The translations under genes and the position numbers were made by a program. DNA of 40,747 nt, taken from IMG/VR virus record IMGVR_UViG_3300035034_000143, positions 1 through 40,747 of that record, one strand, 5' to 3'. Positions 1-40,747 of the stretch are shown here, one piece after another; the stretch's first letter is position 1; each line of letters starts with the position of its first letter. The stretch is from a virus. The notes under the pieces are model-generated. The model did no database searches. It was not told the origin of the DNA and saw only the letters and a program-made list of their open reading frames with translations.

Positions 1-680
1 AGCAAGGAAAAGAAAACTGGGCATACAGTTGTGATCCTGTGACTGGCAAAATAGCGCCGGGGGAAATTAACTGGGCTGGTATTACTCGTAAAAATACACA
101 AACTATTCAATTAACATTTGACAATGGCGAAACTTTAGTTTGTACTCCAGACCACAAGATACCAGTATTTGGAAAAGGTATGGTAGAAGCCAAGGACATC
201 GTCGAAACTGATAGTTTAATATCGTTTAATAAAAGAAACAAAAAGATATCGTCTAACTCTAATGACTATGAGCAAGTTTGGGATCATAGCAAGAAGGACT
301 GGCAGTGGACTCATCGAGTTGTAGGCGAGTTTTTTAGAAACTTGAGCAAACATCAGGAATTTACATACCTTGAACAAAATGCAGGAAAGTCTAAAGCAGT
401 AATACATCACCGAGATTATAATCGCTTTAATAACGATCCACGTAATCTTCAATACATGAATAAAGCTGATCACATACAGTACCAAGCAGAACAAACAGCA
501 ACCCAGCAAGTTGTATTACCTGAAGTTGGTAATTTAATAACTAATGATCAGAACCTCGCCAGAGTAACAAAGACAGAAAATGTAACCAATCGAGATACAG
601 GAACTATTACCATAGACGGCACTGAAAAATGGCACAACTATCACACGTATGCTATCGAGAGTGGTATCTTTGTTAAAAAT
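1..680 (+). other. Portal intein 1 (HNH-bearing; N-terminal about 26 residues outside window)
   Basis: Contiguous intein. The window starts about 26 residues inside it, judged against intein 3 (WAYSCDP aligned with WTYSTNP). Block B is visible as TPDHKIPVFGKG. A central region (about 240-480) carries an HNH-type homing nuclease signature beginning at the His-His pair encoded at 405-410 and running HHRDYNRFNNDPRNL. The C-terminal splicing blocks end in GIFVKN, followed by Ser+1 at 681. The penultimate residue is Lys rather than the usual His. It is the only portal intein here with an apparently complete nuclease motif. Confidence 0.88.
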
Positions 681-2483
681 TCAGTTAACGAAGATTATTT
701 CTTTCCCCAGACCTGCCTTTCATTAGAAACACCAATACCGTTATTAGACGGAAGGACGCTAACGTTAGATGAAATAATTTTAGAATATAAAAATGGTAAG
801 CGTAATTGGACTTATGGGTTGAGCAACATTACTCATGAAATGGAATCAGCTGAAATCAAGTGGGCTGGTATCACTCGTAAAAATGCTAAAGTTTTAAAGA
901 TAACACTGGACAACGGTGAAACTATCACCTCTACGCCTGATCATAGGTTCATTATGCGCGACGGTAGAGAAGTAGAAGCTCAGCATCTTTTAATCAATGA
1001 CAGCTTAATGCCGCTAGAATTACGCGATGGATATTCTGGACCAAAACAAAATCACAAAGTTGCGTCTATTGAATGGTTAACTGAAACCATAGACACTGGA
1101 GATATTACGGTTTTAAGTGACAGTAACAGCCATTGGTTTGGATTAGCAGCCGGAATATATGTTCACAACAGTGAAGGGCGCGGCTCTAAAGTTGAAACAC
1201 TGCCGGGTGGATGTTTTTCAATGGACACTAGGGTTAGTTTATTAGACGGCCGAGAATTGAGCATTTCCGACATTGAAGCTGAAATGAGCACAGGCAAGAC
1301 ATTGTGGACTTATTCAACTAATCCGGAAACTGGACAAGTTGTGCCTGGAATAATTTCCTGGGCAGGAGTAACTCAAAATTCTGCACAAGTTATGCGTCTT
1401 ACCTTAGACAACGGAGAACATATAATTTGCACTCCGGACCATCAATTTCCTGTATACGGAAAAGGTTTTGTAAGAGCAGAGCACTTGTCTGAAAATGAAA
1501 GCATGATTCCGCTGTATAAGAAAAAAGAATTTATTTCAAAAAATAAGAAGCTAGAATACGAACAATATTTTGACAATGCGGTAAAAGAATGGAAATTTAC
1601 TCATAGAATGGTTGCTGATTATCTTCCTGAGAATATTGTAAAGAATTTTGTTTATAAATCAAATAATGATAACAAATTTAATGTTAGACAAAAAGAAAGT
1701 GTACACAATCACAGAGTTGTAAAAATTGAATACCTTGACGATGCAATTCCTGTAGGCACACTTACTATTGACCAAGACGAAATACATCATAATTATCATA
1801 CATTTGCGCTAACTGCTGGAATATTTACAAAGAACTCGAATTTAGGTGAAATCGACGATTTGAGATACTTTACTAACAAAATGGTAAGAGCGTTGCGTAT
1901 ACCTAGTAGTTACTTGCCAACTGGTGCAGAGGATTCTGCATCAACAATGAATGATGGACGTGTGGGTACAGCTTATATTCAAGAGCTACGCTTTAACACC
2001 TATTGTGAACGGTTACAAACACTAGTAGTAGGAGAATTTGATCAAGAGTTCAAAATCTATCTCTTAGAAAAAGGTGTGAACATTGATACGTCGATGTTTG
2101 ATCTCAAGTTTCAACCACCACAAAACTTTGCAGCGTATCGACAAAGCGAACTTGATAACGCTCGTATTCCAACGTTTACTCAAATGAGTGCAGTGCCCTA
2201 CATATCCAACCGGTTTGCTATGAAAAGATTCCTGGGTATGACTGATGAAGAGATTATGGAGAACGAGCGGTTGTGGAGAGAAGAAAACGAAGATGATTTA
2301 GGCGGCGCCAGCGGTGATGCCAGTGCTGAAATGCGTGATGCTGGTATTAGCGGAGCCGGCATAGAATCTGACATTGACGGAATAGAGGATGAGATGCCAG
2401 ATGATACTGCACCTATTATAGGCAACGACGCTGGCGGCAGCGATGACCTCCCAACAGGAGGCGGAGAGCCGCCTCCGGCATAA
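1..2483 (+). CDS. 20: Portal protein gp20, C-terminal part, interrupted by three inteins (5' end outside window)
   Basis: Portal vertex protein: forms the dodecameric ring at the special capsid vertex through which DNA is packaged and to which the neck attaches. The reading frame is open to the left edge. Removing three inteins (1-680, 714-1169, 1212-1835) leaves SVNEDYFFPQT, then SEGRGSKVETLPGG, then SNLGEIDDLRYF and the rest. This matches the T4 gp20 segment around the LEDYW...EVDTLPGG...NLG...DLRYF motifs and its C-terminal portal domain. The C-terminus is a disordered acidic, Gly/Pro-rich tail ending GGGEPPPA. The next gene starts 7 bases after the stop. A GC-rich hairpin (2457-2476) lies inside the last codons. 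The three insertions fall within about 25 residues of host protein, so mature portal needs three splicing events. Identity is very likely; intein boundaries come from C1 and the terminal Asn/Ser+1 patterns. Confidence 0.93.
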   Translation, partial: QGKENWAYSCDPVTGKIAPGEINWAGITRKNTQTIQLTFDNGETLVCTPDHKIPVFGKGMVEAKDIVETDSLISFNKRNKKISSNSNDYEQVWDHSKKDWQWTHRVVGEFFRNLSKHQEFTYLEQNAGKSKAVIHHRDYNRFNNDPRNLQYMNKADHIQYQAEQTATQQVVLPEVGNLITNDQNLARVTKTENVTNRDTGTITIDGTEKWHNYHTYAIESGIFVKNSVNEDYFFPQTCLSLETPIPLLDGRTLTLDEIILEYKNGKRNWTYGLSNITHEMESAEIKWAGITRKNAKVLKITLDNGETITSTPDHRFIMRDGREVEAQHLLINDSLMPLELRDGYSGPKQNHKVASIEWLTETIDTGDITVLSDSNSHWFGLAAGIYVHNSEGRGSKVETLPGGCFSMDTRVSLLDGRELSISDIEAEMSTGKTLWTYSTNPETGQVVPGIISWAGVTQNSAQVMRLTLDNGEHIICTPDHQFPVYGKGFVRAEHLSENESMIPLYKKKEFISKNKKLEYEQYFDNAVKEWKFTHRMVADYLPENIVKNFVYKSNNDNKFNVRQKESVHNHRVVKIEYLDDAIPVGTLTIDQDEIHHNYHTFALTAGIFTKNSNLGEIDDLRYFTNKMVRALRIPSSYLPTGAEDSASTMNDGRVGTAYIQELRFNTYCERLQTLVVGEFDQEFKIYLLEKGVNIDTSMFDLKFQPPQNFAAYRQSELDNARIPTFTQMSAVPYISNRFAMKRFLGMTDEEIMENERLWREENEDDLGGASGDASAEMRDAGISGAGIESDIDGIEDEMPDDTAPIIGNDAGGSDDLPTGGGEPPPA
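714..1169 (+). other. Portal intein 2 (mini-intein, 152 residues)
   Basis: Starts at Cys1 (CLSLETPIPLLDGR) after ...FFPQT and ends GIYVHN before Ser+1. Block B is TPDHRF. The penultimate His and terminal Asn are the canonical residues for Asn cyclisation. At 152 residues there is no room for an endonuclease, so this is a splicing-only mini-intein. It is clearly related to inteins 1 and 3: the segment WAGITRKN is shared exactly with intein 1, and DNGE follows in all three. Confidence 0.88.
1212..1835 (+). other. Portal intein 3 (208 residues, degenerate nuclease region)
   Basis: Starts at Cys1 (CFSMDTRVSLLDGR) after ...TLPGG and ends GIFTKN before Ser+1 at 1836. Block B is TPDHQFPVYGKG. The middle matches intein 1 just before its HNH motif (EQYFDN..KEWKFTHRMV against EQVWDH..KDWQWTHRVV), but the HHRDYNRFNNDP segment is gone and splicing blocks resume at HNHRVVKIEYL. 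This looks like an intein that lost its nuclease by internal deletion. The penultimate residue is Lys. Confidence 0.87.
2457..2476 (+). terminator. GC-rich hairpin at the end of gp20
   Basis: GGAGGCGG (2457-2464), loop AGAG, then CCGCCTCC (2469-2476): a perfect 8-bp GC-rich stem inside the last codons of gp20. No U-tract follows. A late promoter motif starts 4 bases after the stem. It may attenuate or terminate read-through, or protect the 3' end of the upstream mRNA. Confidence 0.45.
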
Positions 2484-2486
2484 ATA
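2480..2486 (+). promoter_or_regulatory. T4-type late promoter ATAAATA
   Basis: Matches the T4 late -10 element (TATAAATA) except that the first base is C. With T4 geometry (motif ending at -6), transcription would begin at 2491-2492, on the ATG of the next gene, giving a leaderless mRNA. Confidence 0.5.
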
Positions 2487-2490
2487 CAAC

Positions 2491-2742
2491 ATGATACTAC
2501 GCGAACTATTCTATTTTGACAAAGAAACGGTTGACTCTGTTGAAGATAAGAGTTATGAGCCAGAGCACGACCATTCTCCAATGAAAAGAAAGGATACTAG
2601 AAAAACCAGACTGAAACTGAGTCAGATTAATCGTATTCGAAAAGCTGCCGAGCTTCATGCAGAAGAAAAAAATAAAGATCTAGGTGCTATTCAACAGATG
2701 TACGGAATAGCAGCAAACGCAGAAGCCGGCGGTGAGTTCTAG
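2491..2742 (+). CDS. Small conserved phage protein between portal and core genes
   Basis: An 83-residue charged protein starting MILRELFYFDKE. It has an acidic/His stretch near residues 20-30 (EPEHDHSP), a basic centre (MKRKDTRKTRLKL) and a helical C-terminal half ending MYGIAANAEAGGEF. No catalytic motif is seen. I do not recognise the family by name. Small proteins of this style lie between gp20 and gp21 in marine T4-like phages, which suggests a head-assembly or core role (a gp68-like position), but that is inference. The frame extends upstream into gp20 (to 2443), but the ATG at 2491 sits just after the gp20 stop and a late promoter motif, so I prefer it. There is no Shine-Dalgarno sequence before this ATG. 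Confidence 0.65.
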   Translation: MILRELFYFDKETVDSVEDKSYEPEHDHSPMKRKDTRKTRLKLSQINRIRKAAELHAEEKNKDLGAIQQMYGIAANAEAGGEF

Positions 2743-2946
2743 TAGCAATATCAAATTTTGATATAAGAGTAGTAGGATCTACAATAGTTTTTCCTACTAA
2801 GAAAAATAAATTAAAAGCCCTTCTAAACTAGTCGTTTTTCAAAATGGCTCGTTTTCCACCTGTTTCTGGGTGCTTTTTAAAGAATGAAGTAAATATATTA
2901 TGACAGCCCACAATCACAATGTGTGACCATTTATAGGAGTTTTACA
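2743..2946 (+). other. AT-rich intergenic leader before the gp67-like gene
   Basis: About 200 bases without a convincing gene. It holds a short A/T palindrome (about 2748-2763) and a possible late promoter variant GTAAATA at 2889-2895. The ribosome-binding site TAGGAG (2934-2939) sits 7 bases before the gp67-like ATG. Confidence 0.4.
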
Positions 2947-4071
2947 ATGGCAGATCGTAGCAAAATTGAAAAGATGCTCGAACTTCTTATTAACGAAGAT
3001 CAAGCAGCAGCAGAAGAATTATTCCACGAGTTTGTAGTTCAAAAGTCACGTGACATTTATGAGTCGATGTTAGAAGACGAAGATGAAGACGACGATGACG
3101 TTGAAGAAGCATACGACGAAGACGACGAAGACATGGACGAAGCATACGACGAGGACGAAGACGAAGAAACAAATGAAGGCTTCGATATGAACCAGTTTGA
3201 AGTTGAAGCAGATGATGATATCGGCGGTGACCCTACTGATGATATGATGGCAGACCTAGGCATGGACGGCGATGAAGACGGCGACGACGACATGGATATG
3301 GATATGGACGGTGAAGAGGAAGAAGGCGACGTAGAAGATCGTGTAGTTGATCTTGAAGATGCCTTAGAAGACCTTAAAGCTGAATTTGAAAGAATGATGA
3401 GCGGTGAAGAAGGTGAAGACCACGACATGGACGGCGACGACATGGATATGGACGGCGACGATATGGATATGGACATGGACGACGGCGAAGACGACGACAT
3501 GGATATAGGGGATAAGCAAGGGAAGGAAAGCTACAACTTTGAGTCAGTTGATAAAGCAGCTAAGAAAAAAGCTGCTGATAAAAAAGCTGCTGATAAGAAA
3601 ATGTCAGAAAAGAAAGCTGCTGATAAGAAAATGGAAGAAATAGCTGATAAGAAAGCCGCTGATAAGAAAGCAGCGACTAAAAAATCTTCAGGCGAACAAA
3701 TGCGTGAGTATGTAGAAAAAGTAACAAGTGGTCACGGCGCTGAAAAGAAAAGTTCAGGTGATAACGGTCAGAACACTAGGTCAGCAGTAGCAGGTCCAAA
3801 CAACATGGGTGGTACAACTGCTAATACAGTGCGTAGTGATGTTGCCAATGACGGTATGTCAGGCGCAGGTTCAACTATAAAAGGCTCGGCATTAAGTGAC
3901 ACAAATGCAAAAGTTATGTCAACTGGTAATATTAACGTACCAGGCGGCAAGGCAGCCAAAGCAAATAAGGCAATGCCAAAAGGCCACGGGGCTGAAAAGA
4001 AAGGCCCAGGTGAGAAGTCGGACAAGAGCACGACAAGCACTCTTAATAAAGTATCGAGTCGTGCGAAGTAA
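2947..4071 (+). CDS. 67: Prohead core protein, gp67-like, greatly enlarged
   Basis: A 374-residue prohead core (scaffold) protein by position and architecture. The N-terminus (KIEKMLELLINEDQ..AEELFHEFVVQKSRDIYE) resembles the helical start of T4 gp67, and like gp67 it runs straight into an Asp/Glu-rich tract. T4 gp67 is only about 80 residues. Here the acidic tract fills residues about 42-195, with GDDMDMDGDD repeats and a helical island VVDLEDALEDLKAEFERMM. It is followed by a basic Ala/Lys tract with DKKAA repeats (about 205-245) and two GHGAEKK motifs near the C-terminus. The start at MADRSKIEK is chosen because TAGGAG lies 7 bases upstream; a longer frame from 2923 lacks this. It precedes protease gp21, which would process core proteins. 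The gp67 identity is fairly likely, not certain. Confidence 0.7.
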   Translation: MADRSKIEKMLELLINEDQAAAEELFHEFVVQKSRDIYESMLEDEDEDDDDVEEAYDEDDEDMDEAYDEDEDEETNEGFDMNQFEVEADDDIGGDPTDDMMADLGMDGDEDGDDDMDMDMDGEEEEGDVEDRVVDLEDALEDLKAEFERMMSGEEGEDHDMDGDDMDMDGDDMDMDMDDGEDDDMDIGDKQGKESYNFESVDKAAKKKAADKKAADKKMSEKKAADKKMEEIADKKAADKKAATKKSSGEQMREYVEKVTSGHGAEKKSSGDNGQNTRSAVAGPNNMGGTTANTVRSDVANDGMSGAGSTIKGSALSDTNAKVMSTGNINVPGGKAAKANKAMPKGHGAEKKGPGEKSDKSTTSTLNKVSSRAK

Positions 4072-4094
4072 GACTTAAAGGAGAAGGCTTTTAG

Positions 4095-4718
4095 ATGAAA
4101 AACCTACGAGAACATTTAACATTTGACCAAGCTAGGATAGTTGTCGAAAACGCCAACGATGGCAAAGACCTGTATATGAAAGGTATTTGCATTCAAGGTG
4201 GAGTCCGTAACGCTAATCAAAGAATGTATCCTGTAAATGAAATAGGCAGGGCTGTCAGAACGCTCAATGATCAAGTACACGGCGGTTATTCAGTTCTTGG
4301 AGAAGTTGATCACCCAGAAGGCCTTAATATTAACCTTGACAGAGTCTCACACATGATTACTGAAATGTGGATGGACGATGACAACGGTTACGGTAAGATG
4401 AAAATACTACCGACACCAATGGGAAACCTAGTGAAGACGTTGCTGGAAAGCGGCGTTAAGCTAGGCGTCTCTTCTAGAGGTTCAGGCAACGTATCAGAGG
4501 ACGGTAGCAATACTGTTTCTGACTTTGAAATCATTACTGTGGACATTGTAGCTCAACCTAGCGCGCCGGGTGCATACCCAACTGCTATTTATGAGCACAT
4601 GATGAATACACGAGGTGGTTACCAAGCATACGAGCTTGCAAAAGCAACTAGAGAAGACACAAAAGCACAAAAGTATTTAAAGGAATCGCTGATTAATATA
4701 ATCAGTAAACTCCGGTAA
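4095..4718 (+). CDS. 21: Prohead maturation protease gp21
   Basis: Serine protease of the T4 gp21 family (S77). It digests the prohead scaffold and trims capsid proteins after (L/I)xE sites during head maturation. The expected catalytic signatures are present: GEVDHPE with His73, GVSSRGSG with Ser126/127, and VDIVAQPSAPGA with Asp150. At 207 residues it is close to T4 gp21 (212). A strong Shine-Dalgarno AAGGAGA precedes the ATG. It sits between the core protein and scaffold gp22 genes, the classical T4 order 67-(68)-21-22-23. Nothing unusual is seen in the active-site segments. Confidence 0.93.
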   Translation: MKNLREHLTFDQARIVVENANDGKDLYMKGICIQGGVRNANQRMYPVNEIGRAVRTLNDQVHGGYSVLGEVDHPEGLNINLDRVSHMITEMWMDDDNGYGKMKILPTPMGNLVKTLLESGVKLGVSSRGSGNVSEDGSNTVSDFEIITVDIVAQPSAPGAYPTAIYEHMMNTRGGYQAYELAKATREDTKAQKYLKESLINIISKLR

Positions 4719-4732
4719 ACTGGGAGAACAAA

Positions 4733-5833
4733 ATGATAGATGCACTGAAAACACTCTTTGAAAATGACGCAGTATCGTCAGAGGTCAGGGCACAGATTGA
4801 AGAAGCCTGGGAAGCAAGGATTGCAGAAAACAAGCACGCAGCAGTATCAGAACTGCGTGAAGAATTTGCACAGAAATACGAGCACGATAAGTCAACTATG
4901 GTTGAAGCAATCGACTCGATGCTTTCAGAAAGACTTGCAGAAGAAATTGCTGAGTTTTCAGAAGACCGTAAACAGCTAGCAGAAGCAAAAGCAAAGTATT
5001 CAGTTGCTATGCGTGATAATGCAAAACTTTTAAAAGGCTTTGTTGTAGAACAATTACAACGAGAAATCAAAGAACTACGCACAGACAAACTAAAAATGCG
5101 TGAACAAAACGCAAGGCTTGAAGAGTTCGTAGTAGACGCCTTGTCAAATGAAATTGCAGAATTTTATGAAGATAAGAATGACTTAGCTGAAACCAAAGTT
5201 CGTTTGGTAAGAGAAGCTAAAGCACACTTCAGTAAAGTTAAAACCAGCTTTATTGAAAGAGGCACAAAGGCAATAACTGAAACAGTATCAAGAGGACTTA
5301 ATAAAGAAATCAAGGCACTGAAAGAAGATATTGACTTCGCACGTAAGAATGACTTCGGTCGCAAGATCTTCGAAGCATTTGCAGCAGAATACGGAATTTC
5401 TTACTTGAATGAAAGTTCAGAAACTTCTAAGCTAATGAAAGTACTTGCTATTAAAGACAAGCAACTTCTAGAAGCAAAAGTCACTGCTAAAAGAGCAATT
5501 CAGATTGCTGAAGCTACTAAGAATGAGAAGAACCGCTTGGTAGAATCAACATCAAGAGCAAAAACAGTTAATGATTTAGTTGGCCCATTAAATAAAGACC
5601 AACGCGAAATTATGACAGACCTACTGGAAACAGTGCAAACAAATAGACTGAAATCTGCATTTGACAAGTACTTACCGGCAGTAATCAATAGCCGCAGTCC
5701 TGTAAAGCAGAAAACAGTTTTATCAGAAGGCAAAGAAGTAACAGGTAACCGCGAACAGAATTCGCAGGCCTATAATGCTAGTTCGAAAGCAGACACCAAC
5801 GTAATTGACTTACGCCGTCTAGCTGGATTATAA
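4733..5833 (+). CDS. 22: Prohead core scaffolding protein gp22
   Basis: Major scaffold protein around which the capsid shell assembles, later degraded by gp21. The 366-residue sequence is almost entirely charged alpha-helix with long Glu/Lys/Ala coiled-coil stretches and paired repeats (LAEEIAEFSEDRKQLAE and LSNEIAEFYEDKNDLAE). It ends with a short tail, VIDLRRLAGL. It is larger than T4 gp22 (269). A GGGAG Shine-Dalgarno lies just before the ATG. It is flanked by gp21 and gp23, so assignment by position and composition is strong even though scaffold sequences diverge quickly. Confidence 0.88.
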   Translation: MIDALKTLFENDAVSSEVRAQIEEAWEARIAENKHAAVSELREEFAQKYEHDKSTMVEAIDSMLSERLAEEIAEFSEDRKQLAEAKAKYSVAMRDNAKLLKGFVVEQLQREIKELRTDKLKMREQNARLEEFVVDALSNEIAEFYEDKNDLAETKVRLVREAKAHFSKVKTSFIERGTKAITETVSRGLNKEIKALKEDIDFARKNDFGRKIFEAFAAEYGISYLNESSETSKLMKVLAIKDKQLLEAKVTAKRAIQIAEATKNEKNRLVESTSRAKTVNDLVGPLNKDQREIMTDLLETVQTNRLKSAFDKYLPAVINSRSPVKQKTVLSEGKEVTGNREQNSQAYNASSKADTNVIDLRRLAGL

Positions 5834-5847
5834 TCAAGGAGACAATT

Positions 5848-7020
5848 ATGTCAGAACTATTAGAAAGTCGCTGGCACGACACGAAAAACGCCCTGCTAGA
5901 AGGCCTACAAGGTAATAAAAAATCTGTAATGGCCACCACACTGGAAAATACTCGTAGGTATCTTTCGGAATCAGCAACAGCAGGTGCTACCTCTGCTGGT
6001 AACGTTGCAACACTTAACCGTGTTATTTTACCAGTTATTCGTCGTGTAATGCCAACAGTAATTGCAAACGAGTTGGTTGGCGTTCAGCCAATGACCGGTC
6101 CAGTTGGTCAGATTCACACCTTGCGTGTTCGCTACAGCGACACAGCAGGCTCAGACGCAAGCGGTGCAGTAGCTGGTGAAGAAGCACTGAGCCCGTTTAA
6201 GATTGCAGAAGCATACTCAGGTAATACCACTAGTGGTAAAGCAGCACCTACAGCAGGACTTGAAGGTACCGCTGGTAACCGTCTAAGCATTCAGATCTTG
6301 AAGCAAACAGTTGAAGCGAAAACTCGTAAGTTGAGTGCACGTTGGACTTTTGAATCAGCACAGGATGCACAGTCGCAGCATGGTATTGATGTAGAAGCAG
6401 AAATTATGGCTGCTCTTGCACAAGAAATTACTGCTGAAATCGATCAAGAAGTACTTATTTCACTTAGAAGCCTAGCTGGTACGTATGAAACCTACGACCA
6501 AGCTGCTGTAAGTGGTACTGCTACTTTCGTAGGTGACGAGCACGCTGCACTGGCTGTTCAGATCAACCGCGTGAGTAACTTGATTGCTCAGCGTACACGT
6601 CGTGGTTCAGGTAACTGGGCTGTAGTTAGTCCGTTTGCATTGACCATTATACAAAGTGCTACTACTAGTGCGTTTGCTCGTACTACAGAAGGTACTTTTG
6701 AAGCCCCAACTAACACCAAGATGGTTGGTACTTTGAACAACGCTATGAAGGTATATGTTAACACCTATGCATCTGACAACGCACCAGTACTAATTGGTTA
6801 CAAAGGTTCAAGCGAATCAGATGCGGCAGCGTTCTATTGCCCATACATTCCGCTAATGAGCTCAGGTGTTGTGCTTGATCCAAGCACGTTCGAACCAACT
6901 GTATCGTTCATGACACGTTACGGTTATGTAGAGCTAAGCAACACTGCGTCATCTCTTGGTAACGCGAGTGATTATTTGGGACAAGTTGGTATTGTTAACA
7001 GTAACGTTAGCTTTAGCTAA
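5848..7020 (+). CDS. 23: Major capsid protein gp23
   Basis: HK97-fold hexamer-forming capsid protein of T4-like phages. The 390-residue protein begins with a delta-domain (residues 1-41) ending RRYLSE|SATAG. L39-S40-E41 fits the gp21 (L/I)xE cleavage rule, so the mature form likely starts at Ser42. The following NVATLNRVILPVIRRVMP and QPMTGPVGQIHTLRVRYS segments are hallmark gp23 sequences. It is shorter than T4 gp23 (521), as in many marine T4-like phages, consistent with lacking the T4 insertion domain. The Shine-Dalgarno AAGGAGA lies 7 bases before the ATG. The gene is closed by a UUCG-tetraloop terminator at 7048. Confidence 0.95.
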   Translation: MSELLESRWHDTKNALLEGLQGNKKSVMATTLENTRRYLSESATAGATSAGNVATLNRVILPVIRRVMPTVIANELVGVQPMTGPVGQIHTLRVRYSDTAGSDASGAVAGEEALSPFKIAEAYSGNTTSGKAAPTAGLEGTAGNRLSIQILKQTVEAKTRKLSARWTFESAQDAQSQHGIDVEAEIMAALAQEITAEIDQEVLISLRSLAGTYETYDQAAVSGTATFVGDEHAALAVQINRVSNLIAQRTRRGSGNWAVVSPFALTIIQSATTSAFARTTEGTFEAPTNTKMVGTLNNAMKVYVNTYASDNAPVLIGYKGSSESDAAAFYCPYIPLMSSGVVLDPSTFEPTVSFMTRYGYVELSNTASSLGNASDYLGQVGIVNSNVSFS

Positions 7021-7047
7021 TCACTAAGTTCTAAGTAAAAAGAAAAT

Positions 7048-7072
7048 AAATAGGCCCTTCGGGGCCTATTTT
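7048..7072 (+). terminator. Rho-independent terminator after gp23 (copy 1)
   Basis: Ten-base-pair stem (7048-7057 with 7062-7071) closed by a UUCG tetraloop and followed by T residues. It ends the head operon. A 28-base stretch (7048-7075) is repeated exactly at 8922-8949 after the next gene. Confidence 0.9.
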
Positions 7073-7084
7073 CACCACTGCTGA

Positions 7085-7113
7085 TTGCATCTTTAATCCT
7101 TATCGTGTATAAT
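7085..7113 (+). promoter_or_regulatory. Sigma70-like promoter before homing endonuclease 1
   Basis: A perfect -10 TATAAT (7108-7113) lies 17 bases after a weak -35 TTGCAT (7085-7090). A strong Shine-Dalgarno GGAGGAG (7130-7136) and ATG follow. The endonuclease may therefore be expressed early by host polymerase, independently of late gene 23. Confidence 0.5.
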
Positions 7114-7139
7114 AGTAAACAAAGATCTCGGAGGAGTTA

Positions 7140-8927
7140 ATGATAGATAAGATACGTTCGATAATTGAAGGATACTCAACTAAGAGTTATGCTCGTTTAT
7201 TAAAAAAGTACCCGGACATACTAGAATGGTTAAGTGTACAAACAGCAGAGTATCCTACTAAGAGTGTGAATGAACAATTATATATTGTTTTAGTCTCTTT
7301 ACCCAAGAGTAAACCCTGTGGTAAACATCCAAGTTTTTCGTCATACAATAAAGGTTACCGAGAATTCTGTGGTCCAAAAAGCAGTTGTGAGTGTAGTCAA
7401 ACACATCAAAGTACTGTGCTGACTGACTATCATAATACTTCAAGTGCCCAAGTAAAATCTCAGACAGGGCAGCGTGCTAAAGCAACCATGCAGCGACGTT
7501 ATGGCGTAGACAATGCTATGCATGTGCCTGAAATAAAAGCCAAACAAGAAAAGACTAATCTAGAAAGATACGGAGCAACAAGTCCACTAGCCAATGCTGA
7601 TGTACAACAGCGTATTAAACAAATAAACCTAGACAAGTTAGGTGTAGAGTATCCGTTTCAAAGTCACGCCGTAATAGACAAAGCGCACAATACCAGTAGA
7701 ACTAGATATGGTAATGACTTTATGAAGGGTGCTAGACAGACCTACCTAGACCAGCATGATAATCAAAACCCGTTTGTAGTGAATCAAGCAAAGATAAAGC
7801 AACGTATTGAAGAAAGATATAATGTTCAACATCCTATGCAAAGCGCCGAAGTAGTAGCTAGAGCAAAAAATACTCTTTTAAAGAATCACAAGGTGGCTAA
7901 CCCTGCACAGCTACATATTCCGGCTGACTCATATAAGATCCTAGAAGACCGCGAACAGTTATTTAAGTTGTGTGACCGTCACAGCCTCAAGGAGTTAACA
8001 GAGATACTGGGCGTAAGTGAAACTATTATTTGGAATAGGCACGACCGATATGAATTTGACTTTTATTCTCGCAGTGTTAGAAGTCAATACGAAGAAGAAA
8101 TTGCATATTGGCTAAGTCAGCAGGGTGTTAGCTATATTAGAAACTATAAGCTATGTTCTAAAACAGTGGACTTCTTAATTAATGATACTATTGCAATTGA
8201 ATTTAACGGCCTATATACTCACAGCGAAAACAGCTTTTATGGCCAGCAATTAAAAATAGACAGCAAATATCATTACAATAAGTTCGTTAACTGTGCAGCG
8301 CAGAATATTCAGCTGTTTACTATATTCGAAGACGAGTGGAACACTTCTAAAGAGATTATCAAAAACAAGCTAATGATATCATTAGGTCTAGGTCAACGCG
8401 GAGCAGCAGGACGAAAGCTGTCAGTGTGCAGTGTGGATCACATCACTGCTCGAGCTTTTTTAGCCCATTATCATCTACAGGGCGCAGTAAATAGTTCAGT
8501 TTATCTTGGGGCATTTGAAAAAGATCAGCTGGTGGGAGTTATGTCATTTATACAAAGAAACACAGGTTCATGGGAACTAAACAGATTTGCCAGTGACCAG
8601 AAAATGCGAAATGGACTGTTCTCGAAGATGCTTGCTTACTTTGAAAGAAATTACAAACACAACGAGATATATAGCTTTAGTGACAACAGATGGAGCAAGG
8701 GCAACGTTTATCAAAAGAACGGTTTTACACTGGACAAACATTTAGCTCCTGACTACGCCGTTACCAACTACCATATACGAGAGCACAAGTTTAAATGGCG
8801 TAAGGCCAGGATTGCTGCTAGGTTTGGAGTTGATGTCGGAAACAAAACTGAGCTAGAATTGATACGCAGTCTCAAGTGGGACAGAATATGGGATTGTGGA
8901 AAAGTTCGCTGGATAAAGACAAAATAG
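7140..8927 (+). CDS. Freestanding homing endonuclease 1, Vsr/EDxHD-like, with tandem RYGV modules
   Basis: Predicted site-specific DNA endonuclease that spreads its own gene. Residues 1-100 form a helical and Cys-rich domain (C..H..FSSYNKGYREFC...CEC). Residues 117-257 hold about seven tandem modules of roughly 23 residues with the pattern RYGVxxPxQ...K..T.L. A possible helix-turn-helix follows (SLKELTEILGVSETIIW). The nuclease core has VDFLIND...IAIEFNGLYTH with D344, E354 and H361 and downstream IFEDEW, resembling Vsr-type nucleases. The C-terminal part (about 415-595) has a GNAT-like look (YLGAFEKDQLVGVMSF). The TAG stop lies inside the stem of terminator copy 2. It is inserted between gp23 and the next structural gene and has its own promoter. 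Paralogous to the next gene. Target unknown; gp23 or its vicinity is the natural guess. Confidence 0.8.
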   Translation: MIDKIRSIIEGYSTKSYARLLKKYPDILEWLSVQTAEYPTKSVNEQLYIVLVSLPKSKPCGKHPSFSSYNKGYREFCGPKSSCECSQTHQSTVLTDYHNTSSAQVKSQTGQRAKATMQRRYGVDNAMHVPEIKAKQEKTNLERYGATSPLANADVQQRIKQINLDKLGVEYPFQSHAVIDKAHNTSRTRYGNDFMKGARQTYLDQHDNQNPFVVNQAKIKQRIEERYNVQHPMQSAEVVARAKNTLLKNHKVANPAQLHIPADSYKILEDREQLFKLCDRHSLKELTEILGVSETIIWNRHDRYEFDFYSRSVRSQYEEEIAYWLSQQGVSYIRNYKLCSKTVDFLINDTIAIEFNGLYTHSENSFYGQQLKIDSKYHYNKFVNCAAQNIQLFTIFEDEWNTSKEIIKNKLMISLGLGQRGAAGRKLSVCSVDHITARAFLAHYHLQGAVNSSVYLGAFEKDQLVGVMSFIQRNTGSWELNRFASDQKMRNGLFSKMLAYFERNYKHNEIYSFSDNRWSKGNVYQKNGFTLDKHLAPDYAVTNYHIREHKFKWRKARIAARFGVDVGNKTELELIRSLKWDRIWDCGKVRWIKTK

Positions 8928-8946
8928 GCCCTTCGGGGCCTATTTT
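8921..8946 (+). terminator. Rho-independent terminator after homing endonuclease 1 (copy 2)
   Basis: Eleven-base-pair stem (8921-8931 with 8936-8946) and UUCG loop. It is the same hairpin as after gp23, identical over 28 bases. The TAG stop codon of the endonuclease (8925-8927) is part of the stem. Confidence 0.9.
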
Positions 8947-9004
8947 CACATCTAACATAAGCCACAACTTAATTGATTATGAGTTCAAATGTATAAGTAT
9001 CTAT

Positions 9005-10507
9005 ATGAAAAATACTATAATAGAAATTATAAACTCTACTAATCCAAAAAGCGTTAGTAAGAAGATAAAAAACAATGCTGTGCTAAGTGAATGGGTTTGT
9101 GAAAATTCATCTCAGTCTTCAAACTTTTCTCAACGTATATACGACAGTGTACATTGTATAACATCAACAACATGCGATAACGGTAACTTCAAAAAGTTTA
9201 AGTCAATCACTACTGGATACGGCTTTTGTGCGGTATCAAGCCAGTGTAAGTGTGCTAGACAACATGTGTCAGAATCAGTAGCATTATCAAAAAAATCTTA
9301 CTCTGCAAAAACTAAACAAGAAATTAATACCAAGCGAGCAACTACTAATTTAAAAAAATACGGGGTGTATAACGTAGGACAGACTGCTGATGCTCGACAA
9401 AAACATCAGGACTTTTATGCTGCTACTAAAAAACAACTAGTAAAGAAAAGTACATTGATCGAGCAAAGTTACTTTAAAATAAAGCAGCGTGTAAATAAAA
9501 CAGATGTTGAATTGTTAACACCAGTGCATGAGTATATGGGAGTTAGTAACCAAGCATATTATCAGTTCCAATGCAAATTATGTGACTTTTTATTCTCAAC
9601 TTACTTAGACAACGGTAATGTGCCAATTTGCAAGAAGTGCAATCCTACCATCCCCAGTTATGTCAGTCAAGCAGAAACAACACTTAAAGAGTACGTGCAA
9701 GATTTGCGACCAGATCTAGTAGTAGAACAATCTAATAAGACCATAATTAATCCGTTTGAGCTAGACATTGTTATTCCAGAACTTAAAATAGCAATTGAAT
9801 ATTGTGGTTTATACTGGCACAGTTCGTTATATAAGAAATCTATTAAGTATCACTATGATAAAATGATTAAAACTAATCAACAAGGGTATAGGTTAATTAC
9901 TATTTTTGAAGACGAATGGGTAAACAAGCAACACATAGTTAAGTCTCGCTTAGAGAATATCCTGGGTAAATCAGAAAAATTATATGCTAGAAAATTATCT
10001 GTTAAACTTGTTACTGGTTCCCAAGCTAGAGAATTTTTGAATAACACTCACATACAGGGATATTGCTCTGCTAGTATCAATATAGCACTGTGTGACGATA
10101 CAGGTATCGTTGCATTAATGAGTTTTGGAAAGCCGCGTTATAATAAAACATATGAATATGAGATCATTCGATATGCTAGTCTAGGAACAGTTGTAGGTGG
10201 CGCAAGCAAACTGTTTAGACATTTTATAAGAATGTATGCTCCGTCTAGTGTTATCAGTTATTGTGACATGAGGTGGGGCACAGGGGAACTGTATTCAGCC
10301 ATAGGAATGACATTTCTTAAGTCTACTCAGCAAGGCTACTGTTATACAAATTTCACAACGCGATTGCATCGGTCAAACTTTACTAAATCTAAATTGCTTG
10401 AAAATCCTGACGCAGTGGGAAATACCGAAGAAGAGCTAGCAGCTTCAATTAAGTGGTACAGGATAGGCGATTGTGGAAACAACTTGTACGTATGGCACTG
10501 CGAATAG
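9005..10507 (+). CDS. Freestanding homing endonuclease 2, Vsr/EDxHD-like
   Basis: A 500-residue paralogue of the preceding endonuclease. The N-terminal domain repeats the Cys-rich pattern (C.NGNFKKF...GYGFC...CKCA), followed by one RYGV-type module (TNLKKYGVYNVGQ). A zinc ribbon lies near residues 189-217 (CKLC...CKKC). The nuclease core FELDIVIPELKIAIEYCGLYWH has D254, E265 and H272, with IFEDEW further on. This resembles Vsr, where an Asp strand is followed by GCFWH. The C-terminal part again has a GNAT-like appearance. The ATG at 9005 is the first Met in frame after the upstream terminator; a longer frame from 8876 would overlap the upstream gene. Shine-Dalgarno is weak. The next late promoter begins just after the stop. 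Confidence 0.77.
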   Translation: MKNTIIEIINSTNPKSVSKKIKNNAVLSEWVCENSSQSSNFSQRIYDSVHCITSTTCDNGNFKKFKSITTGYGFCAVSSQCKCARQHVSESVALSKKSYSAKTKQEINTKRATTNLKKYGVYNVGQTADARQKHQDFYAATKKQLVKKSTLIEQSYFKIKQRVNKTDVELLTPVHEYMGVSNQAYYQFQCKLCDFLFSTYLDNGNVPICKKCNPTIPSYVSQAETTLKEYVQDLRPDLVVEQSNKTIINPFELDIVIPELKIAIEYCGLYWHSSLYKKSIKYHYDKMIKTNQQGYRLITIFEDEWVNKQHIVKSRLENILGKSEKLYARKLSVKLVTGSQAREFLNNTHIQGYCSASINIALCDDTGIVALMSFGKPRYNKTYEYEIIRYASLGTVVGGASKLFRHFIRMYAPSSVISYCDMRWGTGELYSAIGMTFLKSTQQGYCYTNFTTRLHRSNFTKSKLLENPDAVGNTEEELAASIKWYRIGDCGNNLYVWHCE

Positions 10508-10514
10508 ATAAATA
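10508..10514 (+). promoter_or_regulatory. T4-type late promoter ATAAATA
   Basis: ATAAATA immediately after the endonuclease 2 stop. With T4 geometry the transcript would start near 10520, giving a leader of about 85 bases before the next ATG at 10604, which has an AAGGAG site. Confidence 0.55.
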
Positions 10515-10603
10515 CTTGTGTCTTTAATCGTGCCACGCAATAGTGGACTTATGCGGAAGTGACCCACCGCGTATTACTTAGAACGTAACCAAGGAGAAAA
10601 CAA

Positions 10604-11035
10604 ATGGGACGTCCAATTAATAAGAGATATTTAGGTAGAACTGCAACTGACCCTACTACTGGCATAGAGAACGAAGAAAGGCTCACTGCCATTGTAAAAG
10701 TTGGTGCTAATACTGCTGCTGATGACGGCATTGTATTATCTCAACGTAGTGAAACACGATTTAGAGTTAATGATAATCCTGATGGCAGCGGAAATACCGG
10801 AATATGTTTGCTGGTAAACAAAGCTAATCCCGGCGACAATGAAATGGTGCTTGAGGGCTACATTGCAGGAGACACCGAAACTGCTGCTATTAGAATTCGA
10901 AAGATGTATAATCGTACATGCACTGACTTTGATAACAATCGATACACATGGACTATTGACGACATTACTACACAAGAGGAAGGTGAGGACCTCATCTTTA
11001 CTACCCAAAACGTGTTGGTCTTAACTTTAATCTAA
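10604..11035 (+). CDS. Conserved small virion protein (MGRPINKRY type)
   Basis: A 143-residue, mostly beta-strand protein beginning MGRPINKRYLGR. It has no signal peptide, membrane segment or catalytic motif. Proteins with this start occur next to fibre and structural genes in marine T4-like phages, which supports a virion role, but I cannot assign a T4 counterpart. It is the first gene of the fibre cluster: it follows a late promoter and an AAGGAG site and is followed 33 bases later by a fibre-like gene. Function unknown. Confidence 0.7.
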   Translation: MGRPINKRYLGRTATDPTTGIENEERLTAIVKVGANTAADDGIVLSQRSETRFRVNDNPDGSGNTGICLLVNKANPGDNEMVLEGYIAGDTETAAIRIRKMYNRTCTDFDNNRYTWTIDDITTQEEGEDLIFTTQNVLVLTLI

Positions 11036-11068
11036 ACGTAGAAAACTCTCACAGCTAGGAACTAATAA

Positions 11069-12094
11069 ATGTCAAAGTATCTAAACATACTCAATGGTGA
11101 TTACTACATAAAGACACCAGATGGAAACATCACTCTGGACAGCAGTAGTGTAATAATCTCTGGTGACTTGACAGTGCAAGGTGACCTAACAACAATTACG
11201 TCTACTGAGCTGGCTGTGAGTGATAATATTATAGTTGTAAACTCAGGAGAGCAAGGCGATGGGATTACACTAGATGAAGCAGGTCTAAGAATTGATCGAG
11301 GCACTAGACCAGATGCATTCCTTGTTTACGATGAGAACCTTCCGGATCTTGTTAATACTCTATCACCAGGGCAATTTGTCTTTAAGGTAGACGGTGGCGC
11401 AACAAAAGGCATTAGAACCAATGCTGTAACCACTGGTGGCGGTGATTTGTTTTTAATAGGTAGCGGCACAGGTATAGTCAGTGTCAACGGCACAATTAAC
11501 TACGAAAGAAATATTCTTAACTATTCAGGCGGTTCTGTAGTTCCTGTTAATGGTTCTATTTTAAAGGACGGTCTTGAGGACAGTCTGCCAAACACTAGAG
11601 CAGTAATTGACATCGTTAACTATCAGCTTTCTCAAGGTGGTGGTGGCGGTGGTGGTGTTATAGACGCAGACGGTGATACTTTTATTGCTGCCGAAACTAC
11701 GCCAGGCCAAGACAATGATCAACTAGAGTTTACAACAGGCGGAAGACTGATTGCAAGATTTGATCAAAACGGTTTTGTTTTTCTAAATACCAATGTTAAC
11801 CGAATATCAACAACTAATGGACAGTTGATAATTGATCCTTCACCTGTAGGTGCAGAAGGCAGCGTTTTAATTAACGGCAACCTCAGCATAGCAAATGCGC
11901 TGGCAGTATCACAAGGCGGTACAGGAAAACGCACTCTCACGTTGAACGGCATGTTATACGGAAACGGAACTGATCCTCTTAATGTTACTGATGCAGCAGG
12001 CACTAACAATGCATCATCATCTTTTGAAATATTAACAGTTAATAGTGCAGGTATCCCAGTTTGGACAGACACCATTGACGAAGGAACATATTAA
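11069..12094 (+). CDS. Fibre-like structural protein
   Basis: A 341-residue protein with the composition of a phage fibre: short repeated beta-strands, few Lys/Cys, and many Gly/Asn/Thr. The N-terminus has ITLDSSSVIISGDLTVQGDL, a pattern seen in beta-rich fibre shafts. A seven-Gly hinge lies near residue 190. The C-terminus has AVSQGGTGKRTLTLNGMLYG, the SQGGTG motif common to tail-fibre proteins. It abuts the next gene directly (TAA then ATG with no gap), implying translational coupling. Likely part of the baseplate, neck or tail fibre apparatus; the receptor and exact position are unknown. Confidence 0.7.
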   Translation: MSKYLNILNGDYYIKTPDGNITLDSSSVIISGDLTVQGDLTTITSTELAVSDNIIVVNSGEQGDGITLDEAGLRIDRGTRPDAFLVYDENLPDLVNTLSPGQFVFKVDGGATKGIRTNAVTTGGGDLFLIGSGTGIVSVNGTINYERNILNYSGGSVVPVNGSILKDGLEDSLPNTRAVIDIVNYQLSQGGGGGGGVIDADGDTFIAAETTPGQDNDQLEFTTGGRLIARFDQNGFVFLNTNVNRISTTNGQLIIDPSPVGAEGSVLINGNLSIANALAVSQGGTGKRTLTLNGMLYGNGTDPLNVTDAAGTNNASSSFEILTVNSAGIPVWTDTIDEGTY

Positions 12095-15000
12095 ATGGCA
12101 AGTAAGATAAAACATAAAAGAAGTGACGTATCAGGTAAGATTCCGCTACCTTCAGACCTAGAAGAAGGTCAAATTGCGTTAAACACTATTGACGGCAAAG
12201 TGTTTATCAAGCAAGCTGACGACTCAGTAAGAGACATTACAAAACAGATACATGATCAAGACACATCTGTCGCAATTGATGAATCTGGGGCAGTCGGAAC
12301 AATTGTAATGATTGCTGATGGAACGAATGTTCAAGAAATAACAAGTGCTGCGACTAGTATTAAAGTTCCTCTTATAATTGAAGACAGAAACTCTATCACT
12401 ATCAAAGAAGGTGATGCTGACTCAATTGGCATTGAAATAAAGATTCCACTAGGCTTAACCACTGATTACAATTTTGTCTTACCGCCAACGCCTGGAGAGT
12501 TTGGTCAGGTACTGCGGACTGACGGAGCAGGTAACCTTGATTGGATCAAGCTGTCTCCTGGTACAAAGACTATACAAGTAGCAAAGTCCGGTAATGATGC
12601 CAATGACGGCATTAACGCTCCTGTATTAACTATTAAACGTGCTACACAGATTGCTAGTCAGAATACATTCTCACCAAGAGTTGCTCCTACAGTTGGCGTT
12701 AAAGATGCTACAGAGTTATTATTATCAAACAATACGTATCTGCAAGCAGAAGTAATTGCTTATATAGAACAACAGATAGATCCGGCTGCTCCTGGTTCAA
12801 TGTGGGAAGGATTTTCATATAATTCTGCTACGTGTTCAAGAGATGTCGGGTACTTAGTAGAATCAGCAGTCTATGATCTAAAGTACACGGGTAACTCACG
12901 GTCTGTTTTCTCGGCCAAACGATATTATACTGGATCAACCTCTGTTATTAATGGTCAAGAAGATCAAACTGCTGATGCAATTACAGTTCTTCAAACATTA
13001 TCAATGCGAGTTATACAAAATGATCAAACCGGAAATCGATATCAATCAGCGATTACGCAAGTTACTGATCAAACTAAGTCTCAAGGCAGTGCGGCAGTTA
13101 GTGCTCTCTCAGAACTATATCAAATCACTATTGACGTACTCGAACAAGGCATTAGTGTTCTTGCTACAGTAGTAGATCCGGCATATAAAATTACGTCACA
13201 AACTATTCAGGTTGCGTCCGGGGAATACTACGAACAAAATCCTATACTAATTCCTGACTTTTGCAGTATTGCAGGCGACTCTTTAAGAAACTGTATATTA
13301 CGTCCTCTTAATCCGTTGCGTGATTTTTTAAGAATAAGAGATGGTGTACTGTTCTCTCAATTTACATTTAGAGATTCTTTGGACTCAGAAGGCCGTCCAA
13401 AAGACCGATTTAACTATGCTGTTGCATTTGACGATTTAGATGATAGAACTTTTAACAGATTTGAGTATCCTGAGATACCTTTTGAGAAGACACTGGTTAC
13501 TGCATCTCCCTATATTCAAAATTGCTCTATTATATCGTTTTTGGGAGCGAACGGTATTTACAACGACGGCTCGAAAGTTCGCAGTCCTAATGTACCCAAA
13601 TTTCAAAGTGAGGTGGAAAATCCACCGGCGGGTGATAAGCCAAGACAAAATCCATCTATAGTTGCAAACGCATTTACTATGCTATCATTTGGCGGCACAG
13701 GATGGCGTGTTACTAACGAAGCCTATTCGCAAGTAGTATCATGTTTTCAGATTTTCTGTAAAAACGGATCGTACGCTCAAAGCGGCGGCTACTTATCTAT
13801 TACAAACTCAGCAACAAACTTTGGCACATACGCACTTCGTTCCTCTGGCTTTAGATCTACTGCGTTTGATTTTGACAGAGGATTTATTGCTAACAACGGA
13901 GTGACTAACGGCTTTATTACTTTTGACGTAATAGGATACGGAAGAGAGTTTGTTGAACACTTTGTTCTACGTTTTATTAACTCTAACGGCGACGACATTT
14001 CAGACAACTTTAAAGGTTCATTAACTACGTTTGATTTTACTCCCGACGCTAATGTTATAGATATAACTCTAAATACATTTAATATAGTAAATCATGGATT
14101 TACTAATGGCACTAGAGTACAATACAAAGAAAATGGAAATTCTGAAATTCCTGGATTAATAACTGATACTTACTATTATGTTGAACAATTAACTCCGGAC
14201 GTCTTTAAGTTGTACGAAGACGATGCTCTAACAGAAACTGCAACTATAGACGGCGCCTCGTTAGGTACTCATCAGCTTATTATAGGTAATGAAGAATTCT
14301 TTATAGAAGAAGTTGTCAACCCGTCAAATAGATATCAAACATTGACCCTGACTGGTTCAAATTTGAATTTTAACGTAGGTCAAGAGATATCAGGAACAGT
14401 TGGCGCAGCATCTACAACTGCTTATGTTTATTCATGGGATGTGGATACAAATACGCTAGTAGTGAGTTTGAACCAAGTTAGTATTAGCAATGCGCTTCAG
14501 TACGTAGATTTTACATCATCTTCTACTATTTCACAAGATGCATCTGGTCAATCTACTGATATTCCAGTAGCTTCTGTAACCGACAGAAGAGACTTGTATT
14601 CGGCCACACTTAAAATAAAAAGTTCGTTAGGTGGATCGAATATAGCGAATGTTGCACAAACTGTCGGATTAGGTCTTAACTTGCATAGACCTTCTATTGT
14701 TAACTCGTCTGCTCACACATGGGAATATGCAGGATCAGGTACTGATTATAATGCATTACCTAGCAACGGTGGTAAAAGCATAGAGCGCTTTGAACAATTT
14801 GAAGATCTACCAGGAAGAGTATACGCTTCGGGTACAAACGAATTAGGCGACTTTAAAGTAGGTAATTTTATAAGAGCAGAAAATAGAACAGGTAATGTGA
14901 TATTTGCAAATAGAGTCTCCATTGCGCGTCTTGATTCTATCTCTCTTAATCTTTCCGGAGCTACTATATCTCAAATATCAACTGACCCAGGTCTTGGTGA

Positions 15001-17635
15001 TAATGAACCCGGTGGAGCATCTAACGAAAGACTGACCACTCAACTTTCTCAAAGACTATTCTTAGATAATCGTCTTGGTGATTTCCTTGACAAAAGAGTT
15101 TCCACATCTTCTGTACCGGGCGCGGTAGTACAGCTAAACTCATCTGGTCAGTTGAACGTCGATGTAATTCCGCCTACAAGGGCATTTAATTCATACAATC
15201 TGTCTTCTTTTGAGGCCAGGCTAGAACTAGTGAACGATATCCCTCCGCAGGAAGTGTTGAGTGGTGATATTGTTATTGAGGCATATCAGCAACAATCTAT
15301 TATTGTAGATCAAAACATAACAGTAATCAAGGGAGACAAATTTACACAAGCTAGCTCTGGTTCAGAAGGATTTGTAAGAGAAGATGTTATTGCTGATACT
15401 GTTGTGGTTCTAGTAAACGTAGTTGGTGAATTTATACAAGGTATTGCTAATACACTAGAGATTAATGGAGTTGAAAGTCCAGCAGGATTGTATGTTGTCA
15501 CTGCCGACGTCAACGCAGAATTTCAGCAAAACTTTTTCCTAAGTGACGACGGTGACTCTCAGTTCCTAAAAATAGATGATCCAGAAAGTGGTACTGCGCT
15601 TGACTTCACTGTTGGTGCTAGTGTAACGTCGGCTGGCAGCCGAGCACAAGGACAAATAACTGATTTTGTTCAAGGTCTAACAATCTTAATTAATGCCGGT
15701 GCTTTGCCAAGTGGATCTGGGTATAGCACAAGTGGAACTTATATTAATGTACCGCTGGACAGTTCATCTGGCTCGGGAGTCGGCGCAAGAGCAGATATAA
15801 CAGTATCTGCTGGAGAAGTTACTATAATTGATTTAAGAAGAGGTGGCGCAGGCTATGTTGTGGGGGATACGCTCACCGTAACTAATGACGTACTTATTGG
15901 TGGCAGATCAGGAGGCACTGCATTTACTGTAGAGGTAAGTGCAACAGAAAAGAGATTGTATGTTGATATTACAGGAAACTTTATAAGGTTTACTGCGTCA
16001 GATACAAGAAGAGATTATATAGCAGATAATAATGCACCGGTGCTTGAGACTAATAATTTAACTTCGTTTAATTCTATCAGTTTTGACGGAGACGCTGCTA
16101 GCGGAGAAATAGATTATAACGTTTCACATATAATAGTTTCTAGTGGTCACGGATTTACCGACGGTGATCCTATTGAATATGATAATAACGGTAATGCCTC
16201 AATAGGGGGTCTGAGCCAAATAGGAATATTTTATGTAAAGGTCATAAACAATACAAGTTTTGCAGTATACACTCGTTATGATTTGAATCCAGCCCAACAA
16301 GTAAACTTTACTACTAGTCAGTTAGGAACCCACCTGTTTAGAAAAAGAACAGTATCACTTTCTGCTAATAGAATAGTAGTAAACAATCACGGGTTTAAGG
16401 TCGGTGATCCAGTTAGAATAGTAGGAGCTGACCTGCCCGACGGGCTTGTATCTGGCAATTTCTATTACGTTGGAGCTCCTACTACAAACTCATTTACACT
16501 GCACAACGATAGAGGATTTGCAGTTCAGAGCATAAACGGTATAGTACAATCAGAAGAATCATTAACAGTTTCACCTGGTACTGGAACTGCAACATTTACT
16601 TTACAGAATGTGGAAATTACTGGAACAACTGATACATCCAGCAGAGAATTAGATAATTACAGTTCATTGTCTGCTACAAATGTAGACGCAGCAAACATAG
16701 TATCAGGTACTATTTCTACGTCCAGGCTTGCTAGCGGCGTTGCAAATACCAGTACGTTTTTACGAGGCGATTCTTCATGGGTTGAAGCTGTTAGCACTAT
16801 TAGAATAAACCCTGACAGCCCATTGAACCTTGTGGGTAACTCTAATACAGTTGGATCTGATAACCGTTACTACGGCGATCTAAGGCTAGAAATACTACCC
16901 ACAAGCAGCGCAGCCGGCAACGTAGACTATACAAACGTTGGTGTATCGGCTTTTAATAAAAGCCAGTTTACGGTTTCTCCACAAGGTGAAGTTGATATTA
17001 CTTCGTCGGCTGATGGTGGTACACTGGATGCCGCAACGCTGGGTGGTAGTCCAAGTTCGTTCTTTATTAATCCAGAAAACCTAAACAGAGCCGTGCCAGT
17101 AAACAAGGGCGGCACCAACATACAAAGTTATATTGCTGGTGATATAATATTTGCGGCGGCCGAGTTGTCTACTAATACAGACAGCATGAGCCGATTGCCC
17201 ATTGGTGTTGCGAATACAATTTTAACATCAATCAATGGATCACCTGCTTGGTCTAACTCGATTACCGCTAATAATATAGAAGTTACTGACAGCTTTCAAG
17301 TTAAAGATTTTAGTTTAGATTCAGAGACCACAACTGCCAGCTCTACGTCTCCACAGACAGTGGCCACGTTTCTTGGTTCACAATTTAGGTCTGCAAAGAT
17401 GATAGTACAGGTAACAAACAACAGCACAGGTGATTATCAAGCGCAGGAAATTCTAGTAGTGCATGACAGCGGCGTTAGGGCGGATTTCGTAGAGTACGCA
17501 ATAATTCATACTTCTGCAGATCCGTTGGCCAGTTTTACAGCAATATATTCTGGAGGTAGTGTTTCCTTACTGGCAACTGCTGCCACAGCAGCTTCACACA
17601 CTTACAAAGTAGTAAAAACTATGATAACTATTTAA
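12095..17635 (+). CDS. Very large fibre / beta-helix structural protein
   Basis: An 1846-residue protein, the largest in the window. The N-terminus (KHKRSDVSGKIPLPSDLEEGQIALNT) is the attachment-type motif found at the start of many phage fibre proteins. A region near residues 165-480 (VAKSGNDANDGINAPVLTIKRA onward) looks like a right-handed parallel beta-helix of the pectate-lyase type. Three copies of a module of about 80 residues (HGF.xGdpV.y...I.GL...YYV....F.L) occur near residues 667, 1351 and 1431. The C-terminal region has fibre motifs (VNKGGTNIQSY) and ends in a beta-rich cap. No S74 chaperone is seen here. A role as a neck, tail or receptor-binding fibre is inferred from architecture; any polysaccharide-degrading activity is unproven. 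Confidence 0.75.
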   Translation: MASKIKHKRSDVSGKIPLPSDLEEGQIALNTIDGKVFIKQADDSVRDITKQIHDQDTSVAIDESGAVGTIVMIADGTNVQEITSAATSIKVPLIIEDRNSITIKEGDADSIGIEIKIPLGLTTDYNFVLPPTPGEFGQVLRTDGAGNLDWIKLSPGTKTIQVAKSGNDANDGINAPVLTIKRATQIASQNTFSPRVAPTVGVKDATELLLSNNTYLQAEVIAYIEQQIDPAAPGSMWEGFSYNSATCSRDVGYLVESAVYDLKYTGNSRSVFSAKRYYTGSTSVINGQEDQTADAITVLQTLSMRVIQNDQTGNRYQSAITQVTDQTKSQGSAAVSALSELYQITIDVLEQGISVLATVVDPAYKITSQTIQVASGEYYEQNPILIPDFCSIAGDSLRNCILRPLNPLRDFLRIRDGVLFSQFTFRDSLDSEGRPKDRFNYAVAFDDLDDRTFNRFEYPEIPFEKTLVTASPYIQNCSIISFLGANGIYNDGSKVRSPNVPKFQSEVENPPAGDKPRQNPSIVANAFTMLSFGGTGWRVTNEAYSQVVSCFQIFCKNGSYAQSGGYLSITNSATNFGTYALRSSGFRSTAFDFDRGFIANNGVTNGFITFDVIGYGREFVEHFVLRFINSNGDDISDNFKGSLTTFDFTPDANVIDITLNTFNIVNHGFTNGTRVQYKENGNSEIPGLITDTYYYVEQLTPDVFKLYEDDALTETATIDGASLGTHQLIIGNEEFFIEEVVNPSNRYQTLTLTGSNLNFNVGQEISGTVGAASTTAYVYSWDVDTNTLVVSLNQVSISNALQYVDFTSSSTISQDASGQSTDIPVASVTDRRDLYSATLKIKSSLGGSNIANVAQTVGLGLNLHRPSIVNSSAHTWEYAGSGTDYNALPSNGGKSIERFEQFEDLPGRVYASGTNELGDFKVGNFIRAENRTGNVIFANRVSIARLDSISLNLSGATISQISTDPGLGDNEPGGASNERLTTQLSQRLFLDNRLGDFLDKRVSTSSVPGAVVQLNSSGQLNVDVIPPTRAFNSYNLSSFEARLELVNDIPPQEVLSGDIVIEAYQQQSIIVDQNITVIKGDKFTQASSGSEGFVREDVIADTVVVLVNVVGEFIQGIANTLEINGVESPAGLYVVTADVNAEFQQNFFLSDDGDSQFLKIDDPESGTALDFTVGASVTSAGSRAQGQITDFVQGLTILINAGALPSGSGYSTSGTYINVPLDSSSGSGVGARADITVSAGEVTIIDLRRGGAGYVVGDTLTVTNDVLIGGRSGGTAFTVEVSATEKRLYVDITGNFIRFTASDTRRDYIADNNAPVLETNNLTSFNSISFDGDAASGEIDYNVSHIIVSSGHGFTDGDPIEYDNNGNASIGGLSQIGIFYVKVINNTSFAVYTRYDLNPAQQVNFTTSQLGTHLFRKRTVSLSANRIVVNNHGFKVGDPVRIVGADLPDGLVSGNFYYVGAPTTNSFTLHNDRGFAVQSINGIVQSEESLTVSPGTGTATFTLQNVEITGTTDTSSRELDNYSSLSATNVDAANIVSGTISTSRLASGVANTSTFLRGDSSWVEAVSTIRINPDSPLNLVGNSNTVGSDNRYYGDLRLEILPTSSAAGNVDYTNVGVSAFNKSQFTVSPQGEVDITSSADGGTLDAATLGGSPSSFFINPENLNRAVPVNKGGTNIQSYIAGDIIFAAAELSTNTDSMSRLPIGVANTILTSINGSPAWSNSITANNIEVTDSFQVKDFSLDSETTTASSTSPQTVATFLGSQFRSAKMIVQVTNNSTGDYQAQEILVVHDSGVRADFVEYAIIHTSADPLASFTAIYSGGSVSLLATAATAASHTYKVVKTMITI

Positions 17636-17680
17636 TGGATAAGTAGTTATGAACAGCTAATTTTAGGGAAAGGGAACTAA

Positions 17681-19045
17681 ATGGCAATTAATGATTTTAA
17701 GGTCCGACACGGTATTGTTGTGGGACCAGATGACTTCTCTGTAGATGTTTCTACAGACACCGCTACATTTGCGGATGGCTATGTTGTTAACATAGGCACA
17801 GACCGCGTGCTTAAACAAACAGATAATATATCAGAGTTGACTAACGACTTAGAGTATCTTGTGTCTAAAGCAGACGTTGATGCACTTGGTGTTAATGCAG
17901 GAACACTGAACAGTATTACTAGTACACAATTCTTACGCAGCGATGTGGACGGTACCGTTAGTGGCAATTTAACAGTTAGTGGCGCTACTGGGCCAGCAGT
18001 ATTCTCTGTGATAGCAGATAATGATAATAGTAACGAGGACGATACAGCTACAATAAGGTTGAGTCAGGATGGTGGGCAAGTTACAGGTGCATGGGGATTT
18101 GATAGTAATAACGTAATGTACTTTGAAAATACTAGTATAGAAACCAGCGTTAAAATAATCGACTTCAGGACCAGCTACGGGGTTGTTAGAGCTGACGGTA
18201 ACCTAATATTTCATGCTGGGAACTCGGAGCCTTACAGTAATATTGAGAAAAACAAACTATCTAACATTGAGAACAATGCAACTGCTGATCAAACTAAGTT
18301 TGATATTGATGCTCTTAATATTGATGCAGACACACTCGACGGGGTTAATAGCAGTCAATTCCTTAGGACTGACCAAAACAATATTATCACTGCTAAACAT
18401 ACTATTATTGGTACCGGCGAGCTATTAAGACTAGGAAACAGTTTACTAGATAGCGCAGATGCTTGGATTGTGTTTGGTCATTTGCCAGGCGCTTACAACT
18501 GGAAAATAGGATATCAAGGCAGTACCGGCGGCGCCGACGGAAACGAACTTCAGTTTTTAAGTAGCTTTTCGACTAACGGCTTCCAATTAGATCACCTAGG
18601 AAATATAGAAACAGTGGGTTCAGGAGTTTGGACCGGCAACGGCTCGGGACTTAACAGTGTTAACGCCACAACCTTAGATGGTATAGACAGCAGTTCTTTT
18701 GTTAGGAGTGATCAAGATGACACACTAGATGGCACCTACACAGTCACTGGAGACCTGACTATAAACGGCACGCTTACAGAAACTTCCAGTATTGTACTCA
18801 AAGAGAATGTTGTTCCCATAGCAAACGCACTGGCCACTGTGCTTATGCTTGACGGAGTGCACTATAACAGAAAGTCCTCTGGCGCATACGAAACAGGGTT
18901 AATAGCAGAAGAGGTAGAAAAAATTGCTCCAGAGCTGGTTAGTACGCAGGGTCAAAAATCAATTCAGTACTCTCGATTAACTGCATACCTAATAGAAGCA
19001 GTTAAAGATCTAGAAAAACAACTACAAGAGCTCAAGAATGGCTAA
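17681..19045 (+). CDS. Tail fibre protein with C-terminal S74 intramolecular chaperone
   Basis: A 454-residue fibre protein. The body has repeats typical of trimeric fibre shafts (NSITSTQFLRSDVDGTVSG, LDGVNSSQFLRTDQNN, LDGIDSSSFVRSDQDD). The C-terminal 85 residues match the peptidase S74 intramolecular chaperone domain: SSIVLKENVV with Ser369/370 and Lys374 as the likely Ser-Lys dyad, then MLDGVHYN and TGLIAEEVEKIAPELV. The segment ends in a coiled coil (LIEAVKDLEKQLQELKNG). In known members this domain helps trimerise the fibre and then cuts itself off. A GGGAAAGGG ribosome site precedes the ATG. The next (broken) fibre gene starts inside its last codons. Confidence 0.82.
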   Translation: MAINDFKVRHGIVVGPDDFSVDVSTDTATFADGYVVNIGTDRVLKQTDNISELTNDLEYLVSKADVDALGVNAGTLNSITSTQFLRSDVDGTVSGNLTVSGATGPAVFSVIADNDNSNEDDTATIRLSQDGGQVTGAWGFDSNNVMYFENTSIETSVKIIDFRTSYGVVRADGNLIFHAGNSEPYSNIEKNKLSNIENNATADQTKFDIDALNIDADTLDGVNSSQFLRTDQNNIITAKHTIIGTGELLRLGNSLLDSADAWIVFGHLPGAYNWKIGYQGSTGGADGNELQFLSSFSTNGFQLDHLGNIETVGSGVWTGNGSGLNSVNATTLDGIDSSSFVRSDQDDTLDGTYTVTGDLTINGTLTETSSIVLKENVVPIANALATVLMLDGVHYNRKSSGAYETGLIAEEVEKIAPELVSTQGQKSIQYSRLTAYLIEAVKDLEKQLQELKNG

Positions 19046-19437
19046 CTTAAAAAAATACCACAATTAACGACACAGGAAATTTTACACTGCCAGTAGGAAC
19101 CACTGCGCAGCGCCCTACTGCTGCGGCCGGGCAATTACGATTTAACAGTGAGTTGGGAATAACTGAATATTACGATACTAGCTTTAGCGGGTGGATTGCT
19201 ACCAGTGTCAGCGGAGTAGTTGCCACAGGCGGCAACAGTGTGTATGACATGAATCACAACGGCACTGCTTATCGTGTTCACGTGTTTACCGACACTGGCA
19301 CCAGTACTTTTAATGTGACCAAAGGCGGCGAAGTTGAATACTTAATTGTAGCAGGCGGCGGCGGCGGAAGTAGTAGCGAAGGAGATGGCAACGGCGGAGG
19401 CTCTGGCATAGTAATAATTCGTTACAGAACCAGTTAA
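19038..19437 (+). CDS. Small Gly-rich fibre/adhesin-like protein, frameshifted
   Basis: An ATG at 19038 overlaps the previous gene and reads MANLKK, then goes out of frame after a run of seven A (19049-19055). The frame from 19051 reads NTTINDTGNFTLPVGTTAQR and on to GQLRFNSELGITEYYD, a familiar fibre motif, and ends in GGGSGIVIIRYRTS. Removing one A would give a continuous start, MANLKNTTINDTG. So this is either a broken gene, an assembly error in a homopolymer, or slippage on A7. A TTG at 19153 could start a 94-residue fragment but would cut the conserved motif. The Gly-rich segment near the end is short compared with similar receptor-tip proteins. Confidence 0.6.
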
Positions 19438-19447
19438 CTCGTTATTA

Positions 19448-19894
19448 CTATTCTGAACTAATGTTTAACAAGTCAATAACCTTCATAACTGTTTGAAGCT
19501 TGTTTTGAATTGTTTTATTTTGAAGTGTGTTTCTCAGTCCGTGGTGTAGTGGTTTGGGCCACTTGCCAAAACTCACCCATGCATAGCCATCGTGCTCGTG
19601 ATTAAGACTGGGAATAAATTCTTGTTTAACCAGCGTTAGATATGTGTGAAAGTGAAAGTAATCATCGTTAGAAATAAAACTTTCAAGCGGCATGGTCTTT
19701 AGGATATCAGCAGCGCCTATTTCTTCTTGTATCTCACGCTGGAGACCCTGAAACGGAGACTCTACCCCTTCTGTGGTTCCTCCTACTATCCCCCATTGAT
19801 TCTTTTGTCTACCCTGAGTACGGTGAATAAAAAGAAACCTTTTGGTGTCCAACGCATAAAACAATGCGCCACTGCAAACTATTTTATTGGTCAT
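19448..19894 (-). CDS. Nudix hydrolase
   Basis: A 148-residue Nudix family protein. The Nudix box is complete: G39-x5-E45-x7-R53-E54-I-Q-E57-E58-I-G60 (GGTTEGVESPFQGLQREIQEEIG), the divalent-metal site used to hydrolyse nucleoside diphosphates linked to another group. The substrate cannot be told; candidates include oxidised nucleotides, ADP-ribose-type compounds, NAD-type or GDP-sugars, with a mannosyl-hydrolase-like subgroup possible given the N-terminal layout. It is the last gene of the minus-strand operon, starting 8 bases after the gp15 stop, with its AAGGAT ribosome site within the end of gp15. T4 also has a Nudix protein (NudE), but orthology is not shown. Confidence 0.88.
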   Translation of the reverse strand: MTNKIVCSGALFYALDTKRFLFIHRTQGRQKNQWGIVGGTTEGVESPFQGLQREIQEEIGAADILKTMPLESFISNDDYFHFHTYLTLVKQEFIPSLNHEHDGYAWVSFGKWPKPLHHGLRNTLQNKTIQNKLQTVMKVIDLLNISSE

Positions 19895-19902
19895 ACAAAT
19901 AG

Positions 19903-21315
19903 TTATCCTTCTAGGTCAATACGATATGTTCCTACAGGGTACTCGCCATCTACTGACTTGAGCCATTCTCCGTTTTTGAAACGATATTGTGTGCCGGTAG
20001 CAAGGTTAGTGGTATAGGTTATCTCTGTAACCTCACTGGCATCGAACACAATACGCCAGCCAGTACCTGTCCATTCAATAATATCATTGGCTTTTGCAAC
20101 TAATTTTGTACCATCTGCGTTCTTCCAAACTGCTGCACTTTCTGTAGCAGTGTCAGCGCCTATGTCCTCGAGTATGAGGAACCGTGCTGACTGCGACAGA
20201 ACGCTTGTAGGGTTGAATCTAGTGGGGTCTATCACGTAGTCTATACCCGTCCTTGCGTCAATAACAGTATCTCCAGGAAATGAATCAATGTCAAAGTCGA
20301 TATTAAGTTTGCCCTCGTCATTGCTGTCGAGTGAAACTGTGCCGGTTAGTGTGCTGTCGTTGTCCTTGTTGTTAATAAAAATAGTGGTTACCCCAGCAGA
20401 GTACACGCCAGGGTACGCTTCAAATAGATCTCTCCATGACTGTGTGCCCACTGTGCCGTTTGTGATCAGTTGAGCAGTGCCTGCTTCTAGATACAAGGGC
20501 CATTGAATATAGTTTACATTGGCCATGGTGTCTGACAGTTCAGTTTGCGCTACTGCTCCGTATCTAGTACTGGCACTTCCAGCAGTGGCAAAGCTGTCAT
20601 ATTGGTTGATCTCAGGCGTGCTTACTCCAGCTTCAATTGTGCCTCGTGTTTCGTCAAACATTGATGTAATGATATTAGTAATCACTCCCATCTTCTTGAC
20701 CTTTATCGGAGGGCTGATATAAATTGGTATACTGAACGATATAGAAGCAACGTCGATCTCACTATCTACACCTGTAGGAATGCTGCGACTGGACCAAGAA
20801 ATGCTGTCAAGGTTTACCACAGTGATGCTGGTCCAATCAATAAAGTTGTCAGTGGTCTGTATCTCAAGCGCTGGATTAAACATAACCAGTATCTGCTCAA
20901 GTAATTGTAATTTTTGATCAGTATTGCTGGCCCATATATCCGAAGTCAATCGAAGAGTATAAGGAGTGGGCATTAAACGCTCTACTGTATAGTTCTTACC
21001 TTGGTAATTAAGATACTCGTTGTTGTTGCTGTCGTAGGCCCGTTCTCTAATATTGGTCTTGCGAGTGTAAGAAGAATCGCTCAGTCTATCTTTGTCTAAT
21101 TCAAGACCAGTTACGTATACACTTATTCTAGGTGCACTAGGTAGCTTGTTCTCGCTGTTTTCTCTTATAACGTGGGCAACCTGTCGAGACATATCACCGT
21201 ACATTACAGGAACTTCTTTTATGTTGCCGTTCCCGTCTTGGACAGGGAAGTTGCTCATGATGCGCATCATCTGAGTTATGTATCTTCTAATCTGAGCGTC
21301 GTAGAAAAATTTCAC
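19903..21315 (-). CDS. 15: Tail completion / sheath-terminator protein gp15
   Basis: Caps the tail tube and sheath at the head-proximal end and joins the tail to the neck. The N-terminus (FFYDAQIRRYITQMMRIMSNFPV) matches T4 gp15 FYNSSFRRY..LFSN, and VPVMYGDMSRQ, YTLRLTSDIWASNTDQKLQLLEQIL and SFSIPIYISPP align with its conserved core. At 470 residues it is much longer than T4 gp15 (272): about 200 extra residues at the C-terminus carry repeated short motifs resembling virion surface modules (YRFKNGEWLKSVDGEYPVGTYRI). The start is GTG at 21315, with GGGAG six bases upstream. Second gene of the minus-strand operon. Confidence 0.85.
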   Translation of the reverse strand: MKFFYDAQIRRYITQMMRIMSNFPVQDGNGNIKEVPVMYGDMSRQVAHVIRENSENKLPSAPRISVYVTGLELDKDRLSDSSYTRKTNIRERAYDSNNNEYLNYQGKNYTVERLMPTPYTLRLTSDIWASNTDQKLQLLEQILVMFNPALEIQTTDNFIDWTSITVVNLDSISWSSRSIPTGVDSEIDVASISFSIPIYISPPIKVKKMGVITNIITSMFDETRGTIEAGVSTPEINQYDSFATAGSASTRYGAVAQTELSDTMANVNYIQWPLYLEAGTAQLITNGTVGTQSWRDLFEAYPGVYSAGVTTIFINNKDNDSTLTGTVSLDSNDEGKLNIDFDIDSFPGDTVIDARTGIDYVIDPTRFNPTSVLSQSARFLILEDIGADTATESAAVWKNADGTKLVAKANDIIEWTGTGWRIVFDASEVTEITYTTNLATGTQYRFKNGEWLKSVDGEYPVGTYRIDLEG

Positions 21316-21330
21316 TATATTCTCCCTATC

Positions 21331-22488
21331 TTAATTATCTGGTTTTGGTCTAAGTGCTTTGGACAAGCTTTGTCTTTCTTCAACTATTTCGCCGTCAATT
21401 ATACTGGTGTTAAAGTTATTAACAAAACTTCCTCTTTGATTTTGTCTTTGGTCTACATTACTCAGTGTCATTCTAATATCGTCGTAGACTTTCTTCCAGC
21501 GATCTTCATCGTATTGAAATAGCCTGTTGGGCATAAAATCAGTGCGTAAAAAGTAATCACCAGTAACAGTATCTCGAGGAAATTGTGTGCCGATACCAAA
21601 GGGCAACCCATTGGGAGCAGCATCGCCGCCACCTATCATATAACCAGTGTATCCTGAACGCGACGGTTTACCTACAAACGCAGCATACTCAGAGATATTG
21701 TTGTCTTGTAGATCACTGGGCACCGCAGTTCTCAATGAAATACTGCCATTTTCGTTTGTGTCTATAGTGTAGTAATGACTGATTTCAAATCCAGAGCGTG
21801 GCGCATCAGCTTCTGCTTGCGCTACTACTGCTTGGCTAATCTGCATTTCTTTATCGTAAGTGCTCAGTAGATCACGTAGTGTATTATCGCTGTCCAGGTC
21901 AGCAGGCTGATCAAGTATATCTGCATACTCTTGACTGTCAATAATCTGTTTAAGTTTGAGTCTGTATAGATGAGGAAACCAAGTAGGACTAAATCCTTCC
22001 CCTGCTCGCGTTACATCTTCTACTACATAGAATCTTTTTAGACTAGATGAATAATCATTAAGTGCGTATTCGTCTTTTAGGTGAGGTAATTCTATAACGT
22101 CACCCGACAGTATCTTGCGTCCTAGAGTTTTTACACTGCTGTTGATATGAACAGTTAAAAATACAGTGTCGTTGCTTAAGAACATACCAAACGCTGATAG
22201 GTCAAAGTCAATATCTTGAACATTATAGATGCCGCGAATATTATAAATATCCGGATCGTACTTTCGGTCACGATTTTCTAAAAATAATAGATCCTGAATA
22301 TTAGTCACTGACATTTTATCGTACACAGGTTGGTCAGCAGTGGCTTGTGCTTCCTCGGGGTTCAACGGCCCCAGGTATTTGTGGATATTAACATCCGTGC
22401 CGCCGACTACAAACATTTCTTTTATTTGTCGATCAAGAAAATAATAATCATTGCCACGTTCTGGTTTATATAATGATAAGCGAGGGAT
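21331..22488 (-). CDS. 14: Neck protein gp14, probable non-AUG start
   Basis: Neck protein that closes the head-tail junction together with gp13. The conserved core is recognisable: EMFVVGGTDVNIHKYLGP, LFLENRDRKYDPDIYNIRG, QDIDFDLSAFGMFLSND and KRFYVVEDVTRAGEGFSP. The first ATG (22416) gives 361 residues but would remove the upstream in-frame segment PRLSLYKPERGNDYYFLDRQ, which looks like the genuine gp14 N-terminus. An AAGGAG site ends 7 bases before an ATC codon at 22488, and an in-frame stop lies at 22507-22509, so initiation at ATC (or a lost ATG) is likely. Divergent from gp13 over a shared palindromic late promoter. Confidence 0.8.
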   Translation of the reverse strand: MPRLSLYKPERGNDYYFLDRQIKEMFVVGGTDVNIHKYLGPLNPEEAQATADQPVYDKMSVTNIQDLLFLENRDRKYDPDIYNIRGIYNVQDIDFDLSAFGMFLSNDTVFLTVHINSSVKTLGRKILSGDVIELPHLKDEYALNDYSSSLKRFYVVEDVTRAGEGFSPTWFPHLYRLKLKQIIDSQEYADILDQPADLDSDNTLRDLLSTYDKEMQISQAVVAQAEADAPRSGFEISHYYTIDTNENGSISLRTAVPSDLQDNNISEYAAFVGKPSRSGYTGYMIGGGDAAPNGLPFGIGTQFPRDTVTGDYFLRTDFMPNRLFQYDEDRWKKVYDDIRMTLSNVDQRQNQRGSFVNNFNTSIIDGEIVEERQSLSKALRPKPDN

Positions 22489-22510
22489 AGTGTTTCTCCT
22501 TGGTTCTTAG

Positions 22511-22531
22511 TGTATTTATTTAATAAATACA
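22511..22531. promoter_or_regulatory. Palindromic divergent late promoter between gp14 and gp13
   Basis: A near-perfect palindrome with ATAAATA on the plus strand (22523-22529) and ATAAATA on the minus strand (22513-22519). With T4 late geometry the two transcripts start near 22535 (gp13, right at its AAGGAG) and 22507 (gp14, about 19 bases before the ATC). One site may thus fire both neck genes. Confidence 0.6.
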
Positions 22532-22548
22532 TCAAGGAGAACTACTAA

Positions 22549-23535
22549 ATGTCAAATTTGACCGCACAAAAGCAAGAAGTATATGATTACGTAAGAGTGT
22601 TTCTAGGTGACGGGATGATTGACGTTGAACTAGATAAAATTCACTATGAAACTGCTCTAAAAAAAGCACTATCTAAATTTAGGCAGCGTTCAGACAACTC
22701 AGTTGAAGAGTCATACATTTTTCTTACAACTTCAGAGGATCAAAATGATTATACGTTGGCTAACGAAGTTATTGAAGTAAGAAAAATATTCAGAAGAAGT
22801 ATTGGATCTCGTCCTTCAACATCGCAATCAGGTGGCCCAATATTTACTCAATCATTCACAGCAGTTCCAGGCCAATTGTCTACGTTTGACGTGAACTACA
22901 ATCTAATGTCAGTAAAAACTGTTATTGTAAAAGTAAACGGTGTGGACACAAAGGACTATGCAATTGATTCTAACAATAGAACAATTACGTTTATTACTCC
23001 GCTAGTGCCTGCCGACGTAGTAGGAGTAAGTTTGTTTGCATCTGGCGAAAACGGCGGTGGCTCGTTATTTGATCCGTTTAGTTTGGCTTATACCAACGCT
23101 TACTTGTTAAGCAGCTCTAATATGGGAGGTCTAGCTACCTACGACATGTTTAGTCAGTATCAAGAGCTAGTAGGACGAATGTTTGGTAGTTTTATTGAAT
23201 TTAAATGGAACACTACTGCTAAAAAATTAACCTTGCTGCAACGTCCTAGAGCAGAGGAGACTCTGATGTTATATGCTTATAATTATAGACCAGATGACCA
23301 GTTAATTACAGATTATCTAGCAGGGCCGTGGATCAAGGATTACACTCTAGCCAGTTGTAAATATATGCTAGGCGAGGCACGGAGCAAGTTTGCACAGATT
23401 GCGGGCCCACAAGGTGGCAGCTCACTAAACGGTGACGCACTAAAAGCAGAAGCGCAAGCTGAAATGGAAAAACTTGAAATTGACGTGGTGCAGCAGGTGG
23501 CTGGCGGAGTGGGCTATAGCTGGTTAATCGGCTAG
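22549..23535 (+). CDS. 13: Neck protein gp13
   Basis: Neck protein that docks on the portal after packaging. The 328-residue sequence starts with a helical segment (QEVYDYVRVFLGDGMIDVELD..HYETALKKALSKFRQRSDNS). The middle contains VKVNGVDTKDYAIDSNNRTITF. The C-terminal domain has the typical LAYTNAYLLSSS...FSQYQELVGRMFGSFIEFKW...LLQRPR and GPWIKDYTLASCKYMLGEARSKF motifs. Length and motif order match T4-like gp13 (T4: 309). The ATG has an AAGGAG site and lies 18 bases downstream of the late promoter motif. Unlike in T4, it is on the opposite strand from gp14 and gp15. Confidence 0.9.
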   Translation: MSNLTAQKQEVYDYVRVFLGDGMIDVELDKIHYETALKKALSKFRQRSDNSVEESYIFLTTSEDQNDYTLANEVIEVRKIFRRSIGSRPSTSQSGGPIFTQSFTAVPGQLSTFDVNYNLMSVKTVIVKVNGVDTKDYAIDSNNRTITFITPLVPADVVGVSLFASGENGGGSLFDPFSLAYTNAYLLSSSNMGGLATYDMFSQYQELVGRMFGSFIEFKWNTTAKKLTLLQRPRAEETLMLYAYNYRPDDQLITDYLAGPWIKDYTLASCKYMLGEARSKFAQIAGPQGGSSLNGDALKAEAQAEMEKLEIDVVQQVAGGVGYSWLIG

Positions 23536-23563
23536 GGTTCTTTATTGGGTAAGAATGATTCGG

Positions 23564-23592
23564 TTGACAAGTTGTTGTTTTTCTAGTATAAT
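23564..23592 (+). promoter_or_regulatory. Consensus sigma70 promoter before the dNMP kinase
   Basis: TTGACA (23564-23569), a 17-base spacer, then TATAAT (23587-23592): both hexamers match the bacterial housekeeping consensus exactly. AGGAGG and a TTG start follow. This is an early promoter embedded in a late region. Confidence 0.85.
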
Positions 23593-23615
23593 TTAGTGAA
23601 ATAGGAGGAAACAAC

Positions 23616-24161
23616 TTGACCAAAAAACCTAAACTAATGATTATCGGACACGCACGACACGGTAAAGATAAGGCATGTGAGGCATTTGTAAAAAACTACC
23701 ATCTAGAATATGAAAGCAGCAGTCATTTTGCCGCCCGTAAATTTATCTTTGACGAAATCAAAGACCAATTCAAGTACGACTCTATAGAACAATGTTTAGC
23801 AGATCGTGTTAACCATAGACGGCTGTGGTATGACATGATTGCCAATTACAACTATCCCGACCCTGCTCGATTTGGCAAAGAACTGTATAGAGAAAATGAC
23901 ATCTATTGCGGACTGCGTCACAAGCGTGAATTCAACGGTATGAAAAACCAAGGTGTGTTTGATTATACAATATGGATAGACCGCAGCGATCATCTGCCGC
24001 GTGAAGATAAGTCCAGCATGACTCTTGAACCATGGATGGCAGATTTTGTAATTGACAACAACGGAACTGAAGACGAGCTAGAAGCCAACGTATGCGCGTT
24101 TATGGACTACCTACTGCCTGCGAGATATGGCTACTTGTCCACTGCAATGATCCGGCGTTAA
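23616..24161 (+). CDS. 1: Deoxynucleoside monophosphate kinase (gp1-like)
   Basis: Phosphorylates dNMPs to dNDPs to feed phage DNA synthesis. The 181-residue protein has a P-loop-like motif GHARHGKD (residues 11-18) at its N-terminus, and RFGKELYRENDIYCGLRHKREFNGM and DYTIWIDRS segments typical of the T4 gp1-like kinase family. Length is less than T4 gp1 (241), as in marine relatives. The start is TTG at 23616, chosen because AGGAGG lies 7 bases upstream; the next ATG would cut into the P-loop strand. It has its own perfect sigma70 promoter, fitting an early nucleotide-metabolism gene. Its 3' end overlaps the convergent HNH gene by about 50 bases. Confidence 0.85.
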   Translation: MTKKPKLMIIGHARHGKDKACEAFVKNYHLEYESSSHFAARKFIFDEIKDQFKYDSIEQCLADRVNHRRLWYDMIANYNYPDPARFGKELYRENDIYCGLRHKREFNGMKNQGVFDYTIWIDRSDHLPREDKSSMTLEPWMADFVIDNNGTEDELEANVCAFMDYLLPARYGYLSTAMIRR

Positions 24162-24479
24162 ATCGCCCTGTCGCCAGCGCACACCCGTCTTATAGAGCAC
24201 ACGCTGGCAGTTAGCGCACACAGTCTTCAAGTTGTTTGGACGGCAACTATTTAGATTTCCATCTATATGATACACGTCAAACTGCTCCGGAAACCTAGAC
24301 TTAAATCCGCACTTCTCGCAGTATTCCTTTTTTTCGTATTTGGCCTGTTGCCATTTAGGAATGCCCTCTCTTGCTCCCTTGTGAAGACATGCCCCGCACA
24401 GCTTACGGTAATAGGTTTTTCCTTGTTTTTTATAATTTACAGCAGCAGGTCGCCGTCCGCATTTGCATAATGGTCTCAT
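24111..24479 (-). CDS. HNH-motif zinc protein
   Basis: A 122-residue protein with two Cys clusters and an HNH-type core. An N-terminal pair of zinc motifs (CKCG...CGAC) is followed by CEKCGF...VYHIDGNLNSCRPNNLKTVCANC, with His71, Asp73, Asn83, Cys88 and Cys91 in the expected spacing. Such compact proteins occur in many marine T4-like phages. It may be a small homing nuclease, or a DNA-binding or nicking protein recruited by the phage; the sequence does not decide. On the minus strand it converges on and overlaps the dNMP kinase gene. A GTAAATA motif (24484-24490) lies 4 bases before its ATG, suggesting a leaderless late transcript. Confidence 0.8.
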   Translation of the reverse strand: MRPLCKCGRRPAAVNYKKQGKTYYRKLCGACLHKGAREGIPKWQQAKYEKKEYCEKCGFKSRFPEQFDVYHIDGNLNSCRPNNLKTVCANCQRVLYKTGVRWRQGDLTPDHCSGQVAISRRQ

Positions 24480-24483
24480 AACG

Positions 24484-24490
24484 TATTTAC
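24484..24490 (-). promoter_or_regulatory. Late promoter variant GTAAATA before the HNH gene
   Basis: GTAAATA on the minus strand, with four bases to the ATG. T4 geometry places transcription start on the start codon. It differs from ATAAATA in one base. Confidence 0.4.
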
Positions 24491-24548
24491 CTCACCTTTT
24501 CAGGTACCTTTACCTGGGTTATAATTGGGCTATTTTAACTGAGAACAA

Positions 24549-24555
24549 CTAAATA
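24549..24555 (+). promoter_or_regulatory. Late promoter variant CTAAATA before gp18
   Basis: CTAAATA followed by C. The predicted start near 24561 gives a leader of about 30 bases with AAGGAGA before the gp18 ATG. A small hairpin (CAGGTA/TACCTG, 24501-24516) lies upstream. Confidence 0.45.
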
Positions 24556-24591
24556 CAGTTAGATAACAATTATTCAAGGAGAAATAAAACA

Positions 24592-27500
24592 ATGGCCCTT
24601 TCATCACCAGGTGTACAAGTTAATGTAATTGACGAAAGTTTTTACACACCGTCATCCGCTGGTACAGTACCAATGATCTTTGTAGCATCTGCAGAAAACA
24701 AAATCAGCAGCGGCGGATCAGGCGTTGCAGTTGGAACACTCAAGTCCAACGCAGGCAAACCATACTTAATTACTAGTCAGCGAGAACTGGGTGAGACATT
24801 TGGTGATCCGCTGTTCTATTCAGATAGTAACGGAAACATGATCAACGGCGGCGAGCTAAACGAATATGGTTTACAAACTGCTTATTCGCTATTAGGCGTT
24901 AGCAACCGAGTATACGTTGTGCGAGCAGATTTAAACTTAGCCAAGCTGCAAGCATCGGCTAATGCACCTGGCGGAGAGCCTGCTGATGGTGCTTATTGGT
25001 TTGACACTCAGGTTACAAACTTTGGTTTTCTAGAGTGGAATTCAGCAGCATTAACTACCTCAAATGGACAGAGCTTTTCTACTGTGCCTAGAACAGTGAT
25101 CGTTGAGGCATCTGATCTTGACGGCAATGTACCTAAAAGGTCGATAGGACAGATTGGTAACTACGCTGTTGTAGCAGAAACTAATATGAACCGAGTATAT
25201 TATAAGACACCCGGGGCAAGCAGTGCAGCTGGCAATCCAGGCGATTGGGTAGAGGTTGGTTCACAGAAATGGAAAGCTAGCTGGTCTAGTGTACGCAGTT
25301 CTGTTGCGCCTGGTGCTTTAACTACTAGCGGAACTATTATAATTAACAACTCTACTGTTACACTCGATGGCACAGATGTAGCTGCCATGGTTACAGCTAT
25401 TAATAGCCCAGATATCACAGGAATTACAGCAGCAGCACCTAATGGACTACTAGAAATTTATTCAACAGGTGTTGACGTGATCATTGCAGCTGGCGGCGGC
25501 ACTTTGTTAGGTGAACTAAACCTTGTTGCTGGTACCTACATTGCTCCAGTTCTAGCGATTCAACCACATACAAATGTTCCGGCATTTAAAAGTTCAGATC
25601 CTAGTCCAGCGCCAACCGGCTCTATTTGGTTAAAGACCACTGAGCCAAACGGCGGCGCAAAGTTTTCAGTAAAGCAGTATAACGGTGACACTCAACTTTG
25701 GGAATTGCTAAGCGCTCCTTTATTTTCCACACCTAATGCAGCATTGTTTAATCTAGACAAAGCTGGCGGTGGAACAAATATAATGACTGGGGACGTTTAT
25801 GTTAAAGTAAACGCTGACGAAGAAGCAGACCCCCACGCAAATTACAAGATATTCCGTCGCGTATCGCAAGGTCCGTCACAAATAACAAGTGCGACAGTCG
25901 TAGATCAATTGACTGGAGCAATTAGTTTTTCCATACAGGAATCAACAGTAGGAAGACTAGCACTCAGCACTGCTCAGACAATTACTTTTGAGGCAGCCGG
26001 AACACTAGCAGACGCAGAGACAATGGCAGCAGCTATCAACGCAGCTGGATTTGTTAACGTTGTTGCAATGGTAAACGCTACCAACAAAGTTGTAATACAG
26101 CACAAGCTAGGTGGTGAAATCCGCATAACTGACTCAGCCGAAACACTGGCTCTTATTGGATTTGATACACTGGTAGTATCTAACTGGCGAGAGCTGGAGT
26201 ACACAGCGTCACCTGATGAGCCGTTGAGTCTTACTGCTGACGGTGAAATTTGGTATAACTCAGTTGTTGATGAAGTTGATATTATGATACACGACGGTAA
26301 TGGTTGGGTAGGATATGCTAACGAACTTACTAATACTGATGCTGCCGGGCCAATTGTTAGTGCTTCTGAACCTACTACGCAACGAAACAGCAGTGCACTA
26401 GTAGAAGGTGATCTTTGGATTGACACTGCTGACATTGATAATTATCCGGGAGTTTATCGTTATAGCGCACAACGATCAGAATGGATATTGCTTGATAAAA
26501 CTGACCAAACATCCGAAGAAGGAATTCTGTTTGCAGATGCTCGTTGGGGCAATGCTGGCTCTGACAGTGCTCCGGCAGACATAGACGAGTTGTTAACTTC
26601 TGATTATTTGGATCCAGATGCACCTGATCCAGCGCTATACCCAAAAGGTATGCTGCTATGGAACATGCGCAGAAGTGGATTTAACGTTAAGCGTTATGTA
26701 CGCAACTACATAGATACTGCTGGTGACAATATTCGGTTTAGTGACGAAGCAATGCAAAACTATTATCCAAACCGTTGGGTTACTGACTCAGGTAATAACA
26801 TCGACGGCTCAGGTTCGTTTGGTAGAATTGCGCAGCGTAAGTCAGTTGTACAAGCATTTCAAGCCATGGTTAATGGAAACCAGCAGATACGTGACGAAGA
26901 ATCAAGACAGTTTAACTTGATGGCTACTCCGGGCTATCCGGAACTAATTGGGGAAATGATTACTCTAAACTACGACCGAAGAATTACTGCGTTTGTAGTA
27001 GGTGACACTCCGGCAAGATTAGCTCCAGATGCTACTAGTCTTAACGAGTGGGGATCAAACGTTAACTTGGCAGTCGAAGACAACATCAACGGCGCAGTTA
27101 GTCGAGATGAGTACATGGGCATGTACTACTTGTGGGGATTCACTAGTGACAACTTTGGTAACAACATTGTTGTACCACCAAGTCACATGGCGCTTCGTAC
27201 TATAGTGCTAAACGACCAAGTGGCGTTTCCGTGGTTTGCTCCAGCAGGAACTCGTAGAGGCGGAGTAACCAACGCAAGTGCATCAGGCTACATCAGTAGT
27301 GAAGGTGAGTTTGTAAGTGTTGCTTTGAATACAGGTCAGCGTGATACGCTGTATGCTAACAGTATTAACCCAATTACGTTTATTAGCGGTGCAGGACTTG
27401 TTGTATTTGGACAGAATACTCGAGCAAGAAATGCAAGTGCATTAGATAGAATAAATGTTGCTCGGTTGGTTGTTTATCTACGTGGTCAATTTGAGTTACT

Positions 27501-27765
27501 AGCTCGTCCATATCTGTTTGAGCCGAACGATAAGATCACACGCGATCAGATTAAAGCAGCAGCAGATTCACTTCTTCTAGAACTTGTAGGACTACGTGGA
27601 ATTTACGACTTTGTTACTGTCTGTGACGAGAGTAATAACACTCCAAGTCGTATTGATCGTAACGAACTTTTCTTGGACGTGGCCATAGAACCTGTGAAAG
27701 CGATCGAATTTATTTTTATTCCTTTGCGTATTAAGAACACAGGCGAAATAGCATCACTGGGATAA
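24592..27765 (+). CDS. 18: Tail sheath protein gp18
   Basis: Contractile tail sheath subunit. The N-terminus MALSSPGVQVNVIDES is the classical sheath start. The C-terminal domain (from about residue 685, LWNMRRSGFNVKRYV, to VRNYID, NYDRRITAFVVGD, APAGTRRG, NPITFISGAGLVVFGQNTRA and RLVVYLRGQFELLARPYLFEPND) is the conserved sheath core. At 1057 residues it is far longer than T4 gp18 (659). The extra length is in the middle, where a repeated Trp motif (GAYWFDT, GSIWLKT, GEIWYNS, GDLWIDT) occurs near 24981, 25616, 26239 and 26404, suggesting stacked surface domains. A CTAAATA late promoter and an AAGGAGA site precede it. The hairpin at 27776 follows the stop. Confidence 0.93.
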   Translation: MALSSPGVQVNVIDESFYTPSSAGTVPMIFVASAENKISSGGSGVAVGTLKSNAGKPYLITSQRELGETFGDPLFYSDSNGNMINGGELNEYGLQTAYSLLGVSNRVYVVRADLNLAKLQASANAPGGEPADGAYWFDTQVTNFGFLEWNSAALTTSNGQSFSTVPRTVIVEASDLDGNVPKRSIGQIGNYAVVAETNMNRVYYKTPGASSAAGNPGDWVEVGSQKWKASWSSVRSSVAPGALTTSGTIIINNSTVTLDGTDVAAMVTAINSPDITGITAAAPNGLLEIYSTGVDVIIAAGGGTLLGELNLVAGTYIAPVLAIQPHTNVPAFKSSDPSPAPTGSIWLKTTEPNGGAKFSVKQYNGDTQLWELLSAPLFSTPNAALFNLDKAGGGTNIMTGDVYVKVNADEEADPHANYKIFRRVSQGPSQITSATVVDQLTGAISFSIQESTVGRLALSTAQTITFEAAGTLADAETMAAAINAAGFVNVVAMVNATNKVVIQHKLGGEIRITDSAETLALIGFDTLVVSNWRELEYTASPDEPLSLTADGEIWYNSVVDEVDIMIHDGNGWVGYANELTNTDAAGPIVSASEPTTQRNSSALVEGDLWIDTADIDNYPGVYRYSAQRSEWILLDKTDQTSEEGILFADARWGNAGSDSAPADIDELLTSDYLDPDAPDPALYPKGMLLWNMRRSGFNVKRYVRNYIDTAGDNIRFSDEAMQNYYPNRWVTDSGNNIDGSGSFGRIAQRKSVVQAFQAMVNGNQQIRDEESRQFNLMATPGYPELIGEMITLNYDRRITAFVVGDTPARLAPDATSLNEWGSNVNLAVEDNINGAVSRDEYMGMYYLWGFTSDNFGNNIVVPPSHMALRTIVLNDQVAFPWFAPAGTRRGGVTNASASGYISSEGEFVSVALNTGQRDTLYANSINPITFISGAGLVVFGQNTRARNASALDRINVARLVVYLRGQFELLARPYLFEPNDKITRDQIKAAADSLLLELVGLRGIYDFVTVCDESNNTPSRIDRNELFLDVAIEPVKAIEFIFIPLRIKNTGEIASLG

Positions 27766-27775
27766 TATGCACACA

Positions 27776-27805
27776 TAATAGGGTGGAATAAATACCACCC
27801 TATTA
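27776..27805 (+). terminator. Hairpin between gp18 and gp19
   Basis: A perfect 11-bp stem (TAATAGGGTGG, 27776-27786, with 27795-27805) enclosing the loop AATAAATA, itself a late-promoter-like motif. No U-run follows; a real late promoter motif starts 4 bases downstream. It probably terminates or stabilises the abundant gp18 mRNA. Confidence 0.6.
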
Positions 27806-27809
27806 TAAC

Positions 27810-27816
27810 ATAAATA
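27810..27816 (+). promoter_or_regulatory. T4-type late promoter ATAAATA before gp19
   Basis: ATAAATA directly after the gp18 hairpin. The predicted start near 27822 leaves a 17-base leader containing TAGGAG before the gp19 ATG. Confidence 0.6.
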
Positions 27817-27838
27817 CAAGTGATAATAGGAGAAAGTA

Positions 27839-28483
27839 ATGCCAATCACAACTTTACAAAACATTAGCGTACCAACAGAAGCAGGCGGATCTAACTCCTC
27901 ACTGTTGATGCCTAAAATGCAATACCGATTCAGAGTACTATTTGACAGCTTCGGAACTGGCGGAGGTCCGGACGGTGTTAGAGAAGTATCACGCCAAGTA
28001 ATTGACGTAACTCGTCCTAATGTGACATTTGAACAAGTAACTGTGGATGCCTATAACAGTAGAAGTTATTTTGCTGGTAAACCTACTTGGGAACCAATTA
28101 CTCTTAACTTACGTGAAGATGCAAACAACAACATTCAAAAAGTTGTAGGTCAGCAGCTTCAAAAGCAGTTTGACTTCTTTGAACAATCAAGTGCGGTCGC
28201 AGGTGGCACCTATAAGTTTCAAACAAAGATTGAAATTCTTGATGGTGGCAACGGCGCAAGCGGTCCTAATGTTATTGATAGATTCCACTTAGTTGGGTGT
28301 TATATTGAATCAGCAAACTACAACACACTGGCATATTCTACTAGTGACGCTGTAACAGTTGCGTTAACTATACGTTATGACAATGCTATTCAGTACGGTG
28401 CAGACGAACAACAGAACGGTATTGGCGAAAGCTTTGCTCGAGCTGTAGTAGACTCAGTCGGCGGCACTCAAGCAACTGGTTAA
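27839..28483 (+). CDS. 19: Tail tube protein gp19
   Basis: Major subunit of the inner tail tube. The 214-residue protein shows MQYRFRVLFDSFG near the start, then SRQVIDVTRPNVTFEQVTVDAYNSR and PTWEPITLNLRED, the beta-strand core of T4 gp19-like tube proteins. A hydrophilic C-terminal extension follows DAVTVALTIRYDNAIQY. Slightly longer than T4 gp19 (163), as in marine phages. It directly follows gp18 as in T4, has its own late promoter and TAGGAG site, and is closed by a Rho-independent terminator at 28506. Assignment is secure. Confidence 0.93.
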   Translation: MPITTLQNISVPTEAGGSNSSLLMPKMQYRFRVLFDSFGTGGGPDGVREVSRQVIDVTRPNVTFEQVTVDAYNSRSYFAGKPTWEPITLNLREDANNNIQKVVGQQLQKQFDFFEQSSAVAGGTYKFQTKIEILDGGNGASGPNVIDRFHLVGCYIESANYNTLAYSTSDAVTVALTIRYDNAIQYGADEQQNGIGESFARAVVDSVGGTQATG

Positions 28484-28505
28484 TGTATGTTGGTATATAA
28501 TAGTA

Positions 28506-28532
28506 AAAACAGAGGCTATATGTCTCTGTTTT
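28506..28532 (+). terminator. Rho-independent terminator after gp19
   Basis: A nine-base-pair stem, AAAACAGAG (28506-28514) with CTCTGTTTT (28524-28532), with a nine-base loop and ending in T residues. Confidence 0.75.
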
Positions 28533-28560
28533 CTATTGTATTCTCACTTAAACAAATGAC

Positions 28561-28567
28561 ATAAATA
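28561..28567 (+). promoter_or_regulatory. T4-type late promoter ATAAATA (leaderless position)
   Basis: ATAAATA, five bases, then the ATG at 28573. With T4 late geometry +1 is exactly the A of the ATG. No Shine-Dalgarno is visible. Confidence 0.55.
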
Positions 28568-28572
28568 TAGTT

Positions 28573-29799
28573 ATGAGCTTCTTAAATAATTTTCTAGACA
28601 ATCTAAATTCACGAACTAACGAAGTGTCGCTTAGGGATGCACGCCACGCCCATCAACTATTCACTGAGCATGGCCACGCGCTAGCACCTAAAAACAAGTT
28701 TCTTTATCATGTTGTATTTCAAACAAGAGACGAAGTAGGAAACCAGTACGACTCAAACACTGTTAAGTTTCAAAAAGAGATAGGTGTACTTGCTAAGAGT
28801 GTTGAACTACCTCAGTATCGAGCAAGCATAGAAAATAAGCAACAATACAATAGAAAAAAGAATGTGCAAACTCGTATAGATTACCAAGATGTGACTATTA
28901 AGTTTCACGATGACAATACAGGTCTAACTCGGTCTATGTTACAAGAGTATTACAAATACTACTATAACGACGGAAGACACCAATTAAATCAAGGTGCGTA
29001 TGATCCTCGAGACAAATATAAAGAGAGAGTACCAAGATACGGATTAGACACCACTAATAACGGCCCGTTTTTTAACTATATTAAAATTTTTCAACTTGCA
29101 AGAAAGAAGTGGTTCAGTTATACCTTAGTTAACCCGTTAATCAGCCAATGGGGCCATGACGTATTAGAATACAGCGACAGCGGCGGCCAAATGGAAAACA
29201 CCCTAGTATTAACCTACGAAAGCGTAATATATAATCACGGAGATATCAAAACTGATACCCCGCCTGGATTTACATCAGATGAAACAAGATATGATACTGT
29301 AAAAAGTCCACTTCAATATCCTACACAAGAAGATGAAAGTCTTTTTTCTGCAATACTTGGCCCCATATTAAACGAATCGTCTTCGAGTACAGTTAGAAAT
29401 TTACTTCCTGGCAGGGCTAGTAATAGCGCAAGTAATAAACAGCCTTCATTATTAGTGGATCTAGGCCGAGGATTAATAGGTGCATTGCCTGGGTTAGCAG
29501 TTCCTAGCAAAGATACGCAGCAAGCGGTTAACGTATCTGCACTGAGTGCAAGTAGCAACAATGTTTCTAATCCTGACGCATTAATATCTAAGTTAAATAA
29601 CAGTCCCAGCGCAAAAGAAAGTTTTACTGCTCAGGCTCTCAATGCAAGCACAGTAGAAGGCACAAATTATGCAGACTACGTGGCTACTAGTGACAGCGGC
29701 CGCGCAGCTATTGATGCAAATCTTCAGGGCAAGATTACAGGTGGCGACAAGAAAACATCATCATTTGCACAGAGTGCAATTAACAGTGACGGAGAATAA
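28573..29799 (+). CDS. Second tail-tube-fold protein (baseplate/tube-associated)
   Basis: A 408-residue protein whose first 250 residues resemble tail tube proteins: NKFLYHVVFQT, LAKSVELPQYRASIENKQQYNRKKNVQTRIDYQDVTIKFHDD and QEYYKYYYND are hallmark strands of the tube fold. The C-terminal 150 residues are Ser/Ala/Asn-rich and probably disordered. In T4 the baseplate proteins gp48 and gp54 share the tube fold and start tube assembly, so this could be a gp54/gp48-type initiator, or a tube-associated virion protein. It follows gp19 and has a late promoter directly before its ATG. The family looks conserved in marine T4-like phages, but the exact role is not fixed by the sequence. Confidence 0.7.
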   Translation: MSFLNNFLDNLNSRTNEVSLRDARHAHQLFTEHGHALAPKNKFLYHVVFQTRDEVGNQYDSNTVKFQKEIGVLAKSVELPQYRASIENKQQYNRKKNVQTRIDYQDVTIKFHDDNTGLTRSMLQEYYKYYYNDGRHQLNQGAYDPRDKYKERVPRYGLDTTNNGPFFNYIKIFQLARKKWFSYTLVNPLISQWGHDVLEYSDSGGQMENTLVLTYESVIYNHGDIKTDTPPGFTSDETRYDTVKSPLQYPTQEDESLFSAILGPILNESSSSTVRNLLPGRASNSASNKQPSLLVDLGRGLIGALPGLAVPSKDTQQAVNVSALSASSNNVSNPDALISKLNNSPSAKESFTAQALNASTVEGTNYADYVATSDSGRAAIDANLQGKITGGDKKTSSFAQSAINSDGE

Positions 29800-29801
29800 A
29801 T

Positions 29802-30167
29802 ATGGCACGATCTGACAGTGTAAGTACACAGAATGCATCAGTCTCTACTACTAGATTTTTTGATAACTTTTACGGCCAGGAACTATCGTTTAATGCTAAC
29901 GAAATAGATGCAGTAGTTGGGTATTTCTTAAAGAGAGGATTTGACAAGGTTGCTGCCACTAATACTGCTAGTATTATTTTGCAACAAGCCGCAGTTGATA
30001 ATATATCAGTTTTTCAGTTAATTGACACATTAAAAGGAGCAACAGATGTACAACTGAGTAATGTAATTGCTCAAATACTCAATATAAATAGAAGCAAGAC
30101 CAGTGCAGTTGGTTACAAAGTCGACAGACTTACTCAGTTGTTTGATCAAAGGCAGATCATAGTATAA
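29802..30167 (+). CDS. Small conserved structural protein upstream of gp4
   Basis: A 121-residue mostly helical protein (NEIDAVVGYFLKRGFDKVAA.NTASIILQQAAVDN, then a TLKG.TDVQLSNVIAQILN segment and KVDRLTQLFDQRQIIV). It has no transmembrane segment or catalytic motif. Its stop overlaps the gp4 start by one base (TAATG) and it starts 2 bases after the previous stop, so it belongs to the same late operon. Similar small proteins stand next to gp4 in marine T4-like phages. Probably a virion or assembly protein; not recognised by T4 name. Confidence 0.65.
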   Translation: MARSDSVSTQNASVSTTRFFDNFYGQELSFNANEIDAVVGYFLKRGFDKVAATNTASIILQQAAVDNISVFQLIDTLKGATDVQLSNVIAQILNINRSKTSAVGYKVDRLTQLFDQRQIIV

Positions 30168-30616
30168 TGTCACGCTTCGCTCAAGGAAAGTTCACTCTAA
30201 AAAATCCAGACAAATACGTAGGAAATAAAATACCCACGTACAGAAGTGGTTGGGAATTTCATTTTATGAAATTTTGTGATGAACACCCCTCAATTTCTCA
30301 ATGGGCAAGCGAAGCAATTAAAATCCCTTATAAGAATCCGCTAACTGGCAAAGCGTCAGTATACGTACCGGACTTCTTTATTGCCTACAACGATAAAAGT
30401 GGAAAACAACGGGTAGAGTTAATAGAAGTAAAACCTGCTAGTCAAGCTATAAAAGAAAGACTAGGCCGCTCTAAATTTAATCAAACCCATTACGCAATAA
30501 ATCAAGCCAAGTGGGAGGCCGCCCGCGCATTCTGTAAACAGAAGGGCATCATTTTTAGGGTAGTTACTGAGGACGATATATATACTGGCACTAAGGGTAA
30601 CACCAAGCGACGATAA
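30167..30616 (+). CDS. 4: Head completion nuclease gp4
   Basis: T4 gp4-type head completion protein, needed to finish packaged heads before tail joining. The 149 residues match the T4 length (150). The fold is PD-(D/E)XK: E30 in SGWEFHFMKFCD, D69 in VYVPDFFI, and E87-x-K89 in VELIEVKP, followed by a helix with INQAKWEAARAFC and GIIFRVVTEDDI. Nuclease activity is expected from these residues. It is translationally coupled to the gene upstream and followed by a late promoter for gp16. Assignment is strong. Confidence 0.9.
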   Translation: MSRFAQGKFTLKNPDKYVGNKIPTYRSGWEFHFMKFCDEHPSISQWASEAIKIPYKNPLTGKASVYVPDFFIAYNDKSGKQRVELIEVKPASQAIKERLGRSKFNQTHYAINQAKWEAARAFCKQKGIIFRVVTEDDIYTGTKGNTKRR

Positions 30617-30619
30617 ATA
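30613..30619 (+). promoter_or_regulatory. T4-type late promoter ATAAATA before gp16
   Basis: ATAAATA spanning the gp4 stop. The predicted transcript starts near 30625, leaving a 26-base leader with GGAGAG before the gp16 ATG. A TATAAT (30629-30634) also lies here but lacks a clear -35. Confidence 0.5.
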
Positions 30620-30650
30620 ATGTTAGCATATAATATATGGAGAGAACATA

Positions 30651-31145
30651 ATGACCCGCAGACTGGAAGATTTATTAGATTTGCCAGAGTCAAAAGCACT
30701 TGTAGAGGAAGCTAAAGAAGAAAGTAAAAAAACAAATTACGAATCAGTGTCAATGAAGAAAGCGTTTGCACAAATAGAAGAGTTTGATAAGATAAGTTCA
30801 GCACTACCTGCTGTCAAAGGACTAGGCGAGGTGTCAGACAGTGAACTGAACGAGATTGCACTAAAAGCAATGACAGCCTATGACGACCTGATGGATCTGG
30901 GAATGAACGTAGAAGCTCGTTATTCAGCTAGAATTTTTGAAACCGCCGGCGGCATGCTTAAAACTAGTCTTGATGCCAAAGTTGCAAAAATGGACAAGAA
31001 GTTAAAAATGGTCGAACTACAGCTAAAGAAAGAGAAAATGGACAAAGACGATAAACCTAGTGACAATAGTATGGTCAACGGCGAAGGATATGTAGTTACT
31101 GATCGCAACAGTCTATTAGAAAAACTTAAAGGAATGCCTAAATAA
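30651..31145 (+). CDS. 16: Small terminase subunit gp16
   Basis: Recognises phage DNA and regulates gp17 during packaging. The 164-residue protein has the same length as T4 gp16 (164) and the same plan: an N-terminal segment, a long central helical hairpin (ALKAMTAYDDLMDLGMNV, then ARIFETAGGMLKTSLDAKVAKMDKKLKMVELQLKK) and a C-terminal tail with a strand, VVTDRNSLLEKL, comparable to T4 VFMGSPTELMDEI. Its stop codon lies within a 17-bp hairpin. It lies upstream of gp17, but four genes intervene or are added compared with T4, where 16 and 17 are adjacent. Assignment is good. Confidence 0.82.
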   Translation: MTRRLEDLLDLPESKALVEEAKEESKKTNYESVSMKKAFAQIEEFDKISSALPAVKGLGEVSDSELNEIALKAMTAYDDLMDLGMNVEARYSARIFETAGGMLKTSLDAKVAKMDKKLKMVELQLKKEKMDKDDKPSDNSMVNGEGYVVTDRNSLLEKLKGMPK

Positions 31146-31184
31146 CATAGGCAACAAACTATGTGTGTTGTTGCCTATGTTATT
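31141..31184 (+). terminator. Long hairpin at the end of gp16
   Basis: A 17-bp perfect stem (31141-31157 with 31168-31184) and a ten-base loop. It includes the gp16 stop codon. No U-run follows; two overlapping late promoter motifs begin 1 base later. Confidence 0.7.
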
Positions 31185-31185
31185 G

Positions 31186-31196
31186 ATAAATAAATA
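31186..31196 (+). promoter_or_regulatory. Overlapping tandem late promoters ATAAATAAATA
   Basis: Two overlapping copies of ATAAATA (31186-31192 and 31190-31196) right after the gp16 hairpin. The predicted starts are 31198 and 31202, giving a leader of 13-17 bases before the ATG at 31215. Confidence 0.6.
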
Positions 31197-31214
31197 TAAC
31201 TAGGATAAATCTAC

Positions 31215-31709
31215 ATGAAATCTTTTACACAACTTTTAAATGAGTCTAAAAAAACATATCAGTTTAAGATTGGTGTAGCAGGACCGCTTCCTGAACACTT
31301 TCAAGACCATATGGAAACAGCGCTAAAGAAATTTAGCATTATTGATATTAGCACAGGAAAGAAAACTCCTATTCAAGAACGTCCATTAGATTTTCCAAAT
31401 CTACAAAATATGGAAGTTACTTACTTTGAAGCAGAGCTCGAATATCCTACAACTCCGCAAGTATTACAAGAGTATTTAGGACGAGTATGTTCTGTGGCTC
31501 ACAGTAACATTATTGTTCGCAATCCGAACGAACCACTAGAGCTTTATCAGAATCAAAGCGAAAGCAACATTTATGAGCCGCTACTTACTAAAAATGATTT
31601 GGGCGGCGAGAGTGCTCAACACAACGTAGGACAGAATCGTGTTATGGACCTTTTAAAGGAACTTGAAACTGCTACCAAAGAGCGCACTAACGCAACCCAG
31701 GAGAATTAA
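31215..31709 (+). CDS. Conserved protein with a capsid-targeting-like leader
   Basis: A 164-residue protein that I cannot assign to a T4 gene. The N-terminus MKSFTQLLNES resembles the capsid-targeting leaders of T4 internal head proteins (for example MKTYQEFIAE), with L8-N9-E10 matching the gp21 (L/I)xE cleavage rule. The rest is an alpha/beta domain (YQFKIGVAGPLPEHFQDHMETALKKF, EVTYFEAELEYPTTPQVLQEYLGRV) of ferredoxin-like pattern, then a charged tail. It follows two late promoter motifs and is one base from the next gene. A packaged internal protein or head-assembly factor is possible; this is inference. Confidence 0.6.
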   Translation: MKSFTQLLNESKKTYQFKIGVAGPLPEHFQDHMETALKKFSIIDISTGKKTPIQERPLDFPNLQNMEVTYFEAELEYPTTPQVLQEYLGRVCSVAHSNIIVRNPNEPLELYQNQSESNIYEPLLTKNDLGGESAQHNVGQNRVMDLLKELETATKERTNATQEN

Positions 31710-31710
31710 G

Positions 31711-32328
31711 ATGGAAATGAAAAAATTATTAGAGTCGCTAAACGAATGTGGCATGGAACAAATGCCAGGCCAAAACAGCGGTTCGCCGGTCACAATGAAT
31801 ATATCATTAAATGCATCAGGCAAAGAACATGTAGCTGATCTAGTAGCTATGATGAAAAATGCAGGGTTGTCTAGTGCAGAAGAATTTAGCCCAGAAATGA
31901 TGCCAATGCGCCAGGACATGGAAAATTTTAGAGGAATGGTAGATGGTGATAAAGAGACTTCATCAGAAATGCCCGCTATTGCACCAGAAATGGACGGCCC
32001 GGGCATGGCAGACGATGACGATGACGATGCTTCTATGAAAAAAGGGGAAATGGGCCTAGAAGGATACGATAACGAGCCAGACGAAGAGTATCAGGACACT
32101 AGCTATATGACCAAAGATTTAGCTGGTGGCCTAAATCGCGAGAAGAAAGCATATAAATCTGCACAGGACGGTGACAACGCAATGGCTGTTGAGACTATCA
32201 AAGCACAGCTTTTAAGAGCACTTAATGAAAAAAAAGCTAAGCCTGATTTCCTTGATGTGGATAAAGATGGTGATAAGAAAGAGCCGATGAAGAAAGCTGT
32301 AAAAGATAAGAAATCGAAAAAGAAGTAA
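31711..32328 (+). CDS. Low-complexity charged phage protein
   Basis: A 205-residue protein starting MEMKKLLESLNE, again a leader with an LNE site. It has a region resembling a small beta-alpha unit (VTMNISLNASGKEHVADLVAMMKNAG), an acidic Met-rich centre with a six-Asp run, a conserved DLAGGLNREKKAYKSAQDGDNAMAV stretch, and a Lys-rich tail containing FLDVDKDGDKKEPMKKA, which looks like a degenerate EF-hand loop. The start at 31711 has AGGAG upstream; an earlier ATG at 31663 would overlap the previous gene. Similar proteins occur in marine T4-like phages; probably head-associated. Function unknown. Confidence 0.65.
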   Translation: MEMKKLLESLNECGMEQMPGQNSGSPVTMNISLNASGKEHVADLVAMMKNAGLSSAEEFSPEMMPMRQDMENFRGMVDGDKETSSEMPAIAPEMDGPGMADDDDDDASMKKGEMGLEGYDNEPDEEYQDTSYMTKDLAGGLNREKKAYKSAQDGDNAMAVETIKAQLLRALNEKKAKPDFLDVDKDGDKKEPMKKAVKDKKSKKK

Positions 32329-32337
32329 GGGAGTAAA

Positions 32338-33117
32338 ATGACACAACTACTAAAAAACTTATCTAATACTAATACAGAGGATCAAATAGAGCATTTAATT
32401 AAGTGCTCTGATCCTGAATCAGGATTCCTATATTTTGCGAATAATTTTGTAAATGTCTTGCACCCAATAATCGGTAATATCTCTATAGAGTTATTTGATG
32501 CTCAAGCTGAACTTATGGAGAGTTTTCATAATAATCAGTTTAGTATTAATATGCTTGCTCGGCAGTCAGGCAAGACTCTGTGCGCTGCAATATACTTATT
32601 GTGGGATGCAATGTTCAAGCCCAGCCAAGAAATATTAATTACCTCGAATAAATTAGCAATGTCTTGTGATGTTTTAGAAAAGATGCGATATATCTACCAT
32701 CATTGTCCGCATTACTTAACACCAAAAATAATAAAAGATAATAAGAAAGAGCTTGCTTTTGCAAACGGCTCTAATATTTATGGTTCAGTCCTAGCAGAAT
32801 ACACAGGGAAGGGTCGCAGCCTAGACATTTTGTATTGTGATGAATATGCATTTTGTAAGCCAGAAGTTGCAAAAAAGTTTATTGAAGAAATTCTTCCGTG
32901 TATGCTCAACACAGGACGTACAATTATTACGTCGACTCCTAATCACAAGACTGATCCTTTTATGAATATATGGAACGACACTAGTAAAAACCACTTTGTG
33001 CCGTTTACAGCATCCTGGGATAAGTTCTTTGATAGATCTGAAGCATGGAAAACTGCTACTATTAGTAGAATGGGCGCAGAGTATTTTAGAAAAGAATTCG
33101 AAATTGAAATAGCATAA
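32338..33117 (+). CDS. Truncated intein-free paralogue of large terminase gp17 (ATPase domain only)
   Basis: A 259-residue copy of the gp17 N-terminal ATPase. It aligns from TEDQIEHLIKCSDPESGFLYF (gp17: TEEQIQHLVKCMDPDNGYMYF) to the end. Walker A is ARQSGKT without an intein, Walker B is LYCDEYAF, and the coupling motif is TSTPN, so ATP hydrolysis looks possible. It stops with FRKEFEIEIA, just where gp17 reads FRREYG and meets its split intein. The nuclease domain is absent. It directly precedes gp17 with tandem stop codons (33115-33120) and then the gp17 ATG. It may be a degenerate duplication, a decoy or assembly partner, or a splicing-independent motor subunit; the sequence cannot choose. 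Codon usage differs from gp17, so it is not a recent copy. Confidence 0.82.
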   Translation: MTQLLKNLSNTNTEDQIEHLIKCSDPESGFLYFANNFVNVLHPIIGNISIELFDAQAELMESFHNNQFSINMLARQSGKTLCAAIYLLWDAMFKPSQEILITSNKLAMSCDVLEKMRYIYHHCPHYLTPKIIKDNKKELAFANGSNIYGSVLAEYTGKGRSLDILYCDEYAFCKPEVAKKFIEEILPCMLNTGRTIITSTPNHKTDPFMNIWNDTSKNHFVPFTASWDKFFDRSEAWKTATISRMGAEYFRKEFEIEIA

Positions 33118-33120
33118 TAA

Positions 33121-35025
33121 ATGTCTAAATCGCTTGACGGAGTCCTAACCAAAAAGGCTCATACAAAAGATACATATACCGAAGAGCAGATTCAACACCT
33201 TGTAAAGTGTATGGATCCTGACAATGGGTACATGTACTTTGCTGAGCACTTTGCATATATACAGCACCCAGTAAAAGGCAAGCTGCTGTTTGCTCCCTAC
33301 GAATATCAAGTAAGATTGATGCATAGTTACCACAACTATCGTTTCAATATTAACATGATGCCACGCCAAACGGGAAAGGCACTAGCTCTTGATACCCCTA
33401 TTCCTACTGTCTCTGGATGGACTACTATGGGAGATCTTAGCGTAGGAGATCACATACTCGACGCTAACGGTAACGCTACTAAGGTCACATTTGCCACAGA
33501 AGTAATGAACAATCATAACTGTTATGCTGTTGAATTTGATAACGGCGACGTCATTACTGCCGATGAGGACCATTTGTGGAGTGTTAACACTGGCTTTTGG
33601 AGAGCTGGCCGCAAGACACTTACTACTAAAGAAATAAAAGACTACGTTGAATCTCACAATACATGTGTGTACATAGATGCTGCCAAAGAGATTACCACTG
33701 ACGAAATAGAACTGCCTGTAGACCCGTATGTATTAGGCTTTTGGCTAGGAGACGGCGAAAGTGCAGGAGCTAGATATACCCAATGCATTGATGATAACAA
33801 AGAAATTATTCCAGAAATAGTAAGCCGAGGTTTTGAAATATCTAAGTCTTATACAAACGGCACTAGCGTGGTTAGCGAAAATAGAACAATTTACGGATTG
33901 CGCGGAAAACTAAACAAGAATAATTTATTAAAAAATAAGCATATTCCCGAAATTTATATGAGAGCATCTGTTAATCAACGAGTTGAGTTAATTCAAGGAC
34001 TAATGGATTCTGACGGATCAGTAGATAAACGCAGCGGAAGATGTGAGTTTTATCAAAAGAACAAGAATTTAATTGTCCAGGTGCAGGAACTACTGTCGTC
34101 TTTAGGAATTAAAAATAGGTGCAGCTATAAAGTCATAGAGGATCAAAAGTATTACACTATTGGATTTGCAACCACTGCACACACTGTGTTTAAACTTAGT
34201 AGAAAAGCAAAATTTCAACAAAAGTGTAAAGGCCATCAAAAAAATACTCGACACTATATAAAGAGAATAACCGAAACACAGTCAGTTCCTGTGAGATGCA
34301 TTCAAGTAGACAATGACGATCATTTATTCTTATGTGGTAAGTCGATGATTCCCACGCACAATACCACCTGCGCCGCCATCTACTTAACATGGTACGCTAT
34401 GTTTAAGCCTGATCAAACTATTCTTATAGCTGCTCACAAGTACACTGGTGCCCAGGAAATTATGGCACGGGTGAGATATGTATACGAGATGTGTCCGGAT
34501 TACGTTAGAGCAGGCGTTACTTCATATAATAAAGGCAGTATTGAATTCGAAAATGGTAGTAGAATCGTATCTCAAACTACTACAGGAAATACCGGCCGAG
34601 GCATGAGTATTTCGTTACTTTACGCCGACGAATTCTCATTTGTTGCTCCTAACATTGCTGAAGAATTTTGGACGTCAATCTCTCCTACTCTAGCAACGGG
34701 TGGTAGATCAATTATCACAAGCACGCCAAACTCAGATGAGGATACTTTTGCTACAATTTGGAAGCAAGCAGAACAAAAGTTTGATGACCACGGTAACGAA
34801 CGGGAAGTAGGTATCAACGGATTTCATAGTTTTACTGCTAAATGGGACGAACATCCAGATAGAGACGAAGCGTGGCGACTTGCTGAAACAGGTCGCATCG
34901 GGGTTGAAAAATTCAGAAGGGAGTACGGTTGTGTGAGCGCATCTACAATCATTACTCTCCAAGACACACACGGTAATATATTTGACTCACAAATAGGCGA
35001 CTTGTTCAACACTATAGATAAATAA
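33121..35025 (+). CDS. 17: Large terminase gp17, N-terminal half: ATPase with internal intein, ending in a split N-intein
   Basis: ATPase motor of DNA packaging. Exteins are residues 1-86 (33121-33378) and 189 residues (34363-34929). Walker A is RQTGK|TTCAA, interrupted by a 328-residue intein (33379-34362). Walker B is LLYADEFSF and the coupling motif is TSTPN. After REYG the frame continues into a 31-residue split-intein N fragment and stops. The nuclease domain is encoded separately at 36395-37150 behind the matching C-intein. Joined, the mature protein would be 526 residues, compared with 610 in T4. Both cis and trans splicing are needed before this protein is complete. The first in-frame ATG follows directly on the paralogue's stops. 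Homology is very clear. Confidence 0.92.
   Translation: MSKSLDGVLTKKAHTKDTYTEEQIQHLVKCMDPDNGYMYFAEHFAYIQHPVKGKLLFAPYEYQVRLMHSYHNYRFNINMMPRQTGKALALDTPIPTVSGWTTMGDLSVGDHILDANGNATKVTFATEVMNNHNCYAVEFDNGDVITADEDHLWSVNTGFWRAGRKTLTTKEIKDYVESHNTCVYIDAAKEITTDEIELPVDPYVLGFWLGDGESAGARYTQCIDDNKEIIPEIVSRGFEISKSYTNGTSVVSENRTIYGLRGKLNKNNLLKNKHIPEIYMRASVNQRVELIQGLMDSDGSVDKRSGRCEFYQKNKNLIVQVQELLSSLGIKNRCSYKVIEDQKYYTIGFATTAHTVFKLSRKAKFQQKCKGHQKNTRHYIKRITETQSVPVRCIQVDNDDHLFLCGKSMIPTHNTTCAAIYLTWYAMFKPDQTILIAAHKYTGAQEIMARVRYVYEMCPDYVRAGVTSYNKGSIEFENGSRIVSQTTTGNTGRGMSISLLYADEFSFVAPNIAEEFWTSISPTLATGGRSIITSTPNSDEDTFATIWKQAEQKFDDHGNEREVGINGFHSFTAKWDEHPDRDEAWRLAETGRIGVEKFRREYGCVSASTIITLQDTHGNIFDSQIGDLFNTIDK
33379..34362 (+). 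other. gp17 internal intein, class-3 type, with LAGLIDADG endonuclease
   Basis: A 328-residue intein starting at Ala1 (ALALDTPIPT) and ending PTHN before Thr+1. It lacks a nucleophile at position 1 but has the class-3 triad: Trp67 (DEDHLW), Cys307 (VRCIQV) and Thr326 (IPTHN). Two LAGLIDADG helices are visible: VLGFWLGDG (residues 118-126) and LIQGLMDSDG (204-213). It is inserted after the Lys of Walker A, so the motor is inactive until it is removed. Confidence 0.87.
34930..35022 (+). other. Split intein of gp17, N fragment (31 residues)
   Basis: Starts at Cys1 (CVSASTIITLQD) after REYG and ends FNTIDK at a stop codon. It carries only block A. This is the atypical split position, between blocks A and B, as known for the AceL-TerL intein. 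Its partner is at 36053-36394. Confidence 0.88.
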
Positions 35026-35055
35026 TTGCACAACAACAGTTTAACGGAGAATACT

Positions 35056-36069
35056 GTGAGCACTGCAATTTATATAGAATCAAAAATAGACAATGTCAAA
35101 TACTGCAAATCAAATGGGCAGTTTGGTAGGCATTTAAGAACTAACCAGATGACCTATCAAGATTACTACGAAAAATATATTACCAAGACTAGCCCTGAGT
35201 GTGCGTGCGGAGCTGGTTTAGCATTTTATCCGAGCTCAGAAACTTATGCAAAAAGCTGTGGCACTCCTGCCTGTCGAGGCAAGACCATATCTCAAGCAAA
35301 ACAGCAGTGGACTGAGCAAGAACGACAAACTGATTCGCTACACAAGAAAGCAGCAGCCGCAATTCGAACAGCTGACCAAAAACAAAAACAGCTTAACAAA
35401 TCACAGGCTACATTTAAAAAGAGATACGGAGTTGCGTGGGGTTCCGAATTAGACAGTCAAAAGGAAAAGTCAAGACAAACTAAACTATCGAGATACGGCG
35501 ACGAAAAGTACAACAATAGTAAAATGATTAGTATAACTAACCTAACCAAGTCAGTTGAAGAAAAAAATAAAATTAATGCGCTTAGAAGAGCAACTAATCT
35601 AGAAAGATACGGAGTCGAGCAGGTGTTGATGACCAAATCAACTGCCAGCAAGACCAATAAAGGCAACTGCACAATAAAAGACTATAAGATGCCAAGCGGT
35701 AAGATTGTGGGTGTACGCGGCCATGAGCCGCTTGCTTTAGATATATTATTTAACCAGCTGAAATATAGTGAAGATGACGTGATTATGCACGACGACTATT
35801 CAAACTATGCCATAGAGGTATTTGAGTACATAGCTGAAAATAGGCATCACCTAAAATATTACCCGGACATCTATATTCCTAAAGAAAATAAAATTATTGA
35901 AGTAAAGAGCCAATGGTGGTGGGACGGTCATGGCAAGGAAAAGTATAAGAATAGATTAGTTAATAACCTTAAAAAACGCCAAGCTGTTATAGACAAGGGT
36001 TACAACTACGAAGTTTGGATATTTGAGAATAAATATTCGTATAGGATATTAAATGAGCAAGATTTTTAA
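35056..36069 (+). CDS. Freestanding PD-(D/E)XK homing endonuclease between the gp17 halves
   Basis: A 337-residue predicted homing endonuclease nested in the fractured gp17 locus. The N-terminal domain has a zinc-like Cys pattern (CACGAG...CGTPACRG), then RYGV modules (FKKRYGVAW, LSRYGDEKY, LERYGVEQV), as in the two endonucleases near gp23. The catalytic core reads PDIYIPKENKIIEVKSQWWW with D271, E282 and K284. The start is GTG at 35056, with ACGGAG six bases upstream; an ATAAATA motif overlaps the N-half stop (35018-35024). Its end overlaps the start of the gp17 C-half by 17 bases. Split inteins flanking a freestanding endonuclease are the 'fractured gene' arrangement described from marine metagenomes. 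It presumably cuts the uninterrupted gp17 gene at the REYG-CEFL site. Confidence 0.85.
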   Translation: MSTAIYIESKIDNVKYCKSNGQFGRHLRTNQMTYQDYYEKYITKTSPECACGAGLAFYPSSETYAKSCGTPACRGKTISQAKQQWTEQERQTDSLHKKAAAAIRTADQKQKQLNKSQATFKKRYGVAWGSELDSQKEKSRQTKLSRYGDEKYNNSKMISITNLTKSVEEKNKINALRRATNLERYGVEQVLMTKSTASKTNKGNCTIKDYKMPSGKIVGVRGHEPLALDILFNQLKYSEDDVIMHDDYSNYAIEVFEYIAENRHHLKYYPDIYIPKENKIIEVKSQWWWDGHGKEKYKNRLVNNLKKRQAVIDKGYNYEVWIFENKYSYRILNEQDF

Positions 36070-36394
36070 AGAGAATACTAATGGATATAAGGTGCTAACA
36101 CCAGCGGGGTTTCAAGACTTTGCTGGTGTTAGCATGATGGGAATAAAACCGTTGCTTCGGCTAGAGTTCGAGCGCGGCGCATATGTCGAATGTACATACG
36201 ATCATAAATTTTACATAGACCTAGAAACTTGTAAGCCTGCCCAAGACATTGCAGTAGGAACCACTGTGGTTACTTCTGAGGGTGATATAAAATTACTTAA
36301 CAAAATAGAATTGGGTTATTCAGAACCTGTTTATGATCTTATACAAGTTGAAGGCGGTCACCGATATTACACAAACAAAATACTCAGCTCAAAT
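36053..36394 (+). other. Split intein of gp17, C fragment (114 residues)
   Basis: Starts MSKIFKENTNGYKVLTPAGF. It contains block B (TYDHKF) and the C-terminal blocks (VYDLIQVEGGHRYYTNKILSSN), ending in Asn before Cys+1. The penultimate residue is Ser instead of His. The opening resembles the C part of AceL-TerL-type inteins. Confidence 0.88.
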
Positions 36395-37150
36395 TGCGAA
36401 TTTTTGGTATTTGATGAGACTCTTATTAACAGCTTAAAACTAGCAGTTATGGAAGGCAAAGCTCCTATACTTAACATGGGCCAAACACGCTGGTATAAAA
36501 AGCCAACTTCACAATACACCTACGCAGTGGCGCTTGATCCTAGCATGGGCACAGGTGGCGACAATGCTGCTATTCAAGTGTTTGAACTGCCTAGCTACGA
36601 ACAAGTAGCAGAATGGAATCATAACGAAACTTCAATTCCTGGCCAGATAAGAATTATGTCTGATATTTGTAAGTATTTGGTAGAGCACACGAACAATCCA
36701 ACAGGTATATACTGGAGCGTAGAAAACAACGGTATTGGTGAGGCCGCATTAATTGTTATTAGTGACTTTGGCGAGGAAAACATACCTGGACTATTTGTAA
36801 GCGAGCCAATTAGAAAAGGCCACGTGCGCAAATTCCGCAAGGGATTTAACACAACACACAGTACTAAAGTAAGTGCATGCAGTCGCCTCAAGAGCATGAT
36901 AGAAAACGACAAGCTAATAATAAACAGTAAGCCTATGATATCCGAACTTAAACAGTATATTGCAACAGGTTCAAGTTATCAAGCAAAGTCAGGACGCGGT
37001 GACGATTTAATCAGTGCAACACTACTAGCACTAAGAATGATCACCGTGCTTAAAGACTGGGATCCTAGGATATATAACTCTTTTAGCCAAGCAGGGCATG
37101 TTGAAGATTACGAAGCACCTATGCCCATATTCATAAGCTCTAGCTATTGA
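36053..37150 (+). CDS. 17: Large terminase gp17, C-terminal half: split C-intein plus nuclease domain
   Basis: Begins with the 114-residue C part of the split intein (36053-36394) and continues with the gp17 nuclease domain from Cys+1 (CEFLVFDETLI). The RNase H-fold catalytic acids are present: D162 in VALDPSMGTGGD, E224 in WSVENNGIGE and D317/D318 in GRGDDLISA (numbering of this polypeptide), corresponding to T4 D401, E458 and D542. It cuts DNA at the end of headful packaging. The ATG lies inside the endonuclease gene, with AGGA six bases upstream, so translation is coupled. Trans splicing with the upstream half restores REYG-CEFL without gap or loss. Confidence 0.92.
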   Translation: MSKIFKENTNGYKVLTPAGFQDFAGVSMMGIKPLLRLEFERGAYVECTYDHKFYIDLETCKPAQDIAVGTTVVTSEGDIKLLNKIELGYSEPVYDLIQVEGGHRYYTNKILSSNCEFLVFDETLINSLKLAVMEGKAPILNMGQTRWYKKPTSQYTYAVALDPSMGTGGDNAAIQVFELPSYEQVAEWNHNETSIPGQIRIMSDICKYLVEHTNNPTGIYWSVENNGIGEAALIVISDFGEENIPGLFVSEPIRKGHVRKFRKGFNTTHSTKVSACSRLKSMIENDKLIINSKPMISELKQYIATGSSYQAKSGRGDDLISATLLALRMITVLKDWDPRIYNSFSQAGHVEDYEAPMPIFISSSY

Positions 37151-37156
37151 TAAATA
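37150..37156 (+). promoter_or_regulatory. T4-type late promoter ATAAATA (leaderless position)
   Basis: ATAAATA at the gp17 stop, then four bases and the ATG at 37161. T4 geometry puts +1 at 37162, so the mRNA would be leaderless or nearly so. No Shine-Dalgarno is seen. Confidence 0.5.
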
Positions 37157-37160
37157 CAAT

Positions 37161-38609
37161 ATGAACGAATTTAATAGGATAGGTGAAGACCTTTTTAACA
37201 AAATTAGAGGAAGATTTCCTAATGTTACCATAGGTGACCAAGAAGGAAATGTTACTAACGAGCCGGAAGCCGCTCGGTTCTTCGACTTTGAGTTTAAAGA
37301 AGGCGAAGTTAAGCTAGGGAAAGTTAGTGTTAGCATCGACGAGGATCGAGGGTTATCCGTTATCTTTTCTAAGGACTTTATGCAAGGCCAAGACAGTATA
37401 ACACAAAAACACTGGTACAGCTTTCTTAAAGAATTACGTGTATTCAGTAAAAAGCGTATGATGGGCTTTAGTATACGTGACATAAGTAAGTCTAATTTAG
37501 ATAAAAGAGATTACAAATTTTTAGCTACTAATCGGCCCGGGGACGATCAAATGACAGAATCAAAATTATACGGCACTCATAAAATGAGTTATCAAAACGT
37601 AGACAATGCCAGGCTTGTGATCAAGCATACAGAAAGTATAGATCAAGAAAAGTCAAGTGCTCGTTCGACAAAAGTAGGATCGATCTATATTGAAAATGAC
37701 CAAGGCGAACGATTTAGATATCCGTTTAATCATCTAAGTGGAGCTCGAGCAATGGCTCGTCATGTGTCAGAAGGTGGTAAACCGTTCGACGAATTCGGCA
37801 GTCATATCACCGGCTTATCTGAAGAGATAGCAAAATTGCGCAAGTTTAAGACTCACATGGGACGCAATTCTGTTATGGCAGAAAGTTTAGCAGGCTATAT
37901 GGACATCGTTAAAGAACGACTAACTACTGTTAAAAAGACACTAGAACAATTGCAAAAGACCAATTACTATAAAGAAGCATTTGAAACATTTGTAGTCCCA
38001 GTTATGGAAGACGTACCGGATCATGTACAAGATAACTGGATTGACGAACTGACTATTAAACAGTTTAACGAAGAACTTAAAGACGTATTCCCTTACATAT
38101 ATAATCTTGTATCAGAAAAGACCAAGACTAAACAAATGGGACCGGACGACTTTGTGAGCGAATCAGACGATCCGTGCTGGAAAAACTACAAGCAAGTAGG
38201 TATGAAAGACAAAGGCGGAAAGAAAGTTCCAAACTGCGTACCAGAAGAGTCTCAGATCGAATCAATCTTTAACGAACTAGCAGGGCAGTGGGCCGACGAA
38301 GGTTATACTGCTGAAGACAACGGTGATGAAGACCAAGCTGACGAAACAAACGCAGCAGAAGCACAAACTCCTATTAGTGAATTTGTACTCAGTTATTACG
38401 ATAGAGAGACAGGTACATTCCCCAAAGGAGAAACGGCCGTATTGACTATGGTTGAAAAAGAGTACGGAGACCAATACATTAATCCTGCCAAACAGTTTAT
38501 TGAGCGTGTAGGACAGGTATACGAACAATTTCGTGGTACATCTGATACAATGGTGCGTGACGAAGAACAATACGAATTCGAGCGCATGAGAAACTTAGCA
38601 GGCGTATAA
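37161..38609 (+). CDS. Conserved phage protein of unknown function
   Basis: A 482-residue protein with no T4 name that I recognise. Residues 1-130 form an alpha/beta domain (KLGKVSVSIDEDRGLSVIFSKD). Residues about 130-230 are beta-rich with a YGTHKMSYQNVDNARLVIKH segment. Residues about 225-310 are long helices with a coiled coil (MDIVKERLTTVKKTLEQLQKT). Near residue 340 lies DPCWKNYKQVGMKDKGGKKVPNCVP, a short Cys/Trp motif seen in a range of marine phage proteins. The C-terminal part is acidic and helical. No catalytic residues are evident. It sits between gp17 and gp32 behind a late promoter motif, so a structural or packaged role is possible. Confidence 0.7.
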   Translation: MNEFNRIGEDLFNKIRGRFPNVTIGDQEGNVTNEPEAARFFDFEFKEGEVKLGKVSVSIDEDRGLSVIFSKDFMQGQDSITQKHWYSFLKELRVFSKKRMMGFSIRDISKSNLDKRDYKFLATNRPGDDQMTESKLYGTHKMSYQNVDNARLVIKHTESIDQEKSSARSTKVGSIYIENDQGERFRYPFNHLSGARAMARHVSEGGKPFDEFGSHITGLSEEIAKLRKFKTHMGRNSVMAESLAGYMDIVKERLTTVKKTLEQLQKTNYYKEAFETFVVPVMEDVPDHVQDNWIDELTIKQFNEELKDVFPYIYNLVSEKTKTKQMGPDDFVSESDDPCWKNYKQVGMKDKGGKKVPNCVPEESQIESIFNELAGQWADEGYTAEDNGDEDQADETNAAEAQTPISEFVLSYYDRETGTFPKGETAVLTMVEKEYGDQYINPAKQFIERVGQVYEQFRGTSDTMVRDEEQYEFERMRNLAGV

Positions 38610-38646
38610 GATCGGCTAAGTCGTTCATTTTTAAAGAAAAAAACAG

Positions 38647-38675
38647 TTGACAGGATAAATAAACTTGTGTAGTAT
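38647..38675 (+). promoter_or_regulatory. Overlapping early and late promoters before gp32
   Basis: TTGACA (38647-38652) is followed after 17 bases by TAGTAT (38670-38675), a plausible sigma70 promoter. ATAAATA (38655-38661) lies within its spacer. gp32 could thus be transcribed both early and late, from starts about 10-15 bases apart. Confidence 0.55.
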
Positions 38676-38757
38676 GTAACATGTGCTACACAATTAAAGG
38701 CACAAGCAGTTAAGAGCTGCAACTAAAGCATAGGCAACACTTAGAGGCAATTACACT

Positions 38758-39765
38758 ATGGCTACACTAAAAGAAATACGAGCAAAACTCAAAGATCAAG
38801 AAGCAAACAAAGGCGGCAACACCCAATCATACGGTGATAATGCTATTTTTCCATTCTGGAACATCAAAGAAGGCGAAACTACAGTTTTTCGTTTTTTACC
38901 TGATGGTAATACCGAAAACACATTCTTCTGGGCCGAACGTCTCATGATCAAACTGCCATTCGCAGGGATCAAAGGTGATACTGATTCACGTCCTGTACAA
39001 GTGCAAGTACCCTGCATGGAAATGTATGGCAAAACTTGCCCTGTACTTGCAGAAGTGCGTGGTTGGTTCAAAGATCCAGCATTAGAAGACATGGGCCGTA
39101 AATACTGGAAAAAGCGTTCTTATATTTTCCAGGGCTTTGTTACTGATACCCCATTAAAAGAAGAAACCCCACCTGAAAATCCGATTCGACGGTTCGTTAT
39201 CGGACCACAGATCTTCCAGATTATCAAGCAGGCTCTTATGGATCCTGATATGGAAGAACTGCCAACTGATTATACAGCCGGCATTGATTTCCGACTTAAC
39301 AAGACTAGTAAAGGCGGCTTTGCTGATTACTCTTCATCTAACTGGGCAAGACGCGATCGTCCACTTAGTGACGCAGAGCAGAAAGCAGTTGACGAGCATG
39401 GCTTGTTTGACCTCAGCGACTTCTTACCAAAAGAGCCTGATGACGTAGCAGTACAAGTTATCAAGGAAATGTTTGAAGCAAGCGTAGATGGCGAAGCATA
39501 CGATGCAGACCGTTGGAGCCAGTACTTCCGTCCAGCAGGCGTCAGTGCAAAGACTGGTGATCCCAACAAGGGCCCAGACGGTGCAGATAAGTCAGCAGTA
39601 AATACTAGCAAGCCAGCAGCTAAAACTGAAAGCACTCTAGCTGAAGACGAAGCAACTCTACCTTGGAACGACAATGCCAAGGAAGCAAAGACAGCGACTA
39701 AATCTGAAGGAGGCGGTAGTGCCCAGGATATACTGTCAATGATCCGTTCACGTCAAAGTCAGTAA
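38758..39765 (+). CDS. 32: Single-stranded DNA-binding protein gp32
   Basis: T4 gp32-type ssDNA-binding protein, coordinating replication, recombination and repair. The 335-residue protein has a basic N-terminal helix (KEIRAKLKDQEANKGG) for cooperative binding. The OB-fold core contains AIFPFWNIKEGETTVFRFLPDG, RRFVIGPQIFQIIKQALMDPD and GIDFRLNKTSKGGFADYSSS. An acidic Ser/Thr/Ala-rich tail (LAEDEATLPWND) ends QDILSMIRSRQ. Only two Cys (PCMEMYGKTC) lie where T4 has its zinc site (His and three Cys), so the zinc ligand set is incomplete. Length is similar to T4 (301). It has its own promoters and a strong terminator after it, then uvsX. Confidence 0.92.
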   Translation: MATLKEIRAKLKDQEANKGGNTQSYGDNAIFPFWNIKEGETTVFRFLPDGNTENTFFWAERLMIKLPFAGIKGDTDSRPVQVQVPCMEMYGKTCPVLAEVRGWFKDPALEDMGRKYWKKRSYIFQGFVTDTPLKEETPPENPIRRFVIGPQIFQIIKQALMDPDMEELPTDYTAGIDFRLNKTSKGGFADYSSSNWARRDRPLSDAEQKAVDEHGLFDLSDFLPKEPDDVAVQVIKEMFEASVDGEAYDADRWSQYFRPAGVSAKTGDPNKGPDGADKSAVNTSKPAAKTESTLAEDEATLPWNDNAKEAKTATKSEGGGSAQDILSMIRSRQSQ

Positions 39766-39774
39766 TAAGAATGC

Positions 39775-39797
39775 CTAGGGGGAGTCCTTCCCCCTAG
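39775..39797 (+). terminator. Rho-independent terminator after gp32
   Basis: A nine-base-pair stem, CTAGGGGGA (39775-39783) with TCCCCCTAG (39789-39797), with a five-base loop, followed by a T-rich stretch. Confidence 0.85.
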
Positions 39798-39824
39798 TAT
39801 TATTAACTAGCACAGGAGTCATTA

Positions 39825-40067
39825 ATGGCTAAATCTTTCGACCCAACAAAATTTAGAAAAGACATCACAAAAGCAATAACCGGTATGAGTACTGGATTTA
39901 ACGATCCTACTGACTGGGTCTCTACTGGCAGCTATGCCCTGAACTATCTAATCAGTGGAGACTTTCACCGAGGAGTACCACTAGGCAAAGTAACAGTGTT
40001 TGCTGGCGAAAGCGGCTGCTTGCCAAAAGAAGCAGTAGTACAGGTTCGATTAACAAAAAAAGGCTAG
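39825..40067 (+). CDS. uvsX: UvsX recombinase, N-terminal part ending in an ultra-short split N-intein
   Basis: RecA-family strand-exchange protein of T4-like phages. The first 64 residues match the UvsX N-terminus and lead into the nucleotide-binding site, FAGESG. The frame then enters a 16-residue intein N fragment (40017-40064) and stops. The Walker A motif is split between G and S: GESG here and SGKS in the downstream gene. No functional recombinase can form without trans splicing. The ATG has an AGGAG site upstream. Unlike gp17, no endonuclease lies between the halves; only 58 bases separate the stop from the next ATG. Confidence 0.9.
   Translation: MAKSFDPTKFRKDITKAITGMSTGFNDPTDWVSTGSYALNYLISGDFHRGVPLGKVTVFAGESGCLPKEAVVQVRLTKKG
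40017..40064 (+). other. Split intein of UvsX, N fragment (16 residues)
   Basis: CLPKEAVVQVRLTKKG: Cys1 and a truncated block A, ending at a TAG stop. This is about as short as any known natural N-intein; the VidaL group, also found in UvsX, has the same length. Confidence 0.85.
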
Positions 40068-40125
40068 CTGTATACTCTCGCAAACCTAGTAGAATGTGTT
40101 AATTCTATTATAAAGGAAATAAAAG
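40068..40125 (+). other. Intergenic gap between the uvsX halves
   Basis: 58 bases with no gene. It has a weak hairpin (TAGAAT 40090-40095 with ATTCTA 40102-40107) and an AAAGGA ribosome site before the ATG at 40126. Confidence 0.5.
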
Positions 40126-40494
40126 ATGATTGAAGAAAAGCAAGTAACAGTACAAGAGCTTAGAGAGCTATATCTCAGCGGCGAATATACTATTGAGATT
40201 GACACACCGGACGGATATCAGCCTATTGGAAAATGGTTTGACAAAGGTGTATTGTCTATGGTTAGAGTTGCCACAGCCACTTACGAAACAGTGTGTGCAT
40301 TTAATCATATGATTCAACTGGCTGACAATACATGGGTACAAGCCTGTGAGTTAGATGTAGGAGTAGATATACAAACTGCGGCAGGCATCCAGCCTGTTAT
40401 GTTAGTCGAAGATACAAGTGATGCAGAGTGTTACGATTTTGAAGTCATGCATCCGAATCATAGATATTACGGTGACGGAATCGTAAGTCATAAC
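40126..40494 (+). other. Split intein of UvsX, C fragment (123 residues)
   Basis: Starts MIEEKQVTVQELRELYL. It has a block-B-like segment, CAFNHMIQLADNTW, and C-terminal blocks CYDFEVMHPNHRYYGDGIVSHN before Ser+1. The penultimate His and terminal Asn are canonical. It carries everything except block A. Confidence 0.88.
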
Positions 40495-40747
40495 TCGGGT
40501 AAAAGTTATTTTTGCGCAGGTAATATTGTCAAAGATGCACAGGCACAAGGTATCTTTGTTGTACTTGTTGACAGTGAAAACGCACTTGACGAAAAGTGGC
40601 TACAGGCTCTTGATGTAGATACTAGTCCGACCAAGCTGCTCAAGCTAAACATGAGTATGATCGACGACGTTGCAAAGACTATCTCAACATTTATGATCGA
40701 CTACAAAGCATTGCCAGACGGAGATAGGCCCAAGGTGCTGTTTGTAA
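40126..40747 (+). CDS. uvsX: UvsX recombinase, C-terminal part with split C-intein (3' end outside window)
   Basis: The frame opens at ATG 40126 and runs off the right edge. The first 123 residues (40126-40494) are the intein C fragment. From Ser+1 the sequence is SGKSYFCAGNIVKDAQAQGI, then VVLVDSENALDEKWLQAL, which is the rest of the UvsX Walker A and the Walker B strand. Joined to the upstream half this gives GESGSGKS. AAAGGA lies 9 bases before the ATG. About 84 codons of extein are visible; the DNA-binding loops and C-terminus lie beyond the window. Confidence 0.9.
   Translation, partial: MIEEKQVTVQELRELYLSGEYTIEIDTPDGYQPIGKWFDKGVLSMVRVATATYETVCAFNHMIQLADNTWVQACELDVGVDIQTAAGIQPVMLVEDTSDAECYDFEVMHPNHRYYGDGIVSHNSGKSYFCAGNIVKDAQAQGIFVVLVDSENALDEKWLQALDVDTSPTKLLKLNMSMIDDVAKTISTFMIDYKALPDGDRPKVLFV

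What the first reader, a model, noticed from the sequence alone, without database searches (positions are those of the whole stretch)
34930..36394. gp17 is a fractured gene: atypical split intein halves surround a freestanding endonuclease gene
The sequence shows gp17 stopping after REYG plus a 31-residue N-intein, then a complete PD-(D/E)XK endonuclease gene, then a 114-residue C-intein followed by CEFLVFDE and the nuclease domain. Established knowledge: such fractured genes with split inteins and endonucleases are known from environmental phage sequences, and AceL-TerL is an atypical split intein in TerL. Inference: the endonuclease cuts an unbroken gp17 allele at the REYG-CEFL codons, and repair copies the whole cassette. 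Protein trans-splicing then becomes essential for packaging, which could make packaging depend on the ratio of two translation products.
Basis: partly seen in the sequence, partly recalled or inferred. Interest (0 to 1): 0.9.

Follow-up and report, generated by a model that had tools for sequence, protein, structure and literature searches.

The report
Fractured phage terminase with split intein
A phage's DNA-packaging motor gene is cut in two by a mobile cassette (two halves of a self-splicing protein with a DNA-cutting enzyme gene between them), so the motor must be rejoined after translation, and relatives show the cassette arriving, swapping its enzyme, losing it, and even cutting the same gene twice.

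Summary
Confirmed. The gp17-type terminase gene (terL) is split at EKFRREYG|CEFLVFDE by a 1,465-bp insert (34930-36394). The insert holds a 31-codon N-intein with stop, a DUF7487 endonuclease gene (35056-36069) and a 114-codon C-intein. The three extein pieces join to 526 aa, colinear with and 94% identical to an unbroken relative (L009) that lacks the insert. The C-intein matches CatC, the consensus AceL/TerL-type intein (PDB 6dsl), at E 5e-10.

Related contigs give an allelic series at this site: empty (68 loci); contiguous mini-intein without endonuclease; split with intact DUF7487 endonuclease; split with a nonsense-mutated, frameshifted or missing endonuclease; split with a GIY-YIG or HNH endonuclease instead. 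Intein-bearing alleles are scattered on the terminase tree, and three occupied/empty pairs differ exactly by the cassette. This supports a homing element that decays to a permanently fractured gene.

The kind is known (fractured genes; AceL-TerL, GOS-TerL). Apparently not described in the papers I could search: terminases fractured twice in six related lineages, and Campylobacter phage CPX with terminase halves about 22 kb apart on opposite strands. Trans-splicing and DNA cleavage are inferred, not shown.

The parts
33121..33378 (+). TerL extein 1 (86 aa, up to Walker A MMPRQTGK)
   Evidence: colinear with unbroken TerL L009
33379..34362 (+). cis-splicing intein with LAGLIDADG domain inserted in Walker A (GK|ALALDTP...PTHN|T); class-3-like (Ala1, W-C-T triplet)
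   Evidence: WCT definition in PMC7891396; absent from L009
34363..34929 (+). TerL extein 2 (189 aa, rest of ATPase domain, ends EKFRREYG)
34930..35025 (+). Int-N, 31 aa (CVSASTIITLQDTHGNIFDSQIGDLFNTIDK) plus TAA stop
35056..36069 (+). free-standing endonuclease gene, DUF7487 family, PD-(D/E)XK-like motif; GTG start, GGAG Shine-Dalgarno
36053..36394 (+). Int-C, 114 aa, own ATG with AGGA Shine-Dalgarno, overlaps the endonuclease ORF by 17 bp; ends SSN
36395..37150 (+). TerL extein 3 (251 aa, CEFLVFDE..., RNase H-like nuclease domain, Terminase_6C)
32338..33117 (+). ATPase-only TerL paralog (259 aa) directly upstream, ending at the position where gp17 is fractured; absent from L009

Best explanation
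A mobile cassette sits in terL at the boundary between the ATPase and nuclease domains. It is made of Int-N, a separately translated DUF7487 endonuclease and Int-C. The endonuclease probably cuts terL alleles that still have the uninterrupted REYG|CEFL DNA, and repair from the cassette-bearing copy inserts all three parts exactly between two codons (inferred). The two half-proteins are then made separately, the atypical AceL-TerL-type split intein halves associate, and protein trans-splicing (Cys1, block-B TxxH, C-terminal Asn, Cys+1) joins ATPase to nuclease and removes the scar (inferred from conserved residues and homology). A class-3-like cis intein in Walker A must also splice. Once the split intein is fixed, the endonuclease can be mutated, lost or replaced while the intein halves remain, because the host gene now needs them. 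That stage is seen in relatives, not in this window, where the endonuclease reads intact.
For: Anatomy and reading frames. Int-C homology to CatC of the AceL-TerL type, E 5e-10. Catalytic positions invariant across ten lineages. pN/pS of 0.16-0.31 in Int-C and 0.20-0.56 in the short Int-N. 68 empty alleles with the same flanking residues. Occupied/empty pairs differing by the cassette: window vs L009 (82-90% DNA identity), L003 vs L067 (96%/90% flanks), L149 vs L146 (88% both sides). At least three gain/loss changes forced on the TerL-C tree, with the window's sister being an empty allele. Window vs L006: four-fold sites differ 35% in the intein and 61% in the exteins, Fisher p 0.004 (one of six pairs tested). 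The intein halves stay open where the endonuclease has a nonsense codon (L004/L005), a +14 frameshift inside the E-x-K motif (L006/L007) or is gone (L104/L105, L171). Same site with a GIY-YIG (L046, L110) or HNH (L165) gene in the middle. One Terminase_6C hit per record, including the 151-kb record behind L007, so no second complete TerL was seen. Campylobacter phage CPX halves on opposite strands about 22 kb apart, so joining there must be post-translational if it occurs.
Against: No splicing or cleavage experiment. The usual penultimate His of Int-C is Ser here (SSN|C) and in most relatives at this site (Lys in L046/L110), so splicing may be slow or unusual. The endonuclease fold and target are unproven. 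The horizontal-transfer test was significant for one pair of six. The records are partial, so an intact second terL cannot be fully excluded.
Confidence: 0.88

Rival explanations
1. Genes in pieces without splicing: the ATPase and nuclease halves work as a non-covalent complex, and the intein pieces are only docking tags or relics, as reported for the T4-like phage ribonucleotide reductase split by a homing endonuclease (Friedrich et al. 2007).
For: The fracture is at the ATPase/nuclease domain boundary, so each half could fold alone; an ATPase-only TerL paralog lies next door; penultimate His is missing. The genes-in-pieces precedent is in the reference list of PMC3322345.
Against: C1, TxxH, VYD, terminal Asn and Cys+1 are kept over lineages as little as about 35-40% identical, and Int-C is under purifying selection even where the endonuclease is dead. 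Mere docking would not need the catalytic residues.
Confidence: 0.07
2. The interruption is removed at RNA level (group I or II intron containing the endonuclease), as for ICP1 terL.
For: RNA splicing of a phage terL is documented for ICP1 (PMC10448857).
Against: No Rfam match at E up to 1 across 32000-37300; both halves carry in-frame intein sequence ending exactly at the extein junctions; the Campylobacter CPX halves lie on opposite strands.
Confidence: 0.02
3. Assembly error or decaying pseudogene: a frameshift or chimera at 35025 or 36053 makes an ordinary terL look split.
For: The record is a metagenomic contig.
Against: Same arrangement in many separate contigs and divergent lineages; low pN/pS in all parts; Shine-Dalgarno sites in front of both downstream ORFs.
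Confidence: 0.01

Closest known systems
AceL-TerL and GOS-TerL atypical split inteins, and their engineered consensus Cat (PDB 6dsl)
   Same: Terminase large subunit host; short Int-N (25, 37 and 30 aa against 31 here) and long Int-C (104, 115 and 104 against 114); Cys+1; Int-C sequence homology E 5e-10.
   Different: Int-C here is clearly diverged from CatC; penultimate Ser instead of His; here the full gene context, endonuclease and empty alleles are known. Whether AceL-TerL has exactly the same insertion site could not be checked with the tools.
Fractured genes of Dassa et al. 2009 (gp41, NrdJ, IMPDH and others) and AceL NrdHF (GIY-YIG between the halves)
   Same: Host gene broken into two ORFs by split intein halves with a free-standing endonuclease between them (PMC7891396).
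   Different: Endonuclease here is DUF7487; relatives show replacement by GIY-YIG or HNH, endonuclease loss, and genes fractured twice.
VidaL split intein (PDB 6vgv)
   Same: The uvsX gene of this same contig is split by an intein about 98% identical to VidaL over 138 aa.
   Different: That intein is in uvsX, splits after 16 aa and has no endonuclease between the halves; it is not the TerL intein.
Walker-B-site TerL split inteins of isolated phages (Krischvirus, Tequatrovirus HY03, Yersinia phiR1-RT, Thanatos-2, Campylobacter Fletchervirus)
   Same: TerL broken by a split intein with short Int-N of the same wider family (window C-half ORF matches the Krischvirus Int-C region).
   Different: Inserted at Walker B (YIDE|CAFI), with a TnsA-like nuclease that is fused to Int-N in Krischvirus and a separate ORF in HY03; in CPX the halves are unlinked.

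Membership tests
Fractured gene (split intein plus free-standing endonuclease) | Host gene in two ORFs, each carrying one intein half joined in frame to its extein | tested here: met
Fractured gene (split intein plus free-standing endonuclease) | Free-standing endonuclease gene between the halves | tested here: met
   ORF 35056-36069, DUF7487 E 5e-30; nuclease activity itself not tested
Fractured gene (split intein plus free-standing endonuclease) | Unbroken alleles of the same gene in relatives | tested here: met
   68 loci with contiguous REY(G/D/E)|CEFL; exact occupied/empty pairs
AceL-TerL-type atypical split intein | Sequence homology of Int-C to the family | tested here: met
   6dsl_B CatC E 5e-10, best PDB hit
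AceL-TerL-type atypical split intein | S2 split: Int-N of about 25-37 aa, Cys+1 extein | tested here: met
   31 aa and Cys+1; published values in PMC11766414 and PMC13014065
AceL-TerL-type atypical split intein | Trans-splicing activity | not testable with these tools
   only conservation of catalytic residues
Class 1 intein | Cys1, block-B TxxH, C-terminal Asn, nucleophilic +1 residue | tested here: met
   penultimate His not present (Ser)
PD-(D/E)XK endonuclease | PD...(D/E)xK motif in the alpha-beta nuclease core | tested here: inconclusive
   motif PDI...EVK kept in the five sequences aligned; model pLDDT 51; no PDB profile hit
Class 3 intein (the cis intein at 33379-34362) | No N-terminal nucleophile and W-C-T triplet (N3:12, C2:4, C1:5) | tested here: met
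   read from sequence: Ala1, DEDHLW, VPVRC, PTHN; definition in PMC7891396

The most novel reading that the evidence does not exclude
This phage clade offers a complete natural series of a fractured-gene homing cycle at one codon of an essential motor gene: empty, contiguous mini-intein, split with active endonuclease, endonuclease exchanged, endonuclease decayed, endonuclease lost. It also holds terminases fractured twice, made as three polypeptides that must be joined by two related but distinct trans-splicing inteins in the right order. Unlinked halves in Campylobacter phages would be the end point, in which the two genes have separated completely.
Probability: 0.75. Interest if true: 0.75.

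Novelty: new member of a known kind. Interest (0 to 1): 0.62.

Why it matters
Fractured genes raise an open question: how does an essential gene come to depend permanently on trans-splicing? The alleles found here line up every stage at one codon, so invasion, endonuclease decay and lock-in can be reconstructed and tested. Twice-fractured terminases would be natural three-piece ligations and a source of split intein pairs that must not cross-react. Because related split terminases occur in isolated coliphages, including one grown on E. coli K-12 MG1655, trans-splicing in infection can be tested directly. [quoted passage not shown]

Tried and rejected
Group I/II intron: no Rfam hit. T4-type late promoter TATAAATA near the cassette: only two in the window, fewer than expected by chance and neither near it. 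Endonuclease fold by AlphaFold: model too poor for a fold search, so none was run. Endonuclease relatives by sequence: only the same phage in IMG/VR with a single-sequence query, and weak hits in Vibrio phages. Assembly artefact: rejected because of many independent occurrences. Co-conversion tract: window and empty L009 are unusually alike just downstream of the site (96-98%, against 84-90% further on), but homing does not predict that for an empty allele; left unexplained. The first endonuclease alignment attempt failed because of an in-frame stop; this led to the nonsense-mutated allele in L004/L005.

Full report
OBSERVATION. ORF 33121-35025 carries the TerL ATPase domain (Terminase_6N) and ends ...EKFRREYG|CVSASTIITLQDTHGNIFDSQIGDLFNTIDK*. 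A second ORF begins at GTG 35056 behind GGAG and runs to 36069; Pfam matches it to DUF7487 (E 5e-30). The third ORF, 36053-37150, overlaps the second by 17 bp, has its own AGGA site, and encodes 114 aa of Int-C, then CEFLVFDE and the Terminase_6C nuclease domain. The N-half also contains a 328-aa LAGLIDADG intein in Walker A with the class-3 pattern Ala1 and W-C-T. The three extein pieces sum to 526 aa and align gap-free, 94% identical, with the 526-aa unbroken TerL of L009.

WHAT THE INTEIN IS. The best sequence match of Int-C among solved structures is CatC, a consensus engineered intein (6dsl_B, E 5e-10), ahead of gp41-1 and VidaL. Published AceL-TerL, GOS-TerL and Cat-TerL have Int-N of 25, 37 and 30 aa, Int-C of 104, 115 and 104 aa, and Cys+1 (PMC11766414); AceL and GOS TerL split after the first helix (S2 position, PMC13014065). 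The window pair (31 + 114 aa, Cys+1) fits. Across ten lineages C1, block-B TxxH, VYD, the terminal Asn and Cys+1 are kept, while the penultimate residue is Ser or Lys at this site instead of His (one more distant T4-like locus, L111, has His).

EMPTY SITES AND EXACT INSERTION. In IMG/VR 68 loci have a contiguous REY(G/D/E)|CEFL. L009 is syntenic with window 27.5-40 kb at 82-90% DNA identity but lacks three things: the ATPase-only paralog, the Walker-A cis intein and the whole cassette. L003 and L067 are 96% identical upstream and 90% downstream and differ here exactly by the cassette. L149 and L146 are 88% identical on both sides and again differ by it.

MOBILITY. On a TerL-C tree the window's sister is the empty L009 (support 97), and strongly supported branches force at least three changes of state. 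For window versus L006 the intein differs at 35% of four-fold sites and the exteins at 61% (Fisher p 0.004; the other five pairs were not significant). The simplest reading is that this cassette moved between phages whose terminases had already diverged.

THE CYCLE. At the same codon boundary the relatives show these states. (a) Empty. (b) A contiguous mini-intein without endonuclease (L106-L108). (c) Split with an intact DUF7487 gene (window/L001; L003, L098-L100). (d) Split with a nonsense codon early in that gene (L004, L005). (e) Split with two extra CAAGAGT units, +14 bp, inside the E-x-K motif; L006 and L007 are identical here, L095 shows the same truncated ORF, and L008 is identical to L006 over the part of the endonuclease it holds. 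(f) Split with the endonuclease gone, 76 bp left (L104, L105), or with the two ORFs overlapping (L171). (g) Split with a GIY-YIG gene (L046, L110) or an HNH gene (L165) in the middle. In d, e and f the intein halves stay open. Pairwise pN/pS is 0.16-0.31 for Int-C, against 0.14-0.24 for TerL-C and 0.22-0.31 for the endonuclease; the 31-codon Int-N gives 0.20-0.56. This fits selection for splicing continuing after homing ability is lost. The order of the states is inferred; the tree cannot tell gain from loss.

TWICE-FRACTURED TERMINASES. L004/L005, L006/L007, L104/L105, L156, L165 and L171 also carry a second split intein at Walker B (SLLY|CLDGDT... and ...SHQ|CDEFAF), with an intact or shortened endonuclease-like ORF between its halves in most of them. 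TerL is then three ORFs; the middle one begins with an Int-C and ends with an Int-N. The literature searches I could run found no description of a natural gene fractured twice, but subscription papers, including Dassa 2009, were not readable.

ISOLATES. A relative of this intein splits gp17 at Walker B in isolated phages: Krischvirus (JK32, kaaroe), Tequatrovirus HY03, Yersinia phiR1-RT and TG1, Shewanella Thanatos-2, Salmonella SG1 and others, 82 records with a related Int-C in all. In Campylobacter phage CPX the C-half is at 25271-26599 on the plus strand. The N-half, with its own 35-aa Int-N (FIDE|CVAGDTKIT...), lies near 2.7 kb on the minus strand. If these phages make whole TerL, it must be joined after translation.

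LIMITS. Splicing, cleavage and essentiality are not shown. One Terminase_6C hit per record argues against a spare complete TerL, but the records are partial. The endonuclease fold is unconfirmed.

VERDICT. A real new member of the fractured-TerL, AceL-type split-intein kind. Its value lies in the allelic series and in the twice-fractured and unlinked relatives.

Noticed in passing
window 32338-33117: ATPase-only TerL paralog (Walker A ARQSGKT, Walker B ILYCDE, TSTPN present) directly upstream of the fractured terL, ending about four residues past the position where gp17 is fractured; about 41% identical to the window's TerL, seen in IMG/VR only in this phage (L001/L087), absent from syntenic L009.
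   Followed up: partly
window 33379-34362: Cis intein in TerL Walker A (GK|A...HN|T) with LAGLIDADG domain and class-3 W-C-T triplet; TerL therefore needs one cis and one trans splice.
   Followed up: partly
window 39825-40067 and 40126-40747: uvsX is also fractured, by an intein about 98% identical to VidaL (16-aa Int-N CLPKEAVVQVRLTKKG, PDB 6vgv E 9e-91), with no endonuclease between the halves; this phage is the VidaL source or a very near relative.
   Followed up: yes
L089 12406-14304 (same phage beyond the window): uvsW-like helicase with a contiguous mini-intein at DE|CFAGDT...VAN|CHQ.
   Followed up: no
window 3-2483: Portal protein (gp20-like) appears to hold three inteins separated by extein pieces of only about 11 and 14 residues (FVKN|SVNEDYFFPQT|CLSLE...; YVHN|SEGRGSKVETLPGG|CFSMD...; FTKN|S).
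   Followed up: no
L004/L005, L006/L007, L104/L105, L156, L165, L171: TerL fractured twice (Walker B and ATPase/nuclease boundary), encoded by three ORFs. L119 and L189/L190 look similar but were not fully checked.
   Followed up: partly
L200 2498-3826 and L204 1411-2127 (Campylobacter phage CPX): TerL halves with Int-C and Int-N about 22 kb apart on opposite strands.
   Followed up: partly
L083, L084, L199, L201: Coliphage and other T4-like gp17 genes split at Walker B by a related intein with a TnsA-like nuclease, fused to Int-N (L083) or separate (L199); annotated only as hypothetical protein, terminase or endonuclease.
   Followed up: partly
window 7140-8927 and 8876-10507: Two further large endonuclease-like genes after the capsid gene, the first also DUF7487 plus a Mom-like region.
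   Followed up: no
L198 3183-5429 (Vibrio phage Kuja): Isolated Ackermannviridae phage whose 748-aa TerL ORF contains an Int-N-like stretch 48% identical to the window's, probably a contiguous intein.
   Followed up: no
window 36395-36500 versus L009: DNA identity to the empty allele L009 is 96-98% just downstream of the cassette but 84-90% further on; no explanation.
   Followed up: no
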